A stretch of 64,000 nt of DNA from Arenicola marina. Its lineage: Eukaryota; Annelida; Polychaeta; Arenicolidae. The notes below the pieces were generated by a model. That model was not told the origin of the DNA. It saw nothing but the letters and a program-made list of their open reading frames with translations, and did not search any database. Position 1 is the first letter of the stretch. Every line of letters begins with the position of its first letter. A program made the translations under genes and the position numbers. Of the stretch, positions 1-64,000 are shown piece after piece. Location: positions 1,054,001 to 1,118,000 of the forward strand of contig OZ025265.1 of NCBI GenBank assembly GCA_964019135.1, written 5' to 3'.

Positions 1-884
1 ACAGCCAACTCGGTGAAGTGGCGTGCCCCCTGGTTCAAAGTCAGTGGAACGCAGATCGTGCGAAAGATATACATATTTATTGATCTCCAAGCATATGTGT
101 TTGCTTCTTTGCTTCTTGGCATACATGTCGATATTACTGTGGCTACTGTGGTCCTAATTGGCTATCGGTTTACGTCGCTGGATTACATCGAACGATCTGT
201 AGTTCTTCTCAGTTTCACGGGACACCTCTAGTGAGGCAGGGTCTTTGTGTTACAGGGGGGAACACGCACACGTCCTCGTGGTTGCTAGGTTTCTTTGCCC
301 GGCGTCGCTCTGTTGATCACGTGTCTAACAGCAGTCATAATGCTTAGCGTGACGTCATCATCAGGTATTCCCATACTAGATAAGCTGATGCAGCCATGAT
401 GATAGGCCTACAGGATTCTCATTCATATTAACAAATCATAATTCCATGGTATTTTTTATTATTATGACTGTGGGATCGTATGTAATTGATATTTCACTGT
501 GTCAGTATGTTAAGCTTTTTAAAAATATATCAGGCCTGTCTTCTTTTTTAGTCTGTTCTGCTGTATGAAACACTTTTCCATTTGCTTTTACTCCACCTCG
601 ATTACTAATTTAAAGTAATCAGTGGTATTCCGTAGCTTACATTTTATGTAAGCAGAATAAGAAGATCGTCCCGAATGGACGTCAATAGTTGAGACCAGTA
701 CATTGTTAGGATGGGATTTATAAAGCAATAACATTTTGCCGATATATGAAGGCACGACAATTCCGTAACATTGTTCAAGCCTGTGACATTTCTCATATTA
801 ATGCAGCTACAATAGACATGTGCGGCGTATAATCTGACAGCCACGGTCACAAGATGCCCGTCTCGTGGCGGTTGACGGTTGGTT

Positions 885-1400
885 AATAAGCATGTTCTTA
901 TTTCCCGGAGCCATTTTATAGAACTCTATGGAAGTTCTATAGAACAATGTATAGAAGTATGAAATTCTATAGAACGTTTGTACATAATTCTACAGAACAC
1001 TTATTTTTTTATAAAACGTAAATAGATATTTATATAGAAAGATTTAAATTTTACTATTATCAAATTATTATGGTGCGGGGGTACTTCTAGAGAGCAATTG
1101 GTTTCTAAAGAACATATATAGAAATAATATTTCGACATTGCCATTTTTTCTTCTTGTTGCCGGTTAAGATCAAGTTTGTAGATGTACTCTTTATGTGAAA
1201 GGATACATGAAGGTAATTCTCTCTTCCTAGATTAATCACGCGAATCATGGCATTAATTTCGTAAGAAATCATTACACCCTCTTACAAAATCTCCATAAAA
1301 ACAATTCTAAAGGTTTCTATCGATTTTTCTGTGGACATTTTAAACGTTTTCTTATAGAATTCTCATGGAGTTTCCATCGAGTTTCATTAGAGTTTTCATA
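885..1400. repeat. Degenerate CTATGGAA-type simple repeat
   Basis: Variants of GAACTCTATGGAAGTTCTAT recur at 920-1020, 1300-1400 and 2128-2215. No coding signal. The first 880 bases of the window show nothing recognisable. Confidence 0.5.
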
Positions 1401-1879
1401 CCAGCCTAACAACCGACTGCACGCATAACAACGAGCTCTAGATTTACCACGTAGGGGAGCCTACATTTTATGCGTCAAGCGAACGAGTGGATTGAGGAAT
1501 TCTAGCATATATTCTGTAACAATACTTCTGGAAGCGATAGATGAAGTGATTCCAACGGCACGACACTATTAAAGGTGATATTCGAAGATTTAAACTTCAC
1601 CTTTAAGGAACATTGGAAGCCTTGCCGGCATATTGACTTTCGCACCTGTTGCTTGCTGCGAGGTGAGAATAGCGACAGAGCCAATCCCTTGGACAATAAT
1701 ATTAGCAGCATGAGATGTGAAGGTCTACCCAACGGGCCGTGCCTGTTCCACCCAGACGTAGCTCATGTTGAACTCACCCAGGGCAACCCTGAACTCTGCA
1801 CCATGCACTGCCGCGAGGTGCGTTTTCTTTGCAAACTTCATGGAAACTGTATGGAAAAGTTGTAGAAACGTTATGGATG

Positions 1880-2126
1880 GTTGTATATCCAGCACGCTTT
1901 AACCACTTATGGTCATATCGCGTCAATGGGAGAAGGAAGGGAGAGTGGAGCCATGTCCCCGGGGAGTAGGGTACTCTTTGCGAGGAAGGACGTGGGATCT
2001 TTATCCTGTGACCACACTGAAATGACCACATCGGGGCGCGAACCACCCATCCACGTGCCGTTAGGCTCTCAGATGGCCAGAGCGTTTAGTGCGAGCGCTC
2101 TAACCCAATGAGCTATCGGGCCGGCC
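1880..2126 (-). mobile_element. tRNA-derived SINE, family A copy 1
   Basis: Read on the minus strand, the right end carries a polymerase III A box (TAGCTCATTGGGTTAGAGC) and, about 60 bp on, a B box (GGTTCGCGCCC), followed by a shared tail with CATGTCCC. Closely similar copies are at 36.5, 37.7, 40.5 and 55.0 kb. Confidence 0.8.
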
Positions 2127-2397
2127 GAAACTCTATGGAAATTCTATGGAAACTATAGAAACTCTATGGAAGCTCTATGAAAACTCTGTGGAGATTCTAT
2201 GGAAACTCTTGATAGAATTTCTATACTATATTTTCCTGGTTATATTAAACGGGGAATTTTCACTAGTTAGAAAGTCATATTCACATATTTGAAAATCATA
2301 TTTAAAGAAATAAGCCGAACCATAATGCCAGAATATCTTTTTCGTAAAACGACACGCGATATATACGGCTTATATATCCATAAGCCGTACGTTTTAC

Positions 2398-2560
2398 TTC
2401 AGAGACTCGCCAATAAGCACTGACTGGGGTGTATACATACAGACTGGGGTGTATACCTAAGACTTCAGAGACTGGCCAATAAGCACTGACTGGGGTGTAT
2501 ACATACAGACTGGGGTTTATACCTACAGACTTCAGAGACTCGCCAATAAGCACTGACTAT
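2398..2560. repeat. Tandem duplication, ~80-bp unit
   Basis: CTTCAGAGACTCGCCAATAA with CACTGACTGGGGTGTATAC occurs twice, plus a third partial copy at 2530. From 2560 to 3760 I see only AT-rich DNA without features. Confidence 0.65.
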
Positions 2561-3768
2561 CCCAGATCACATGCGCGGGAGCTGAACTAATGCTCTGTAT
2601 TCGTCATATCAATATTTTAGGAAAGTACATGAACCCTGGATCCAATATCTACGATCCAACTAAATGATAATGTATAATTTTTCAGAATTCAATTCGGTTG
2701 ATCTTGCCGCGGTGTTCCACTGTTGCCATGGCGACTGGAATAAAGAAAATTCACTCGTGACTTTCAACATGAAACTGACATCGACCATTAGTGGATGGTA
2801 AACCGTAAATGCGCTGCATTATGTCTTCCAGAAAGTATATTTCTCGTGAAAGCAAAACCAGGTTCAGACACTTTTAACAATACCAGCAATTCAGTCTGTT
2901 GCTATTGGGAGCCAATAGCTTAAACCATTAGTAAGTAGAGACATTTAAATGGTAAACTGTAATTTTGGATGATTTTAGACATGCCAAGTGTCAAGTGTAA
3001 AATGGTTTTCGAAAACAATAATAGAAAGCTATTTGTCATCCATTTATTGATGCAAGCATCAGATCACGGGCTCTCCATACCCTTGGGATATCACTGATGG
3101 AGGGTCAAATCACTGCAGACCATTCCATGGACTCACCGGAACATGTCAGACTTAGTTTCTACTTGTTAGCGACATCTGACCTGCCTTGCCAATTCTCACT
3201 CGACCCCGTGTATACTTGAAACAAATCCTTTTTTCCGGTAACTCAGTTGCAGTTTCTTCTTCACTGACATTAGTATGCCTACTAACATATTAATATACAC
3301 TGTTTCTTTACTTAATAATCCAATGTTTTTTTTTATTAAATATACTAACTTAACCAGATCAGGACTATCAGGGCTAAGACACGGTATATAGTGTATGTGA
3401 AAACAAATGCTCACCATTAAATTATAAAATACGACATTCAATTAAATTTTAATTAAATGTTGGCAACAAAAAATATGTAGCAAAATATTAATGTTATTTG
3501 TTTTGGCCCCGCCGTATGTCCTTGGCCTGGCTTAACCTCATTGATCCCAACAGCAGTGTCGACGAAAATAGAAGCATGCATTTTTCGGGTCAGAATTGAC
3601 TAGGAGGTCAGAATCCACGGAAACGATCACAACAGGCGTCTCCCGTCCAAATCATTGCTTCATTTCAATTTGCATCGTAGCTGTTGTTCCCATATGTACT
3701 TTCTTGGCCAAATATATGTAATCTGATTCTGACTCGGATTCGGACTCTGTAAGATATGTGGCCATTGC

Positions 3769-4037
3769 CAGGGGCGTGTGCAGGAATCCTTGAAAGGGGA
3801 GCACGAAAAGACATTCGCGACCGGGGCGGGAGGGGGCACACTGAAATCCTGCTCCCTGAGGGGGCACACTGAATCTTGCGACCGGGGGGGTGGGGCTGAA
3901 AAAAAATGCGACCAAGGAATCCATCCTCTTTTGACGACCGGGGGGGGGGGGTTGAAAGGGGGGGGGGCACAGATATACTTTAGGGTCTGAAAGGGGGGGG
4001 GGGGACGTGCCCCCTGTGCCAGCCCCTGGACACGCCC
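3769..4037. mobile_element. Probable non-autonomous DNA transposon (MITE), G-rich
   Basis: The ends are inverted: CAGGGGCGTGTGCAGG on the left and, reversed, GGGCGTGTCCAGGGGC on the right. CAGGGGCG is a common hAT-type terminus. The interior is G-run rich with repeated GCGACCGGGG. Confidence 0.5.
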
Positions 4038-4055
4038 ATGACTGTACACTCCCGG

Positions 4056-4078
4056 CTATACTCCGGGATAAGTGAGTC
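4056..4078 (-). CDS. Possible terminal exon of the P4HA-like gene
   Basis: A good acceptor (CATCTGTGCAG) in the right phase gives GLTYPGV and a TAG stop. The usual P4HA C-terminal sequence (KWLHERGQEF) was not found nearby. This end is only a guess from splice phase. Confidence 0.25.
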
Positions 4079-4422
4079 CTGCACAGATGACATTGAGGGA
4101 ACACTATCACTTTAGTTCTTTATCATTACTAATTGGTTAAAACATTAATGTACGCATTGTGTGACCTAATGTATATTAAAGCCATTCACACCAATCTTCT
4201 ACCCTCTACACTATTTATTTTTTCGATATTCAGGGGACGCATTTTCTGACCTTGTGTTGATTTTGTTCATGGTTTCATATCAATAGGTTAACAACCACTG
4301 TGATGGAAGTATATTCATGACATAGTATACAATAATGCGCCCGTCTGGCAAATTAGGTCTTAACGGCAGGTAATTAAGTTGGGTAAGGGGGAGGTATGTC
4401 TATGTCATACAGATTAACTTAC

Positions 4423-4522
4423 CCCACTGAGCACCCACAGCCGCTGGGCACTGCAGCACGTGCTCCAACTCAGCGTGAATCGGCCCCCCAGGTGCTCGAA
4501 ACTGCCAGAAGAGGGCAGCACC
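4423..4522 (-). CDS. P4HA-like exon with distal histidine
   Basis: Acceptor TTTCTCAAG and donor GTAAGT bound GAALFWQFRAPGGP and ELEHVLQCPAAVGAQW, which align with GTAVFWYNLF and STRHAACPVLVGNKW of P4HA. The His matches the third metal ligand. Gln replaces the Lys that binds 2-oxoglutarate in P4HA1. Confidence 0.8.
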
Positions 4523-7500
4523 CTTGAGAAACAAAGATGGCGTCAGTTTGTGTTAAACTATCTGATCCATGCATCTGGCTGCAGAAGTTATTGTATTATG
4601 CAAATGTGAAAATATTGGCACATGATAAGATATTGATACATCAAAATGAAATGCTATAAATCTAGACTATATATATATACTGATGCCTAGTGACATGCCT
4701 GATGACATGCCTGATGATATGCTGATACCTGATGATATGTCTCATCATATACTGATGCCTAATGACATGCCTGGTGATATACTGATGCCTAATCATATGC
4801 CTCATCATATACTGATGCCTAATGACATGCCTGGTGATATACTGATGCCTAATCATATGTCTCATGATATACCGGTGCCTAACGACATGCCTGGTGATAT
4901 ACTGATGCCTAATGACATGCCTGGTGATATACTGATGCCTAATAATATGTCTCATGATATACCGGTGCCTAACGACATGCCTGGTGATATACTGATGCCT
5001 AATGACATGCCTGGTGATATACTGATGCCTAATAATATGTCTCATGATATACTGGTGCCTAATGACATGCCTGGTGATACACTCATGCCTAATGACATGC
5101 CTGGTGATATACTGATGCCTAATAATATGTCTCATGATATACCGGTGCCTAACGACATGCCTGGTGATATACTGATGCCTAATGACATGCCTGGTGATAT
5201 ACTGATGCCTAATAATATGTCTCATGATATACTGGTGCCTAATGACATGCCTGGTGATATACTGATGCCTAATAATATGTCTCATGATATACTGGTGCCT
5301 AACGACATGCCTGGTGATATACTGATGCCTAATGACATGCCTGGTGATATACTGATGCCTAATGACATGCCTGGTGATCTACTGATGCCTAATAATATGT
5401 CTCATGATATACTGGTGCCTAACGACATGCCTGGTGATATACTGATGCCTAATGACATGCCTGGTGATATACTGGTGCCTAATACTCATGGACTTGGCAT
5501 CGCATCTAGAAGGTGAAACACTTGCCTCGAATGGAGTGACCCGGATGTTCAGTGCCGGAAACAGTAGGAATCCACCGTTAATGGCGGCTTTAAGCTGAAG
5601 CCGGAAGCGCAAATAACCGGAAGTGACAAATGACTGATAGCAAAATATTATACATAAAACATAGTGAGTCCAGGTCCAGCTTCCATGTTAGAGCTTGCGG
5701 ATGGATTTTTATAGTAAATGACTGGCGTGAGTAATGCGTGAGCTATGCTGAAACAATGGTCTGACCTTACATGGAAGAACGACCCATAGTACATGTATAC
5801 TAACTATGGTTTGTTTGAGGTTTGGTTCCGTATAAACGATTATAATAGGAGCCGCAACTGCCAGATGTCCGAGGTCTCAGCGCAGATCCTGGTTCACGGT
5901 AGGCGTGAGTCATACGTGAGCTATTTTGAAACAGCGGTTTGTCCTTACATTGAAGAGCGGCCCAAATTGCAGCTTAGAAATGGAGATATTTGCCCCAGGA
6001 GGTTAAATGTATAATACGATTATCTGCAATTAGGGGCTGAGAATAAAACGGTGAGGGGGTGGGGGGAGGGGGTCTATAAGACTCCCTCCCTTACTCAGTA
6101 GGTAGGCGGGATGAGCTGCTGATGATATACTTCGTGGATGTGCACTCTCATAACTGCATCTGGAGCGTGTTTCATTGAACCTGATTTTATTTTCCCGGCA
6201 GAATTCCTGACCCACTTTAGGCCTCGTGTTTGCAGAAGTGGCATCAAAAATCCATTCTAATGGAAAGTGGCATATTACATTTTAGATTTGCATCACGTAT
6301 ATTTGTTTAAAATAAAATAGTTTTTACGTTATGAATACTTACAAAGATCAGGTAGTGCCCGATGTGTTCCGCCTCAGAGCCACGTGTCTGACAAAGGAGA
6401 CAAAGAAGAACAAAACATTATACCAAGCCATAAAGACAAAGCATCTTTTTTGACGGTGGGTAGTAGCTTGGCATCCGCCCCGATGTGGATATTAATTATT
6501 AAATTTCTTAATATAACCAGTATTTAGTTAAGGCTATATGATGTTCTAGCACTGTATATATTATATACGACATTTATGACAAGCATTTTCTTAAACCACA
6601 CTAATTTTAAGTCCAACCAAAGCTCACGACGAGAAATGGATCCTGGGGGCACTTAGGAAAATGAATATAGGCATCAGCTAGCTTAAGGTGGAAATAGTGC
6701 ACTATAAAGTGACATGTCACGCACCTGAAGCCACCGGTACCCATATTCCAGGAACGAAAAAAGAGATGCCTTGATAAGAAATCAATTCATTTGCGATGTG
6801 TGCACGGTTTACCCGACACAAGCAAAACAATACCTGTTCAATGTAAAGCACATAAGCTTCTCTTTCCTTTGCACACATTTTTAACAAAACAATTGAAGAC
6901 GTCAGGCCATTCCTGTACTATTTGTACCGACATGACCCGGAATATGGCCATATTATTCTATGCTTCCTTTAGAGTCAAATAAAGCTCACACACATGTATA
7001 ACCCATATGAAGATAAATAAATATAATATGGAAACTAAGGTATGACATGGAGAAGCGAACCTCGATGCTCGTAGCAGAGAATTGCTTTTGTGGAGGGGAC
7101 GGGTTGGGTGGGAAGGGATGGGGGTGGGGGGCGTCACAGTTTGTTTGTACACGCCTGTAAGCAATTGAGGCTCATACCTTGGGCATCGGTAGATCCATCA
7201 GGGTGTAATCACTGAGCCACTTCTCCCCGGTCAACCCTGGTGAGATGCGGGATACCTGGAAACCCGCGTAACACAAAACAGGACGACGTCTTCAAGTAGT
7301 TTCCTTGTCATCATTAGACCATAGATGGCCTTAACTTACGACGCTCAACAGCTCAATATGTGTTGCATAACATGTATTAAAACATATAAAGTAACACAAA
7401 TCCATAAAATAATCATATAATAAATTCCATGCTGTATAACCTGCACTCTATGATCTCTATTTTAAGACAATTTAAACCAGTGCCGAGATATTGATCTCCC

Positions 7501-10500
7501 GATGACCTTTCAGGTATTTTAATGCTCATGTATTTATAAACTATTCAGTAAATATGAATATTTATTTTACACCAGAATGAAGAAGACACTTATCTGCCAA
7601 GCATACGGTCATTCTAATGTTGTTTGCTACAGACAGATATAATACAATGCATATTAAATTTGCTTTGTGCTCAATGGCCAAAGGGTCAAATAGAGGCGGA
7701 CCTTTCAGTTCAGTTCATTGACTACTAATTAGGTCAAGGGGCAGTTATAGCGGTTTGGGGTTTATGATAAGATCACGTTTGCTTGGACTCGCCTCGAGCC
7801 ATGACAGCACGCTGTCGTCAGCCAGCCAATCAGATGGCGACTGGTACGTGACGTTTCTGAGGCGGGATATGTAGCGTTCCATCCACCACTTCCGGTTGTC
7901 AAAATACACTCTGTGAACATGTACGATTGAATTTATATTCACAGCAGAGCGAAATGATATTTCAAAAGATAAAGATATAATTATGAGATAATCAAAATGA
8001 TATCTCAATTATGGGCCCACCCCCTAAATTACAATGTTGGATCTTCTTCCGGTAACTTTTGCCTTGACAAATTTAAATATATATGCAGTGCTATGATATA
8101 TGTCATAAAATGAAGCACAATAAATGTAGAACATATACTCACAGAATATCACAACACACATATAGATATAGAACATATAGTAATAAAATTCACTCTCTGA
8201 ATAAAGAAAATAATCGACCATAACAATTATATGCAATTATCTCGATTTAACCCTTACTTCGCTCCAGCTGTCTTTGCATGAGCCGCCCCGTATCTTCCGT
8301 TGATAATTTCCCACAGCTGTGACATAACAAACATAACATAATGACTGATAACAACTGGCCATAACGCCAAATAATCATGATGGCAGCATATCATTCCCAA
8401 CCGTGCAAATATCTATGTTTCTGCAGAATAACGATACCATGGCTTTCTTTGCAAACTCTGGGGAAAGGTATCTTTTCTGCCTTGACCCTTCCTATTGTCG
8501 CGATATGACCCATGTAGGTTAAAGAGTCCTACTTAACTCAATCAAACCTAGTGTGGCCATAGTCGCCTTACCTTTTGCGTCGCCCGTTCGAGAAGCATCA
8601 CACGCTGTTCGCCGGATATGACGTCATGAATCATGACCAACTGTGGTTCCTTGTGCAATACCTCAATTTTTAATGTCTCGTTTGATATAGGTATAATTTT
8701 CTCGTAGCAGGTGAGATAGCTTTCTTTCCGTGAACTCTAAGAAGATAAAATATATTAATTAACAGGTAATTGTTGTGCCAAATTAAAGTAATATGTTCTG
8801 TATTTTTTCTATTACCAACCTCTTCTCCATGTCAAATAACTATATTCTCTCTTGAAGTTAAATCCTAAAAGCCTGTGGGCTATCCGGAGAGATGCAAAAT
8901 TGTTCACCGGAGAAGAAGTTGGTGGTCGCCTTTATATCCTTGCGCGCCTGTTCGCTGTTACGGTATTCTGTGTGATGTCGACCGCAACTCGCTAGGACGT
9001 CCGCGCGCGATAAAATAGTCCGCGCAGTTCCATCTTGAAATTGTTGTTTTACAGACTCAACAAGATATCAAACATATGCATCATAATTTTGAGATACTTT
9101 TAGCCTTGATTCTAAAATCCTAAAATGTACAAAATAAGATACAATACAATATATGGACCTTCAACACACGTGCGGTCAGTGGCTACCGGCGTGGGTTGCA
9201 TTCAGGCTGACAATCACATTCGTTCATTTCGTTGCCCAATTCCGTATACCGTATGGTACAATGCTGCCCTCTAGCGGCCGAACCATAGTTATCCAGGGGT
9301 GAGGAGAAGGGGGGAATACTTTTTTGCCGATCTCCGTGATTGGTATCCAGTCATTCTTGGAGATATTCGACCCCAGTCTTGAGCAGTTCTCATCTTGGAG
9401 ATTCGATATTATTCTCAGGGGATTTAGAGGGGATACTTGTCGCCCCTATCCATGCGCAGAGAAAAGACTTTTGCACCTGTTACGCATGGGTGATTCCGTC
9501 ACCAGATGGAACCACTGTTCTGTGTGGTTTCTACGGGCTTCGGCATGGAATGGACTTGAGCAGTCAGCTAGGGTATCGTTTAAACTTCCTCACACGCTAA
9601 AAACAATACTGGATGTTTCCATAACTGTTACATACGTAAGTTTGATTCATGAACACACGCATGATAGACCTACAAGTTCTTGTTTAGGGATAGCAACTAT
9701 TTCACTAGTAACACAAACAGTGATAACAATTACCATGACGTCATGCTCTTGACACAACTTGGCATATCCGGTCACGCTGTCCTTGACCCTGTTTCTGGCG
9801 TCACGGCCTCCACTTGTCTTTCGCCTTCGTTGTTCGAGCAGCTTTAAGTTGCTCATAGCAGCTCTGTTTCCGGGATCTGTGCATACGTCATTTACGTTAC
9901 ACCCGCTTCCTCGTCATGTACATAGACTACATAACTAGTCATTACATTTGTCATTTCAACGACTTTCGTATCAAGTACATAAGTCACGCAAATCATAAGA
10001 TTTATTGCATGGAAAATGCGTTGAACTGCCAAGCCAAAGCAGTAGGGAGAACGTTATGCTAACGTTATCATAACGTGCTACAGGGAACAAAACGGAGTAC
10101 GAGAAGTACAAAGCAATTCCAGTAGGTATCTGACTGTACAATTGCCTGGATTAGATGATCTAGTCTCAATATTATACTGCACAGCGCATAATACATGAAC
10201 CGTTGATTTATTATCTCAATATATATTGTTTTTACATTAAGCCGTACCTCTGCTGAGAATATCCTCAAACGTTTCCCTTGCTGTGGCATAATTGTGAAGC
10301 TGCAAATAACAAGGTTCCGACTGAGTATCTATAGATAAGTCAAGAGCGGATCCGGTGCAGCGGGGACTAGGGCGTATTGGAGCACAGTGTTAAATGCAAC
10401 TCGCACAGCACGCAATAAGATTTTAATTATTCATAGGTCTACTTGAAGGGGCTCGAATGACGCTTTAATTATTACGCACTAAACTTATAATCACGTCAGT

Positions 10501-12766
10501 TTAGTTTAAATCTAACTGTAGCTGATATGTAAGATAATGAACATAAATTAACTGAGTTTTACCTTTAAATGCGTACTCCCAATTAAACTGAGGTGCGACA
10601 AAGGTAGACTGGCCCCCACATCGAGGTAAGGCCTTTGTCTTAACAACAGCAGCCAATCCAAGGCGGTCTGGTGATCTGCATATTCATTAGCTTTCTCGGC
10701 AAAATATATGACGTCATCTACGGACAGGGGCTCCGATTGGCTGTCACCGAACCAGCCATGTGCCAGGGCGTTCACGTGGAAGCCATACAGCTTACTCAAG
10801 GTCATGACCTCCAAACAGGAACGCTCCACTTGCAGATGATTTTCCAGGAAGTTCCGATAGTCGGCGAGTAATGAAGCCAGGTCTGGAAACAGAACGAATG
10901 AAATATTAAACTCATCCATCATGGCAAATAAAAGCATGTAAGCGGGGAAAGTGCTGCATGTTAACGCCGCTCTAAGTCTAACCGACCACAGAATAACGTA
11001 ACATTTACTAAACTTCAACGGGCCACGGGCCCACAGTACAAAGTTATACACGAATTACATATATAACCCTATATTTGGCGCAATTAGGTATGCATCAGCA
11101 GCTTGACGTTTCAACATATTAAAAAATAGAACCGCAACACTTCTAAGCACCTCTACATTTTCTGATGACATAAGACAACACAACTTTTCCCTCGTTAGAA
11201 TCGCCAGAAAAACAGGAGGTATTAATTTTGACGCGAATATCGTCAAATAAGGACAATGGCCATATCATAACAGCGTGATATTCGTCTTCGATAACGGAAA
11301 CATTGAGACGTTGACAATATGTACACAAACTTTTACTTCTACCAAGTTTATGTCGCCCTTTCTTAATAGCTAATTGGTGACCGCTACATCGTAACCTGGA
11401 CATTGCTGGCACACTCATGTCTGGAGTTAAACTTCGCATATGTGTCTATTGTTTAGCATGTTGTTTAGCAGTTCGATACTAAATGAGGCCACTCTTGTGA
11501 TGTCGTGTCATACAATCTTTGTTTTTAATTCAGATACAAACCTGTGTGTATCACCAACGCCTTGGCAAAATAAAACAACACTGTAACCATGCTGACAGTG
11601 TCTCCAGTATCTTGTGTGTCAGCCTCACACAGAAGATAAAACAACACTGTAACCATGCTGACAGTGTCTCCAGTATCTGTAACCATGCTGACAGTGTCTC
11701 CAGTATCTTGTGTTTCAGCCTGACACAGAGGATTCCTTATCTTTGTCGCCCAGGTTACTTTACCGGCTTCATCCATCATAGTTGCAGAGGAGATTGTAAC
11801 AACATTTTTGATATCTATCGTTGCCATATTCTTGTGTTATTTGAATACATTGCTGTGGGCCGGGGGGTTCCGCGGTAAAGCCCCCCTTATTCACCGCCAA
11901 GATCCGCCCAGAAGGGATATTTGTTCGCGGCAACCCGCTCTATGAACGAACATATTCAGAGCCCCCCCCCCCCCACCCCCATCGGCGCAAGGTTTCAATT
12001 ATCCGCTCTATATGGGTGCCATCTTTAATCATAAATGTCCGCTGTATAGGGGTATCTTTTACATCACAAATCAAGGAGCGCCCTCGGACCCCCACCCCAC
12101 CAGATCCGCATAACAGTGCACCCCCCCCCCATCAACGGGGCTCTCTGTATCACTACAATAGAACTGGATTTATTACTTACTTATGTGCTTCCTTATCAAT
12201 TGACTTTCACCAACTCTGTTCAGTATGGAAAGCCACTTGCTGTTTAATGACCGCCGAAGTTGAAAGAGGGCGAGAGGATTCTCAGCAATTCTGTTCTCTG
12301 CTTCCAATATGGTCTCACTGTGTGACATTGCGTCTTCTAGGAATCTGAATTATATCATTGTTGAGTATTTATTATTATTAAAAATAATAATATTAAAAAA
12401 ATATATTAGACTCTATTATTAATAATTATGCCGGAAGGTTATAAACGCATTATCAATAATGCCGATATTGAAATAAATAATTACGAATATCGCATTTTCT
12501 TAGTCACGATTGATCCTCTATACTTACATTTTGACGTCGCTAAAGTTAAAAGCCAGATCCTCCTGGTGAACAATTTCTTCATTACGGATAACGAGGCTGC
12601 AGAAATCCACTAGCTCCCCTTCAATGTGCACTAGACGCTCCATGTCCACGTCGCAGTGTGATGGGATGTGGACATGTCTAGCATGTCCCCGACCACCATC
12701 ACTGTCGCTTATGGACCATATGCTCAGCGTGAAGACCACGAGCCAGAAATGACTTATTCCCAGCAT
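4423..12766 (-). CDS. Prolyl 4-hydroxylase alpha-like gene (whole locus, at least 12 exons)
   Basis: Vertebrate P4HA is an ER-lumen 2-oxoglutarate/Fe(II) dioxygenase that hydroxylates collagen prolines. This minus-strand gene follows the family layout. It has a signal peptide and N-terminal helical segment (12.7-12.2 kb), a TPR-like substrate-binding region (10.9-9.7 kb) and a dioxygenase region (8.7-4.4 kb). Donor/acceptor phases agree at the junctions from exon 1 to the HYLIF exon at 6343-6387. The family motif GGxxxFP followed by FW is seen as NGGFLLFP and ALFW, split at the same exon boundary as in vertebrates. The distal metal-ligand histidine is present (EHVLQCPAAVG), but the 2-oxoglutarate lysine position is Gln (AQW), and no HxD pair was found. 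The exon between 6343 and 5594 and the true end are unresolved. This may be a non-catalytic or strongly diverged paralogue. The family call is an inference from remembered P4HA sequences. Confidence 0.7.
4676..5490. repeat. 30-bp minisatellite in the P4HA-like gene
   Basis: About 27 units of the ATACTGATGCCTAATGACAT / GCCTGGTGAT type end some 35 bp from the GC donor of the exon at 5526. It is open in both strands because the unit is a multiple of three. Confidence 0.9.
5526..5594 (-). CDS. P4HA-like exon with GC donor
   Basis: Twenty-three codons containing NGGFLLFPALNIRVTPFE match the P4HA strand SAGGATVFPEVGASVWPKK. The acceptor is GGCTTCAG. The donor is GCAAGTG, so this is a GC-AG intron. 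The boundary before the next exon (G-A-A-L-F-W) falls where the vertebrate genes split. Confidence 0.75.
5735..5960. repeat. Tandem duplication, ~165-bp spacing
   Basis: GCGTGAGCTATGCTGAAACA with CCTTACATGGAAGA at 5740 is repeated as a diverged copy at 5900-5955. No exon was recognised here, although one P4HA exon is still missing in this interval. Confidence 0.5.
6343..6387 (-). CDS. P4HA-like exon 10
   Basis: Fifteen codons lie between acceptor TTTGTCAG and donor GTAAGT. EHIGHYLIF resembles the P4HA stretch YGVGGQYEPHFDF. The iron-binding HxD of the family is not visible here. Confidence 0.5.
7178..7236 (-). CDS. P4HA-like exon 9
   Basis: Acceptor TCACCAG and donor GTATGA bound LTGEKWLSDYTLMDLPMPK. 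The first two bases complete the phase left by exon 8. LTG fits the conserved P4HA LTGL position. An upstream AG at 7257 would lengthen the exon but breaks the phase. Confidence 0.5.
7777..7910 (-). CDS. P4HA-like exon 8
   Basis: Acceptor TTCACAG is followed by a frame with VYFDNRKWWMERYISRL and VTYQSPSDWLADDSVLSWL. The latter resembles VHYRISKSAWL...PVV in P4HA. The donor is taken as GTGATC after AAAC. The exact 3' end is uncertain. Confidence 0.6.
8258..8316 (-). CDS. P4HA-like exon 7
   Basis: A 59-nt stretch lies between acceptor CACAG and donor GTAAGG. The phase-consistent frame reads LWEIINGRYGAAHAKTAGA and ends with two bases, which match the following exon. Another frame (VGNYQRKIRGG) looks superficially like a P4HA strand but breaks the phase on both sides. 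Confidence 0.5.
8572..8736 (-). CDS. P4HA-like exon 6 (entry to dioxygenase domain)
   Basis: Fifty-five codons lie between acceptor TTAG and donor GTAAGG. LTCYEKI corresponds to the P4HA LFCRYH segment, and QLVMIHDVISGEQ corresponds to IIRFHDIISDAE. Both lie just before the dioxygenase fold. Confidence 0.85.
9734..9876 (-). CDS. P4HA-like exon 5
   Basis: With the G from exon 4 it reads DPGNRAAMSNL, like DPEHQRANGNL in P4HA, and later YAKLCQEHDVM, like YEMLCRGEGIKM. The acceptor is ACAG and the donor is GTAATT. The phase agrees on both sides. Confidence 0.85.
10248..10299 (-). CDS. P4HA-like exon 4
   Basis: This short exon lies between acceptor TTTGCAG and donor GTACGG. The peptide LHNYATARETFEDILSR resembles the second TPR-like helix of P4HA. 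It ends with one base (G), which joins AT of the next exon to give the Asp of a DPGNR motif. Confidence 0.7.
10563..10882 (-). CDS. P4HA-like exon 3 (start of TPR-like substrate-binding region)
   Basis: The 320-nt exon lies between acceptor TTTCCAG and donor GTAAAA and is open throughout. LEVMTLSKLYGFHVNALAHG matches the P4HA helix around ALLRLQDTYNL. EPLSVDDVIYFAEKANEYAD matches the P4HA motif around LTVEDCFELGKVAYTEADYY, which begins the peptide-substrate-binding domain. The two leading bases fit the phase left by exon 2. Confidence 0.85.
11571..11735. repeat. Short tandem repeat in P4HA-like intron 2
   Basis: TGTAACCATGCTGACAGTGT with CTCCAGTATCT occurs three times, with partial flanks. 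The rest of this 1.3-kb intron shows nothing else. Confidence 0.7.
12181..12344 (-). CDS. P4HA-like exon 2
   Basis: Acceptor TTCAG and donor GTAAGT bound a frame containing ENPLALFQLRRSLNSKW, which aligns with the P4HA segment HPVNAFKLMKRLNTEW. One base completes the codon from exon 1, and one base is left over for exon 3. A nearer CTAG acceptor was rejected because it breaks the phase. Confidence 0.8.
12528..12766 (-). CDS. P4HA-like exon 1 with signal peptide
   Basis: The ATG at 12766-12764 opens a hydrophobic signal peptide (MLGISHFWLVVFTLSIWS) and then a segment MERLVHIEGELVDF that resembles the start of mature P4HA (MTDLIHTEKDLV). The exon ends at a strong donor, GTAAGTATAG, leaving two bases of a codon. 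The next exon supplies the third base. The 5' UTR and transcription start were not identified. Confidence 0.75.
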
Positions 12767-13331
12767 CTCGATATGGTCTGCTGAACTCCGTGTATGTTAT
12801 CTGATGAATATGCCTATGAAACAACGGCCGTCATATTAAAGGCAAGTCGCACTTTATATTCACGATACTGATAAGACATCCATAAATCCTTGAGTCCTGT
12901 ATGGGATGGAAATACAAAAGGTGGAGTCAAAATCCAGACGTTATTTTAATGGAGACGACAAGACTCCAGTGATCTGAGGACATGTGAAGTGCCACGTGGC
13001 TGTGTGACGTCATCGCTTGTACGTTGCTCTTTATCGGCTGGCATCCCGACTTGAGGATAACGATCAATTAACAACCTCCGTGATTCAGTAACAGTTGGGA
13101 CCAGTGTTTGCTCACTGCAGGGCGACACATGGGTGTTTCCGATAAAGTCGCCGCCATTGGTAATCGTTTCCAGGGACAATGCATATCTATTTATAATGAT
13201 AACCTAGTTAGAGATCTCTCCCTCAAACCTCAATCCCACCAGTTCCCGGGGAACTTACGGATTATAACGAAGATTGTAATAATCACATTACATTTAAGCT
13301 TATGGCACAAGATTGTTGGGTAAAAAAACCC

Positions 13332-13392
13332 TCCCACCCATCCCCCCCCCCCCTACTTCCCAACCCACACACACACACACACACCCTCACGG
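13332..13392. repeat. C-rich tract and CA microsatellite
   Basis: A run of C is followed by (AC)n at 13365-13383. The interval 12770-13800 upstream of the P4HA-like start shows no exon. Confidence 0.7.
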
Positions 13393-13812
13393 ATCCCTCT
13401 ACCTCTCTAGTAGTCACGTGTCATTTCGTCGCTGTGTGTTCAAATGGGTAATAGAAATTATGACCGCTGGTAAAATGTGGGCCTTTGATCCCCGATCTCC
13501 CCGACAGAGGGCATTCCATTACTAGTCTAGTCGCTCTGTCTCGTGCAAAAATAGGTCAACTTTAAACATCGCAACTATCCTTCATGGCGAAAAATTCAGT
13601 CATTGTACTCTGATAAAGAGGCGTAATTTGACATACAAAGCACACAATTTTAGTCTGTATTGTGGTAATAATAACGGGGAGGCGGGGGGAGGGGCTCAGT
13701 GGAGGGGGGCATCAGGATCGACACTTTTTCCATATAACCATTTCACGATATATAGAAAATTGAGTCAAAACAGGACACCTTTTATATATCATTTGAACAA
13801 TTTAAAGCGGAT

Positions 13813-13988
13813 GTCCAACCGAATCTAATCGCGATCTACACCAAAAGTTTACATCTTAAAATTAATTTGGCGTGTGTTAACGCTTAGTTTTGGCCTCAGA
13901 GCGGGTGTCCAACATAATTTAATCGCGATCTGCACCGAAAGTTTACATTTTAAAATTAAATTTGCGAGTGTTAACGCTTCGTTTTGGC
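13813..13988 (+). repeat. 94-bp tandem duplication
   Basis: Two copies share TAATCGCGATCT, AAAGTTTACAT and GTGTTAACGCTT with GTTTTGGCC, offset by about 94 bp. Confidence 0.65.
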
Positions 13989-14015
13989 CGATTGGTAAGG
14001 AGAACAAAATTAAGG

Positions 14016-15064
14016 CAACCCGCCCCCAGCAATGTCAAGCAGAGCGCCATTTTGCCGGGAGCAGTGACGCATATGGCGTTAACTCGCGGACAGAGAGATC
14101 AGGACCGCGATTTACAGATGAACAGCGGCAGTTCCAAGCCGCGCAGTAGCGCAAGATCCTAGTCTTTCATGGAAAAGTACCGTCCAAACAAATTGATGTA
14201 CGTCTTGCGACGATTGAGTCCGCAACAATGCCATGATTGGAGTTAGAATCGCAGCTATTTATATTAGCGATTATCACGCGCTCTTGTTTTGCTCACACAA
14301 TAGGCGTAATTTCCGGTTTGAATAAATTAGAGTATCGCCTCCTGATTGGTCAATCACAGACACGCCTCCAAAAAGGGCTGCCGCCTGGGTAGGCGGCGAA
14401 ATCGTGCCTGGCGGTCACTTCTAAATTTTATTGTGAGCTACAGATAGAACGAAAAATTCCGTAATTTTGAGGATAAATAATTGGGTATGATATGAATCGG
14501 TAAAGCAGCGTTAGAGGCCAGGCTGGCGGTTCCCTTTAAACCGACCCGCCCCCATCAGTGTCCAGCAGCGCGCCATTTTGTCGGAGCAAAGTGTATTGGG
14601 ACCTTGCATGTGGCGCCGCCTTACGTTAGAACTGGAAGTTATCTCGCGGAGGGCCCCGATTTACGGATGAATTGCGGCAGTTCCAAGCCGCGCAGTAGAC
14701 CATGATCTTACTGTTTCATGGAAAAAGAACATTCAAGCGTTCTGATATATCTCTTGCAGCGATTGTCTCCGTAAAAAAGCCACGATTGGAGTTAGAATCG
14801 CAGCTAGTTATACTGGTTCTTGTTTTGCTCACCCGGTAGGCGTCATTTCCGGTTTGAGTATAATTCCTGATTGGTCAATCGCGGACACACCTCCAAAAAG
14901 GGCAGCCTCCTGGTGAAGCAGCGAAATCGTGGCTGGCGGTAACTTTTAAATTTTATTGTGAGCTGCAGACAGGAGAGAAAATTCTGTAATTTGGAGGATG
15001 GACTTGGTTATTGTATGAATCGGTAAATCAGCGTTAGAGGCCAGGCTGGCGGTTTCCTTTAAAT
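14016..15064 (+). repeat. Tandem pair of a 0.52-kb dispersed repeat
   Basis: Two direct copies (14016-14540, 14541-15064) both carry GCGCCATTTTG, GATTGGAGTTAGAATCGCAG and the end GCCAGGCTGGCGGTT. A third copy lies at 20752-21382. No open frame was seen. This is probably a non-coding interspersed element. Confidence 0.7.
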
Positions 15065-15724
15065 TTCATTTTAAGAGGGAACACCACAGCTAAGCGAATC
15101 AAACAGTCCTCCGGGTTGACTTCATAGGTACTAGGGTTACGAACGGTTTTTGACGGTTGTTTAGGTTGAATCTTGCATTTTCTATGCACACTTTGAAAAA
15201 GTTGGACATTCCTTGTCGTACGATCAAAATAGAGAACTATATTTCAAAATAACATGGAGTTGAAGTTCAAAGCGCTTCACGTCATTAACCTTGAACTATA
15301 GTAACTGAAACCCGGAAACACAGTTTGAAAGGAAATTTTTATGCAGTTTTATGTCGAGTGGAAGGGCCGTGAAGTCCGGAGCGCTTTCTGCCGGAGGTTA
15401 GGAGATAGCCTTGGAAACAAGCTTACGCCGATTAAACGCTAAATGGCGCCAAAAACGTATTTTCAACGGACTTTAGTTAAAAAATTGTCATTAAGTAGAA
15501 ACATTAATTGTTGTCAAACAGAAAAAAATCGTGCTAATATCCTGGCTGCACCTGGATTAGACACAAATGTGAGTATCGGATCTTGAGAGAAATTAATATT
15601 CTGATCCTATCCGCACATGGACGCCAAGAGTCCAGTAAGTCTCCTAGGGTGTATTTATGTGAGCCATACTACAGATATCGTCATTCAGGATTATTGAAGC
15701 CATGCGAAAAAATGTAAAAAGGCC

Positions 15725-16030
15725 GTGAAGTCACCCCGAGGCCTAGTAGGTAGCGCACTCGGCTGTGGTCTGTAATGCCAAGCGGCCGCTGGGCTATTCG
15801 AATCCCAGCTGTGTAAATCTGTAGGTTTGTGCAGGAAAATGGCTTTGTTTGCAATGAGACGAGGAGACACATGGGGCTCTTCTTTATCATCGCTCCCGGT
15901 GTCGCTATATGCGTTAAAGCGTCAGACTTAATCAGGTTTAGGAGAGCGTCTCTAAGGGTAGCACTCGTGAAAGTCACTCGCCCGGGTCGTAATCAGTGTC
16001 TCCCGACCAAGCCCTTTTTATTCTCATATA
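15725..16030 (+). mobile_element. tRNA-derived SINE, family B
   Basis: The tRNA-like head has CTAGTAGGTAGCGCACTCGG and a B box with TTCGAATCCCAG, with AAGCGGCC between them. The related head at 31.74 kb shares AAGCGGCC and the B box (GGATCGAACCC). Confidence 0.6.
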
Positions 16031-16394
16031 TTTTGTATTTTTAAATACATATTTGGTCGCATAAATGATACGAATTGCGATTCGAGTGAGGTAAGTGAGA
16101 AAACCATATGCTCAGAAACAAAACATACATATATACAATTTTATTTGTACACGCAAGATATTCGTTCACGGCTATTCATACAGTACATTGTACTCAACCC
16201 ACATATCACCGGTCTTCCAACCATGGCATTATTTAATGCCTTGCTCCGTACCCCTGCACGCCACTTCGCCTCATACAACGTTCCACAAGACGTCAGTGGT
16301 ACCCGGGAACCGTCTGATCTGGTTCTGCTCAACAGAAGGACTCCATGATGGTTATCAGAGTCCGCGTTGGCCATAACAGCGGAAGTACGAACAT

Positions 16395-16650
16395 GACAGT
16401 CAACTCATCGTCTCATCCGCACGTGTTCTGTGGGGGCGATAGTAGCGGAAATACGAAAGAAAAAGTCATCATAAAAGCCACGTGCTCCGCGTGGGCGATA
16501 ATAACGCAAATACGAAATAGCGTCTTTATGAAGACCACGTGCTCTGTGTAGGCGATAATAACACAAGTACGAAATAGCGTCATTATAAAGACCACGTGTT
16601 TTGCGTGGGCGATAATAACAGTACAAAAGGGAGGGTCATTATAAAGGCCA
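16395..16650. repeat. ~61-bp tandem repeat downstream of the small membrane protein gene
   Basis: Four to five units share CACGTG, GGCGATAATAAC and ACGAAATAGCGTC. They lie in the presumed 3' region of the gene ending at 16685. Confidence 0.75.
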
Positions 16651-16684
16651 CGTGTTGTGGGTCAGCGTGGCCCACGCCGCGGGA

Positions 16685-16850
16685 TCATCTCTGGTTGTTT
16701 CCGGCCGCCTGGCTGCCATACTTCTCCAGCACGTCCGAGTCCCTGGCCTCCCGGATCCGCTGCTTGCTCCGCATCACCTCGACTCGGGAGTTGTCAACCG
16801 ACCACTTGGCAAGCACGAAGGCTCCCAGTCCCACTACTATGATCGCAGCC
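16685..16850 (-). CDS. Last exon of a small single-pass membrane protein
   Basis: After acceptor TTTGCAG the frame reads AAIIVVGLGAFVLAKWSVDN and SRVEVMRSKQRIREARDSD and ends at TGA. A hydrophobic stretch followed by a basic VD-x-x-R-x-E-x-M-R-x-K motif recalls small mitochondrial membrane proteins of the DUF4748 kind. That assignment is from memory and unverified. The first coding exon, which would supply two bases of the split codon, was not located at higher coordinates. A TTTATT (AATAAA on this strand) at about 16140 is a possible polyadenylation signal. Confidence 0.65.
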
Positions 16851-17319
16851 CTGCAAACAAAGTCAATTGTTCAATTATTATCCTAGTTTATCATACAGCA
16901 ATTACCAAATATGATGTTCGCAGCCATGCAAACAATTCAGAGTGTTAAGTCATTATCCAAATCGCAGACTTGTAAGTTATGAATGTTATTGGATAGTAAA
17001 CGCTATAAGGTAAGGCATGTGCAGTATTCAGGGTTATAGCAACTTTTATCCCTTTCAGTAATGTTTACATTAATCTGTACCAGTGGAAACACATATATAG
17101 AGAGAATCTTCTCTGAATGATGTCAGTCACCATTGACATGATCAGAAAAAGGAAATCAGTGGGGAGAGGGCAGTCCATGCAGCCACACTAGACTTAGTCC
17201 AAGTTGGGAGTGGACCGTATTTAATTTTGTTCAACTTGGGAGAGGGGGACATACTCCATCTCTAATCCATAACATGAATACAGAGATCTCTCCGGCCGGC
17301 CCTCTGTGGGCACCTCCTA

Positions 17320-17727
17320 AGACCTACCCTTGTAGATCAAGGGTCACAAACATACCCAGAAAATTTGGTACCCACTGTAAAGATGTCACACGTCTTTATA
17401 GCTTCAAGTCTTTATTGCATGTGCCGGTTAGGTGAGTGAGGTGGTGTGGCAGGCGTATGCCAGACAAGCTACTTCATTAGCATATATCAAGGGTGTAGAA
17501 AGTAGTCCCTAATAAAGTTCACATATATATAAATATAGGGCTTGATATATCATTACACCCACCATCAAGGGTCAAGAACAGATTGGACTCTAAATCACAG
17601 ACCTCTCGCATTCTGCTCGGAGCAAAATGTCAAATGCGATGTGAGAGGTCGTTAATTCAAGTCTGATCTGTTTGTGACCCTTGATCCCCTTGATGGTGGG
17701 TACCAAATTTTCTGGGTAGGGCTGTTA
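17320..17727. repeat. Nested inverted repeats
   Basis: GGGTCACAAACATACCCAGA at 17341 recurs inverted near 17675-17725. Inside, CCCACCATCAAGGGTC (17561) pairs with the end at 17700, and ACCTCTCGCAT pairs with ATGCGATGTGAGAGGT. This is probably a decayed foldback element. Confidence 0.6.
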
Positions 17728-18004
17728 TGGATATATGCCCCCCTCTCCAAAAGCTGTTCACAACTTCCAGCAAGACGCACTGCTAGAGGAGCGCAATTCA
17801 AAATTTGTTATATGGGAAAAGGTGAATCTGTCATGGAACATCAAATATGTTGAAAGATATCAACAGTGCTATTGCGAGGAACATAGCATCTATGGAGCTA
17901 AAAAATAATGGGTTTGGTGGTGAGTGTTGCTTAGTTAGTTTTACAGAGCTGCTTTTTAGCCCTTTAGACGGCAACCCTAGACGTTCAGGGGTAAAATCCT
18001 TGGT

Positions 18005-18130
18005 TTGCTCTGTGGCTGTAGACAGGTCCTGTCAGAATATTGCCTGTCCTACAGCCACAGACCTGAGGCTAGTCCCATATGAGACTGTTGTTGCTCCTCA
18101 CAACAGTCTCATATCCTCAGGCAGGAACTG
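18005..18130. repeat. Two adjacent hairpins
   Basis: TGTGGCTGTAGACAGG pairs with CCTGTCCTACAGCCACA. CATATGAGACTGTTGT pairs with ACAACAGTCTCATAT around an 8-base loop. Function unknown. Confidence 0.55.
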
Positions 18131-20025
18131 TGGAGGGAAGATATATTTGTGTGGGCAACTAAGTGTTCTGAATGGCACGATCCATGAAACCATCGTCATT
18201 TTGTTCTATGATACCTAAACTTCATATTTACTACAAAACCCACATGCATATAAACTAACAAAGTATTGCATTACTATTAAGTTGGTTGAAATGAGACTTT
18301 CTTGTTATTTATGGCGCCATTACACATTTGGTCATTCTTCACCAGCGGCTTTCGTGTTTGCTTATGGCATTTGCTTATTACGTGTCAATGGCTGGGTGTA
18401 TGAAGTGCCACTAAGTGCATGGTATTGTTTTGACAACATGCGCTCATGCACAGATTCTCCACTGCGTCGGCAAGATAGCAGACTGAACAGAGTGGTCGGC
18501 TGGCTTGAGAAAACAATAAACGTTATCGTCGTAATAATGAAGACTTGAACCAAAATAAGAAAGTAAGTTGATGGATACATAATTCCAGAGACTATTCCCA
18601 TAGTCTAGTCTAAATTTTTTTTTGCCAACAACACCACTTCTCGCCATGCATGTTTGTGCATTGCCATACAGGATTTGATGGTTAGGACATGTGGCGTTGT
18701 CTCCCAACAATGTCACATGGGGCTAAACCGGAGCTAGCTCATATGCTGAGTGATAGTGATATGCCGTGTTTTTGGCAGATGCCGGTACCTGTGAATGCGA
18801 CTTGGTTTCTCCTCTCCGTTAGCATACGACTCTCCGCTAGAAGGCCTTGTCAGTCGCTCACTTTGAACTTAAAGACAACGGCAGCGCCCTCTTTCACGGG
18901 TCATTGACTGTTATAAAGTTTGGGACCCAGGCTATACAAATGGTTCAAATGGTGGCGGGATTCGCCAGGTGGCGCTTCATACGCATGGCGGTTGGTAGGG
19001 AAAAGTCGCATGCTCAACATTTGTTCGCGAAAATATGACTGGAACAATCTAGTGTTGACACACTTTCTTGATGTCAGAAGATAGAACAAGGTATATAGAA
19101 TACGTAAGCACTAGTATTGTACGTGCACACATTATAATAAAAGCTACAGTCAATTCCCTACTAACGTCGACGGATTTTAACATTGTTACCGTTGTGCCCC
19201 TAGAGAAGCGGGCTTGCCTGGGGGCACTTGCGCCAAGCCGATCTAATGACAACAGACAGATTGGGCGATAATATAAGAAAATTTCACTTTCTACCATTCA
19301 AATTCCAAAACGATGCAATACTGTTCTATTTTACTTACCAGGAAACATTGACTTTAGTGATGCGACTTTTAAAAACCATTTCAAAGCCGATATGCGTTAT
19401 TACGCGACATAAACTTGAAGTCTTTAAATCTAATGAATGACCTTGTTTACATCCAGACCAAAGATGAAACGTGAGCTGCAGAGAGGTGCACTCGATTGGT
19501 GCGCCAGCGGCTAAAAGTCGGTCAAATCGACTGCGCTGATGGGTTTGCTATGTTTTCGCTGCTGTTTGTTTGACATTCGTTCGCCTCGGCTATTGTTTGT
19601 AGAATTAGGAGCTTGATCAGCAGCTGTTTGATTTAGACAAACTTAGGCGTCTTAAAGTAAAGACATAGGAAAACATTAACATTATAACCAGTATATCTTA
19701 GACGCTAAGTTTAGTACAGTAGTTTGGCGGCCCAGATAAATAGCAATTTGCAGATTAAACATTTTGAAGAATTAACATACCATTACTTTTATCGGGAACG
19801 TTCATGCATGCCATGGGTTCTGATATTCGATTGTTCTTTTCGTAACTTAACGTGATCCGATAACTTTCAACATCATAAACTTTCTCTTAACTAAAAAAAG
19901 ACCAGCGATAAACGATCACTTGACACTGATTGTAAATATGAAGTCTAAGGCGTTTAACGGGAGATATGTCTCAGAGGCGCGGATCATTGCAAAGCGGCAG
20001 TCTTCCTTAAAAAGGGAGGGACCCC

Positions 20026-20395
20026 TAGGGGCGGATCCAGCGGATCCAGCAGACGATCATGTGGGGGTCACAACCTGGATTCAGGAATTTAAGAAGTTTG
20101 AGAGTGGGGTTCCACTTTGGGTTTGAACTTCTTAGGACCAAAATCGGCGTCCAGGACAAAAAGGGGGATCTGGCGTCTACATCTTAGCTGGCATATGGTT
20201 ACCATTGACCAAGATAGTCCTCCCTGACAAAGGCGGAGCGGGTCAGACCCCCAACACCCAGCTCAAATGCCTTCATGCGGCCCTTGCGGAGAGCAACAGA
20301 AACACCGGTGACACCCAACAATCTATTAATAGGGGGGCGGGGGTCACATGACCCCTGTGAACCCCCCTCCCTGGATCCGCCCTGTGTTAGTATTG
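20026..20395. mobile_element. Probable MITE with GGATCC-containing ends
   Basis: AGGGGCGGATCCAG on the left pairs with CTGGATCCGCCCT on the right. The region between has no coding signal. Confidence 0.4.
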
Positions 20396-20751
20396 TGACA
20401 CCGAAGTAATGATATCGCTTGAGCCCTGCCTTGCTCCATTCACGGAGGTAGCGGATTGGTGATGACGTCACGCCGGAGTACACCGCAGTGAAAGTTAACA
20501 TCCACATTTAGTTTTGTCGTCGTTCTATTTTTTTTTATTACAATACCACTCATTATAAAAAAACATCCCAATGGCATATCTAATGAAGTCTTGGTTTCCA
20601 TAACAATACATACCATGGATGGTCCTGGTGGGATCCACGAGAGAGATAAACCAAAAGTTGCATGTTGGTCACCTTTCAAACCACAGAAAAATGTTTATGA
20701 TCATGCTTACTTATAAATAAATGGTTATTTCATGCCTCCAAAACGGGGAAG

Positions 20752-21382
20752 TCATTATTTTCCAACGCGCCAGTTTTCCGGAGCAAGTGACGTATATTGT
20801 GAAAGAAAGAAGTTTATTTCAAAGCAACAATGAGCCCGAAGCCCTCGTGTTGTGACCCTTCATGTGGCACCGCCGGACGTTAGAACTGGAAGTTATCTCG
20901 CGGAGGGAACTCTTCACAGTGGAGGTACCCTTCATGGGAAAGGCGTGAAACGAGAGATCAAGGCCGCGATTTACGGATCAATTGCGGCCGTTCCTACCCG
21001 CGTAGTAGACCATGATCTTAGGGCTTCATAGAAATATCTCTTGCAAAGATTGTCTACAAAAAAAACATGATTGGAGTTAGAATCGCAGCAATTTATATTT
21101 GCGATGGTCGCTCGCTCTTGTTTTGCTCACACAGTAGGCGTCATTTCCGGTTTGAATATAATTTGCGCATCACCTCCTGATTGGTCAACCACGGACACAC
21201 TTCCAAAAAGGACTGCCACCTGGTTAAGCGGCGCAATCGTTGCTGGCGGTCACTTCTAAATTTTAAATTTTATTGTGAGCTACAGACAGAATAGAAAATT
21301 ATGTAATTCGGAGGATAGACACTTGGGTATTATATGAATCTGTAAAGCAGCGTTAGGGGCCAGGCTGGTGATTTCCTTTAAA
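20752..21382 (+). repeat. Third copy of the 0.52-kb dispersed repeat
   Basis: It shares GATTGGAGTTAGAATCGCAG, GTAGGCGTCATTTCCGGTTT, ATTTTATTGTGAGCTACAGA and the terminal GCCAGGCTGG with the pair at 14-15 kb. Confidence 0.7.
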
Positions 21383-21904
21383 GATCTAACTATCCGAAAA
21401 CGTTGGCAATATAGCCGGTTACATGCCTTAAGAGTTACAATGTTGTGTCGCTCTAGATCCGGTGGAACAGAAGATTGGGTAACTATGTAATCAAGCCTGA
21501 GCGGTAAAGTAAGTAAGTATAGGACTCCGGTAGCTACACTATAGTAAAGGGTATAATCGTCTAATAACTACAAAACAAAGTTTTCATTGCATGTATCGTG
21601 TGCAGAAATAATCTTACGATAGTAAAAGGGTACACTTGTCATCCAAAAAACGAAAAGTCATTCATTTAGTGTCATTTGTTTTATTGAATCTATTTTTCTG
21701 ATATATATAAAGGTCACCCCACCCTCAAGCACTATATGACACTATGTCCGTATATAGTGCATCACTCAGATTCCGTGTCAGTTCTTGGGACGGTATATAA
21801 CATACATAGAGGGAGATCGTCTTGTACACCATGTAGCATCATTTGGCCTTAATTTTTTCATAATCTGGGCCGGGTACGACAGGCGAGAAAAGGGACACTT
21901 GTGA

Positions 21905-22045
21905 CGTAACGATGCGATGAGGAGACGTCACGATGCCAAGATCTCACTTCACGATGTCATGAGATGCCGTCACGATGCCATGAGATGACGTCACGATGCC
22001 ATGAGATGACGTCACGTGCCATGAGGCGACGTCACCATGGAATAA
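21905..22045. repeat. Array with TGACGTCA (CRE) palindromes
   Basis: About six ~23-bp units of the GATGCCATGAGATGACGTCAC type lie just downstream of the LSM5 stop. Several contain the full TGACGTCA palindrome, the consensus of CREB/ATF. Binding is inferred. Confidence 0.7.
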
Positions 22046-22108
22046 AAGGTGACGTCGCGATGACGAGGATCATGTTGATATAGAGTCTATATATATGCCA
22101 TGTTGATG

Positions 22109-22141
22109 TCACACCTCAGGTCCTTCGCTTCCCGGTACCAG
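22109..22141 (-). CDS. LSM5: LSM5 exon 5 (C-terminus)
   Basis: Acceptor CCTCCTAG, then [10 protein letters not shown] and TGA. Human LSm5 ends LVPGGEGPEV. Confidence 0.95.
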   Translation of the reverse strand: MVPGSEGPEV

Positions 22142-25100
22142 CTAGGAGGCGTAAACGAAAATAGAAACTAATACATAAGAAGAACAGCACAGTGGTCAAT
22201 CGTTTACGAGTCTTAAATCTTTCAGCAAAGGACCCAATACATTTTTATGGAAGAAATGACTCACAATGAAAACTTCTATACATGTACTGAAAGTAACTAC
22301 CCCTGTGTTGCGATGGCAACCTGGCACCAGAAATTTGTGAAGAAACGATCCCCCCACTACCCCAGACAGATATTGGCATAGATGTTAATGACGACATGTG
22401 AATCGAATGTCCCTGCGCCACAACACGGAACACCTACCATTGTGATATTGTTGCCATTCAAGAGGATCTGATCGAGACGGGTCACCCGCCGTCCTTCCGG
22501 CGTATTCTCACTGCAGCCAAGAAATCATGAACCAGGTCACAAATTATACCAGAAGCTGATCTCTTGCTGTGTCACATATAATAACTCACCTATTTTCCAT
22601 CTTACCTTCACCAAATTGATGGTTTAAAAAAAAAATCTTTGGTATGCAATGACTTGCGCATTTGACTTTAGCAACCTGTTACAGGACACTAACCTTCATA
22701 AATCCCCCAAATAAGCCATCACAAGGAGCCCTTATAACTAATATAAAGATTGGCATATGGTGAATAAAGACATATCCATATATATACTTATACCCCCCTA
22801 AAGTTAACAAAAAGTTTGTTGTTTGTCAAGAATACTTACAACTCAATGACATCTTCTATCACCATGTCTGAGGGATAACTGGTTAAGAAATTTCCACAAA
22901 TAATATTAACAGATTAACTTCAGTTGCATATTATTACCTACTGATATATTCATTGTCCAACCAGAACTTTTCAAAAACAACTTTAAATACTGTGTCACAC
23001 ATTTTCCATTTTTTAATAAAATGAAGCATAATCATACCAACCCTTATAATTCAACAATTGAAGTGGAAAAGGATACTGACAAAGTCATCAAAACCAAGCA
23101 AGGTCCCAACAATTTCTTTGTCATTCTTCATTATGATATGTATGCGTGAGCCAATACATTTGTCAACTAATTCTGAAATGAGAGAGAAACAATTTGACTC
23201 TCAGTGTGATAATGGATTGATACTTTGAAGCGACCTATGCATACACATTAGCTAACCACGGCAAAGAATCCTGAAACAATGACATGAATAGGTGAAAAAG
23301 TTCTTGATACTGGAGGATTGTGAACCAGGAGATGGGGAGATAAACACTGAATAAAGTAAGCCCGAAGCTCTTCCATCACCGTGTAGCCCTGTAGTGCCAG
23401 TGACTGTTCTGTGGTGAAGGATTCAACTACTGCCAACATGATAGATACAGTCCACCCTCCCCACCCCCCCCCCATCCCTATAGAATTCAGAGTTTGCATG
23501 GCTGTGCCTGTGGCAGACACCAAGGCAGTAGACCTCAATGCAAACCAGACTAACCTATAGATATGACAACATCATACAATCTTATGCCTAAACCTACTAC
23601 GTTTTGGATCACCTACTTTTGTTCAAGGAATAATTAATTTAGGGCCCTGAAATTCTCATTTAGTTAATTTTTGTTGTTTGGCTACATGGTAAGTATGGTT
23701 TGGTCTGCAGGGTTAGGTACAGGAAGTGGGTGGATTGTATACAACAATGCTTAGCTTTATGTAATCTTTGTATCTACATATTCTGCTTTCACATCTATAT
23801 TATTCACTACCATCTTTTGCTTATAGCGTTTACTTTTTTTTTTCTTTACTTTGGTTTATCTTATAGTGCCTACTAACCATGTCCATATAAGAAGCAATAT
23901 TGGCCCATTCTTTGTTGCCACAGTGGCGAATACAACAAAAAAAGATTTCGAGAAACTGTTTTCCTGCAGTGATGTGCAGAGGAAAAATACAACATATAGG
24001 GCTATAAAGTCTCGTTCGCCTAGACTTCCGGTTTACTCATTTTGGGACAAACAAACGAAGCACGTGTTTGGAACGAGTTTAGAATCTCTGCACACACTGG
24101 TATCCTGACTATCTGTGACGTAGGCGTGACGTGTATTTTACGCAAAGAGTGATACTGGAAACCAGACTACCTGCGCAAGAGCTAGGCACTGAGGGATGGG
24201 TCCATTGCGGAAGGCCTGGCAATATAATTAAGAATATTTAAGAAATATAGCTGCCCAAAATGGATAGACGACATATTTTTTTATTCATTTGCGCGACCAC
24301 AATGACTAATATTTGTTACGACAGGACAACATGGCTGAGAAACTAATGTTTTCTTGCATTTCCTATGAAAACAAGACATTATGACATCACATAGATTCTC
24401 CCCGAGTGACAACGTTGGCACAATGCTTCAAACAGAAAACTTACAAAGAATTACATATACATATGCCGGATGGGATTATGATAGGCTGGGGGTGTAGGGG
24501 AGCAGTGTGCTGTCTTGCTGTTTGTCACATCCCTGCTGGCCGATATCTTAACCATGACGCTGATACAAGAGTATCTGACAAGAACAACTTTTATTTGTTA
24601 CTCACCCCTATTTATGGATTGGTCCCCGGGCGGTCACATTCACATGACTGATAGAATTATGGTATCATAACACGCATACATTTACAGGGGTACATCATTA
24701 TACAGATACCGACCGAAACTGACCGAAACCGGCGTGAATATACCAAAACCGGCGTGAATATACCAAAACCGAGTTGGTTTAACTTCACAGAAGATCGATT
24801 TCAGTTGGGATCTGGTCACACTTATACCTATATAGAAGACTGCTATAAGGTAGAAGCATAAAAGGGCGGAATAATCTTGTTTATCACGTTCGCTGTGTCA
24901 TTCGCCGCGAAGCGGAGCCACTTGTAGAATACGGGTAAACACAGAAGGCAAAACATCTAAGTGGAGTGTATCTTAACGTAAATTACCTAGTGAGGTAATT
25001 AATGTTGGCATCGCTCACAAAATGGGTCAATTGCTCACTTGAATTGCCTGAGGTGTTGCAAGGCATTGCTCACAAAAGGATTGTTCCCTGTGTGATGATG

Positions 25101-26787
25101 TCGTCCCTGTATCTATTATAATGGCCCCGTACATGCGCATGGAAAAATCTTAATCTCATGTACAAACTCATATGGAACAATCTTAATCTCATGTAAAAAC
25201 TCATATGGAACAATCTCAATATCATGTATTCTATACAAGGGGAATACTTTGTCCTCTAATTCTTTGGTGACTTGATAACACCAGGAGACAGCGCTACAGT
25301 TTATGCAGTTGTGTATACATAACAGGTGCTGGCAGTTGGGGGTGCCTGGTGGCCATCTGTTAACAAACAAGATGGCGCATGCATTCGCAGTTTGAGCCAT
25401 TTCAGCAGACAGAAGACAGGCATATCTGCTATTACTGGCAATAAATACAATTAATACTAGACAGATTTCTATCTGTACTAATGCTACATGCAGAGCATAT
25501 GTGTCTTCAACATGCTAACAGCTTGGTTTTGGTATAATTATGCCGGTTTTGGTCAGTTTCGGTATAACGATGGAACGATACCAATGCATTACAGCCAGGA
25601 GGGGGGAGGGGGGAAAGAAGGCTCTTGAGATACAAGTTTGGACTTGGTTCATGTATAAGTCGTACCCCTCGGCCGCTAGGTATACGACTTATACACTGGA
25701 AATTATGGTACATGAAAATATTTTATGCCATGACCATGAAAATGGCATGGTGTAAAATGAGGAAGTCACTGAGGAAGTAGATGAACTTCTGAGGAAGTAC
25801 TTTTAGGGCAGATATGGTGGCAGGTACACATATATAATTGATGTGAGCTGAAAGACTTACTTGTTTGCATGCCGTACACGAAAATCTAACTTATTTAGTA
25901 TCCATTTGATCAAGATATATCCACTTCTGTCGAGGGCTGTTATTCAAATGACCAATATCGCTGTTTGCGGCCTGTGTAAGTCTCGTCGGCGAACCGAAAT
26001 CTCGCGCCCGTGGCTGCCAGCCGGGGTGCGAGGTGTCGGCGTGGGGTGTGACGGGAGGGGAGGAGAGGGGGGGGGGGGGGTAGAGAATTGCTGGCCGCGC
26101 CGACATGGCTGGCTGGTTGGTGAAGCCTGGGCAAGAGTTGGCATGGGTAGTGGTGGTGGCGGTGGGGTGGGGGGGTGGAGGTAGTAGGGGGAGAGCGGAT
26201 TAAGTGCGGGCGGGTTAGGGGTATGGGGGTAGATCGACGCACAGTGAATAACACATTGGCTAATTGCTGTCTAGGTTACTTGTGAAAGCTTTTGATGTGA
26301 AACCTGACACTTCGCTCACCCGGTCTAGACAGCAATAACAGCCCTCGACAGAAGTGGATATAAGCTTATCTCAGTCAAATGGATACTAAATAAGTTGAAT
26401 TTTCATGTATGGCATGCAAACAAGTAAGTCTTTCAGCTCACATCAATTATATATGTGTACCTGCCACCATATCTGCCCTAAAAGTACTTCCTCAGAAGTT
26501 CATCTACTTCCTCAGCTGAAAATTGGACTTCCTCGTTTTACACCATGGCCATGCCCATGAAAATTGTATTTGTAAACCAGCGGCACCACCGCCAGCCGGC
26601 AAACTGCAACACACATTGTGCATGCTCCAACAATTATTGGCTGCAGTGCTCAAAAACATTTAAACTACGTATAGCCAACTCCAAATACACTAGACAAAGT
26701 ACCGAACACAGCAACCGTCACTTAATAAAGGGATAAATAAGCCTTTGTACCAAGTGGAAGAAGCTGCGCCGGACTGGTTAGCGCCAT
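22109..26787 (-). CDS. LSM5: U6 snRNA-associated Sm-like protein LSm5 (complete gene, 5 exons)
   Basis: LSm5 is a subunit of the Lsm2-8 ring that binds the 3' oligoU of U6 snRNA and of the cytoplasmic Lsm1-7 ring in mRNA decay. Five exons (26787-26751, 23172-23077, 22867-22840, 22510-22438, 22141-22109) join with perfect phase to give 88 residues, against 91 in human. Sm1 contains [20 protein letters not shown] and [13 protein letters not shown]. Sm2 contains [14 protein letters not shown]. The protein ends SEGPEV. The start is the ATG in AAAAATGGCGCTA, followed by [10 protein letters not shown] as in vertebrate LSm5. Intron 1 (3.6 kb) holds a large foldback element. A TTTATT at about 21680 is a possible polyA signal. 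The gene is divergent from a plus-strand gene about 0.3 kb away. Confidence 0.95.
22438..22510 (-). CDS. LSM5: LSM5 exon 4 (Sm2 motif)
   Basis: Acceptor GGCTGCAG, donor GTAGGTG. It encodes [14 protein letters not shown] and [10 protein letters not shown], the Sm2 signature of the family. Confidence 0.97.
22840..22867 (-). CDS. LSM5: LSM5 exon 3 (28-nt microexon)
   Basis: Acceptor CCTCAG and donor GTAAGT bound MVIEDVIE with two flanking bases on each side. This matches NMVLEDVTEF of human LSm5 and keeps the phase. Confidence 0.93.
23077..23172 (-). CDS. LSM5: LSM5 exon 2 (Sm1 motif)
   Basis: Acceptor TTTCAG, donor GTATCC. It encodes [20 protein letters not shown] and [11 protein letters not shown], nearly identical to human LSm5. 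Confidence 0.97.
25720..26565. mobile_element. Foldback element in LSM5 intron 1
   Basis: An arm at about 25720-25950 (GAGGAAGTAGATGAACTTCT, CAGATATGGTGGCAGGTACA) recurs as its reverse complement at 26340-26560. A G-rich 390-bp centre lies between. Arms of about 200 bp with a few differences suggest a foldback or MITE-type transposon. Confidence 0.75.
26751..26787 (-). CDS. LSM5: LSM5 exon 1
   Basis: ATG to donor GTACAAAG, 37 nt, encoding [12 protein letters not shown] plus the G of the following Glu codon. The start context AAAAATGGCGC also resembles a YY1-type initiator element. Confidence 0.9.
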
Positions 26788-27115
26788 TTTTATTTTTTTG
26801 TGCGGATCTAGTCTTAAATGTAAATTTAGTTACACAAAACGTTATCTTTGATGTTATGTCCAGATTATACTCACAGACTGTAACACACCACCTTAAAAAA
26901 TCTGGGAAATTTGTCTGCATGTAATATTTAATGATTTCTTAAACAAAATTTTTATATTCAAATACTTCATATTTAGCCCGCTGCTACTCTCACGGAAGTT
27001 GCCGAGATAATCCGGAACTAGCCGAAGCTTAGAGAAAATGGCGGACGCTGTATGCCTGACATCTAACGTCTCAGTTTGGTTCATATTTGTAGGATATTAG
27101 GAAAAATCTGTGAAG
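26788..27115. promoter_or_regulatory. Probable bidirectional promoter, LSM5 and plus-strand neighbour
   Basis: The 330 bp between divergent start codons contains an ETS-like CGGAAGT (about 26992), TCCGGAA (27010) and a YY1-like AAAATGGCGG (27035). On the minus strand the LSM5 start itself sits in AAAAATGGCGC. There is no TATA box. These are typical housekeeping promoter elements. The promoter role is inferred. Confidence 0.5.
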
Positions 27116-27182
27116 ATGAGTGGTTCAGACACATCTGCGGATGCGTCGAATGATGCTGAAATTGCCCACTTTTACACACCAG
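27116..27182 (+). CDS. Candidate first coding exon of an unrecognised gene
   Basis: The ATG at 27116 is followed by an acidic, Ser/Asp-rich peptide MSGSDTSADASNDAEIAHFY ending at TP, then donor GTATGAGG. It starts head-to-head with LSM5. I do not recognise the family. An upstream ATG at 27038 (MADAVCLTSN) would be a 20-codon upstream ORF. Confidence 0.45.
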
Positions 27183-27236
27183 GTATGAGGAAGAGTCAGG
27201 GAAATGTAAAAATTGACCCATTGTTTTTGTTTGCAG

Positions 27237-27277
27237 CCATCGAACTCCGAAGGCGAAGCCGAAATTATAATTGTCAA
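27237..27277 (+). CDS. Candidate second exon of the unrecognised gene
   Basis: A strong acceptor (TTTTTGTTTGCAG) follows the first exon by 54 bp. In the matching phase it reads AIELRRRSRNYNCQ. The intron would be very short and the donor is weak, so retention or another structure is possible. Confidence 0.25.
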
Positions 27278-27690
27278 GTCCGTTTCATGTTCTTCATACA
27301 TTCACTACTGCAGTCTAAAAGTGTGAATTCCCACGTACATTTGTACCACATCTGATGATCTGTACAATTACACACTTTTGCACACATAACTGGGTTTCTA
27401 CTTACCATCAGTGGAGTTTACATTTCTGACATTTGCAATGGCATGGGCATGGCCCATGGCCATACCCTGGAAGAAGAGGCCAGTGCCATGACCATGGTTG
27501 AACCTTAACTAGGAGAATAAAACTACAACAGGGTTTAGATGCTGTTACAAGAAACAACAATGTTTGCAGACGAAGAGTACTCATTCTCAATTATTATAAT
27601 CTTTATAACTGATGAGTGAAGTGTTGTGATAGTTTAAACTTAGACTCAGTTATAAACTTTTAAATATTACATTTCAAGTTTTAATAACAT

Positions 27691-28237
27691 AAAGTCAAAG
27701 TCATAAATGCCGTAGACTCACGTTTCGGCCCATATTTTCCGCGAATTTGGCGCTTTCGCTCTAAAAATCACTGACCTGACAAAGCAACCCTGTGCAATTT
27801 TAATGATACCAAACTTACGTGCGTACTGCGAGGTTATCCTTTTTTAAGACACAAACAATATTTCTCCGTGCTGACACTCCATTGGCACGAAACGCAGTTT
27901 CATAAACATACTAAAGCACACGTCATAAAATGACGTAGTTGCCATGGCGCCGAACGTGCTCTGAGCTATACCAGCCACGAGCGTCATGGCAACATCCTTT
28001 CATTGTCTGTGATTTAGTCCATTTGTCACAAAGTGTCTGCTGCCAATGGAGTGTCAGCATGGAGAAATATTGTTTGTGTCTTAAAAAAGGATAAGCTCAC
28101 AGTACACACGTAAGTTTAGTATCATTAAAATTGCACAGGGTTGCTTTGTCAGGTCAGTGATTTTTAGAGCGATCGCGCCAAATTCGCGGAATATATGGGC
28201 CGAAACGTGAGTCTACGGCATTTATGACTTTGACTTT
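27691..28237. mobile_element. MITE with about 200-bp terminal inverted repeats
   Basis: The left arm 27691-27894 starts AAGTCAAAGTCATAAATGCC. The right arm 28043-28237 is its near-perfect reverse complement. TA dinucleotides flank both ends, as expected for Tc1/mariner-type target duplication. It has no coding capacity. Confidence 0.8.
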
Positions 28238-28495
28238 AGATATAGATTTATCATGAAGCATGAAATATCAAATTAAAATATCAGTGAGTTTGTTTTATGA
28301 TGAAAAAAAAGAGGTAATATTTATTAACATTAAAATAAAAAATAGTATAAGACAAGGTTGAAACTGAGTACATTGATGAGTTATCTATATTACATATATA
28401 TAAAATATGAATGTAGTAATCTCTGCATTATACAGTCTTTCTATTTTGGATTTTCTTCATTATATAGACTTTTCTTCATACACATACTTGTACAG

Positions 28496-28634
28496 TAAAC
28501 TACCTTTCCAAAGCCATCCAGACATCCAGAAGCTGCACCCAGACTTTGGCCTTAAAACCAGGTCAGCATGCACCTGGAACCATTTCTGGAAAACTACATA
28601 TCATAAGCAGTACCTGGACTTCTGCCTCTTTTGA
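28496..28634 (+). CDS. Candidate 3' coding exon, unknown protein
   Basis: Acceptor ACTTGTACAG is followed by an open frame reading KLPFQSHPDIQKLHPDFGLK and WNHFWKTTYHKQYLDFCLF, then TGA. Its composition looks protein-like rather than repetitive. It may belong to the gene that starts at 27116, but the linking exon was not found. Confidence 0.35.
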
Positions 28635-30079
28635 CTCACCCCCTCCCCCCATACCCCTTTCCCCATCTCCATCCTACTGCTCTGTGCCCTTTCCTGTATA
28701 CTTTGTTATCCCGTCTGGCAAACCAAGTCCATTACTCCACAGTCATCTCTTATCAAGTGTTACACCAGTGGCTGGTTTTATGGTATTTACTGCATATTTA
28801 TGAATTATTGTTGTGCCTACCCTGTATCAAGTTTCTGTCTGGCCCAATCAATGTATTGTAGTTACTGTGAAGACAGCAGCTGTATCAAGTTACATTGATA
28901 ACGTTAGAATGCAGTGAATTATGTTGGCAAAACAGTCAATTTCCTCATTTCACCTGCTCAAATGCACCTTCCTCCCTCATACTCACTTGAAATTGTATTG
29001 AAATGCTGTATTTGAAGCTGCGCTGCGACTTGGCGGTCAAAGCCAGAAAGTGCATCATGCAACTGCCTAATAGTAGCTACAGCTTTAAGGCAGTTTACAG
29101 TACATGTTAACAGGTTAAGGCCCTTTTATGATATGACAACTTTAGTAATACAACTTACAACCAAACTAAAGTTAAAAGTTAAATAAGCAGCACACAATTT
29201 GATCCTATTGGGGACATGGTGACGCATTGTAAATATATAGTGAGCAAACTATGCAAAATTTCATTTAAATTAATGTCCCATCATTTTCGGAATGTCCTAT
29301 AATTTTATGGAGCTCTGGGACTCACCCACTGGCATACTTATCACGATGACTGATTAGGGTTGCTTTGTATTCTATTTTCAATATTTTCTTTAAACTGATT
29401 ATTATGATATCCATTTCTAGTCCTTAAATATACCTCTCATCTGTTTAGGTGAATAATCAGGTACTGCTTCATCATGATATGAAACTCACAGAAAATACTG
29501 ATATTGTGAGACCAAAATAAACTACCAGTAATTAACTTTTTGGCAATCTTGATAGCGAATGTGTCTACTGGTAATACAGGCTGCAGCTTCACCAAGACAG
29601 TTTCCAAGATTCTACATCTTCCTTGGCTGCTTGGGCCTCCAGTGATCTTATGCACAGCTGTACCTTTTTGACTTACTTTACTGGTTAAAGTCACAGAAAC
29701 TTTATAGAACCCTCTAACTTTACACTCATATTCTTCACACCTGAACAGCGATGTTAAGACTATACAGGCAGTGAAAGATTATGAGATAGGTTAATTTAAA
29801 TTAAATTTCATCCATTGATGGCTTCTATTCTAATAGTTTGTAAATAAATCCCTTAGTAAATTTGTATTTTTGCATTTTTCCCACCAAACCATAATAAAGT
29901 TGGGTAAACCTTATTTGAAAAGTGTATAAAACAAAACCTTACTTGTCTGGAAAATCATTGGGAACCCATCCCTCAACTCCTATGATGCCTGTTGAATAAT
30001 CTGTTGGAGTTTAATGAAAATGACACAATAATTCAATTTGCTCAAATATACTTTTAATCTGTGAAGTTTAGGTGGAGCC

Positions 30080-30750
30080 TCCCTTATGTAGGTGAGCCAA
30101 GCCATTCCCCTTCTTGTTTCTAGAGTTACTTAAATTTCTACTACTAAAAGCCAAGCCATTCCCCTTTCTTGTGTCTAGAGTAACTCACATTTCTACTACT
30201 CAAAAGCCAACTCATTCCTCTTCCTTATGTCTAGAGTGACTCAAATTTCTATTACTCAAAGCCAAGCCATTCCCCTTCCTTGTGTCTAGAGTGACTCAAA
30301 TTTCTACTACTCAAAGCCAAGCCATTTCCCTTTCTTGTGTCTAGAGTGACTCAAATTTCTACTGCTCAAAGTCAAGTCATTTCCCTTTCTTGTGTCTAGA
30401 GTGACTCAAATTTCTACTACTCAAAGCCAAGCCATTCCCCTTCCTTGTGTCTAGAGTGACTCAAATTTCTACTACTCAAAGCCAAGCCATTTCCCGTCCT
30501 TGTGTCTAGAGTGACTCAAATTTCTACTACTCAAAGCCAAGCCATTTTCCTTTCTGGTGTCTAGAGTGACTCCAATTTCTACTGCTCAAATCCAAGCCAT
30601 TTCCCTTTCTTGTGTCTAGAGTGACTCAAATTTCTACTGCTCAAAGCCAAGCCATTTCCCTTTCTTGTGTCTAGAGTGACTCAAATTTCTGCTACTCAAA
30701 GCCAAGCCATTCCCCTTCCGGGTGTCTAGAGTAGCTCAAATTTCTATTCA
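30080..30750. repeat. ~59-bp minisatellite
   Basis: About eleven units contain CAAAGCCAAGCCATTCCCCT, GTGTCTAGAGTGACTCAAAT and TTCTACTACT. From 28.9 to 30.0 kb I see no convincing gene. Confidence 0.9.
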
Positions 30751-31740
30751 TCTTCTAAGAAGTGAAGACGGTGTCCAAGAATAAATGGCTCCTGTCTACT
30801 TTACTCTTTCCATATAAGGAGTTACCCTTCTATTCTCAATTGACAATACAATGCCATATGAATATCCTGTTTGTTATGCATCTTTTCTCAACCACCATGC
30901 TTTTCCCCAGATATGCATTTACATTGCTTGGCAGTCTGGTGGTTTGGTATCCTCTTGACTTTGTAGCACTCTAGTTAATGGACGGGCACTTTGGCAACCT
31001 GCCATGCCTTGGCGTGCCATCAAAGACACCTGACTGGAATCCCCCAGGAATCTTTACATTCCTTGATCCCATTTTGTGAATCAGTCTACACCCATCCAGC
31101 TTTCATAGTAGTTTCCATTCTGTATTTAGGGTACGAGGCATCGTCTTCATTGTGCCGTGGCTTCCATTTCCACGAGGAGAGTGGCCTAATTTAGCGTTGG
31201 TGTGCACAAAACGCACTTCATTTACCTCGCGGAGAGCCAGCACACCGCGTGGAGCACGCCGCTTGGAACGCGCCGTTCAGCCACGGCAGCTGTCGTCCAA
31301 TCCTTCACCGCATCAACTTGTCCTGAACTTCGCCCCGCTAGACTCTTTCCTTCCGTCCATGTGTTTAACTGGAGGTCTGTATGCTATCCTGGGCGGCTCC
31401 TCGTTGCTAAGTGTGCTAGAATGCGACCGGCTTTCTTTCCTAGAATACTTCTCAGTTACTATCGTGTCTAGTTGCTGCCATAGGACTTAGTATTTTAGGT
31501 CGCTGTTGTGCACACCATGGTTAAACTGGGCCAGGGCACCTCCCGGGACGATATCGGGTGAACGAATGAAACAAGTAACAGATAAGGTAGCTGGGCTTCT
31601 AACCTAAGACCTGTTGATCTGCGCCCCACTGCGCTAATGGCTATTTCAAGAAGCCCCCACTTGATATCAAACGTTTCCTAGTTCCTTTTAAATACTTCCT
31701 ACTACTATATTTTGGAATGTTTCCTGTTACCTATCAGAGA

Positions 31741-31965
31741 GAAGGTCCCCCGTGCCCGAGTTGTTAGCGTGTTCGGCTATGGTCGAGTGTGCTCTGCTGG
31801 GTCAGCCCAAGCGGCCAGTGCCTGGATCGAACCCCTGTTTGCGCAGGATAAAGATGTTTCTTCACACAGAAGATGGGGTTGCCCCCGGAGACCTGTCACC
31901 TCTGTACCCAACCCTTCCAATTGTCACGCTATGAGCCGCAGGGGTTAACACGTCATATTTAAACC
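31741..31965 (+). mobile_element. tRNA-derived SINE, family B, tail joined to the 42-bp array
   Basis: The head GTTGTTAGCGTGTTCGGC and B box GGATCGAACCC are followed by a tail (CCTTCCAATTGTCACGCTAT, AACCAATCAATCA). A diverged tail-like piece occurs at 8487-8551 inside the P4HA-like gene. The tail is duplicated again at 32350. Confidence 0.6.
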
Positions 31966-34640
31966 AATCAATCATTCTATGTCATCGAGTGCTTCCTGCT
32001 TCTAGTTTAGAATGCTTTCTCGTCTATAGAAGGCTTCCTACTTCTACATCAGAATGCTTTCTCGTCTATAGAAGGCTTCCTACTTCTAGTTAAGAATGCT
32101 TTCTCGTCTCTTGAAGGCTTCCTACTTCTAGTTCAGAATGCTTTCTCGTCTCTTGAAGGCTTCCTACTTCTAGTTAAGAATCTTTTCTCGTCTCTTGAAG
32201 GCTTACTACTGCTAGTTCAGAATGCTTTCTCGTCTCTTGGAGGCTTCCTACTTCTAGTTAAGAATGCTTTCTCGTCTCGTGAAGGCTCCCTACTTCCAAT
32301 TAGGAATGCTTTTTCGTCTCTTGAAGGCTTCCTACTTCTAGTTAAGAATGTTAGATGGGGTTACCCCCGGAGACCTGTCTCCTCTGAACCCAACTCTTCC
32401 AATTGTCACGCTATGAGCCGCAGGGGTTAACACGTCATATTTAAACCAATCAATCATTCTATGTCATCGAGTGCCTCCTGCTTCTAGTTTAGAATGCTTT
32501 CTCGTCTATAGAAGGCTTCCTACTTCTACATCAGAATGCTTTCTCGTCTATAGAAGGCTTCCTACTTCTAGTTCAGAATGCTTTCTCGTCTCTTGAAGGC
32601 TTCCTACTTCTTGTTAAGAATGCTTTCTCGTCTCTTGAAGGCTTACTACTGCTAGTTCAGAATGCTTTCTCGTCTCTTGAAGGCTTCCTAATTCTAGTTA
32701 AGAATGCTTTCTCGTCGCTTGAAGGCTCCCTACTTCCAATTAAGAATGCTTTCTCGACTCTTGAAGGCTTCCTACTTCTAGTTAAGAATGCTTTCTCGTC
32801 TCTTGAAGGCTTCCTACTTCTACATCAGAATGCTTTCTCGTCTATAGAAGGCTTCCTACTTCTACATCAGAATGCTTTCTCGTCTATCGAAGGCTTCCTA
32901 CTTCTACATCAGAATGCTTTCTCGTCTATAGAAGGCTTCCTACTTCTAGTTAAGAATGCTTTCTCGTCCCTTGAAGGCTCCCTACTTCTAGTTCAGAATG
33001 CTTTCTCGTCCCTTGAAGGCTCCCTACTTCTAGTTAAGAATGCTTTCTCGTCTCTTGAAGGCTTCCTACTTCCAATTAAGAATGCTTTCTCGTCTCTTGA
33101 AGGCTTCCTACTTCTAGTTAAGAATGCGTTCTCGTCTCTTGAAGGCTTCCTACTTCTACATCAGAATGCTTTCTCGTCTCCTGAAGGCTTCCTACTTATA
33201 GTTAAGAATGCTTTCTCGTCTCTTGAAGGCTTCCTACTTCTACATCAGAATGCTTTCTCGTCTATAGAAGGCTTCCTACTTCTAGTTCAGAATGCTTTCT
33301 CGTCTCTATCATAGAAGGCTTCCTACTTGTAGTTCAGAATGCTTTCTCGTCTATAGAAGGCTTCCTACTTCTAGTTCAGAATGCTTTCTCGTCTCTTGAA
33401 GGCTTCCTACTTCTACATCAGAATGCTTTCTCGTCTATAGAAGGCTTCCTACTTCTACATCAGAATGCTTTCTCGTCTATAGAAGGCTTCCTACTTCTAG
33501 TTAAGAATGCTTTCTCGTCTCTTGAGGGCTCCCTACTTCTAGTTCAGAATGCTTTCTCGTCTCTTGAAGGCTCCCTACTTCTAGTTAAGAATGCTTTCTC
33601 GTCTCTTGAAGGCTCCCTACTTCCAATTAAGAATGCTTTCTCGTCTCTTGAAGGCTTCCTACTTCTAGTTAAGAATGCGTTCTCGTCTCTTGAAGGCTTC
33701 CTACTTCTACATCAGAATGCTTTCTCGTCTCCTGAAGGCTTCCTACTTATAGTTAAGAATGCTTTCTCGTCTCTTGAAGGCTTCCTACTTCTACATCAGA
33801 ATGCTTTCTCGTCTATAGAAGGCTTCCTACTTCTAGTTCAGAATGCTTTCTCGTCTCTATCATAGAAGGCTTCCTACTTGTAGTTCAGAATGCTTTCTCG
33901 TCTATAGAAGGCTTCCTACTTCTAGTTCAGAATGCTTTCTCGTCTCTTGAAGGCTTCCTACTTCTACATCAGAATGCTTTCTCGTCTATAGAAGGCTTCC
34001 TACTTCTACATCAGAATGCTTTCTCGTCTATAGAAGGCTTCCTACTTCTAGTTAAGAATGCTTTCTCGTCTCTTGAGGGCTCCCTACTTCTAGTTCAGAA
34101 TGCTTTCTCGTCTCTTGAAGGCTCCCTACTTCCAATTAATAATGCTTTCTCGTCTCTTGAAGGCTTCCTACTTCTAGTTAAGAATGCGTTCTCGTCTCTT
34201 GAAGGCTTCCTACTTCTACATCAGAATGCTTTCTCGTCTCCTGAAGGCTTCCTACTTATAGTTAAGAATGCTTTCTCGTCTCTTGAAGGCTTCCTACTTC
34301 TACATCAGAATGCTTTCTCGTCTATAGAAGGCTTCCTACTTCTAGTTCAGAATGCTTTCTCGTCTCTATCATAGAAGGCTTCCTACTTGTAGTTCAGAAT
34401 GCTTTCTCGTCTATAGAAGGCTTCCTACTTCTAGTTCAGAATGCTTTCTCGTCTCTATCATAGAAGGCTTCCTACTTGTAGTTCAGAATGCTTTCTCGTC
34501 TCTATAAGGCTTCCTACTTCTAGTTCAAAATGCTTTCTCGTCTCTGTCATCAAAGCTTCCTAGTTTCTAGTTCAGAATGCTTTCTCCTCTGTATCATAGA
34601 AGGCTTCTCAGTTGCTAGTTGAGAATCCTTGGTCCTCCCT
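31966..34640. repeat. 42-bp minisatellite, 2.7 kb
   Basis: About 60 units of the AATGCTTTCTCGTCTCTTGA / AGGCTTCCTACTTCTAGTTA type. A longer period is visible: blocks near 33170-33590 are repeated around 33720-34140 and again near 34240. A SINE tail is embedded at 32350-32470. Confidence 0.92.
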
Positions 34641-35400
34641 ATCTTAGACTACTTTCTGGTTTCTTTCCGCGCTTCCAAGGTTGTATCTTATAAATCTTCC
34701 CACTTTCTGTCCTAGAAGGCCTCCTAGCGTAAACCGAGTTACCATTCAGTTACCAATCATTTTGCGAGCTTCAACGCAGTGAGCATACCATCCGAAGGGA
34801 TATGTGCGTAGTTCGCGGTTACCAACCGATCGTTTGGAGTAATTGTAACAGTGGCCTGGACTTACAGTACATTTTCAGCCAATCGACATTGTCCCGGGAG
34901 GTTCCTTGGCCCAGTTTAGCGTCCTAAAACACAAACCGTTCATCGTATATCACCACAAAGCGATGGTTGGTGGTTTCGCATTAATCTCTTTATTATCATG
35001 AGGAGCTTGTTTCCTGGATTCAAGAAGCCGATTCATATGATTAGCACAACACATAAAACGCTGACGCAGATAGTCATAAAGAAGAAGAATTATTTCACGC
35101 AGATTACTTTCACGTGTAGTTTCTCTTGGCTCGCCGGCTTGAGATTAAGCCAGGGTCATGTAGTATAGTGCTTGGTGGGTGTGTGCGGCTCGTGCCTCGT
35201 GTCGAGGGACGTGTCTACCACGTAACCGTGCCTGACAAACCTGAAGCAAGCCTCCGATTACCCAGTATTCCGAGTACCTTCATCTATCCACATGGCACTG
35301 TAAGGAGGATTTGCCGTACCACTTATCATTACATATATCTGGAGTTATGTCATCATGTCTCTGATGTTATGTTGCTGAACTAAATTTTACGAAACATGTG
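34641..35400. other. Unique-looking interval without a recognised gene
   Basis: Ordinary base composition. An 85-codon frame at 35126 has no family resemblance and no good splice sites. Nothing can be supported here. Confidence 0.4.
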
Positions 35401-35554
35401 ACGTTTCTAAGCTGTGTTATGTTGCTGAGGGCCGATCTGCTGCTGAGCTCTGGTAGGTACTCAGCACGAATCTGTCCCTGTGTTGTTGAACACTTCGTTA
35501 TTAATTAATGTTGCCACTGACCCATTGACAGACACTGATCTAATATTAAGCACT

Positions 35555-35860
35555 GGTCTGTTGCTAAGCTCCGGTCTGTTGCCAAGCACTGGCATGTTGC
35601 TAATCACTGTTGCCATGCACTGTGTTGCTAAGCGCCGAGCTGTTGCCATGCACTGTGTTGCTAAGTGCCGATCCGTTACTATGCACTGTGTTATTAATGA
35701 TCTGTTGCTATGCAGTGTCACTAGCGAGCTGTTGCTCGTTTCTAAGAGCCGAGCTGATGCTATGCACTGTTGTTAAGCGCCGAGCTGTTGCTATACACTG
35801 TGTTGTCAAACGCCGAGTTGTTGCTATGCACTGTGTTGCTATGCGCCGTGTGTGTCTCCC
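35555..35860. repeat. Degenerate array beside the plus-strand TRIO exon
   Basis: Variants of GAGCTGTTGCCATGCACTGT / GTTGCTAAGCGCC recur about ten times and stop some 30 bp before the acceptor of the exon at 35891. Confidence 0.75.
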
Positions 35861-35890
35861 ATGACGCTGACGTGTCTCTGTCTGTTCCAG

Positions 35891-35965
35891 GGTACCGGAA
35901 GTCCGACGCTCTCAATGCCGTAGATCTGCTGCCGCTGCTCCAGGAGGGAATCGCCTTCCTCTCCG
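35891..35965 (+). CDS. TRIO: TRIO/kalirin N-terminal exon, on the opposite strand to the rest of the gene
   Basis: Acceptor CTGTTCCAG and donor GTCAGTC bound YRKSDALNAVDLLPLLQEGI then AFLS, with two leading bases and one trailing base. Vertebrate TRIO has FRKNDEMKAMDVLPILKEKV then AYLSG, the segment just before the SEC14 domain. The exon phase fits the family. The rest of the gene in this window lies on the minus strand beyond the gap at 36335. The following family exon (KRGGPILTFPAR) was not found. Confidence 0.75.
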
Positions 35966-36334
35966 GTCAGTCTCTCTCTCTTTATAAATATATTTCATGT
36001 TTCTGCAGTTTGAGGGGCCAAGCTTTGCGGTTACCAATCTTCAGGGATAGCCTGATATGATATATATAATTCCTCGTTGGGAAAGATTTGTGATCTTTAC
36101 ATCAGGAGACATTTGCACATATTCGAGTTTGAACCGTACACCGCCCGCTGGGCTCACCTAGCAGTGCGCCGTCGATAGGAGCTGAAAGCGCTACCTATGT
36201 ACTAGACCACAGGTGGTGGTGGGTGGAGGGGGGGGGGGCCGATCCCTCAATCTGGAGCCGGAAGTAGCTACAAAAAAAACCTTCAAGTTGTGCGTGTTGC
36301 GTGGTCCGAAAGAACGAGTAGCTGAGGGGGCGGG

Positions 36335-36534
36335 NNNNNNNNNNNNNNNNNNNNNNNNNNNNNNNNNNNNNNNNNNNNNNNNNNNNNNNNNNNNNNNNNN
36401 NNNNNNNNNNNNNNNNNNNNNNNNNNNNNNNNNNNNNNNNNNNNNNNNNNNNNNNNNNNNNNNNNNNNNNNNNNNNNNNNNNNNNNNNNNNNNNNNNNNN
36501 NNNNNNNNNNNNNNNNNNNNNNNNNNNNNNNNNN
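36335..36534. other. Assembly gap, 200 N
   Basis: Exactly 200 N, a common placeholder for unknown size. It separates the plus-strand TRIO exon from the minus-strand TRIO exons. A G-rich run abuts it on the left and a truncated SINE on the right. Confidence 0.98.
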
Positions 36535-36675
36535 ATGGGAGAAGGAAGGGAGAGTGGAGCCATGTCCCCGGGGGTAACCCCCTACTCCTTGCGAAGAGGG
36601 ACATGGGATCCTTATCCTGCGACCACACCGACATGGCCACAGCGGGGCGCGAACAACCGATCCACGTGCCGTTAT
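36535..36675 (-). mobile_element. tRNA-derived SINE, family A copy 2 (cut by gap)
   Basis: It begins immediately after the N run with the family body (GGGAGAAGGAAGGGAGAGTG on plus). It loses similarity before the A box, so the copy is truncated on at least one side. Confidence 0.7.
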
Positions 36676-36966
36676 GCTCAGTAACATTAGTAAAACAATG
36701 TGTATCTCAGTAACATCATGGAACAACAAGGAGGCTCACAAAGAATTCGAAGGGGATAGCTGACAAGAATATGTGGTTAAATCTCCTTGGCGCTCACATT
36801 ATGGGGTTAATTTTGACGACACGGCTGGCGTATTTACTTCGCAATGAAAGACTAAGCTTTCTTTGACACACACGGGTAATTTTGGGGCAACGGAAGGGTT
36901 AATACAACTTTCTTCGAAATAATTAATTATTCTAAGCGACCTATGTAATTTGTACACCCGCCGAGT

Positions 36967-37163
36967 TGTAGAAACAGAAGCGGGGTAGGGGTGTGTGTCT
37001 GGGGTGGGGGGGGGCAATAGACGCCCAAGGTACCGACGGGGTGAGTGAGGTGAGGGTGACGGGGGTAGGATGGGATGAGGTGGGGTGGGGAGGGGGGTAG
37101 AGGTTCGCAGAAGGTGTGGGCGGCGAGCGGTCAAACACGCTGGACAAACACGGGGGCAAATTC
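36967..37163 (+). repeat. Direct repeat, copy 1 of 2
   Basis: TGTAGAAACAGAAGCGGGGT, GGTACCGACGGGGTGAG and GCGGCGAGCGGTCAAACA recur in order at 38256-38488. This is a segmental copy about 1.3 kb away. Confidence 0.75.
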
Positions 37164-37705
37164 GCCACTGAAGGATATATTTATTGACATTCTAGGGAAC
37201 CAACAATGAAGGGGTTTATTCGTCAATGCCAAGAAAACATCTCTATTCCAGCAGAAGAATCGTCACATGTACTTCATCACCGTCCCAACACCCAGCGACG
37301 CAAGACGCAAACTTGTTCAAGTCAAAACAAAAGTCCGATCGCCTGCATGTTAATAAAGTACCAAGGACTTCTACGAGGACGTTATGATAGGCAAGCACAG
37401 CATCGGAACGAACTGCGTGTTGGCGGCGGCTCTGGGCAAGCCAGTTACCACACCGGGTAACACGCTTCCAGGGTGGAGAAACTGATCAATGGGGGGCGAA
37501 TACTGACATCATATCACCCTGGATACCATTCTCACCCCCCACCCCCCTCCACCATACACCCCTCGGTCACAGTGGTTGGCGGCCCGTAGTCGTAGGTTCG
37601 AGTCACAATATGCATAAATTATAAACACATTAGATATTCTCACCGTCCTATCCTCTTATTTATTCAAAACCCCAGCGTATGCTTCTACCAAAAACGTAAA
37701 ATTCA

Positions 37706-37912
37706 CTATGGGAGAAGGAAGGGAGAGTGCAGCTATGTCCCCGGGGTAACCCCCCTACTCTTTACGAAGAAAGACATGGGATCTTTATCCTGCGACCACA
37801 CAGACACGGCCACAGCGGGGCGCGAACCAACGACCCACGTGCCGTTAGGCTCTCAGGTGACCGGAGCACTCAATGCGAGCGCTCTAACCCACTGAGCCAC
37901 CGGGCCGGCCCC
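37706..37912 (-). mobile_element. tRNA-derived SINE, family A copy 3
   Basis: It has the same body, B box and A box (GGGTTAGAGCGCTCGCA on minus) as the 1.9-kb copy. It ends at the shared GGGCCGGCC terminus. Confidence 0.8.
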
Positions 37913-38255
37913 ACCACCCCAGTGACGGCAGATGCTATATATATTATTCCACAACTTACTTACCACCCCAGTGACGGCAGATGCTATATATATATATATG
38001 TTATTCCACAACTTACTTACCTGGTTGTCCCTACATTCACTCCCTGACAGATACTTCCCGTGATAAGGAACCCCTCCGAGCGGTATTCCACACCTCCTCG
38101 CGACACAGACCTCCCACCCTGGAGACTTGGAGACAATCTTTAAACACTTTTTTTTCACGCGCACGTGGCAAAGGTCATCCGGGGACTGGTCGTGGCGCCC
38201 TCTACCGGCGGTTTCCTCTGATGCTCCATGTTTATCGGACAGAGAGGAAAACATT

Positions 38256-38488
38256 GTAGAAACAGAAGCGGGGTAGGGGTGGGCGTGTGCGTGTGTGTAT
38301 GTGGGGGGGGGGCGGGCAGTGGACACCCAAGGCACCGACGGGGTGAGGTGAGGGTGACGGGTGTAGGATGGGATGGGGAGTGGCGGGGGAGGGGGGGGGG
38401 GTAGAGGCTCGTAGAAGGTGTGGGCGGCGAGCGGTCAAACATTGTCGACTCTAATGCTGTGTGCTGGACAAACACGGGGGCAAATTAC
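38256..38488 (+). repeat. Direct repeat, copy 2 of 2
   Basis: The same ordered blocks as 36967-37163, slightly longer because of expanded G runs, ending GGACAAACACGGGGGCAAAT. Confidence 0.75.
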
Positions 38489-38974
38489 TAGTTTGGGCTT
38501 CCAAAAGTGACCGGCGGTCGCTGGCGTGGGAGACCGAGAACAGAACGAGAACAGAGCGCGCGCACACGTTTAAATATTTTAAATGGGGATCTAAGTCGTC
38601 ACATTTCCTGCTCTCGATCACACCCGTCCCCCCTCTTCCTCCACCCACCCTTACCCCTCGCCTCGCCCCCCAGCACTACGACCACCCACCCTTACCCCTC
38701 GCCTAACCCACCAGCACTACGGCCACCCACTCACACCAGACAAACCCATCAAAGTGACTACCGGCGCGACGTGGAAACAGAAACACGTGTTCAAAGATGG
38801 GACGGTCGGGTGGGCCCGGGGGCGGGAAGGGTAGCTCTGGACAGGGTGACCTGAGGGCAGTTGGAGTACAACAGTCTGTTTTCTTCCTTCTGGTAGTTGC
38901 CCGGGGGGGGGGGGGGGTGAAGGGGGGGGGGGCAGTGCGTCTATTCGTCAATCTGATATCAGCATTCAAACCTT

Positions 38975-39207
38975 TCCCCTTAGAGTACCGACCCACAGAC
39001 CTTAGAGTACCGACCCACAGACCCTTAGAGTACCGACCCACAGACCCTTAGAGTACCGACCCATAGACCCTTAGAGTACCGACCCACAGACCCTTAGAGT
39101 ACCGACCCACAGACCCTTAGAGTACCGACCCACAGACCTTAGAGTACCGACCCACAGACCCTTAGAGTACCGACCCACAGACCCTTAGAGTACCGACCCA
39201 CAGACCG
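38975..39207. repeat. ~24-bp minisatellite
   Basis: About ten units of CCTTAGAGTACCGACCCACA with GAC. The interval to 40.5 kb otherwise holds C-rich tracts (39700, 39830-39970) and no exon that I can recognise. Confidence 0.9.
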
Positions 39208-39339
39208 TTGGTCGTATTCATAAAGCCTTCATGGCGTACGCATCTTATTTAGCGGAGTCGAAACCTAGCCAGAGACGTTCCAACTGCGGTGTCAAAACGT
39301 CCTATTGCAGTGCCGAAGATATAACTATAGCAGTGAGAG

Positions 39340-39480
39340 ACGTCAAACATCACCGTCATGACGTCAGCGTGACGTCCCCGTCATGACGTCAGCGTGACAT
39401 AAACGTCACGACGTCAGCGTGACGTAAACGCCATGACGTCCGCGTGACGTAACCGTCATGACGTCAGTGTGACGTCAGCG
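39340..39480. repeat. Cluster of CRE-like palindromes
   Basis: Repeated CGTCATGACGTCAGCGTGAC-type units contain at least four TGACGTCA sites plus near matches (CGACGTCA). A regulatory role is inferred only. Confidence 0.65.
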
Positions 39481-40545
39481 GCTGGATGACGGACCACGTG
39501 TAGGGACACAGGACGGCATGCACGTGGCATTGGTGTGAGTGCGGGATGGGTTTACCCCGGACCTGGCGCTACTAACACTGAACGTTGTGCTTGGACAGTG
39601 TGGCTATTCACCCAGTCACCCCGCACCACGGCCGCCTCGACACCAGAAGGTACACAACAGCTGATGATGCTTCAAACGGGATTTATACAAGGAAGCAAAC
39701 GCCCCCCCCCCCCCCCCACCCCGCCCTCCGCCCCCTCGCTCCCTCGCTCCCCCACGGCTAATTAGCTGTACCACCCAAGGTGTCGGCGAGGTTTATTTAC
39801 ATAGTCCACCTGTACACCAATAGTGATTTACCCCCTGACCCCTTCCCCATCCACCCTGCCCCCTCCCCATACCCCTCTCCCTTCCACTCACCCCTCCCCT
39901 TCCCCAACCACCTTGTCCCGTCCCCATGCCCCCTCTCACTTCCCCTGCCTTCTCCCCTTTGCCCCCGCCCACAGACTAATCACCACTTCGTCCATTTGCA
40001 AGGGAAAAAAAAGAATGCTATATGGTGAAACTCTTGGTGAACTTATCTGGGTATTGCTTCCCCTCCTATTGTCCAAACAGGATGACGCCATGTGTGCACA
40101 GAGGTGGTCTGGCAGAGTTCACTCGAGGAAGACTAGTGGGCTAACCAGCAGACCAATCGGGTGGCTCGTTGTCGCCCTGACGCATAATGTGTCAGTCAAT
40201 GCGCTATGGAAGACCATCTTCACATCTGAATGCCTTCCATCTTGTCGAGGACGGCTAACATATCTAACAGATTGTCCAACGACGGATCTGTCTTGTACTT
40301 CATTCTAAACAGCATCAAACATCTCGCGAGATCTTGTCCCAAGAGTAAATCTCATCAAAGCAGCGCACAGTACATTCAAGCAGAAATATAAAACTGCTTT
40401 CGTGTTGCGGTCAAATATCCAACATTTGACCTACTGTTTTATTTCCCCCGCGAAAGATCAATGCAGTCATAACGTAGTCGTCATTGCTTAGTCAGGTGGA
40501 GACACGCAGCGTCATAACGCACCCTTGCCAGCCTACGGTATCCAG

Positions 40546-40806
40546 GGGTTGGTTGGTTGTATATTCAGGACACTTTTAACCATTTTTGGTCATATCGCGT
40601 CAGTGGGAGAAGGAAGGGAGAGTGGAGCCATGTCCCCGGGGAAACCCCCTACTCTTTGCGAAGAAGGACATGGTATATTTATCCTGCGACCACACAGAGA
40701 TGGCCACAGCAGGGCTCAAACCATTGATCCACGTGCTGTTAGGCTCTCAGGTGGCCAGGTCACTCAAGGCGAGCGCTTTAAACCACTGAGCTATCGGGCC
40801 GGCCCC
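40546..40806 (-). mobile_element. tRNA-derived SINE, family A copy 4 with target-site duplication
   Basis: This is the full element. It is flanked by a 19-bp direct repeat, GCCAGCCTACGGTATCCAG at 40527 and the two-mismatch copy at 40807. That is direct evidence of retroposition. Confidence 0.88.
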
Positions 40807-41031
40807 GCCAGCCTACAGTGTCCAGAGGACATCCCACGACCCTTGCAATCTTGTACGATTGTTCTCAGGAGAGGTAACTCTCTGATCACTCCAGATCATA
40901 CACACATATAAATATACCATTCTGGATTTGCGACATCGATCTGGATAACGTCGCACTCTGGGAGAGAGACAACGTTTACAAGCCCAGTGGCCATGATGTG
41001 TCGGGAATCCCGAAAGAAAACGCCTCCTCAC

Positions 41032-41154
41032 CTGAGCGACGGCCTCAAAGTGCTCCTGGTTCTTCTGGAGCGCTTTGGCCTTCTGGAGCGACTTGCCCAC
41101 GGCAGAGTTCTTCTCCAGGAAGACGTCGCCGTGGTTGTCCAGCCAGTCGATCAC
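41032..41154 (-). CDS. TRIO: TRIO exon: spectrin repeat (last seen)
   Basis: Acceptor GTGTTCCAG, donor GTGAGGAGG. It encodes VIDWLDNHGDVFLEKNSAVG and KSLQKAKALQKNQEHFEAVA, matching VLDWIENHGEAFLSKHTGVG. The next family exon (ADKLLEAAEQLAQTGECDPE) was not found between 36535 and 41031. Confidence 0.96.
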
Positions 41155-44100
41155 CTGGAACACAGGACTCGTTAATACATGACTCGTTAATACAGGACTC
41201 GTTAATACAGGACTCGTTAATACAGGACCTCGTTAATACAGGACCTCGTTAATACAGGACTCTTTAATACAGGACTCGTTAATACACGAACTCGTTAATA
41301 CAGGACTCGTTAATACAGGACTCGTTAACACAGGACTCGTTAATACAGGACTCTTTAATACAGGACTCGTTAACACACGAACTCGTTAATACAGGACTCG
41401 TTAATACACGAACTCGTTAATACACGAACTCGTTAATACAGGACTCGTTAATACACGAACTCGTTAATACACGAACTCGTTAATACAGGACTCGTTAATA
41501 CACGAACTCGTTAATATAGGACTCGTCAATACAGGACTCGTTAATACAGGACTCGTTAATACACGAACTCGTTAATACAGGACTCGTTAATACAGGACTC
41601 GTTAATACAGAACTCGTTAATACACGAACTCGTTAATACACGAACTCGTTAATACACGAATTCGTTAATACACGAACGCGTTAATACAGGACTCGTTAAT
41701 ACAAGACTGTTTAATACACGAACTCGTTAATACACGAACTCGTTAATACACGAACTCGTTAATACACGAACTTGTTAATCCAGGACTCGTTAATAAACGA
41801 ACTCGTTAATCCAGGACTCGTTAATACAGGACTCGTTAATACACGAACTCGTTAATACACGAACTCGTTAATACACGAACTCGTTAATACAGGACTCGTT
41901 AATACACGAACTCGTTAATACAGGACTCGTCAATACAGGACTCGTTAATACAGGACTCGTTAATACACGAACTCGTTAATACAGGACTCGTTAATACAGG
42001 ACTCGTTAATACAGGGCTGGTTAATACACGAACTCGTTAATCTAGGACTCGTTAATACTGGACTCGTTAACACACGAGCTCGTTAATCCAGGCCTCGTTA
42101 ATACAGGACTCGTTAATACAGGGCTGGTTAATACAGGGCTGGTTAATACAGGGCTGGTTAATACAGGACTCGTCAATACAGGACTCGTTAATACACGAAC
42201 TCGTTAATACACGAACTCGATAATACACGAACTCGTTAATACACGAACTTGTTAATCCAGGACTCGTTAATAAACGAACTCGTTAATCCAGGACTCGTTA
42301 ATACAGGACTCGTTAATACACGAACTCGTTAATCCAGGACTCGTTAATACAGGACTCGTTAATACAGGGCTGGTTAATACACGAACTCGTTAATCTAGGA
42401 CTCGTTAATACTGGACTCGTTAATACACGAGCTCGTTAATCCAGGACTCGTTAATACAGGACTCGTTAATACAGGGCTGGTTAATACAGGGCTGGTTAAT
42501 ACAGGGCTGGTTAATACAGGACTCGTCAATACAGGACTCGTTAATACACGAACTCGTTAATACACGAACTCGATAATACACGAACTCGTTAATACACGAA
42601 CTTGTTAATCCAGGACTCGTTAATAAACGAACTCGTTAATCCAGGACTCGTTAATACAGGACTCGTTAATACACGAACTCGTTAATCCAGGACTCGTTAA
42701 TACAGGACTCGTTAATACAGGGCTGGTTAATACACGAACTCGTTAATCTAGGACTCGTTAATACTGGACTCGTTAATACACGAGCTCGTTAATCCAGGAC
42801 TCGTTAATACAGGACTCGTTAATACAGGGCTGGTTAATACAGGGCTGGTTAATACAGGACTCGTCAATACAGGACTCGTTAATACACGAACTCGTTAATA
42901 CACGAACTCGATAATACACGAACTCGTTAATACACGAACTTGTTAATCCAGGACTCGTTAATACAGGACTCGTTAATACACGAACTCGTTAATCCAGGAC
43001 TCGTTAATACAGGACTCGTTAATACAGGGCTGGTTAATACACGAACTCGTTAATCTAGGACTCGTTAATACTGGACTCGTTAATACACGAACTCGTTAAT
43101 CCAGGACTCGTTAATACAGGACTCGTTAATACAGGGCTGGTTAATACACGAACTCGTTAATCTAGGACTCGTTAATACTGGACTCGTTAATACACGAGCT
43201 CGTTAATCCAGGACTCGTTAATACAGGACTCGTTAATACAGGGCTGGTTAATACAGGGCTGGTTAATACAGGGGTGGTTAATACAAGACTCGTTAACACA
43301 CGAACTCGTTAATCCAGGACTCGTTAATACAGGGCTTGATATTCACATTATATATCTGTCTGGATCCCCTGTACGACACTAGGACCCTTCCCTCTCACCT
43401 GTTTGACGTCCTGTTGGAAGAGCCGCAGCCCCAGTCTCTGGTGTAGCTTCACTTTCCCCTTGTGCCAGACCTGGTCCAGCTGGCGGTGGTGGGCGAACAC
43501 CTAGGAGGCCAACACAACACAGGTCATCACTGGACGCCACAAAGGGTGGGGGGGGGGGGGGGTCTTATGTATGCAAGGCTTTAATGCACATCTAATGGCA
43601 ACGAAGCCTACACGTTACGCGCATGTCAAGCACTGTGAACATTCAATGAATGAATGTAAATATCATGTTTGTTCAAGTTTTGTCGATATCTATCAACTTG
43701 TCGTATAGCTCATATTTGTGTTTACACGCGGAACTGTTATAGGACCAGCCGTCACGTGACCGCAAAGGGATACAACGGGACCGGTGTAAACAGAACTGAT
43801 TTTGGGACAAAGCGATATATATAAAGACTTCCGTGGTATCAAGTTACATGATCCTGAGGTGGTCACGTGACACGACCCTGAGGTGGTCAGGTGACAGAGA
43901 GCGTGGAGCGGTCACGTGACATGACCCTGAGATGGTCACGCGACATGACCCTGAGGTAGTCACGTGACATGACCCTGAGGTAGTCACGTGACATGATCCT
44001 GATATGGTCACGTGGCATGAGCCTGAGGCGGTCACGTGACATGATCCTGAGGTGGTCACGTGACATGATCCTGAGGTGGTCAGTTGACAGAGAGCGCAAA

Positions 44101-47100
44101 GGAGTCACGTGACAGACAGCGTGAGGCTGTCACGTGACAGACAGCGTGAGACTGTCACGTGACAGAGAGCGTAAGTGGGTCACGTGGCCGGCTGCTGACC
44201 TCGTGGACGACGTCGAGGACGTGGGACGCGCCCTCCGAGTAGTCGGCCTTGGCGGTGATGGAGTTACTGCTCCCGGAGCTGACGGGGGTCTGCAGGGTGT
44301 CCAGGAGGGCCTTCCCGTCCGAGCACAGCTGTAACCAGGGTAACCAGAGTCAGTCAGAGCCACAGTCAATATCAGAACACACCTGTAACTAGAATACAAA
44401 ATAAATATTCCAGGAGAACTGGGAACACAGTCAAAATACATTTATATGAAACAGAAAAATACATGTCACGAGAAGGTTACCTTTTAAATAAAGCTTAGAT
44501 AAAGGACTTTAGGAAAGCAATAACTGGGTAGAGAGACTTTGATTAAGACCGGGTAGGCCGCTGTCATGGAACCCGGCCTAACCAACACACACACACATAG
44601 CTTAGTGGTACAAGGTGCAAGCAATTCCCAAATAGGTGTTTAGGAAGTTTGTAAATATAAATATAGGCATGTGAGTTGAGACACGAGGTGTTGACAAGAG
44701 AAGAAGTATAGTGAAGACCGCGAAGAGCATGGGCCACGCTAGCCTGACTAGAAGTTGGCGAGAGGTTAGCGAGAAGCTGACGAGAGGTTGAGACGACGTT
44801 GAATAAAGTCTAGTGAGTGGATAACGCAAGGCTGAGGAGAGGCAGACAAGAGGATAAGCAGAGGTTGATGAGAAGTTGATGAGAAGTTGACGAGAGGTTG
44901 ACGAGAGGTTGGCGAGAGGCTGACAAAAGGCTGACGAGAGGTTGACGAGAAGTTGGCGAGAGGTTAGCGAGAGGCTGACGAGAGACTGACAAGAGGTTGC
45001 GGAGAGGCTGACAAGAGGTTGCGGAGAGGCTGACGAGAGGTTGGCAAGAGGTTAGCGAGAGGCTGACGAGAGGCTGACAAGAGGTTGCGGAGAGGCTGAC
45101 AAGAGGTTGCGGAGAGGCTGACGAGAGGTTGGCAAGAGGCTGGCAAGAGGTTGACGAGTGGTTGGCGAGAGGTTGGCGAGAGGCTGACGAGAGGCTGACA
45201 AGAGGTTGCGGAGAGGCTGACAAGAGGCTGACGAGAGGCTGACGAGAGGTTGGCAAGAGGCTGACAAGAGGCTGACGAGAGGTTGACGAGAGGTTGGCGA
45301 GAGGTTGGCGAGAGGCTGACGAGAGGCTGACGAGAGGTTGACGAGAGGTTGACGATGCTAGCGAGGCTGATGAGAGGCTAACGAGAGGCGCACGAGAGGC
45401 TCACGAGAGGTTGGCGAGAGGATGATGAGGGTTTGACGAGAGGTTGACAAGGGGCTGACAAGAGGCTGACGAGAGATTGACGAGAGGCTGATGAGAGGTT
45501 GACGAGTGGTTGACCATGATGGCGAGGCTAACGAGACGTTGGCGAGAGGTTGACGAGAGGCTGATGAGAGTTTGACGAGAGACTGACGAGATAGACGAGA
45601 GGCTGACGAGAGGTTGACGAGAGGCTGACAAGAGGCTGACCAGCGTTTGACGAGAGATAGACGAGAGGCTGACGAGAGATTGACGAGAGATTAACGAGAG
45701 GCTGATGAGAGGCTGACGAGAGGCTGACGAGAGGCTGACGAGAGGCTGACGAGAGGCTGACGAGAGGCTGACGAGACTGAAGATGAGGCGAACTCGATGC
45801 TGACAAGAGGACAAGGAGAGATTGATTGACGAGAGGCTGACGAGAGGGAGGCGAGACTCACGTCTGTGTAGCACTGGGTGACGTTCTCTATCAGTGTCTG
45901 GTGGTGGCTGATGGCCTCCTCCAGGTCCGCGATGTTGTCCGGCACCTCCAGCGCGTCACACACCGCCTTCCAGTTAGGTGTCTCCTCCAGGTACTGGAAG
46001 ACCACGTGACACATATATCATAGCAGGTACTGCAAGACCACGTGACACATATATATCAGGTACTGATAGGCCACGTGACACATATCATAACAGGTACTAA
46101 AAGACCACGTGACACATATATCATAGCAGGTACTGCAAGACCACGTGGCACACATATATCAGGTACTGATAGACCACGTGACACATCATAACCCACACGC
46201 GGCACACATATATCATAGCAGCTACTGAAAGACCACGTGGCGCACTTAGGTCACACAGAGGTCGTACTTACATCTTGAGTCTTCTTGTGGAAGAGCACTG
46301 ACAGCGCCAGCACTGTGTTGTCGTATATAGGTCATATATAGGTCACACAGAGGTCATACAGAGGTCGTACTTACATCTTGAGTCTTCTTGTGGAAGAGCA
46401 CTGACAGCGCCAGCACTGTGTTGCGGTCCTCCAGAGCAGTGGCAAACGTCCGCCAATCCCGATCCAGTTTGCTGGCCTGCATCCGGATCGAGGGCGCCGC
46501 GTAGTGGCCGGCGTCGCACAACCGCTGGGCCACCGTCAGGATCCGACTGATCTTGGCGTAAATGTTCTGGATCAAATCAAAGAGATTTGGTGTGTAGGTT
46601 AGGGTGGATGTGGAGAATTATTTTGTGGCGTATGTCTTCCGGATTGTGGGGTGTTTTAGGCCACTTTTGTGCACACATGGGCCAAGGGGCAAAGGTACCT
46701 CTGGGACAATGCGATAGGGAGGGCGGGGGTGGAGTACACTACCTGTCTACAGCGGTGGCTTAGTCACGTCTTCATAAAACCTGGATTGCTTGTAAATATC
46801 CATGAACATAATTATCACTTTTAATAATTGTATAACGTCACGCCTTCCATATTGTGTGTTCCTACAATCTGGGTACATGCGGCGTTGTACTTCATGTAGA
46901 GGTGTACTAAAGGGATACTGAGGGGGACGTGGGAGTGTGGTGTATGTATGTTCCCACTGAACGGGGATTATGAATTAGTGCATACCCGAATCGCCATGGA
47001 AACGAAATATTGGTGTTTTAGGCCACTTTTGTGCAAATGCAAATGAAGACTAAACTGGGTTCGAACCCACGACCTCTGGATCTGCAGCTTAGGCTGCACA

Positions 47101-50100
47101 CCAACTTAGCTAGGGAGGCTTCCGGGTCGCTATGGGTGCACAACTTGACGTTTACTCTATGATATTATAGACAAGTAGGGCGTTGGGTGTATTAATAGTT
47201 ACAGTTCTCGCCGTGCAGAATCAACACACTGGGACTTACCATGGAATTGATGGTGAACTGACTGTGTTCACTCTGTAGCTCCACCGCAACCTTATCGGTG
47301 GAGCCGATTTCCGTGTAGTTGACTAGAAATAATTCTCGGTTGTGGGATATCCATTCAAACATCTGTGGAAAAATTAGAATATTGAAAATGTTATTTGTTT
47401 TACTCATACAACATTTTCTTCTCCACAGAAATTCCCCAAATGTAGACGCCGAGAAAAAACCATTTGACTCTAGAGATTAGTGTCGTGTGGGGTCCATTAT
47501 TCTTTGCGTAAAGTATGTTATCTGATGTGATGTGTTTAACCGCTATTCGAACTTCTGAAGCCTTGTCTTGCCATAAATATAATATATGGTGCCTATAGCA
47601 AGAGGTTACAGAGAACCACAGGTCACATGCAGCTGGGGGTCACAGAGAACAAGGTCACATAGAGTTGGCGGCCACACAGAACCAAATGTCACATAGAGTT
47701 GGGGGTCACTGGGGGCGAGCGGTCCCAGAGAACCAGGTCAAAGAGTACCAGACATCACAGAGAACCAGAAATCCCAAAGAACCAGAGGTCACAGTGAACC
47801 AGAGGTCACAGTGAACCAGAGTTCATAGTGAACCAGAGGTCACAGTGAACCAGAGGTCACAGTGAACCAGAGGTCACAGTGAACCAGAGGTCACAGTGAA
47901 CCAGAGGGCACAGTGAACCAGAGGTCACAGTGAACCAGACATCACAGAGAACCAGAGATCACAGAGATCCAGGTCACAGGACACGAGGTCGCAGGGAACC
48001 GGATCACACAAAAACTAGTTACAGAGAAGATAGGTCACAGAGAACATATGTTTCAGAGAACCAGACGTCACAGAGAACAAAAATGTCACAAAGAATGAGG
48101 TCACAAAAGCGAGAGGCCAGAGAATACCAGAGATCAGAAAACAAAAGAAAACAAATCACAGAGAACACGGGAAGAGAGACACAGACCAATTGTATGAAAG
48201 AAGCAGATATCGATAGAGCACGCAGAGGGACACAAAGAAGAGCCACAAAAAAGAGACAACAACAGAACACAAAGAAGAGAACGGGCACAGCCACAGGGCG
48301 TGCAGTCACCTGTTCCACGTCCTGCTCGAACAGTCTCAGCTGGAAGCATTGCTCCAGCTTCACCTTCTGCACGTGCCACAGCTGGTTGAGGTGCGTACGT
48401 GACATGTGCAGGCGGTCCAGCGTCTGGGTGACCTTGGCCGACACCAGCTGGTGGTCGGGGTTTCCGGGACTGAGGGCGCCCGTCACCGACCCTGTGAGGG
48501 TGGGGGTGGGGGTAAATAAAATATAAAAAGACATAAAATATATGTCAGATGTCCAAATTTTAGTCATACTGTTTTTTATGTCACATGTAAGTCCAAATTT
48601 GTAACATTATTTTCCATATTTGGTTGATATTTATTAGCTTTCGACCGTAAGTCAGTTGTATCGAAACCCTTGCTAATGGATAACAACGGATAGGTTCCTC
48701 GGGATTGTACAAATTGTACTGTGGCGGTCTGTACTCTAATAACCCATCTCACTTGCACACTAAGAGTATTGACACATGCAATCAGTCGCATATCAGATTC
48801 ATATAAAATAAATCACATGCCGTTTATATAGTTAACAGTTGAACCGGACTTGAAGTGAAAGCAAGCAGTCATCAACACTTCCGCAATAGGTTCATGTTGT
48901 AATGTGCCAGTTGTTGGCCTCGCCATTGTAACTGGTGTGACAACTGATAACGAGGAAGTCCAACTATTAATGGCAAGTGAGTACATAAAAGCTAGACACA
49001 AATTATAAACCGCACCGTGTTTATGCCGCGTGATAAACCTCACCTAGTTTATGCCGCGTGATAAACCTCACCGTGTTTATGCCGCGTGATTAACTTCACC
49101 ATGTTTATGCCGCGTGATTAACTTCACCATGTTTATGCCGCGTGATAAACTTCACCGTGTTTATGCCGCGTGATAAACCTCACTGGGTTTATGCCGCGTG
49201 ATAAACTTCACCGTGTTTATGCCGCGTGATAAACCTCACCGTGTTTATGCCGCGTGATAAACCTCACCGTGTTTATGCCGCGTGATAAACCTCACCTTGT
49301 TTATGCCGCGTGATAAACCTCACCGTCTTTATGCCGCGTGATCAACCTCACCGTGTTTATGCCGCGTGATAAACCTCACCGTGTTTATGCCGCGTGATTA
49401 ACTTCACCGTGTTTATGCCGCGTGATAAACCTCACCGTGTTTATGCCGCGTGATTAACTTCACCATGTTTATGCCGCGTGATTAACTTCACCATGTTTAT
49501 GCCGCGTGATAAACTTCACCGTGTTTATGCCGCGTGATAAACCTCACTGGGTTTATGCCGCGTGATAAACTTCACCGTGTTTATGCCGCGTGATAAACCT
49601 CACCGTGTTTATGCCGCGTGATAAACCTCACCGTGTTTATGCCACGTGATAAACCTCACCGTGTTTATGCCGCGTGATAAACCTCACCTAGTTTATGCCG
49701 CGTGATAAACCTCACCTAGTTTATGCCGCGTGATAAACCTCACCGTGTTTATGCCGCGTGATTAACTTCACCATGTTTATGCCGCGTGATTAACTTCACC
49801 ATGTTTATGCCGCGTGATAAACTTCACCGTGTTTATGCCGCGTGATAAACCTCACTGGGTTTATGCCGCGTGATAAACTTCACCGTGTTTATGCCGCGTG
49901 ATAAACCTCACCGTGTTTATGCCGCGTGATAAACCTCACCGTGTTTATGCCGCGTGATAAACCTCACCTTGTTTATGCCGCGTGATAAACCTCACCGTCT
50001 TTATGCCGCGTGATCAACCTCACCGTGTTTATGCCGCGTGATAAACCTCACCGTGTTTATGCCGCGTGATTAACTTCACCGTGTTTATGCCGCGTGATAA

Positions 50101-53100
50101 ACCTCACCGTGTTTATGCCGCGTGATTAACTTCACCATGTTTATGCCGCGTGATTAACTTCACCATGTTTATGCCGCGTGATAAACTTCACCGTGTTTAT
50201 GCCGCGTGATAAACCTCACTGGGTTTATGCCGCGTGATAAACTTCACCGTGTTTATGCCGCGTGATAAACCTCACCGTGTTTATGCCGCGTGATAAACCT
50301 CACCGTGTTTATGCCGCGTGATAAACCTCACCGTGTTTATGCCGCGTGATAAACCTCACCGTGTTTATGCCGCGTGATAAACCTCACCGTGTTTATGCCG
50401 CGTGATCAACCTCACCGTGTTTATGCCGCGTGATCAACCTCACCGTGTTTATGCCCCGTGATCAACCTCACCGTGTTTATGCCGCGTGCTGCCGAATATT
50501 CGCTGCAGTATTTTCTGCCCCTCGGCGTCCAGAAGCTCCACTGGCGCCCTCTGGATGCGGCGCTTGAGATTATTGTGATCCTCTATCATTATTTTGGCAC
50601 CGCTCAAGTCGTCAGGCAGCTCGGGCTGGGTCAGGATGTCATGGATCTGATCCATCTTCACCAGCAGATCATGGGACTTCCAGATGAATTCTTCCAAAAT
50701 CTGAATCCACATTTAACAACGGATCAATCGCGTGACATTAAAAATTGAATTATTTATACGATATGTGTATAACCAATGTTATGATCCAGGGCAATGGGGT
50801 AATACTGAAAGACGATGGGGAACATTGTACCAGGTGGCACCCTATGTGGCTTCTACGGCATTCGCACCGAAATGAAAGTCCTGACCGCCCAGTTATTGAT
50901 GTTTTTGACCACATTTACGTGTGAGCGTCTTCGGCCAGGTATATTAGTATACAACAGCTCCAACCGGTTTTACGATACATGTCTGCTACATAATAAGGAA
51001 CAAGTATTCTGATGGGGGCGGGGGGGGTGATGGTGATGGTGGTGATAGTGATGGCGATGGTAATGGTGATGGCGGTGATGATGGTGATGGTGGTGATGAT
51101 GGTGATGGCTATGGCGATGGTGATGGCAGTGATGGTGATGGCGATGATGGTGATAGCGATGGCGATGGTAATGGCGGTGATCATGGTGATGGCGATGGCG
51201 ATGATGGTGATGGCGATGATGGTGATGGCGAAGATGATGGCGATGGCGGTGATGATGGTGATGGTGATGATGGCGATGATGGTGATGGCGATGGTGATGA
51301 TAGCGGTGATGATGGTGATGATGGTGATGGCGGTGATGGTGATGATGGTGATGGCGATGGTGATGATGGTGATGGCGATGATGATGGTGATGGCGGTGAT
51401 GATGGTGATGGCGATGGCGGTGATGATGGTGATGGCGATGGTGATGATGGTGATGGCGATGGCGATGATGGTGATGGCGATGATGATGGTGATGGCGATG
51501 ATGATGGTGATGGCGGTGATGATGGTAATGGCGATGATGGTGATGATGGTGATGGTGATGGCGGTGATGGTGATGGCGATGATGATGGCGATGGCGGTGA
51601 TGATAGTGATGGTGATGATGACGGTGATGATGGTGATGGCGATGGTGATGGCGGTGATGATGGTGATGGCGGTGATGGTGATGGCGGTGATGGCGGTGAT
51701 AGCGATGATGGCGATGGCGATGGCGGTGATGGCGGTGATGATGGTGATGGTGATAGCGATGATGGTGGTGGTGGTGATGATGGTGATGGCGGTGATGATG
51801 GTGATGGCGATGATGGTGATGATGATGGTGATGGCGGTGATGATGGTGATGGCGGTGATGATGGTGATGGCGGTGATGATGGTGATGGCGGTGATGGTGA
51901 TAGCGATGATGGTGATGGCGGTGATGGCGATGATGATGGTGATGGCGGTGATGATGGCGGTGATGATGGTGATGGCGGTGATGATGGTGATGGCGGTGAT
52001 GATGATGATGATGATGGCGGTGATGATGGTGATGGCGGTAATGATGGTGATGGCGGTGATGATGGTGATGATGGCGATAGCAATGATGGTGATGGCGATG
52101 ATAGCGGTGATGATGGTGATGGCGGTGATGATGGTGATGGCGGTGATGATGGTGATGGCGGTGATGGTGATAGCGATGATGGTGATGGCGGTGATGGTGA
52201 TAGCGATGATGGCGATGGTGATGGCGGTGATGATGATGATGGCGGTGATGATGGTGATGGCGGTGATGATGGTGATGGCGGTGATGATGATGATGATGAT
52301 GGCGGTGATGATGGTGATGGCGGTGATGGTGGTGATGATGGTGATGGCGGTGATGATGGTGATGGCGGTGATGATAGTGATAGCGATGATGGTGATGGCG
52401 ATGATAGCGGTGATGATGGTGATGGCGGTGATGATGGTGATGGCGGTGATGGTGATAGCGATGATGGTGATGATGGTGATGATGATGGTGATGGCGGTGA
52501 TGATGGTGATGATGGCGATGATGATGGTGATGATGATGATGATGGTGATGATGATGGTGATAGCGGTGATGATGGTGATGGCGGTGATGATGGTGATGGT
52601 GATGGCGGTGATGATGGTGATGATGATAGCGGTGATGATGATGATGGTGATGATGATGGTGATGGTGATGATGATGGTGATGGCGGTGATGATGGTGATG
52701 GCGGTGATGATGGTGATGGCGGTGATGATGGTGATGGCGGTGATGGTGATAGCGATGATGGTGATGGCGGTGATGATGGTGATGGCGGTGATGATGGTGA
52801 TGGCGGTGATGATGGTGATGGCGGTGATGATGGTGATGGCGGTGATGATGGTGATGGCGGTGATGATGGTGATGGCGGTGATGGTGATAGCGATGATGAT
52901 GATGGTGATGGCGGTGATGATGGTGATGGCGGTGATGATGGTGATGGCGGTGATGATGGTGATGGCGGTGATGGTGATAGCGATGATGATGATGGCGGTG
53001 ATGATGATGATGGTGATGATGATGGTGATGGCGGTGATGATGGTGATGGCGGTGATGATGGTGATGGCGGTGATGATGGTGATGGCGGTGATGGTGATAG

Positions 53101-56020
53101 CGATGATGATGATGGTGATGGCGGTGATGGTGATGGCGGTGATGATGATGATGGCGGTGATGATGGTGATGGCGGTGATGGTGATGATAGCGGTGATGAT
53201 GGTGATGGCGGTGATGATGGTGATAGCGATGATGGTGATGGCGATGATAGCGGTGATGATGGTGATGGCGGTGATGATGGTGATGGCGGTGATGGTGATG
53301 ATGGTGATGATAGCGGTGATGATGGTGATAGCGGTGATGATGGTGATGGCGGTGATGATGGTGATGGCGGTGATGGTGATGATGGTGATGATAGCGGTGA
53401 TGATGGTGATAGCGGTGATGATGGTGATAGCGGTGATGATGGTGATGGCGGTGATGGTGATGATGGTGATGGTGATGATAGCGGTGATGATGGTGATGGC
53501 GGTGATGATGGTGATGGCGGTGATGATGGTGATGGCGATGATGGTGATGGTGATGATAGCGGTGATGATGGTGATGGCGGTGATGGTGATGGCGGTGATG
53601 GCGATGATGGTGATGGCGATGATGGTGATGGCGATGGTGATGATGGTGATAGCGATGGTGATGATGGTGATGGCGATGATGGTGATGGAGATGATGGTGA
53701 TGGCGGTGATGGTGATGGCGGTGATGATGGTGATGGCGATGATGATGGTGATGGCGGTGATGGCGATGGAGATGATGGTGATGGCGGTGATGGTGAAAGC
53801 GATGATGGTGATGGTGGTGGTGATGATGGTGATGGCGGTGATGGTGATAGCGATGATGGTGATGATGATGGCGGTGATGATGGTGATAGCGATGATGGTG
53901 ATGGTGATGATGGTGATGGCGGTGATGATGGTGATGGCGGTGATAGCGATGATGGTGATGGTGATGGCGGTGATGATGGTGATGGCGGTGATGATGGTGA
54001 TGGCGGTGATGATGGTGATGGCGGTGATGATGGTGATGGCGGTGATGATGGTGATAGCGATGATGGTGATGGTGATGGCGGTGATGATGGTGATGGCGGT
54101 GATGGTGATGGCGGTGATGATGGTGATGGCGGTGATGATGGTGATGGCGGTGATGATGGTGATGGCGATGATGATGGCGATAGCGATGATGGTGATGGTG
54201 ATGATGATGGCGGTGATGATGGTGATGGTGATGATGGCGATGGCGATGATGGCGATGGTGATGATAGCGGTGATGATGGTGATGGTGGCGATGATGGTGA
54301 TGGTGATGATGGTGATGGTGATGATAGCGATGGTGATGGCTATGGGGATGGTGATGATGGTGATGGCTATGGTGATGATGGTGATGGCGGTGATAGCGAT
54401 GATGTTGATGGCTGGGCACACTAACCAATCGCGTTTCGATCCAGTTCTGGTTGTCGTAGGGCAGAGTGCCATCGAAGTCGGCTGTGAGCTGTGACAGGTG
54501 GACCAGCTTGTGCAGACTGTCCACCGATATCAAGTTCGTCTGAAGCGAGGCAATGACACCATTAGTCTCCCACTGCCATACGTCATCACAGTCCATTATA
54601 AAGAGGGTGACACCATTAGTCTCCCACTGCCATACGTCATCACAGTCCATTATAAAGAGGGTGACAAGATTCAAGATTAATTTACTTGACTAAGTACGAC
54701 GTAAATACAAACGAGAAGTGAAACAAATAGTGGACTTGGCCGGGAGACTCCAGCTAAGACCTTAAAGGTCGCTGGCGCTAGAGCCACCCAACATTGTGAT
54801 TTTTAGAGTTATACAGTGACATGGTGGCTACAGCATGTCATCAAACGTCAAACCGTATGGTGGCTCTAGCGCCATCCTAAGCCACCAAAGGCCACTTTTA
54901 AAGATGCTCCAGTAGCACACTAATATGCCTTCAATAATCTACTATAAATGTCACTAGAGTGAGCTCGTCTCCCAAGTAAATATTAAGGACGCTTTAACCA
55001 TTTTTTGGTCATATCGCGTCAATGGGAGAACGAAGGGTGAGCCGGAGCCATGTCCCCGGGGGTAACCCCCTACTCTTTGCGAAGAAAGACATGGGATCTT
55101 TATCCTGCGACCACACAGACCTGGCCACAGCGGGGCGCGAACCATCGATCCACTTGCCGTTAGGTTCTCAGGTAGCCAGAGCACGCTATGCGAGCGCTCC
55201 AACCCAATGAGCTACCGGGGCGGCCCCTTCGTTCAGGTGGGAGGGACTTACCTCAAACTTGTATTTGGCACTCCCGAGACTAGTTTTCTGCTTCTCCCAG
55301 AACTTTTCTGGCTTAATTATAAAGGCGACGTGTACTTTGTGAGGAAAGCATTCCTGCGAGAGAGCAAAGAACGGGAAAATAGTATTGTGAAATGTATACA
55401 ACACGAAACATAAATCCTGGTAAATCAAATAACCATAATCAGAGAATTCCAGTGACTGCACCATGAAATAGCGCAGAGATCATAGATATTTAAGACTATG
55501 TCGCTGTTGGAACCTCACACAAATAAATGACATCGACAAGAACGTTATATATACATGAAATCTAGCGACAAGAATAGCTGTTGTTTGAATAGCTGCAAGA
55601 GTTCCAATAACGCACTACATACAGGAGGCAGCTTATTTGTTGCATTGAAAAAAACCAGTATACTATGATCATAGTGCCGGTATCTAAAGCGCATTTCGAT
55701 ATAGATAGATAGTTTATTGGTAACTTCGGGCACCAGGCCCATCGTACAAATACAAAAAATAACATGTCAACGACTGAAATGTCCAAAATTCATATTGCAG
55801 CTTTTATGAAATTTGTTATTAAATTTCAGATTATATGCTGTAGCGAGGCATTGGCTGAGGTATCACATAACTCATTTAGAGCTCAGTGCCACTGACTCAC
55901 TATAAATGCATATATTTGCTGTAACTCACCTGTAATACTTTGAGTATAGGTTTGACGTTATGCCACGTGGCTCCCCGCATGTCAATTATCACAGTAAACC
56001 CGAGTTCCCGTACATCTTCA
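41032..56020 (-). CDS. TRIO: TRIO/kalirin-family Rho guanine exchange factor, SEC14 and spectrin-repeat exons (partial gene)
   Basis: TRIO and kalirin are large cytoplasmic RhoGEFs in axon guidance and actin control. They have an N-terminal SEC14/CRAL-TRIO domain, spectrin repeats and two DH-PH units. Eleven exons (about 505 codons) lie in order on the minus strand and join in phase. They cover the SEC14 core (FTVIIDMRG, HVAFIIKPEKFW) and then spectrin repeats (LWHVQKVKLEQCFQLRLFEQ, AQRLCDAGHYA, KVKLHQRLGLRLFQQDVKQ, VIDWLDNHGDVFL, VGKSLQKAKALQKNQEHFE). Each aligns without gaps in order to human TRIO. The DH, PH, SH3 and kinase parts are not in the window. All introns are GT-AG, and nine of ten carry tandem duplications or arrays. 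Invertebrates usually have one Trio gene; the symbol is used in that sense. Confidence 0.93.
41155..43335. repeat. 15-bp minisatellite filling a TRIO intron
   Basis: About 145 units of TAATACAGGACTCGT with variants (CACGAACTCGT, CAGGGCTGGT) start at the acceptor of the 41154 exon. On the sense strand each unit reads ACGAGTCCTGTATTA, so the pyrimidine tract TCCTGT is repeated. Higher-order blocks recur, for example around 42060, 42420, 42780 and 43190. Confidence 0.95.
43399..43500 (-). CDS. TRIO: TRIO exon: spectrin repeat
   Basis: Acceptor GCCTCCTAG, donor GTGAGAGG. It encodes VFAHHRQLDQVWHKGKVKLH and QRLGLRLFQQDVKQ, matching VLHHQRQLENIWQHRKVRLH of TRIO. Confidence 0.95.
43845..44190. repeat. 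24-bp array of GTCACGTGAC palindromes in a TRIO intron
   Basis: About twelve units of the GTCACGTGACATGATCCTGA / GGTG type begin about 10 bp beyond the donor of the 44200 exon. GTCACGTGAC is the consensus CLEAR/E-box palindrome bound by TFEB/MITF and USF. Confidence 0.88.
44200..44328 (-). CDS. TRIO: TRIO exon: spectrin linker
   Basis: Acceptor GGTTACAG, donor GTCAGC. It encodes LCSDGKALLDTLQTPVSSGS and ADYSEGASHVLDVVHE, matching QDGKSLLDKLQRPLTPGSS and YSKAVHHVLDVIHE. The coding frame has no ATG of its own. Confidence 0.93.
44740..45850. repeat. 11-bp minisatellite in a TRIO intron
   Basis: Roughly 100 units of GAGGCTGACGA / GAGGTTGACGA run up to about 10 bp from the donor of the 45862 exon. 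The sense strand is pyrimidine-rich. Confidence 0.93.
45862..45993 (-). CDS. TRIO: TRIO exon: spectrin repeat
   Basis: Acceptor GTCTTCCAG, donor GTGAGTC. It encodes YLEETPNWKAVCDALEVPDN and DLEEAISHHQTLIENVTQ, like LQDLEDAIHHHQGIYEHIT of TRIO. The acceptor with its first bases (CAGTACCTG) is repeated in the upstream intron. Confidence 0.95.
45994..46245. repeat. Repeat containing the 3' splice site of the 45862-45993 exon
   Basis: About six units of ~40-46 bp on the sense strand read CACGTGGTCTTxCAGTACCTG. They include the acceptor AG and the first six exon bases (TACCTG). Confidence 0.88.
46258..46360 (-). repeat. TRIO: Partial duplication of a TRIO exon end with its donor
   Basis: Bases 46272-46320 repeat the last 49 nt of the exon at 46375, and the donor GTAAGTACG is also copied, at a 103-bp offset. 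Using the second donor would read into a stop after the first. Confidence 0.92.
46375..46566 (-). CDS. TRIO: TRIO exon: spectrin repeat
   Basis: Acceptor GATCCAG, donor GTAAGTACG. It contains ISRILTVAQRLCDAGHYA and WRTFATALEDRNTVLAL, as in TRIO (AAALDERSTLLDMS). The last 49 nt with the donor are duplicated 103 bp further on. Confidence 0.97.
46645..47110 (-). mobile_element. SINE fragments, family C
   Basis: Two pieces start with TTTTAGGCCACTTTTGTGCA (46651, 47016). The second contains a tRNA-like B box on minus (GGGTTCGAACCCAG). A related piece lies at 31476-31640. They occupy most of this TRIO intron. Confidence 0.5.
47240..47362 (-). CDS. TRIO: TRIO exon: spectrin repeat
   Basis: Acceptor TTCCACAG, donor GTAAGTCC. 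MFEWISHNRELFLVNYTEIG is close to TRIO MFDWITHNKGLFLNSYTEIG. The exon ends HSQFTINSM. Both ends are phase 0. Confidence 0.97.
47590..48060. repeat. 15-bp array with AGGTCA half-sites in a TRIO intron
   Basis: GTGAACCAGAGGTCACA and variants recur about thirty times. AGGTCA is the nuclear-receptor half-site. The array degenerates into purine-rich sequence towards the exon at 48310. Confidence 0.85.
48310..48491 (-). CDS. TRIO: TRIO exon: spectrin repeat
   Basis: Acceptor CCCTCACAG, donor GTGACTG. It encodes VTQTLDRLHMSRTHLNQLWH and VQKVKLEQCFQLRLFEQDVE. It matches the TRIO segment LDRLHSTRQHLHQMWHVRK and its conserved EQDxE end. Confidence 0.97.
49009..50487. repeat. 28-bp array containing a TRIO 5' splice site
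   Basis: About 52 units on the sense strand read ACGCGGCATAAACACG then GTGAGGTTTATC. The first unit is the real exon end and donor at 50472. A block of 24 units is itself duplicated (features at 49297 recur at 49969, 672 bp away). Confidence 0.95.
50472..50700 (-). CDS. TRIO: TRIO exon: first spectrin repeat
   Basis: Acceptor GGATTCAG, donor GTGAGG. It encodes ILEEFIWKSHDLLVKMDQIH, then IMIEDHNNLKRRIQRAPVEL and GQKILQRI. The trailing G joins GG of the next exon. The last 16 nt and the donor are repeated some 52 times downstream. Reading past the first donor meets a stop, so that copy must be used. Confidence 0.95.
51012..54413. repeat. GATGGTGATGGCGGT array, 3.4 kb, in a TRIO intron
   Basis: This trinucleotide-based array of GAT/GGT/GGC/AGC codon-sized words is open in several frames on both strands because all periods are multiples of three. 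It lies between the exons at 54426 and 50700, and nothing in it matches a protein family. Confidence 0.95.
54426..54539 (-). CDS. TRIO: TRIO exon: end of SEC14 domain
   Basis: Acceptor CGCTTCAG, donor GTTAGTG. It encodes LHKLVHLSQLTADFDGTLPY and NWIETRL, as in TRIO (LTKVVDPSQLTPEFDGCLEY). The donor lies about 12 bp from the 3.4-kb GATGGTGAT array. Confidence 0.95.
54554..54666 (-). repeat. 54-bp tandem duplication at a TRIO branch-point region
   Basis: Two copies containing, on the sense strand, GACTAATGGTGTCA (a branch-point-like CTAAT) lie just upstream of the acceptor of the 54539 exon. Confidence 0.8.
54983..55226 (-). mobile_element. tRNA-derived SINE, family A copy 5 in a TRIO intron
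   Basis: It has the same body and pol III boxes. Its head ends about 25 bp downstream of the donor of the 55252-55353 exon. It has the same orientation as the TRIO gene. Confidence 0.8.
55252..55353 (-). CDS. TRIO: TRIO exon: SEC14 domain
   Basis: Acceptor CTCTCGCAG, donor GTAAGTCCC. It encodes ECFPHKVHVAFIIKPEKFWE and KQKTSLGSAKYKFE. Human TRIO has ESFPCCIHVALIIKPDNFWQ. A SINE ends about 25 bp beyond the donor. Confidence 0.97.
55930..56020 (-). CDS. TRIO: TRIO exon: SEC14 core strand
   Basis: Acceptor CTGTTACAG, donor GTGAGTT. It encodes EDVRELGFTVIIDMRGATWH and NVKPILKVLQ after a split Ser codon, matching SEEVCKRGFTVIVDMRG of TRIO. The acceptor and first 40 nt of this exon are the unit of the 60-bp array immediately upstream, so several acceptors identical or nearly so compete. 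Confidence 0.95.
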
Positions 56021-57680
56021 CTGTAACAGAGAAAACACCCGTCAATTATCACGGTAAACCCGAGTTCCCGTACATCTTCGCTGTAACAGAAAAAACACTC
56101 GTCAATTATCACAGTAAACCCGAGTTCCCGTACATCTTCACTGTAACAGAGAAAACACCCGTCAATTATCACAGTAAACCCGAGTTCCCGTACATCTTCA
56201 CTGTAACAGAAAAAACACTCGTCAATTATCACAGTAAACCCGAGGTCCCGTACATCTTCACTGTAACAGAGAAAAAACTCGTCAATTATCACAGTAAACC
56301 CGAGTTCCCGTACATCTTCACTGTAACAGAAAAAACACTCGTCAATTATCACAGTAAACCCGAGTTCCCGTACATCTTCACTGTAACAGAAAAAACACTC
56401 GTCAATTATCACAGTAAACCCGAGTTCCCGTACATCTTCACTGTAACAGAGAAAACACCCGTCAATTATCACAGTAAACCCGAGTTCCCGTACATCTTCA
56501 CTGTAATAGAGAGAAAACACCCGTCAATTATCACAGTAAACCCGAGTTCCCGTACATCTTCACTGTAACAGAGAAAACACTCGTCAATTATCACACTAAA
56601 CCCGATCTCCCGTACATCTTCACTGTAACAGAAAAAACACTCGTCAATTATCACAGTAAACCCGAGTTCCCGTACATCTTCACTGTAACATAGAAAAAAA
56701 CATTCGTCAATTATCACAGTAACCCGAGTTCCCGCACATCTTCACTGTAACAGAGAAAACACTCGTCAATTATCACGGTAAACCCGAGTTCCCGTACATC
56801 TTCACTGTAACAGAAAACACTCGTCAATTATCACGGTAAACCCGAGTTCCCGTACATCTTCACTGTAACAGAGAAAACACTCGTCAATTATCACAGTAAA
56901 CCCGAGTTCCCGTACATCTTCACTGTAACAGAGAAAACACTCGTCAATTATCACGGTAAACCCGAGTTCCCGTACATCTTCACTGTAACAGAGAAAACAC
57001 TCGTCAATTATCACGGTAAACCCGAGTTCCCGTACATCTTCACTGTAACAGAGAAAACACTCGTCAATTATCACAGTAAACCCGAGTTCCCGTACATCTT
57101 CACTGTAACAGAGAAAACACTCGTCAATTATCACAGTAAACCCGAGTTCCCGTACATCTTCACTGTAACAGAGAAAACACTCGTCAATTATCACGGTAAA
57201 CCCGAGTTCCCGTACATCTTCACTGTAACAGAGAAAACACTCGTCAATTATCACGGTAAACCCGAGTTCCCGTACATCTTCACTGTAACAGAGAAAACAC
57301 TCGTCAATTATCACAGTAAACCCGAGTTCCCGTACATCTTCACTGTAACAGAGAAAACACTCGTCAATTATCACGGTAAACCCGAGTTCCCGTACATCTT
57401 CACTGTAACAGAGAAAACACTCGTCAATTATTACAGTAAACCCGAGTTCCCGTACATCTTCACTGTAACAGAGAAAACACTCGTCAATTATCACAGTAAA
57501 CCCGAGTTCCCGTACATCTTCACTGTAACAGAGAAAACACTCGTCAATTATCACGGTAAACCCGAGTTCCCGTACATCTTCACTGTAACAGAGAAAACAC
57601 TCGTCAATTATCACGGTAAACCCGAGTTCCCGTACATCTTCACTGTAACAGAGAGAAAACACTCGTCAATTATCACAGTA
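55975..57680 (-). repeat. 60-bp array containing the SEC14 exon's 3' splice site
   Basis: About 28 units consist of 20 bases of pyrimidine tract and acceptor (GAGTGTTTTCTCTGTTACAG) plus 40 nt of coding sequence (peptide EDVRELGFTVIID). The unit closest to the gene is the real exon. Because 60 is divisible by three, neighbouring units stay in frame. Confidence 0.96.
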
Positions 57681-57769
57681 ACGTTTTATGCCGTTTTGAG
57701 GGCTACAAACTAGGCCGGAAACCTTTCGGGCGATGAAGCATGAATAGATGAACCTTGCTCTAGATTAGT

Positions 57770-57840
57770 TGTCTGGGCCAGGATTCGAACCCAGCACCTA
57801 TTGGTCTGCAGTCTAGCAGCATACAAATAAACACATACGG
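57770..57840 (-). mobile_element. tRNA-like SINE fragment
   Basis: A minus-strand B box (GGGTTCGAATCCTGG) lies next to tRNA-like sequence, just beyond the 60-bp array. No complete element was seen. Confidence 0.4.
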
Positions 57841-57899
57841 TGCAATAAAACACGCATGTTGTCAACGACTTTTTACCCCCAGAACCTTGCATCTCGTGT

Positions 57900-59800
57900 G
57901 GGAAAGTTTCCTTCTGTGTACTACGCTATCCGAATTCCCACAGGACTCCCTGTTGTCTAGTTTTAACATATTTTTATTACGCAATTGAAAAGCCAGCATT
58001 GCCTTTACAAATTCATTTGCTCAACATTATAATCAGATATAAGCATGTATAGAATCATCTCTCGTAACTCGACACATAGAAGAACAAAAATGAAACTGTT
58101 TTGCCTTGCAACATAAAGATAAAATTGCTACAGCATACATTTCTCGTAAGAGACACTGGTAATGTTGTCATATAACTTTGTAAAAGTCATTGTAGCCATG
58201 GAATGAGCAGTATTACGTACTGAAGTCGTTCCAAGGAGCGCCCCCATCCAAAGTACGCAATGTGGCACCATTTGTAACTGGTTCCACACCACCCAGCCAC
58301 AGGCCTTGCCCAGCAGCCTCAAGTACTAGTTCCCAGGCTCATTGCGCAAAAATCTGCTCTGTCTCCTTCCCCTTCGCGTCTCCACCGACCGTCCCATTGC
58401 GTAAACTTTCCCTGGCTCTTGATCCCCCCCCCCACCTCTCTCCAAGCCAATTCCACTCCTACACCCCCCATCCACATCCTCCCCACACCCCGAAGTCAAC
58501 ACCTCCCCCCCCACCCCCCCAATCACATCTCCACCGCCACCCCAGCAAACACCGCAATTGCCACGCTCACAACCAGCATCCCTACATAAGCCCCACCCAC
58601 CCACCCACCGCCACCGCTATTAACAAGACAACCAACCCCCCATCCTACCCTCCCACCCCCACACCCCTGCCCGCCAAGCTCGACACTTGAGAAATCAATG
58701 AGGTTAATTGGATAGCAAACAGGCAAGGAGCTCGGGTCATGTCCGATTCCTCTTTTTCCGGGTGCCAAGCCGTGGGAGAAACACAAGCCAGGGTGAGTCA
58801 GAGGGAAGGGGAACATAACCCCGCTCCTATCCTTATCCCCCCCTCCCCCTTCCTCCGCTTCATCTCCCCTTCCCTTCCCCTTCCACTACCCCACCCCCTC
58901 TCCCCCTGCCCTCCTTCCCCTCCCTCCCTTCCCCCTCCCCCCCCCCTCCGCCCACCCCCCCCCCCTCTCCATCGCCCACTTCCACTCCCGAATTGGCTGT
59001 CTATTTACTATATTTGCTTAGCGCTGGTTGATTACACACAAGGTGTTCCCACTTGCGGAGGCTCCAGGTGTCGGTCATTCCAGGACATAAGGAGCCATGT
59101 CCGGGGGTAGTTACCTCTCAATGTTGCCACCCCTGATGCCACCCGAACTTTCGGTGGTGGCGATGACGACGGTGGTGATGGTGGTGTTGGTGATGGTAGT
59201 AGTGGTGATGGCAATGGTGAAGGTGGTGATGGTAATAGTGGTGATGGTCATGGTGATAGTGGTGATGGCGATGGTGATGAAAATAGTTGTGATGGTGTCA
59301 CACTTCGTCCCACTGCACGCCGTGCCGCCCTTTTTATCCAATAGCGCCTCCTAGACTCCAACCCCCCTACGCCAACCACCCCCCCCCCTCCACTCACCCC
59401 CTCCCTCCCACCCATCATCTAACTCCGAGACGACGCCCTCTGTTCACCATTACCCGTTCTCTTCATAAATTAATTTTTGAGACACCAAAAAAAAAACACC
59501 TCCAAAAACCTCATAAAATGTATCGAGACTGGTTTGATAGCGGTCTGCGTCCGTATGGAGGCCGACGGGGCGGGAGATCGCATCCAGATACCACTCGCTG
59601 CCGTCTCGTCCGGGGAGGTAGGGGGAGGGGGTGCGGGCGGGAGGGGGGGGGGGGGTGAGGGAGGGGGGTGAGGGGGGTGAGGGGGGTGAACAGGGGTAAT
59701 GGATCCCCGGCCCATCCCCCGATATGCCCTGGGTCTGACGGAGCCGCCGGCACAACTTAAGTATCCGAACACCTGGGTACATTATCAGCTCGCCTTGTAA
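57900..59800. other. Low-complexity interval, no gene supported
   Basis: C-rich tracts (58430-58680, 58830-58980), a short GGTGATGGT array (59155-59285) and G-rich tracts (59610-59690). A short open stretch at 59520-59620 has no recognisable family and no acceptor. Confidence 0.5.
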
Positions 59801-59819
59801 TCATTAGTCTTGAGAGGCT

Positions 59820-60549
59820 GGGGACTGGCGCTCCCTTGGGCTGGCACGGGGGACTCCCTTGGGCTGGCACGGGGGACTTCCTTGGGCTGGCACGGGGGAC
59901 TTCCTTAGGCTGGCACGGGGGACTCCCTTGGGCTGGCACGGGGGACTTCCTTGGGCTGGCACGGGGGACTCCCTTGGGCTGGCACGGGGGACTCCCTTGG
60001 GCTGGCACGGGGGACTCCCTTGGGCTGGCACGGGGGGACTCCCTTGGGCTGGCACGGGGGACTCCCTTGGGCTGGCACGGGGGACTCCCTTGGGCTGGCA
60101 CGGGGGACTCCCTTGGGCTGGCACGGAGGACTCCCTTGGGCTGGCACGGGGGACTCCCTTGGGCTGGCACGGGGGACTCCCTTGGGCTGGCACGGGGGAC
60201 TCCCTTGGTCTGGCACGGGGGACTCCCTTGGGCTGGCACGGGGGACTCCCTTGGTCTGGCACGGGGGACTCCCTTGGGCTGGCACGGGGGACTCCCTTGG
60301 GCTGGCACGGGGGACTTCCTTAGGCTGGCACGGGGGACTCCCTTGGTCTGGCACGGGGGACTCCCTTGGGCTGGCACGGGGGACTCCCTTGGGCTGGCAC
60401 GGGGGACTCCCTTGGGCTGGCACGGGGGACTCCCTTGGGCTGGCACGGAGGACTCCCTTGGGCTGGCACGGGGGACTCCCTTGGGCTGGCACGGGGGACT
60501 TCCTTAGGCTGGCACGGGGGACTTCCTTAGGCTGGCACGGGGGACTCCC
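59820..60549. repeat. 23-bp minisatellite running into a gap
   Basis: About 31 units of CTTGGGCTGGCACGGGGGAC with TCC. The array is cut by the N run at 60550, so its true length is unknown. Confidence 0.95.
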
Positions 60550-60749
60550 NNNNNNNNNNNNNNNNNNNNNNNNNNNNNNNNNNNNNNNNNNNNNNNNNNN
60601 NNNNNNNNNNNNNNNNNNNNNNNNNNNNNNNNNNNNNNNNNNNNNNNNNNNNNNNNNNNNNNNNNNNNNNNNNNNNNNNNNNNNNNNNNNNNNNNNNNNN
60701 NNNNNNNNNNNNNNNNNNNNNNNNNNNNNNNNNNNNNNNNNNNNNNNNN
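60550..60749. other. Assembly gap, 200 N
   Basis: Exactly 200 N, inside or at the edge of the 23-bp array. Probably a placeholder. Confidence 0.98.
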
Positions 60750-60839
60750 CATGGTTATTGGTTATCAAATAGAAAGGTCAATGGTACACGCTCCCGCCGT
60801 GACATCATATTAGTACATCTAGTACAAACATGGTCACTA

Positions 60840-61690
60840 GTGGCCACGTGCCCAGACCACCAGTGACCGTGAGTGTTCAGGTTGGGGGAGGGGGAGCGGG
60901 GAGTGAGCGATGGTAGTTCGCTGTCAGACCCGGCCCAACCCTACCCCACCCCCTACATGGGCACGGCCGGAGACTGAGGAGCGGGAAGGATTTGGGGGAG
61001 GGGGGGGGGTCAAGATGTTTTTGATTACGCCAGCTGGTAGGGCGGCAGGACAGTGATGGCTGTGGCGGGGGGAGGGGGGGGGGGTGTGATGGTGAGGTGA
61101 TGGTTGAGGTGGTAGAACTGGTTCTATTTTGAACGACGACGTGGAAGAGGTAAGGTCCTTTTAGGGTCACTTGGGGGAAGTGGGAGGGGGGCGTTATTAT
61201 TTCATAGTGCATCGCATTTATGGCTCCGTGGACGGGTTTGTGTGACTGAGAAGAAGGGTGTGGTTTGTTACGAGGCGGCGATTGGGGGTGGAGGATGGGG
61301 TTGGGTGTCTGGGGGTGGGTTTGTGGGAAGGGGGGTGGGACGGAATGGTCATGGACGTCTGGGGGGCGGGGGGGGGGGGGCGTTGTGGGTAGGGTGTGGT
61401 TTGCTACGGAGCTGGGTGTCTGGGGTTGGTGGGGGAAAGATGTTTTTCAGAACGAAGGGTAAGGGGTGCCGTCAGTGTTGAGGTGGCGGAGGCTAGTGGG
61501 GCACGTGTCGACGGGGCGGTTGGGGGTGGGGGGGGCGGGGGGCGGTAGGGGGTACGGCGGGGCGGCCCGACCACTGGCCATTATGCCCGTTACGAGTTAA
61601 ATTACGAGAGAAACTCGTGGGAGGGGGGGGGGGGGGCGTTGTCAATGGCTAGCGTACTCGCCGGCAACCCAACCGGTTGCGGCTTCAAAC
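60840..61690. other. G-rich tracts without a gene
   Basis: Long G runs and GGTGTGG words on the plus strand. Open frames here are short and low complexity. Confidence 0.5.
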
Positions 61691-61699
61691 CCCCACGTG

Positions 61700-61800
61700 G
61701 GGACGGGGGGCTGCCCCGTTAACCCAGTGGCATGGTATGGATCATGGCAGATCAGCAGGTCGTGGGTTCGCGCCCGGACGCCAGAATAATGTGGCCTCAA
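61700..61800 (+). mobile_element. tRNA-like SINE head fragment
   Basis: TAACCCAGTGGCATGG followed by GTGGGTTCGCGCCC resembles A and B boxes. Its flanks are G-rich low complexity. Confidence 0.4.
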
Positions 61801-61984
61801 ATACTAGTCCGTAATCACTGAAACTCCCCAACAAGGTGACCACGTGTTTGACAATCATATGGCCTGTTTCTGACCCGAATAACTCTCCATTTATTTAAGC
61901 ATCGGGAATATTTATTGTGGCTGGAGGAAGGTGGTGGTAGGCCCCGCACTGATGTTGGTCATAATGACGGTGGTGGTAATGGTG

Positions 61985-63060
61985 TAGTTGTGATAATAGG
62001 CTTGGTGATACTGGTGGTTGTGATATCATTGGTGATACTGGTGGTTGTGATAATATCATTGGTGATACTGGTGGTTGTGATAATATCATTGGTGATACTG
62101 GTGGTTGTGATAATATCATTGGTGATACTGGTGGTTGTGATAATATGATTGGTGATACTGGTGGTTGTGATAATTCAATTGGTGATACTGATGGGTGTGA
62201 TAATATGATTGGTGATACTGGTGGTTGTGATAATGTAATTGGTGATACTGATGGGTGTGATAATATCATTGGCGATACTGGTGGTTGTGATAATAGGCTT
62301 GGTGATACTGGTGGTTGTGATAATATGGGCAATACTGGTGGTTGTGATAATAGGTTTGGTGATACTGGTGGTTGTGATATCATTGGCGATACTGGTGGTT
62401 GTGATAATAGGCTTGGTGATACTGGTGGTTGTGATAATGTAATTGGTGATACTGGTGGTTGTGATAATATCATGGGCGATACTGGTGGTTGTGATAATAG
62501 GTTTGGTGATACTGGTGGTTGTGATATCATTGGCGATACTGGTGGTTGTGATAATACCATTGGTGATACTGGTGGTTGTGATAATGTCATTGGTGATACT
62601 GGTGGGTGTGATAATATCATTGGTGATACTGGTGGGTGTGATAATATCATTGGTGATACTGGTGGTTGTGATAATATCATTGGTAATACTGGTGGTATTG
62701 ATAATAGGCTTGGTGATACTGGTGGTTGTGATAATGTAATTGGTGATACTGGTGGTTGTGATAATATCATGGGCGATACTGGTGGTTGTGATAATAGGCT
62801 TGGCGATACTGGTGGTTGTGATAATAGGCTTGGTGATACTGGTGGTTGTGATAATGTAATTGGTGATACTGGTGGTTGTGATAATATCATGGGCGATACT
62901 GGTGGTTGTGATAATAGGTTTGGTGATACTGGTGGTTGTGATATCATTGGCGATACTGGTGGTTGTGATAATACCATTGGTGATACTGGTGGTTGTGATA
63001 ATGTCATTGGTGATACTGGTGGGTGTGATAATATCATTGGTGATACTGGTGGGTGTGGTA
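61985..63060. repeat. 30-bp minisatellite
   Basis: About 36 units of ATTGGTGATACTGGTGGTTG with TGATAATATC. A block of about 420 bp recurs (62420-62580 resembles 62840-63000). It creates frames of up to 400 codons that are not taken as genes. From 63100 to 64000 the sequence is purine- and G-rich with nothing else visible. Confidence 0.94.
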
Positions 63061-64000
63061 CATGTCTCGGTCAGGGTAAACGATGGGGTAAACAATGGAT
63101 GAGAGAGGTAGAAAGGAGGAGGGAACAGCGAAGGGTGAAATGGAAATTAGAGGATGCTGTGAGAGGGAAAATACACAATGGACGACAGAGAGAGAGGGCT
63201 GGGGATAGGTGGGGTTGGGAGGGGTGGGGGGCGAGAAAGGGAGAGGAACAGCGGTTTGATGAAGCAATGAGCGAGGGAGGGGTACAGGCGGATGGAGAGA
63301 GTCAAAGGGTAGGGGGGGGGGGTAGAAAACAAAGGGTCGGAATCCTCAAAGGATAAATCCGGCGTTATCCACGGTGGTGGCGGGGTGTGGGGAGGGGGGA
63401 GGGAGGGCCATACGATGGGGTAGTGGGGGAGGGGGGGCCTACGGTGGGGAGGGGGTATGTGCCGGGGTGGGCGTGGCTGTTGATGTATCGTTTATATACT
63501 GGCCATGGTTTTCCGGACGGGGAAGTGAGGGGGGTGGGGATGAATGGCTGCGGGTGTTGGGTGGATGATAGTGGATGAATGAGGGAGAGAGAGCGAGAGT
63601 AGGGAGGGGTGGGAGGGGGGGGGGGTGCTGGCGAGATGATGGCGGGTTAGCACCCCCGAGGCTGGTAACTAACCACCGAGCTGCGGTGGGAAATAAGTAC
63701 CTTAAACCCCGGGTTTCCTGTAGGTGGCGCTGCGGTATTCCAGGAACAAAGGAAGGAGGGAGGGCTGGCGGGTTCCAGGCGACGTGCAATTCAGAGTGTG
63801 TGCGTGTCAGGAGCGGGGAGGGGGAGGGGGAGGGGTGGGAGGCGGAAGGGGGTCTACGGGGAACGGGTAGAGGAATGAGTGTCTGGCTGTAAATTGGATG
63901 GGGTATTTAGACGGTGCCCACGGGTTGGGGGAAGGGGGGTGGGTCGGGTCGGGGTCGGGGTAGGTGTGGGGGTGGGTGGGTGGGGAGACAGGGGAAGAGG

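Follow-up and report, generated by a model that had tools for sequence, protein, structure and literature searches.

Tandem splice-site arrays at exon ends of a TRIO/Kalirin gene and of other genes in Arenicola marina

The 3' splice site of a SEC14 exon (E1) in the TRIO/Kalirin gene of Arenicola marina is repeated in an array of 60-bp units, and in the sample of exon ends similar splice-site arrays lie on 11 of 93 donors and 4 of 92 acceptors, about one in twelve. The E1 array is probably a minisatellite of the mirage type, in which a tandem repeat lies on an intron/exon boundary, copies on the intron side would be tolerated and the exon-adjacent copy would normally be used. The best reading of the survey is that minisatellites pervade the introns of this genome; in the genes sampled, arrays are about as frequent at donors as at intron points in general, and perhaps less frequent at acceptors.

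The acceptor array at exon E1

Tandem Repeats Finder reported the E1 array with a period of 60, 28.3 copies, a 96% match and a score of 3108. Splitting by unit gave 28 full units (23 of 60, two of 62 and one each of 63, 59 and 58 bp), and, at the upstream end of the array, a partial unit of 17 nt. The unit spans the intron/exon boundary, with 20 nt of intron end and 40 nt of exon start, and carries a branch motif, a pyrimidine tract and the acceptor CAG. CAG precedes T/CGAAGATGT in all 28 units, a TTGAC branch-type motif lies 20-25 nt upstream of the acceptor in 28/28, and the AG is kept in every copy. A chance origin is excluded by the copy number. The repetition of a complete 3' splice site together with 40 nt of a SEC14 exon, as claimed in the preliminary description, is real; the SEC14 assignment also holds, the solved relative being Kalirin Sec14 (PDB 7ur2, E 3e-24). 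The organism, the full gene model, the further splice-site arrays and the amphioxus precedent are additions to that description.

Gene structure and homology place the authentic acceptor at 56021/56020, in the exon-adjacent copy (copy 1). Use of the eight extra acceptors in copies 2-9 would give in-frame, stop-free exons of 151-571 nt, whereas every acceptor in copies 10-28 shifts the frame and meets stops. The preliminary description had eight or nine upstream acceptors adding residues in frame; the number is therefore eight. That no unit among the first eight breaks the frame is within expectation (P 0.24). Acceptor scores, which rest on approximate weights, were 5.4 for copy 1 and 5.4-7.5 for copies 2-9, equalling or exceeding copy 1; across the array 27 acceptors scored 5.4-7.9 and copy 14 scored 1.6, nearly all being alike in tract and branch motif. 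The AG-free zone of copy 1 measures 53 nt, and an AG lies 13-17 nt upstream in 23 of the 28 copies. This difference is only a lead, because copies 3, 8, 9 and 12 also lack that AG and because it sits close to the branch motif. When E1 was folded with about three further units (z -1.28), 22 of 200 shuffles were at least as stable, so that an RNA structure masking the spare acceptors receives no support.

The TRIO/Kalirin gene and its other arrays

Eleven exons (E1-E11, Table 1) join into an intact frame of 506 aa, in which one conserved SEC14 segment is followed by spectrin repeats (Spectrin PF00435, 57.1 bits, over the cut-off). CRAL_TRIO scored 20.1 on a 65-aa piece, below the cut-off of 22.6, and was not among the matches of the 506-aa scan at 0.001. 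The frame is 51.6% identical to a human TRIO probe that ends before the DH-PH domains, and the best named database relatives of the protein are mollusc and annelid TRIO/Kalirin sequences (60-65%). The array-bearing gene is TRIO/Kalirin, since over 506 aa it shares the sequence, the order of domains and an intact frame with the SEC14 and spectrin part of this RhoGEF family. The window, that is, the whole 64-kb stretch analysed, is interrupted by two gaps of 200 N that enclose a seemingly misoriented piece. An exon for about residues 79-116 was found neither with the human probe or a motif scan nor with eight homologues (one of them without this region; minus-strand matches at 41000-55950 left out). 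No tRNA or Rfam match was found within the window.

Table 1. TRIO/Kalirin exons and tandem arrays in the window
Feature	Position	Strand	Remarks
Probable exon 1, coding part from ATG	27116..27182	plus	weak matches, E 0.008 to 0.34
Exon 2, upstream of SEC14 core	35891..35965	plus	opposite strand, across N gap
E11	41032..41154	minus	
15-bp x 141 array	41162..43333	minus	fills intron E10-E11, stopping 7 nt short of E11 acceptor
E10	43399..43500	minus	
E9	44200..44328	minus	
E8	45862..45993	minus	
3' splice-site array, E8	45988..46225	minus	seven acceptors including the authentic one, 33-59 nt apart; TRF span 45988-46186
E7	46375..46566	minus	end and donor repeated once, ~103 nt further into intron
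E6	47240..47362	minus	
E5	48310..48491	minus	
5' splice-site array, E4 donor	49005..50488	minus	53 units, 28 bp each, with 17 nt from the exon end and 11 nt of intron
E4	50472..50700	minus	
18/36-bp array	51028..54394	.	fills most of intron E3-E4, 31 nt from E3 donor
E3 (SEC14)	54426..54539	minus	
54-bp x 2.1 repeat	54554..54666	minus	ends 14 nt upstream of E3 acceptor; adjoins, does not cover
E2 (SEC14)	55252..55353	minus	
E1 (SEC14)	55930..56020	minus	starts phase 2, acceptor at high end, donor CAG/GTGAGT
3' splice-site array, E1	55981..57681	minus	28 full ~60-bp units, 17-nt partial

Other arrays touch or approach the junctions of this gene. GT is kept in all 53 copies at the E4 donor, the E8 units are diverged and carry six exon nucleotides each, and the 15-bp unit in intron E10-E11 carries TTAAC. 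Use of a spare copy at E4 or E8 would lead to frameshifts or stops. Seven of 22 array ends lie within 40 nt of a junction, against a mean of 2.0 expected (P 0.0016; range 0.0016-0.016 over the four distances tried). Five of eight arrays lie within 15 nt of a junction, against a mean of 1.0 when arrays were moved at random within their own introns, with the E1 array left out, as its intron is incomplete in the window (P 0.0007; three distances tried, P 0.0007-0.0055).

Exon ends in other genes and the state of the spare sites

The myosin sample covered 72 of 77 matched exons, five matches being uncovered; junctions were picked by score near the ends of HMM matches, so that individual calls may be in error, with C20:12503597 the least certain. 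With at least two further copies required, tandemly repeated sites were found at 9/72 donors and 3/72 acceptors, compared with 16.0% of 712 and 11.6% of 709 random intron points and 1/72 exon middles. With at least one further copy, the counts were 15/72 donors, 4/72 acceptors, 18.5% and 16.9% of intron points and 9/72 exon middles. Three of these 15 donors (C4, copies 860-1343 nt away) look like duplicated exons. Among kinesin exons, arrays were found at 1/10 donors and 0/9 acceptors, in pieces whose flanks were mostly about 600 nt long rather than 1500 and in a 20-mer run with the exon-1 donor position one base off. The 20-mer test, used for myosin and kinesin alike, misses the E8 array, with its six shared exon bases and diverged units, and E8 was counted separately.

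An array scan of 67 exons gave 14 rows spanning an exon end and 11 more within 40 nt outside. By eye, three of the 14 (C4:41885060, C12:34187954 and C12:10169582) have no repeated splice site and C4:41898438 is marginal. Array coverage near acceptors was 0.08 in the first 20 nt, against 0.16-0.22 beyond 40 nt. The depletion of acceptors in the myosin sample was not significant (P 0.07 against intron points, 0.13 against donors), and the higher frequency of arrays at donors than at acceptors across all genes sampled (P 0.10) is a hint only.

In the 14 arrays judged clear (leaving out C4:41898438, C20:12503597, C20:12504715, C1:64327365 and the E7 duplicate), GT or AG is kept in 339 of 345 copies. 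Of 330 non-functional copies, 6 have a broken dinucleotide, where random dinucleotides would give 26.7 (P 0.015); with the same dinucleotide at other places as the yardstick, 5/303 were broken and 12.8 expected (P 0.053). Within single arrays, 42-98% of other dinucleotides were kept at least as well as the splice dinucleotide. We claim no more for the spare sites than that they show no decay. Since they keep their splice dinucleotides, they are either well ignored or used.

Origin of the arrays and comparison with known systems

The 60-bp stretch at the boundary of the SEC14 exon was probably duplicated and then expanded, by slippage or unequal exchange. The process seems to be a general one in the genome of this annelid. 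Intron-side copies would be tolerated, and copies on the exon side, being coding, would be purged. The intact conserved protein and the published amphioxus results suggest that splicing goes mostly to the exon-adjacent copy; the upstream copies would then be spliced out, although in-frame products longer by n x 20 residues may arise at a low level. Two points count against this likely account: the spare sites are undecayed although unused sites might drift, and a rule by which the first transcribed acceptor is taken would choose copy 28 and frameshift the protein.

The competing copies could instead be costly noise, yielding correct, in-frame-long and frameshifted mRNAs, the last going to nonsense-mediated decay, from a slightly harmful and unstable allele. 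The near-uniform acceptor scores, the rarity of acceptors in arrays, as if selected against, and the low coverage close to acceptors point this way. The depletion falls short of significance, however, and TRIO/Kalirin has an important role in other animals, so that a large loss would be costly; we regard this explanation as unlikely. It is quite improbable that the arrays are more than passive junk and that the spare sites owe their preservation to being bound or used, whether as alternative splice sites, as decoys or as docking places for U1/U2AF, in which case array copy number would set splicing at about one in twelve exon ends and vary between individuals.

A purpose-built, length-variable isoform array, as first proposed, would use acceptors 2-9 to add 20-160 residues to the SEC14 domain as selected protein diversity. 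Eight in-frame, stop-free alternatives with acceptors scoring no worse than copy 1 are consistent with it, as are the distinct exonic changes among the E1 copies (five synonymous and three non-synonymous, from a listing read by eye; P 0.02-0.05). That test rests on eight changes, however, all five synonymous changes being transitions and the three non-synonymous ones transversions. Of 15 arrays, only 2 add a unit that is open and in frame, about the chance rate (0.15, our own rough estimate), copies 10-28 break the frame, the spare copies at E4 and E8 give frameshifts or stops, the openness of the first eight units is unremarkable and the N-termini of eight homologues show a single copy of the segment; the proposal is very improbable. 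That the copy number or the array itself is an assembly artefact is hardly credible: the N gaps, the seemingly misoriented piece and the difficulty of assembling long arrays could suggest it, but the units carry distinct variants and similar arrays occur on the large contigs C1, C2, C4, C7, C9, C12, C14 and C20.

What makes a spliceosome pick one of several identical neighbouring sites is still an open question, and genes with dozens of near-identical donors or acceptors in a row offer a natural test. If the sampled rate can be extrapolated to the whole genome, very many such competition tests could be read by long-read RNA sequencing. As they were met at 11/93 donors in a phylum distant from amphioxus, mirages may arise regularly where genomes are rich in minisatellites and may open a way to new introns or isoforms.

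Arrays of mutually exclusive or cassette exons, of which Dscam is an example, likewise place many coding copies beside acceptors. The E1 unit has no donor recognisable by eye and therefore does not look like an exon, and this candidate was rejected. Intron gain by tandem genomic duplication (the AGGT duplication model) also involves duplicated splice-site segments within genes; in the lugworm, by contrast, an existing intron edge is multiplied, no new intron was seen and most units hold only one of the two splice sites.

The amphioxus Adh3 mirage was reportedly first described in 2002 in Nucl Acids Res. Amphioxus mirages (Adh3, the globins BflGb6 and BflGb9, PGBD5 and troponin C) are likewise tandem repeats over an intron/exon boundary, at donors or acceptors, and keep AG or GT in many copies, as the lugworm arrays do. 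The available passages of two reports state that they do not disturb splicing and that the globin mirages keep the splice dinucleotides in many, not all, copies (PMC3087553, PMC3902484). The lugworm arrays are longer, with 28, 53 and about 81 copies, than the globin ones in those passages (3 and 6 units and one duplicate). Among the entries listed by literature searches for precedents there were no splice-site arrays from annelids, although this does not prove that none exist; the available passages on earthworm metallothionein describe intron minisatellites and mention no splice-site arrays (PMC12783039). The hosts also differ, mirages having been described from cephalochordates and the present arrays lying in an annelid. 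The mitochondrial ND5 and the TRIO protein place the host among annelids, nearest to lugworms, and contradict an amphioxus source, which was rejected. The host ND5 is 72% identical to that of Abarenicola, and among the 120 of 7954 matches listed the named ones look annelid by name except for one Homarus; a TRIO tree without an amphioxus row groups the host with annelids at 93/89, below the 95/80 threshold. The comparison indicates that mirages extend beyond amphioxus, to a distant phylum.

The repeated acceptor of the TRIO/Kalirin SEC14 exon

The acceptor of E1, the SEC14-domain exon of a TRIO/Kalirin gene, lies in an array of units that each comprise ~20 final intron bases and the first 40 exon bases. 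The junction CAG and a T-rich tract are present in 28/28 units. All 28 also have a TTGAC branch-type motif 20-25 nt upstream of the junction, within sequence that belongs to the exon portion of the unit before. The preliminary description of about 28 tandem copies of a 3' splice site with 40 nt of exon is thus borne out, with 28 full units. The exon-adjacent copy (56021/56020) was taken as the authentic acceptor; the resulting exon (55930-56020) has the 3' end CAG/GTGAGT. Use of acceptors 2-9 would lengthen this exon in 60-nt steps with the frame open, and the in-frame use previously claimed for the nearest eight or nine upstream acceptors therefore holds for eight. From copy 10 onward, the frame is shifted by unit 9 (62 nt) and all products contain stops. 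None of the four frame-breaking units is among the first eight (P 0.24).

A tblastn search with a human TRIO probe matched 11 exons (E1-E11), in order, on the minus strand. Joined at GT/AG sites with agreeing phases, these exons conserve the frame and encode 506 stop-free residues that are 51.6% identical to residues 117-618 of the human sequence. The SEC14 segment is matched by Kalirin Sec14, a domain of solved structure (PDB 7ur2, E 3e-24); in Pfam, the spectrin part is clear and the SEC14 part was found only below the cut-off. Database relatives of the predicted protein include mollusc and annelid TRIO/Kalirin (60-65%) and vertebrate proteins (~50%). In a tree without amphioxus rows, it grouped with two annelids and one further row (93/89, just under the tool's star). 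The sampled genome (867 Mb, 762 contigs) includes a 15.9-kb mitochondrial contig, whose ND5 was closest, among the matches listed, to Abarenicola claparedi oceanica (Arenicolidae, Annelida; 72%). The source is thus an annelid resembling lugworms.

E1-E11 are located in a piece (36535-60549) bounded by two 200-N gaps, whereas TRIO exon 2 and the probable exon 1 are on the plus strand. The piece therefore looks misoriented and was probably placed backwards by the scaffolder, and the gene is thus probably collinear in the animal. No exon for residues ~79-116 was found in the 64-kb window; unassembled sequence may hold it.

Also in the window, one stretch resembles, by eye, a tRNA-derived SINE (ARAGORN found no tRNA gene), and an open frame is reminiscent of the prolyl 4-hydroxylase alpha N-terminus, with no Pfam match at 0.001.

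Features in the window and at sampled myosin loci elsewhere in the genome
Feature	Position	Strand	Description
E1 3' splice-site array	55981-57681	minus	28 complete ~60-bp units and a 17-nt partial unit, head to tail
E7 end and its donor	46270-46375		one duplicate inside the short E7-E8 intron
TRIO exon 2	35891	plus	left of 200-N gap
Probable TRIO exon 1	27116	plus	left of 200-N gap
23-bp x 31 array	59831-60749		extends into second gap
SINE-like stretch	55040-55225	minus	
Open frame	10548-11054	minus	168 aa
L059, single myosin exon	C9:121003-123479		arrays at both ends: 23 copies of a 51-bp unit at the acceptor, 44-45 of a 26-bp unit at the donor
L048	C4:2728795-2731110		81-83 copies of a 28-bp unit after a myosin exon
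L046	C4:367768-371306		three myosin exons, each with one further copy of its donor word 860-1343 nt away
Myosin donor unit, 62 bp			24 further copies, after NNYLLEK
Myosin array unit, 42 bp			33 further copies
Myosin array unit, 100 bp			14 further copies

Splice-site arrays in TRIO and in sampled genes

Tandem arrays account for 50.7% of the sequence in the 24-kb piece. The E4 donor is present in 53 copies in 28-bp units (GT kept in 53/53), and an added unit introduces a stop. At E8, seven acceptors stand in a row, the authentic one last, and each of the six upstream ones introduces a stop. Array ends were found ≤40 nt from 7 of 22 junctions, where rotated arrays gave 2.0 on average (P 0.0016; P 0.003 to 0.016 for three further distances). 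When arrays were shifted only inside their own introns, 5/8 were within 15 nt of a junction versus 1.0 (P 0.0007; P 0.0016 and 0.0055 for two further distances).

A Myosin_head search yielded 77 exon matches, of which 72 were testable; each match was paired with its highest-scoring flanking donor or acceptor, and an array was scored where the 1.5 kb of intron-side sequence held two or more further occurrences of a 20-base junction word. Such recurrence was observed for 9/72 donors, 3/72 acceptors and 1/72 exon middles; among random intron points, the rate was 16.0% for the donor side (n = 712) and 11.6% for the acceptor side (n = 709). Donors are thus in arrays about as frequently as any intron point (P 0.50), and acceptors perhaps less often (P 0.07). 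Array coverage, counted from HMM match ends, points the same way: past donor ends it was 0.19 over the initial 20 nt versus 0.17-0.25 deeper, and past acceptor ends 0.08 over the initial 20 nt versus 0.16-0.22 from 40 nt on. In a small kinesin sample, 1/10 donors and 0/9 acceptors were in arrays. The L048 unit carries CACAG/GTCAGT, in which acceptor-like and donor-like sequences are joined, resembling a recursive splice site, and the three L046 exons are apparently tandemly duplicated alternative exons.

Spare splice sites, isoforms and amphioxus mirages

Across 14 clear arrays, GT or AG is kept in 339/345 copies. With authentic copies excluded, 6/330 were broken versus an expectation of 26.7 for dinucleotides drawn at random from these units (P 0.015); with the same dinucleotide elsewhere as control, the numbers were 5/303 versus 12.8 (P 0.053). 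It is safe to state that the spare sites show no decay, and their active preservation is only hinted at.

An open in-frame unit is added by 2/15 arrays (TRIO E1 and one myosin acceptor), which is about the expectation at a chance rate of 0.15, our own rough estimate, and therefore argues against selection for isoform production. On the most likely account, minisatellite formation, presumably by duplication, pervades the introns of this genome and frequently includes a splice site; intron-side copies would be tolerated because the exon-adjacent site would normally be chosen, and exon-side copies would be purged. With the exon-adjacent copy taken as authentic, the correct copy is transcribed first for donors and last for acceptors. 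This order could explain why acceptor arrays seem rarer, if they truly are, and makes the 28-fold E1 array a harder case than the donor arrays.

In two reports (PMC3087553, PMC3902484), amphioxus mirages are described as tandem repeats over intron/exon boundaries of Adh3, globin, PGBD5 and troponin C genes that reportedly leave splicing undisturbed. The E1 array fits this description by structure; within the literature searched, what is new is the phylum and the frequency.
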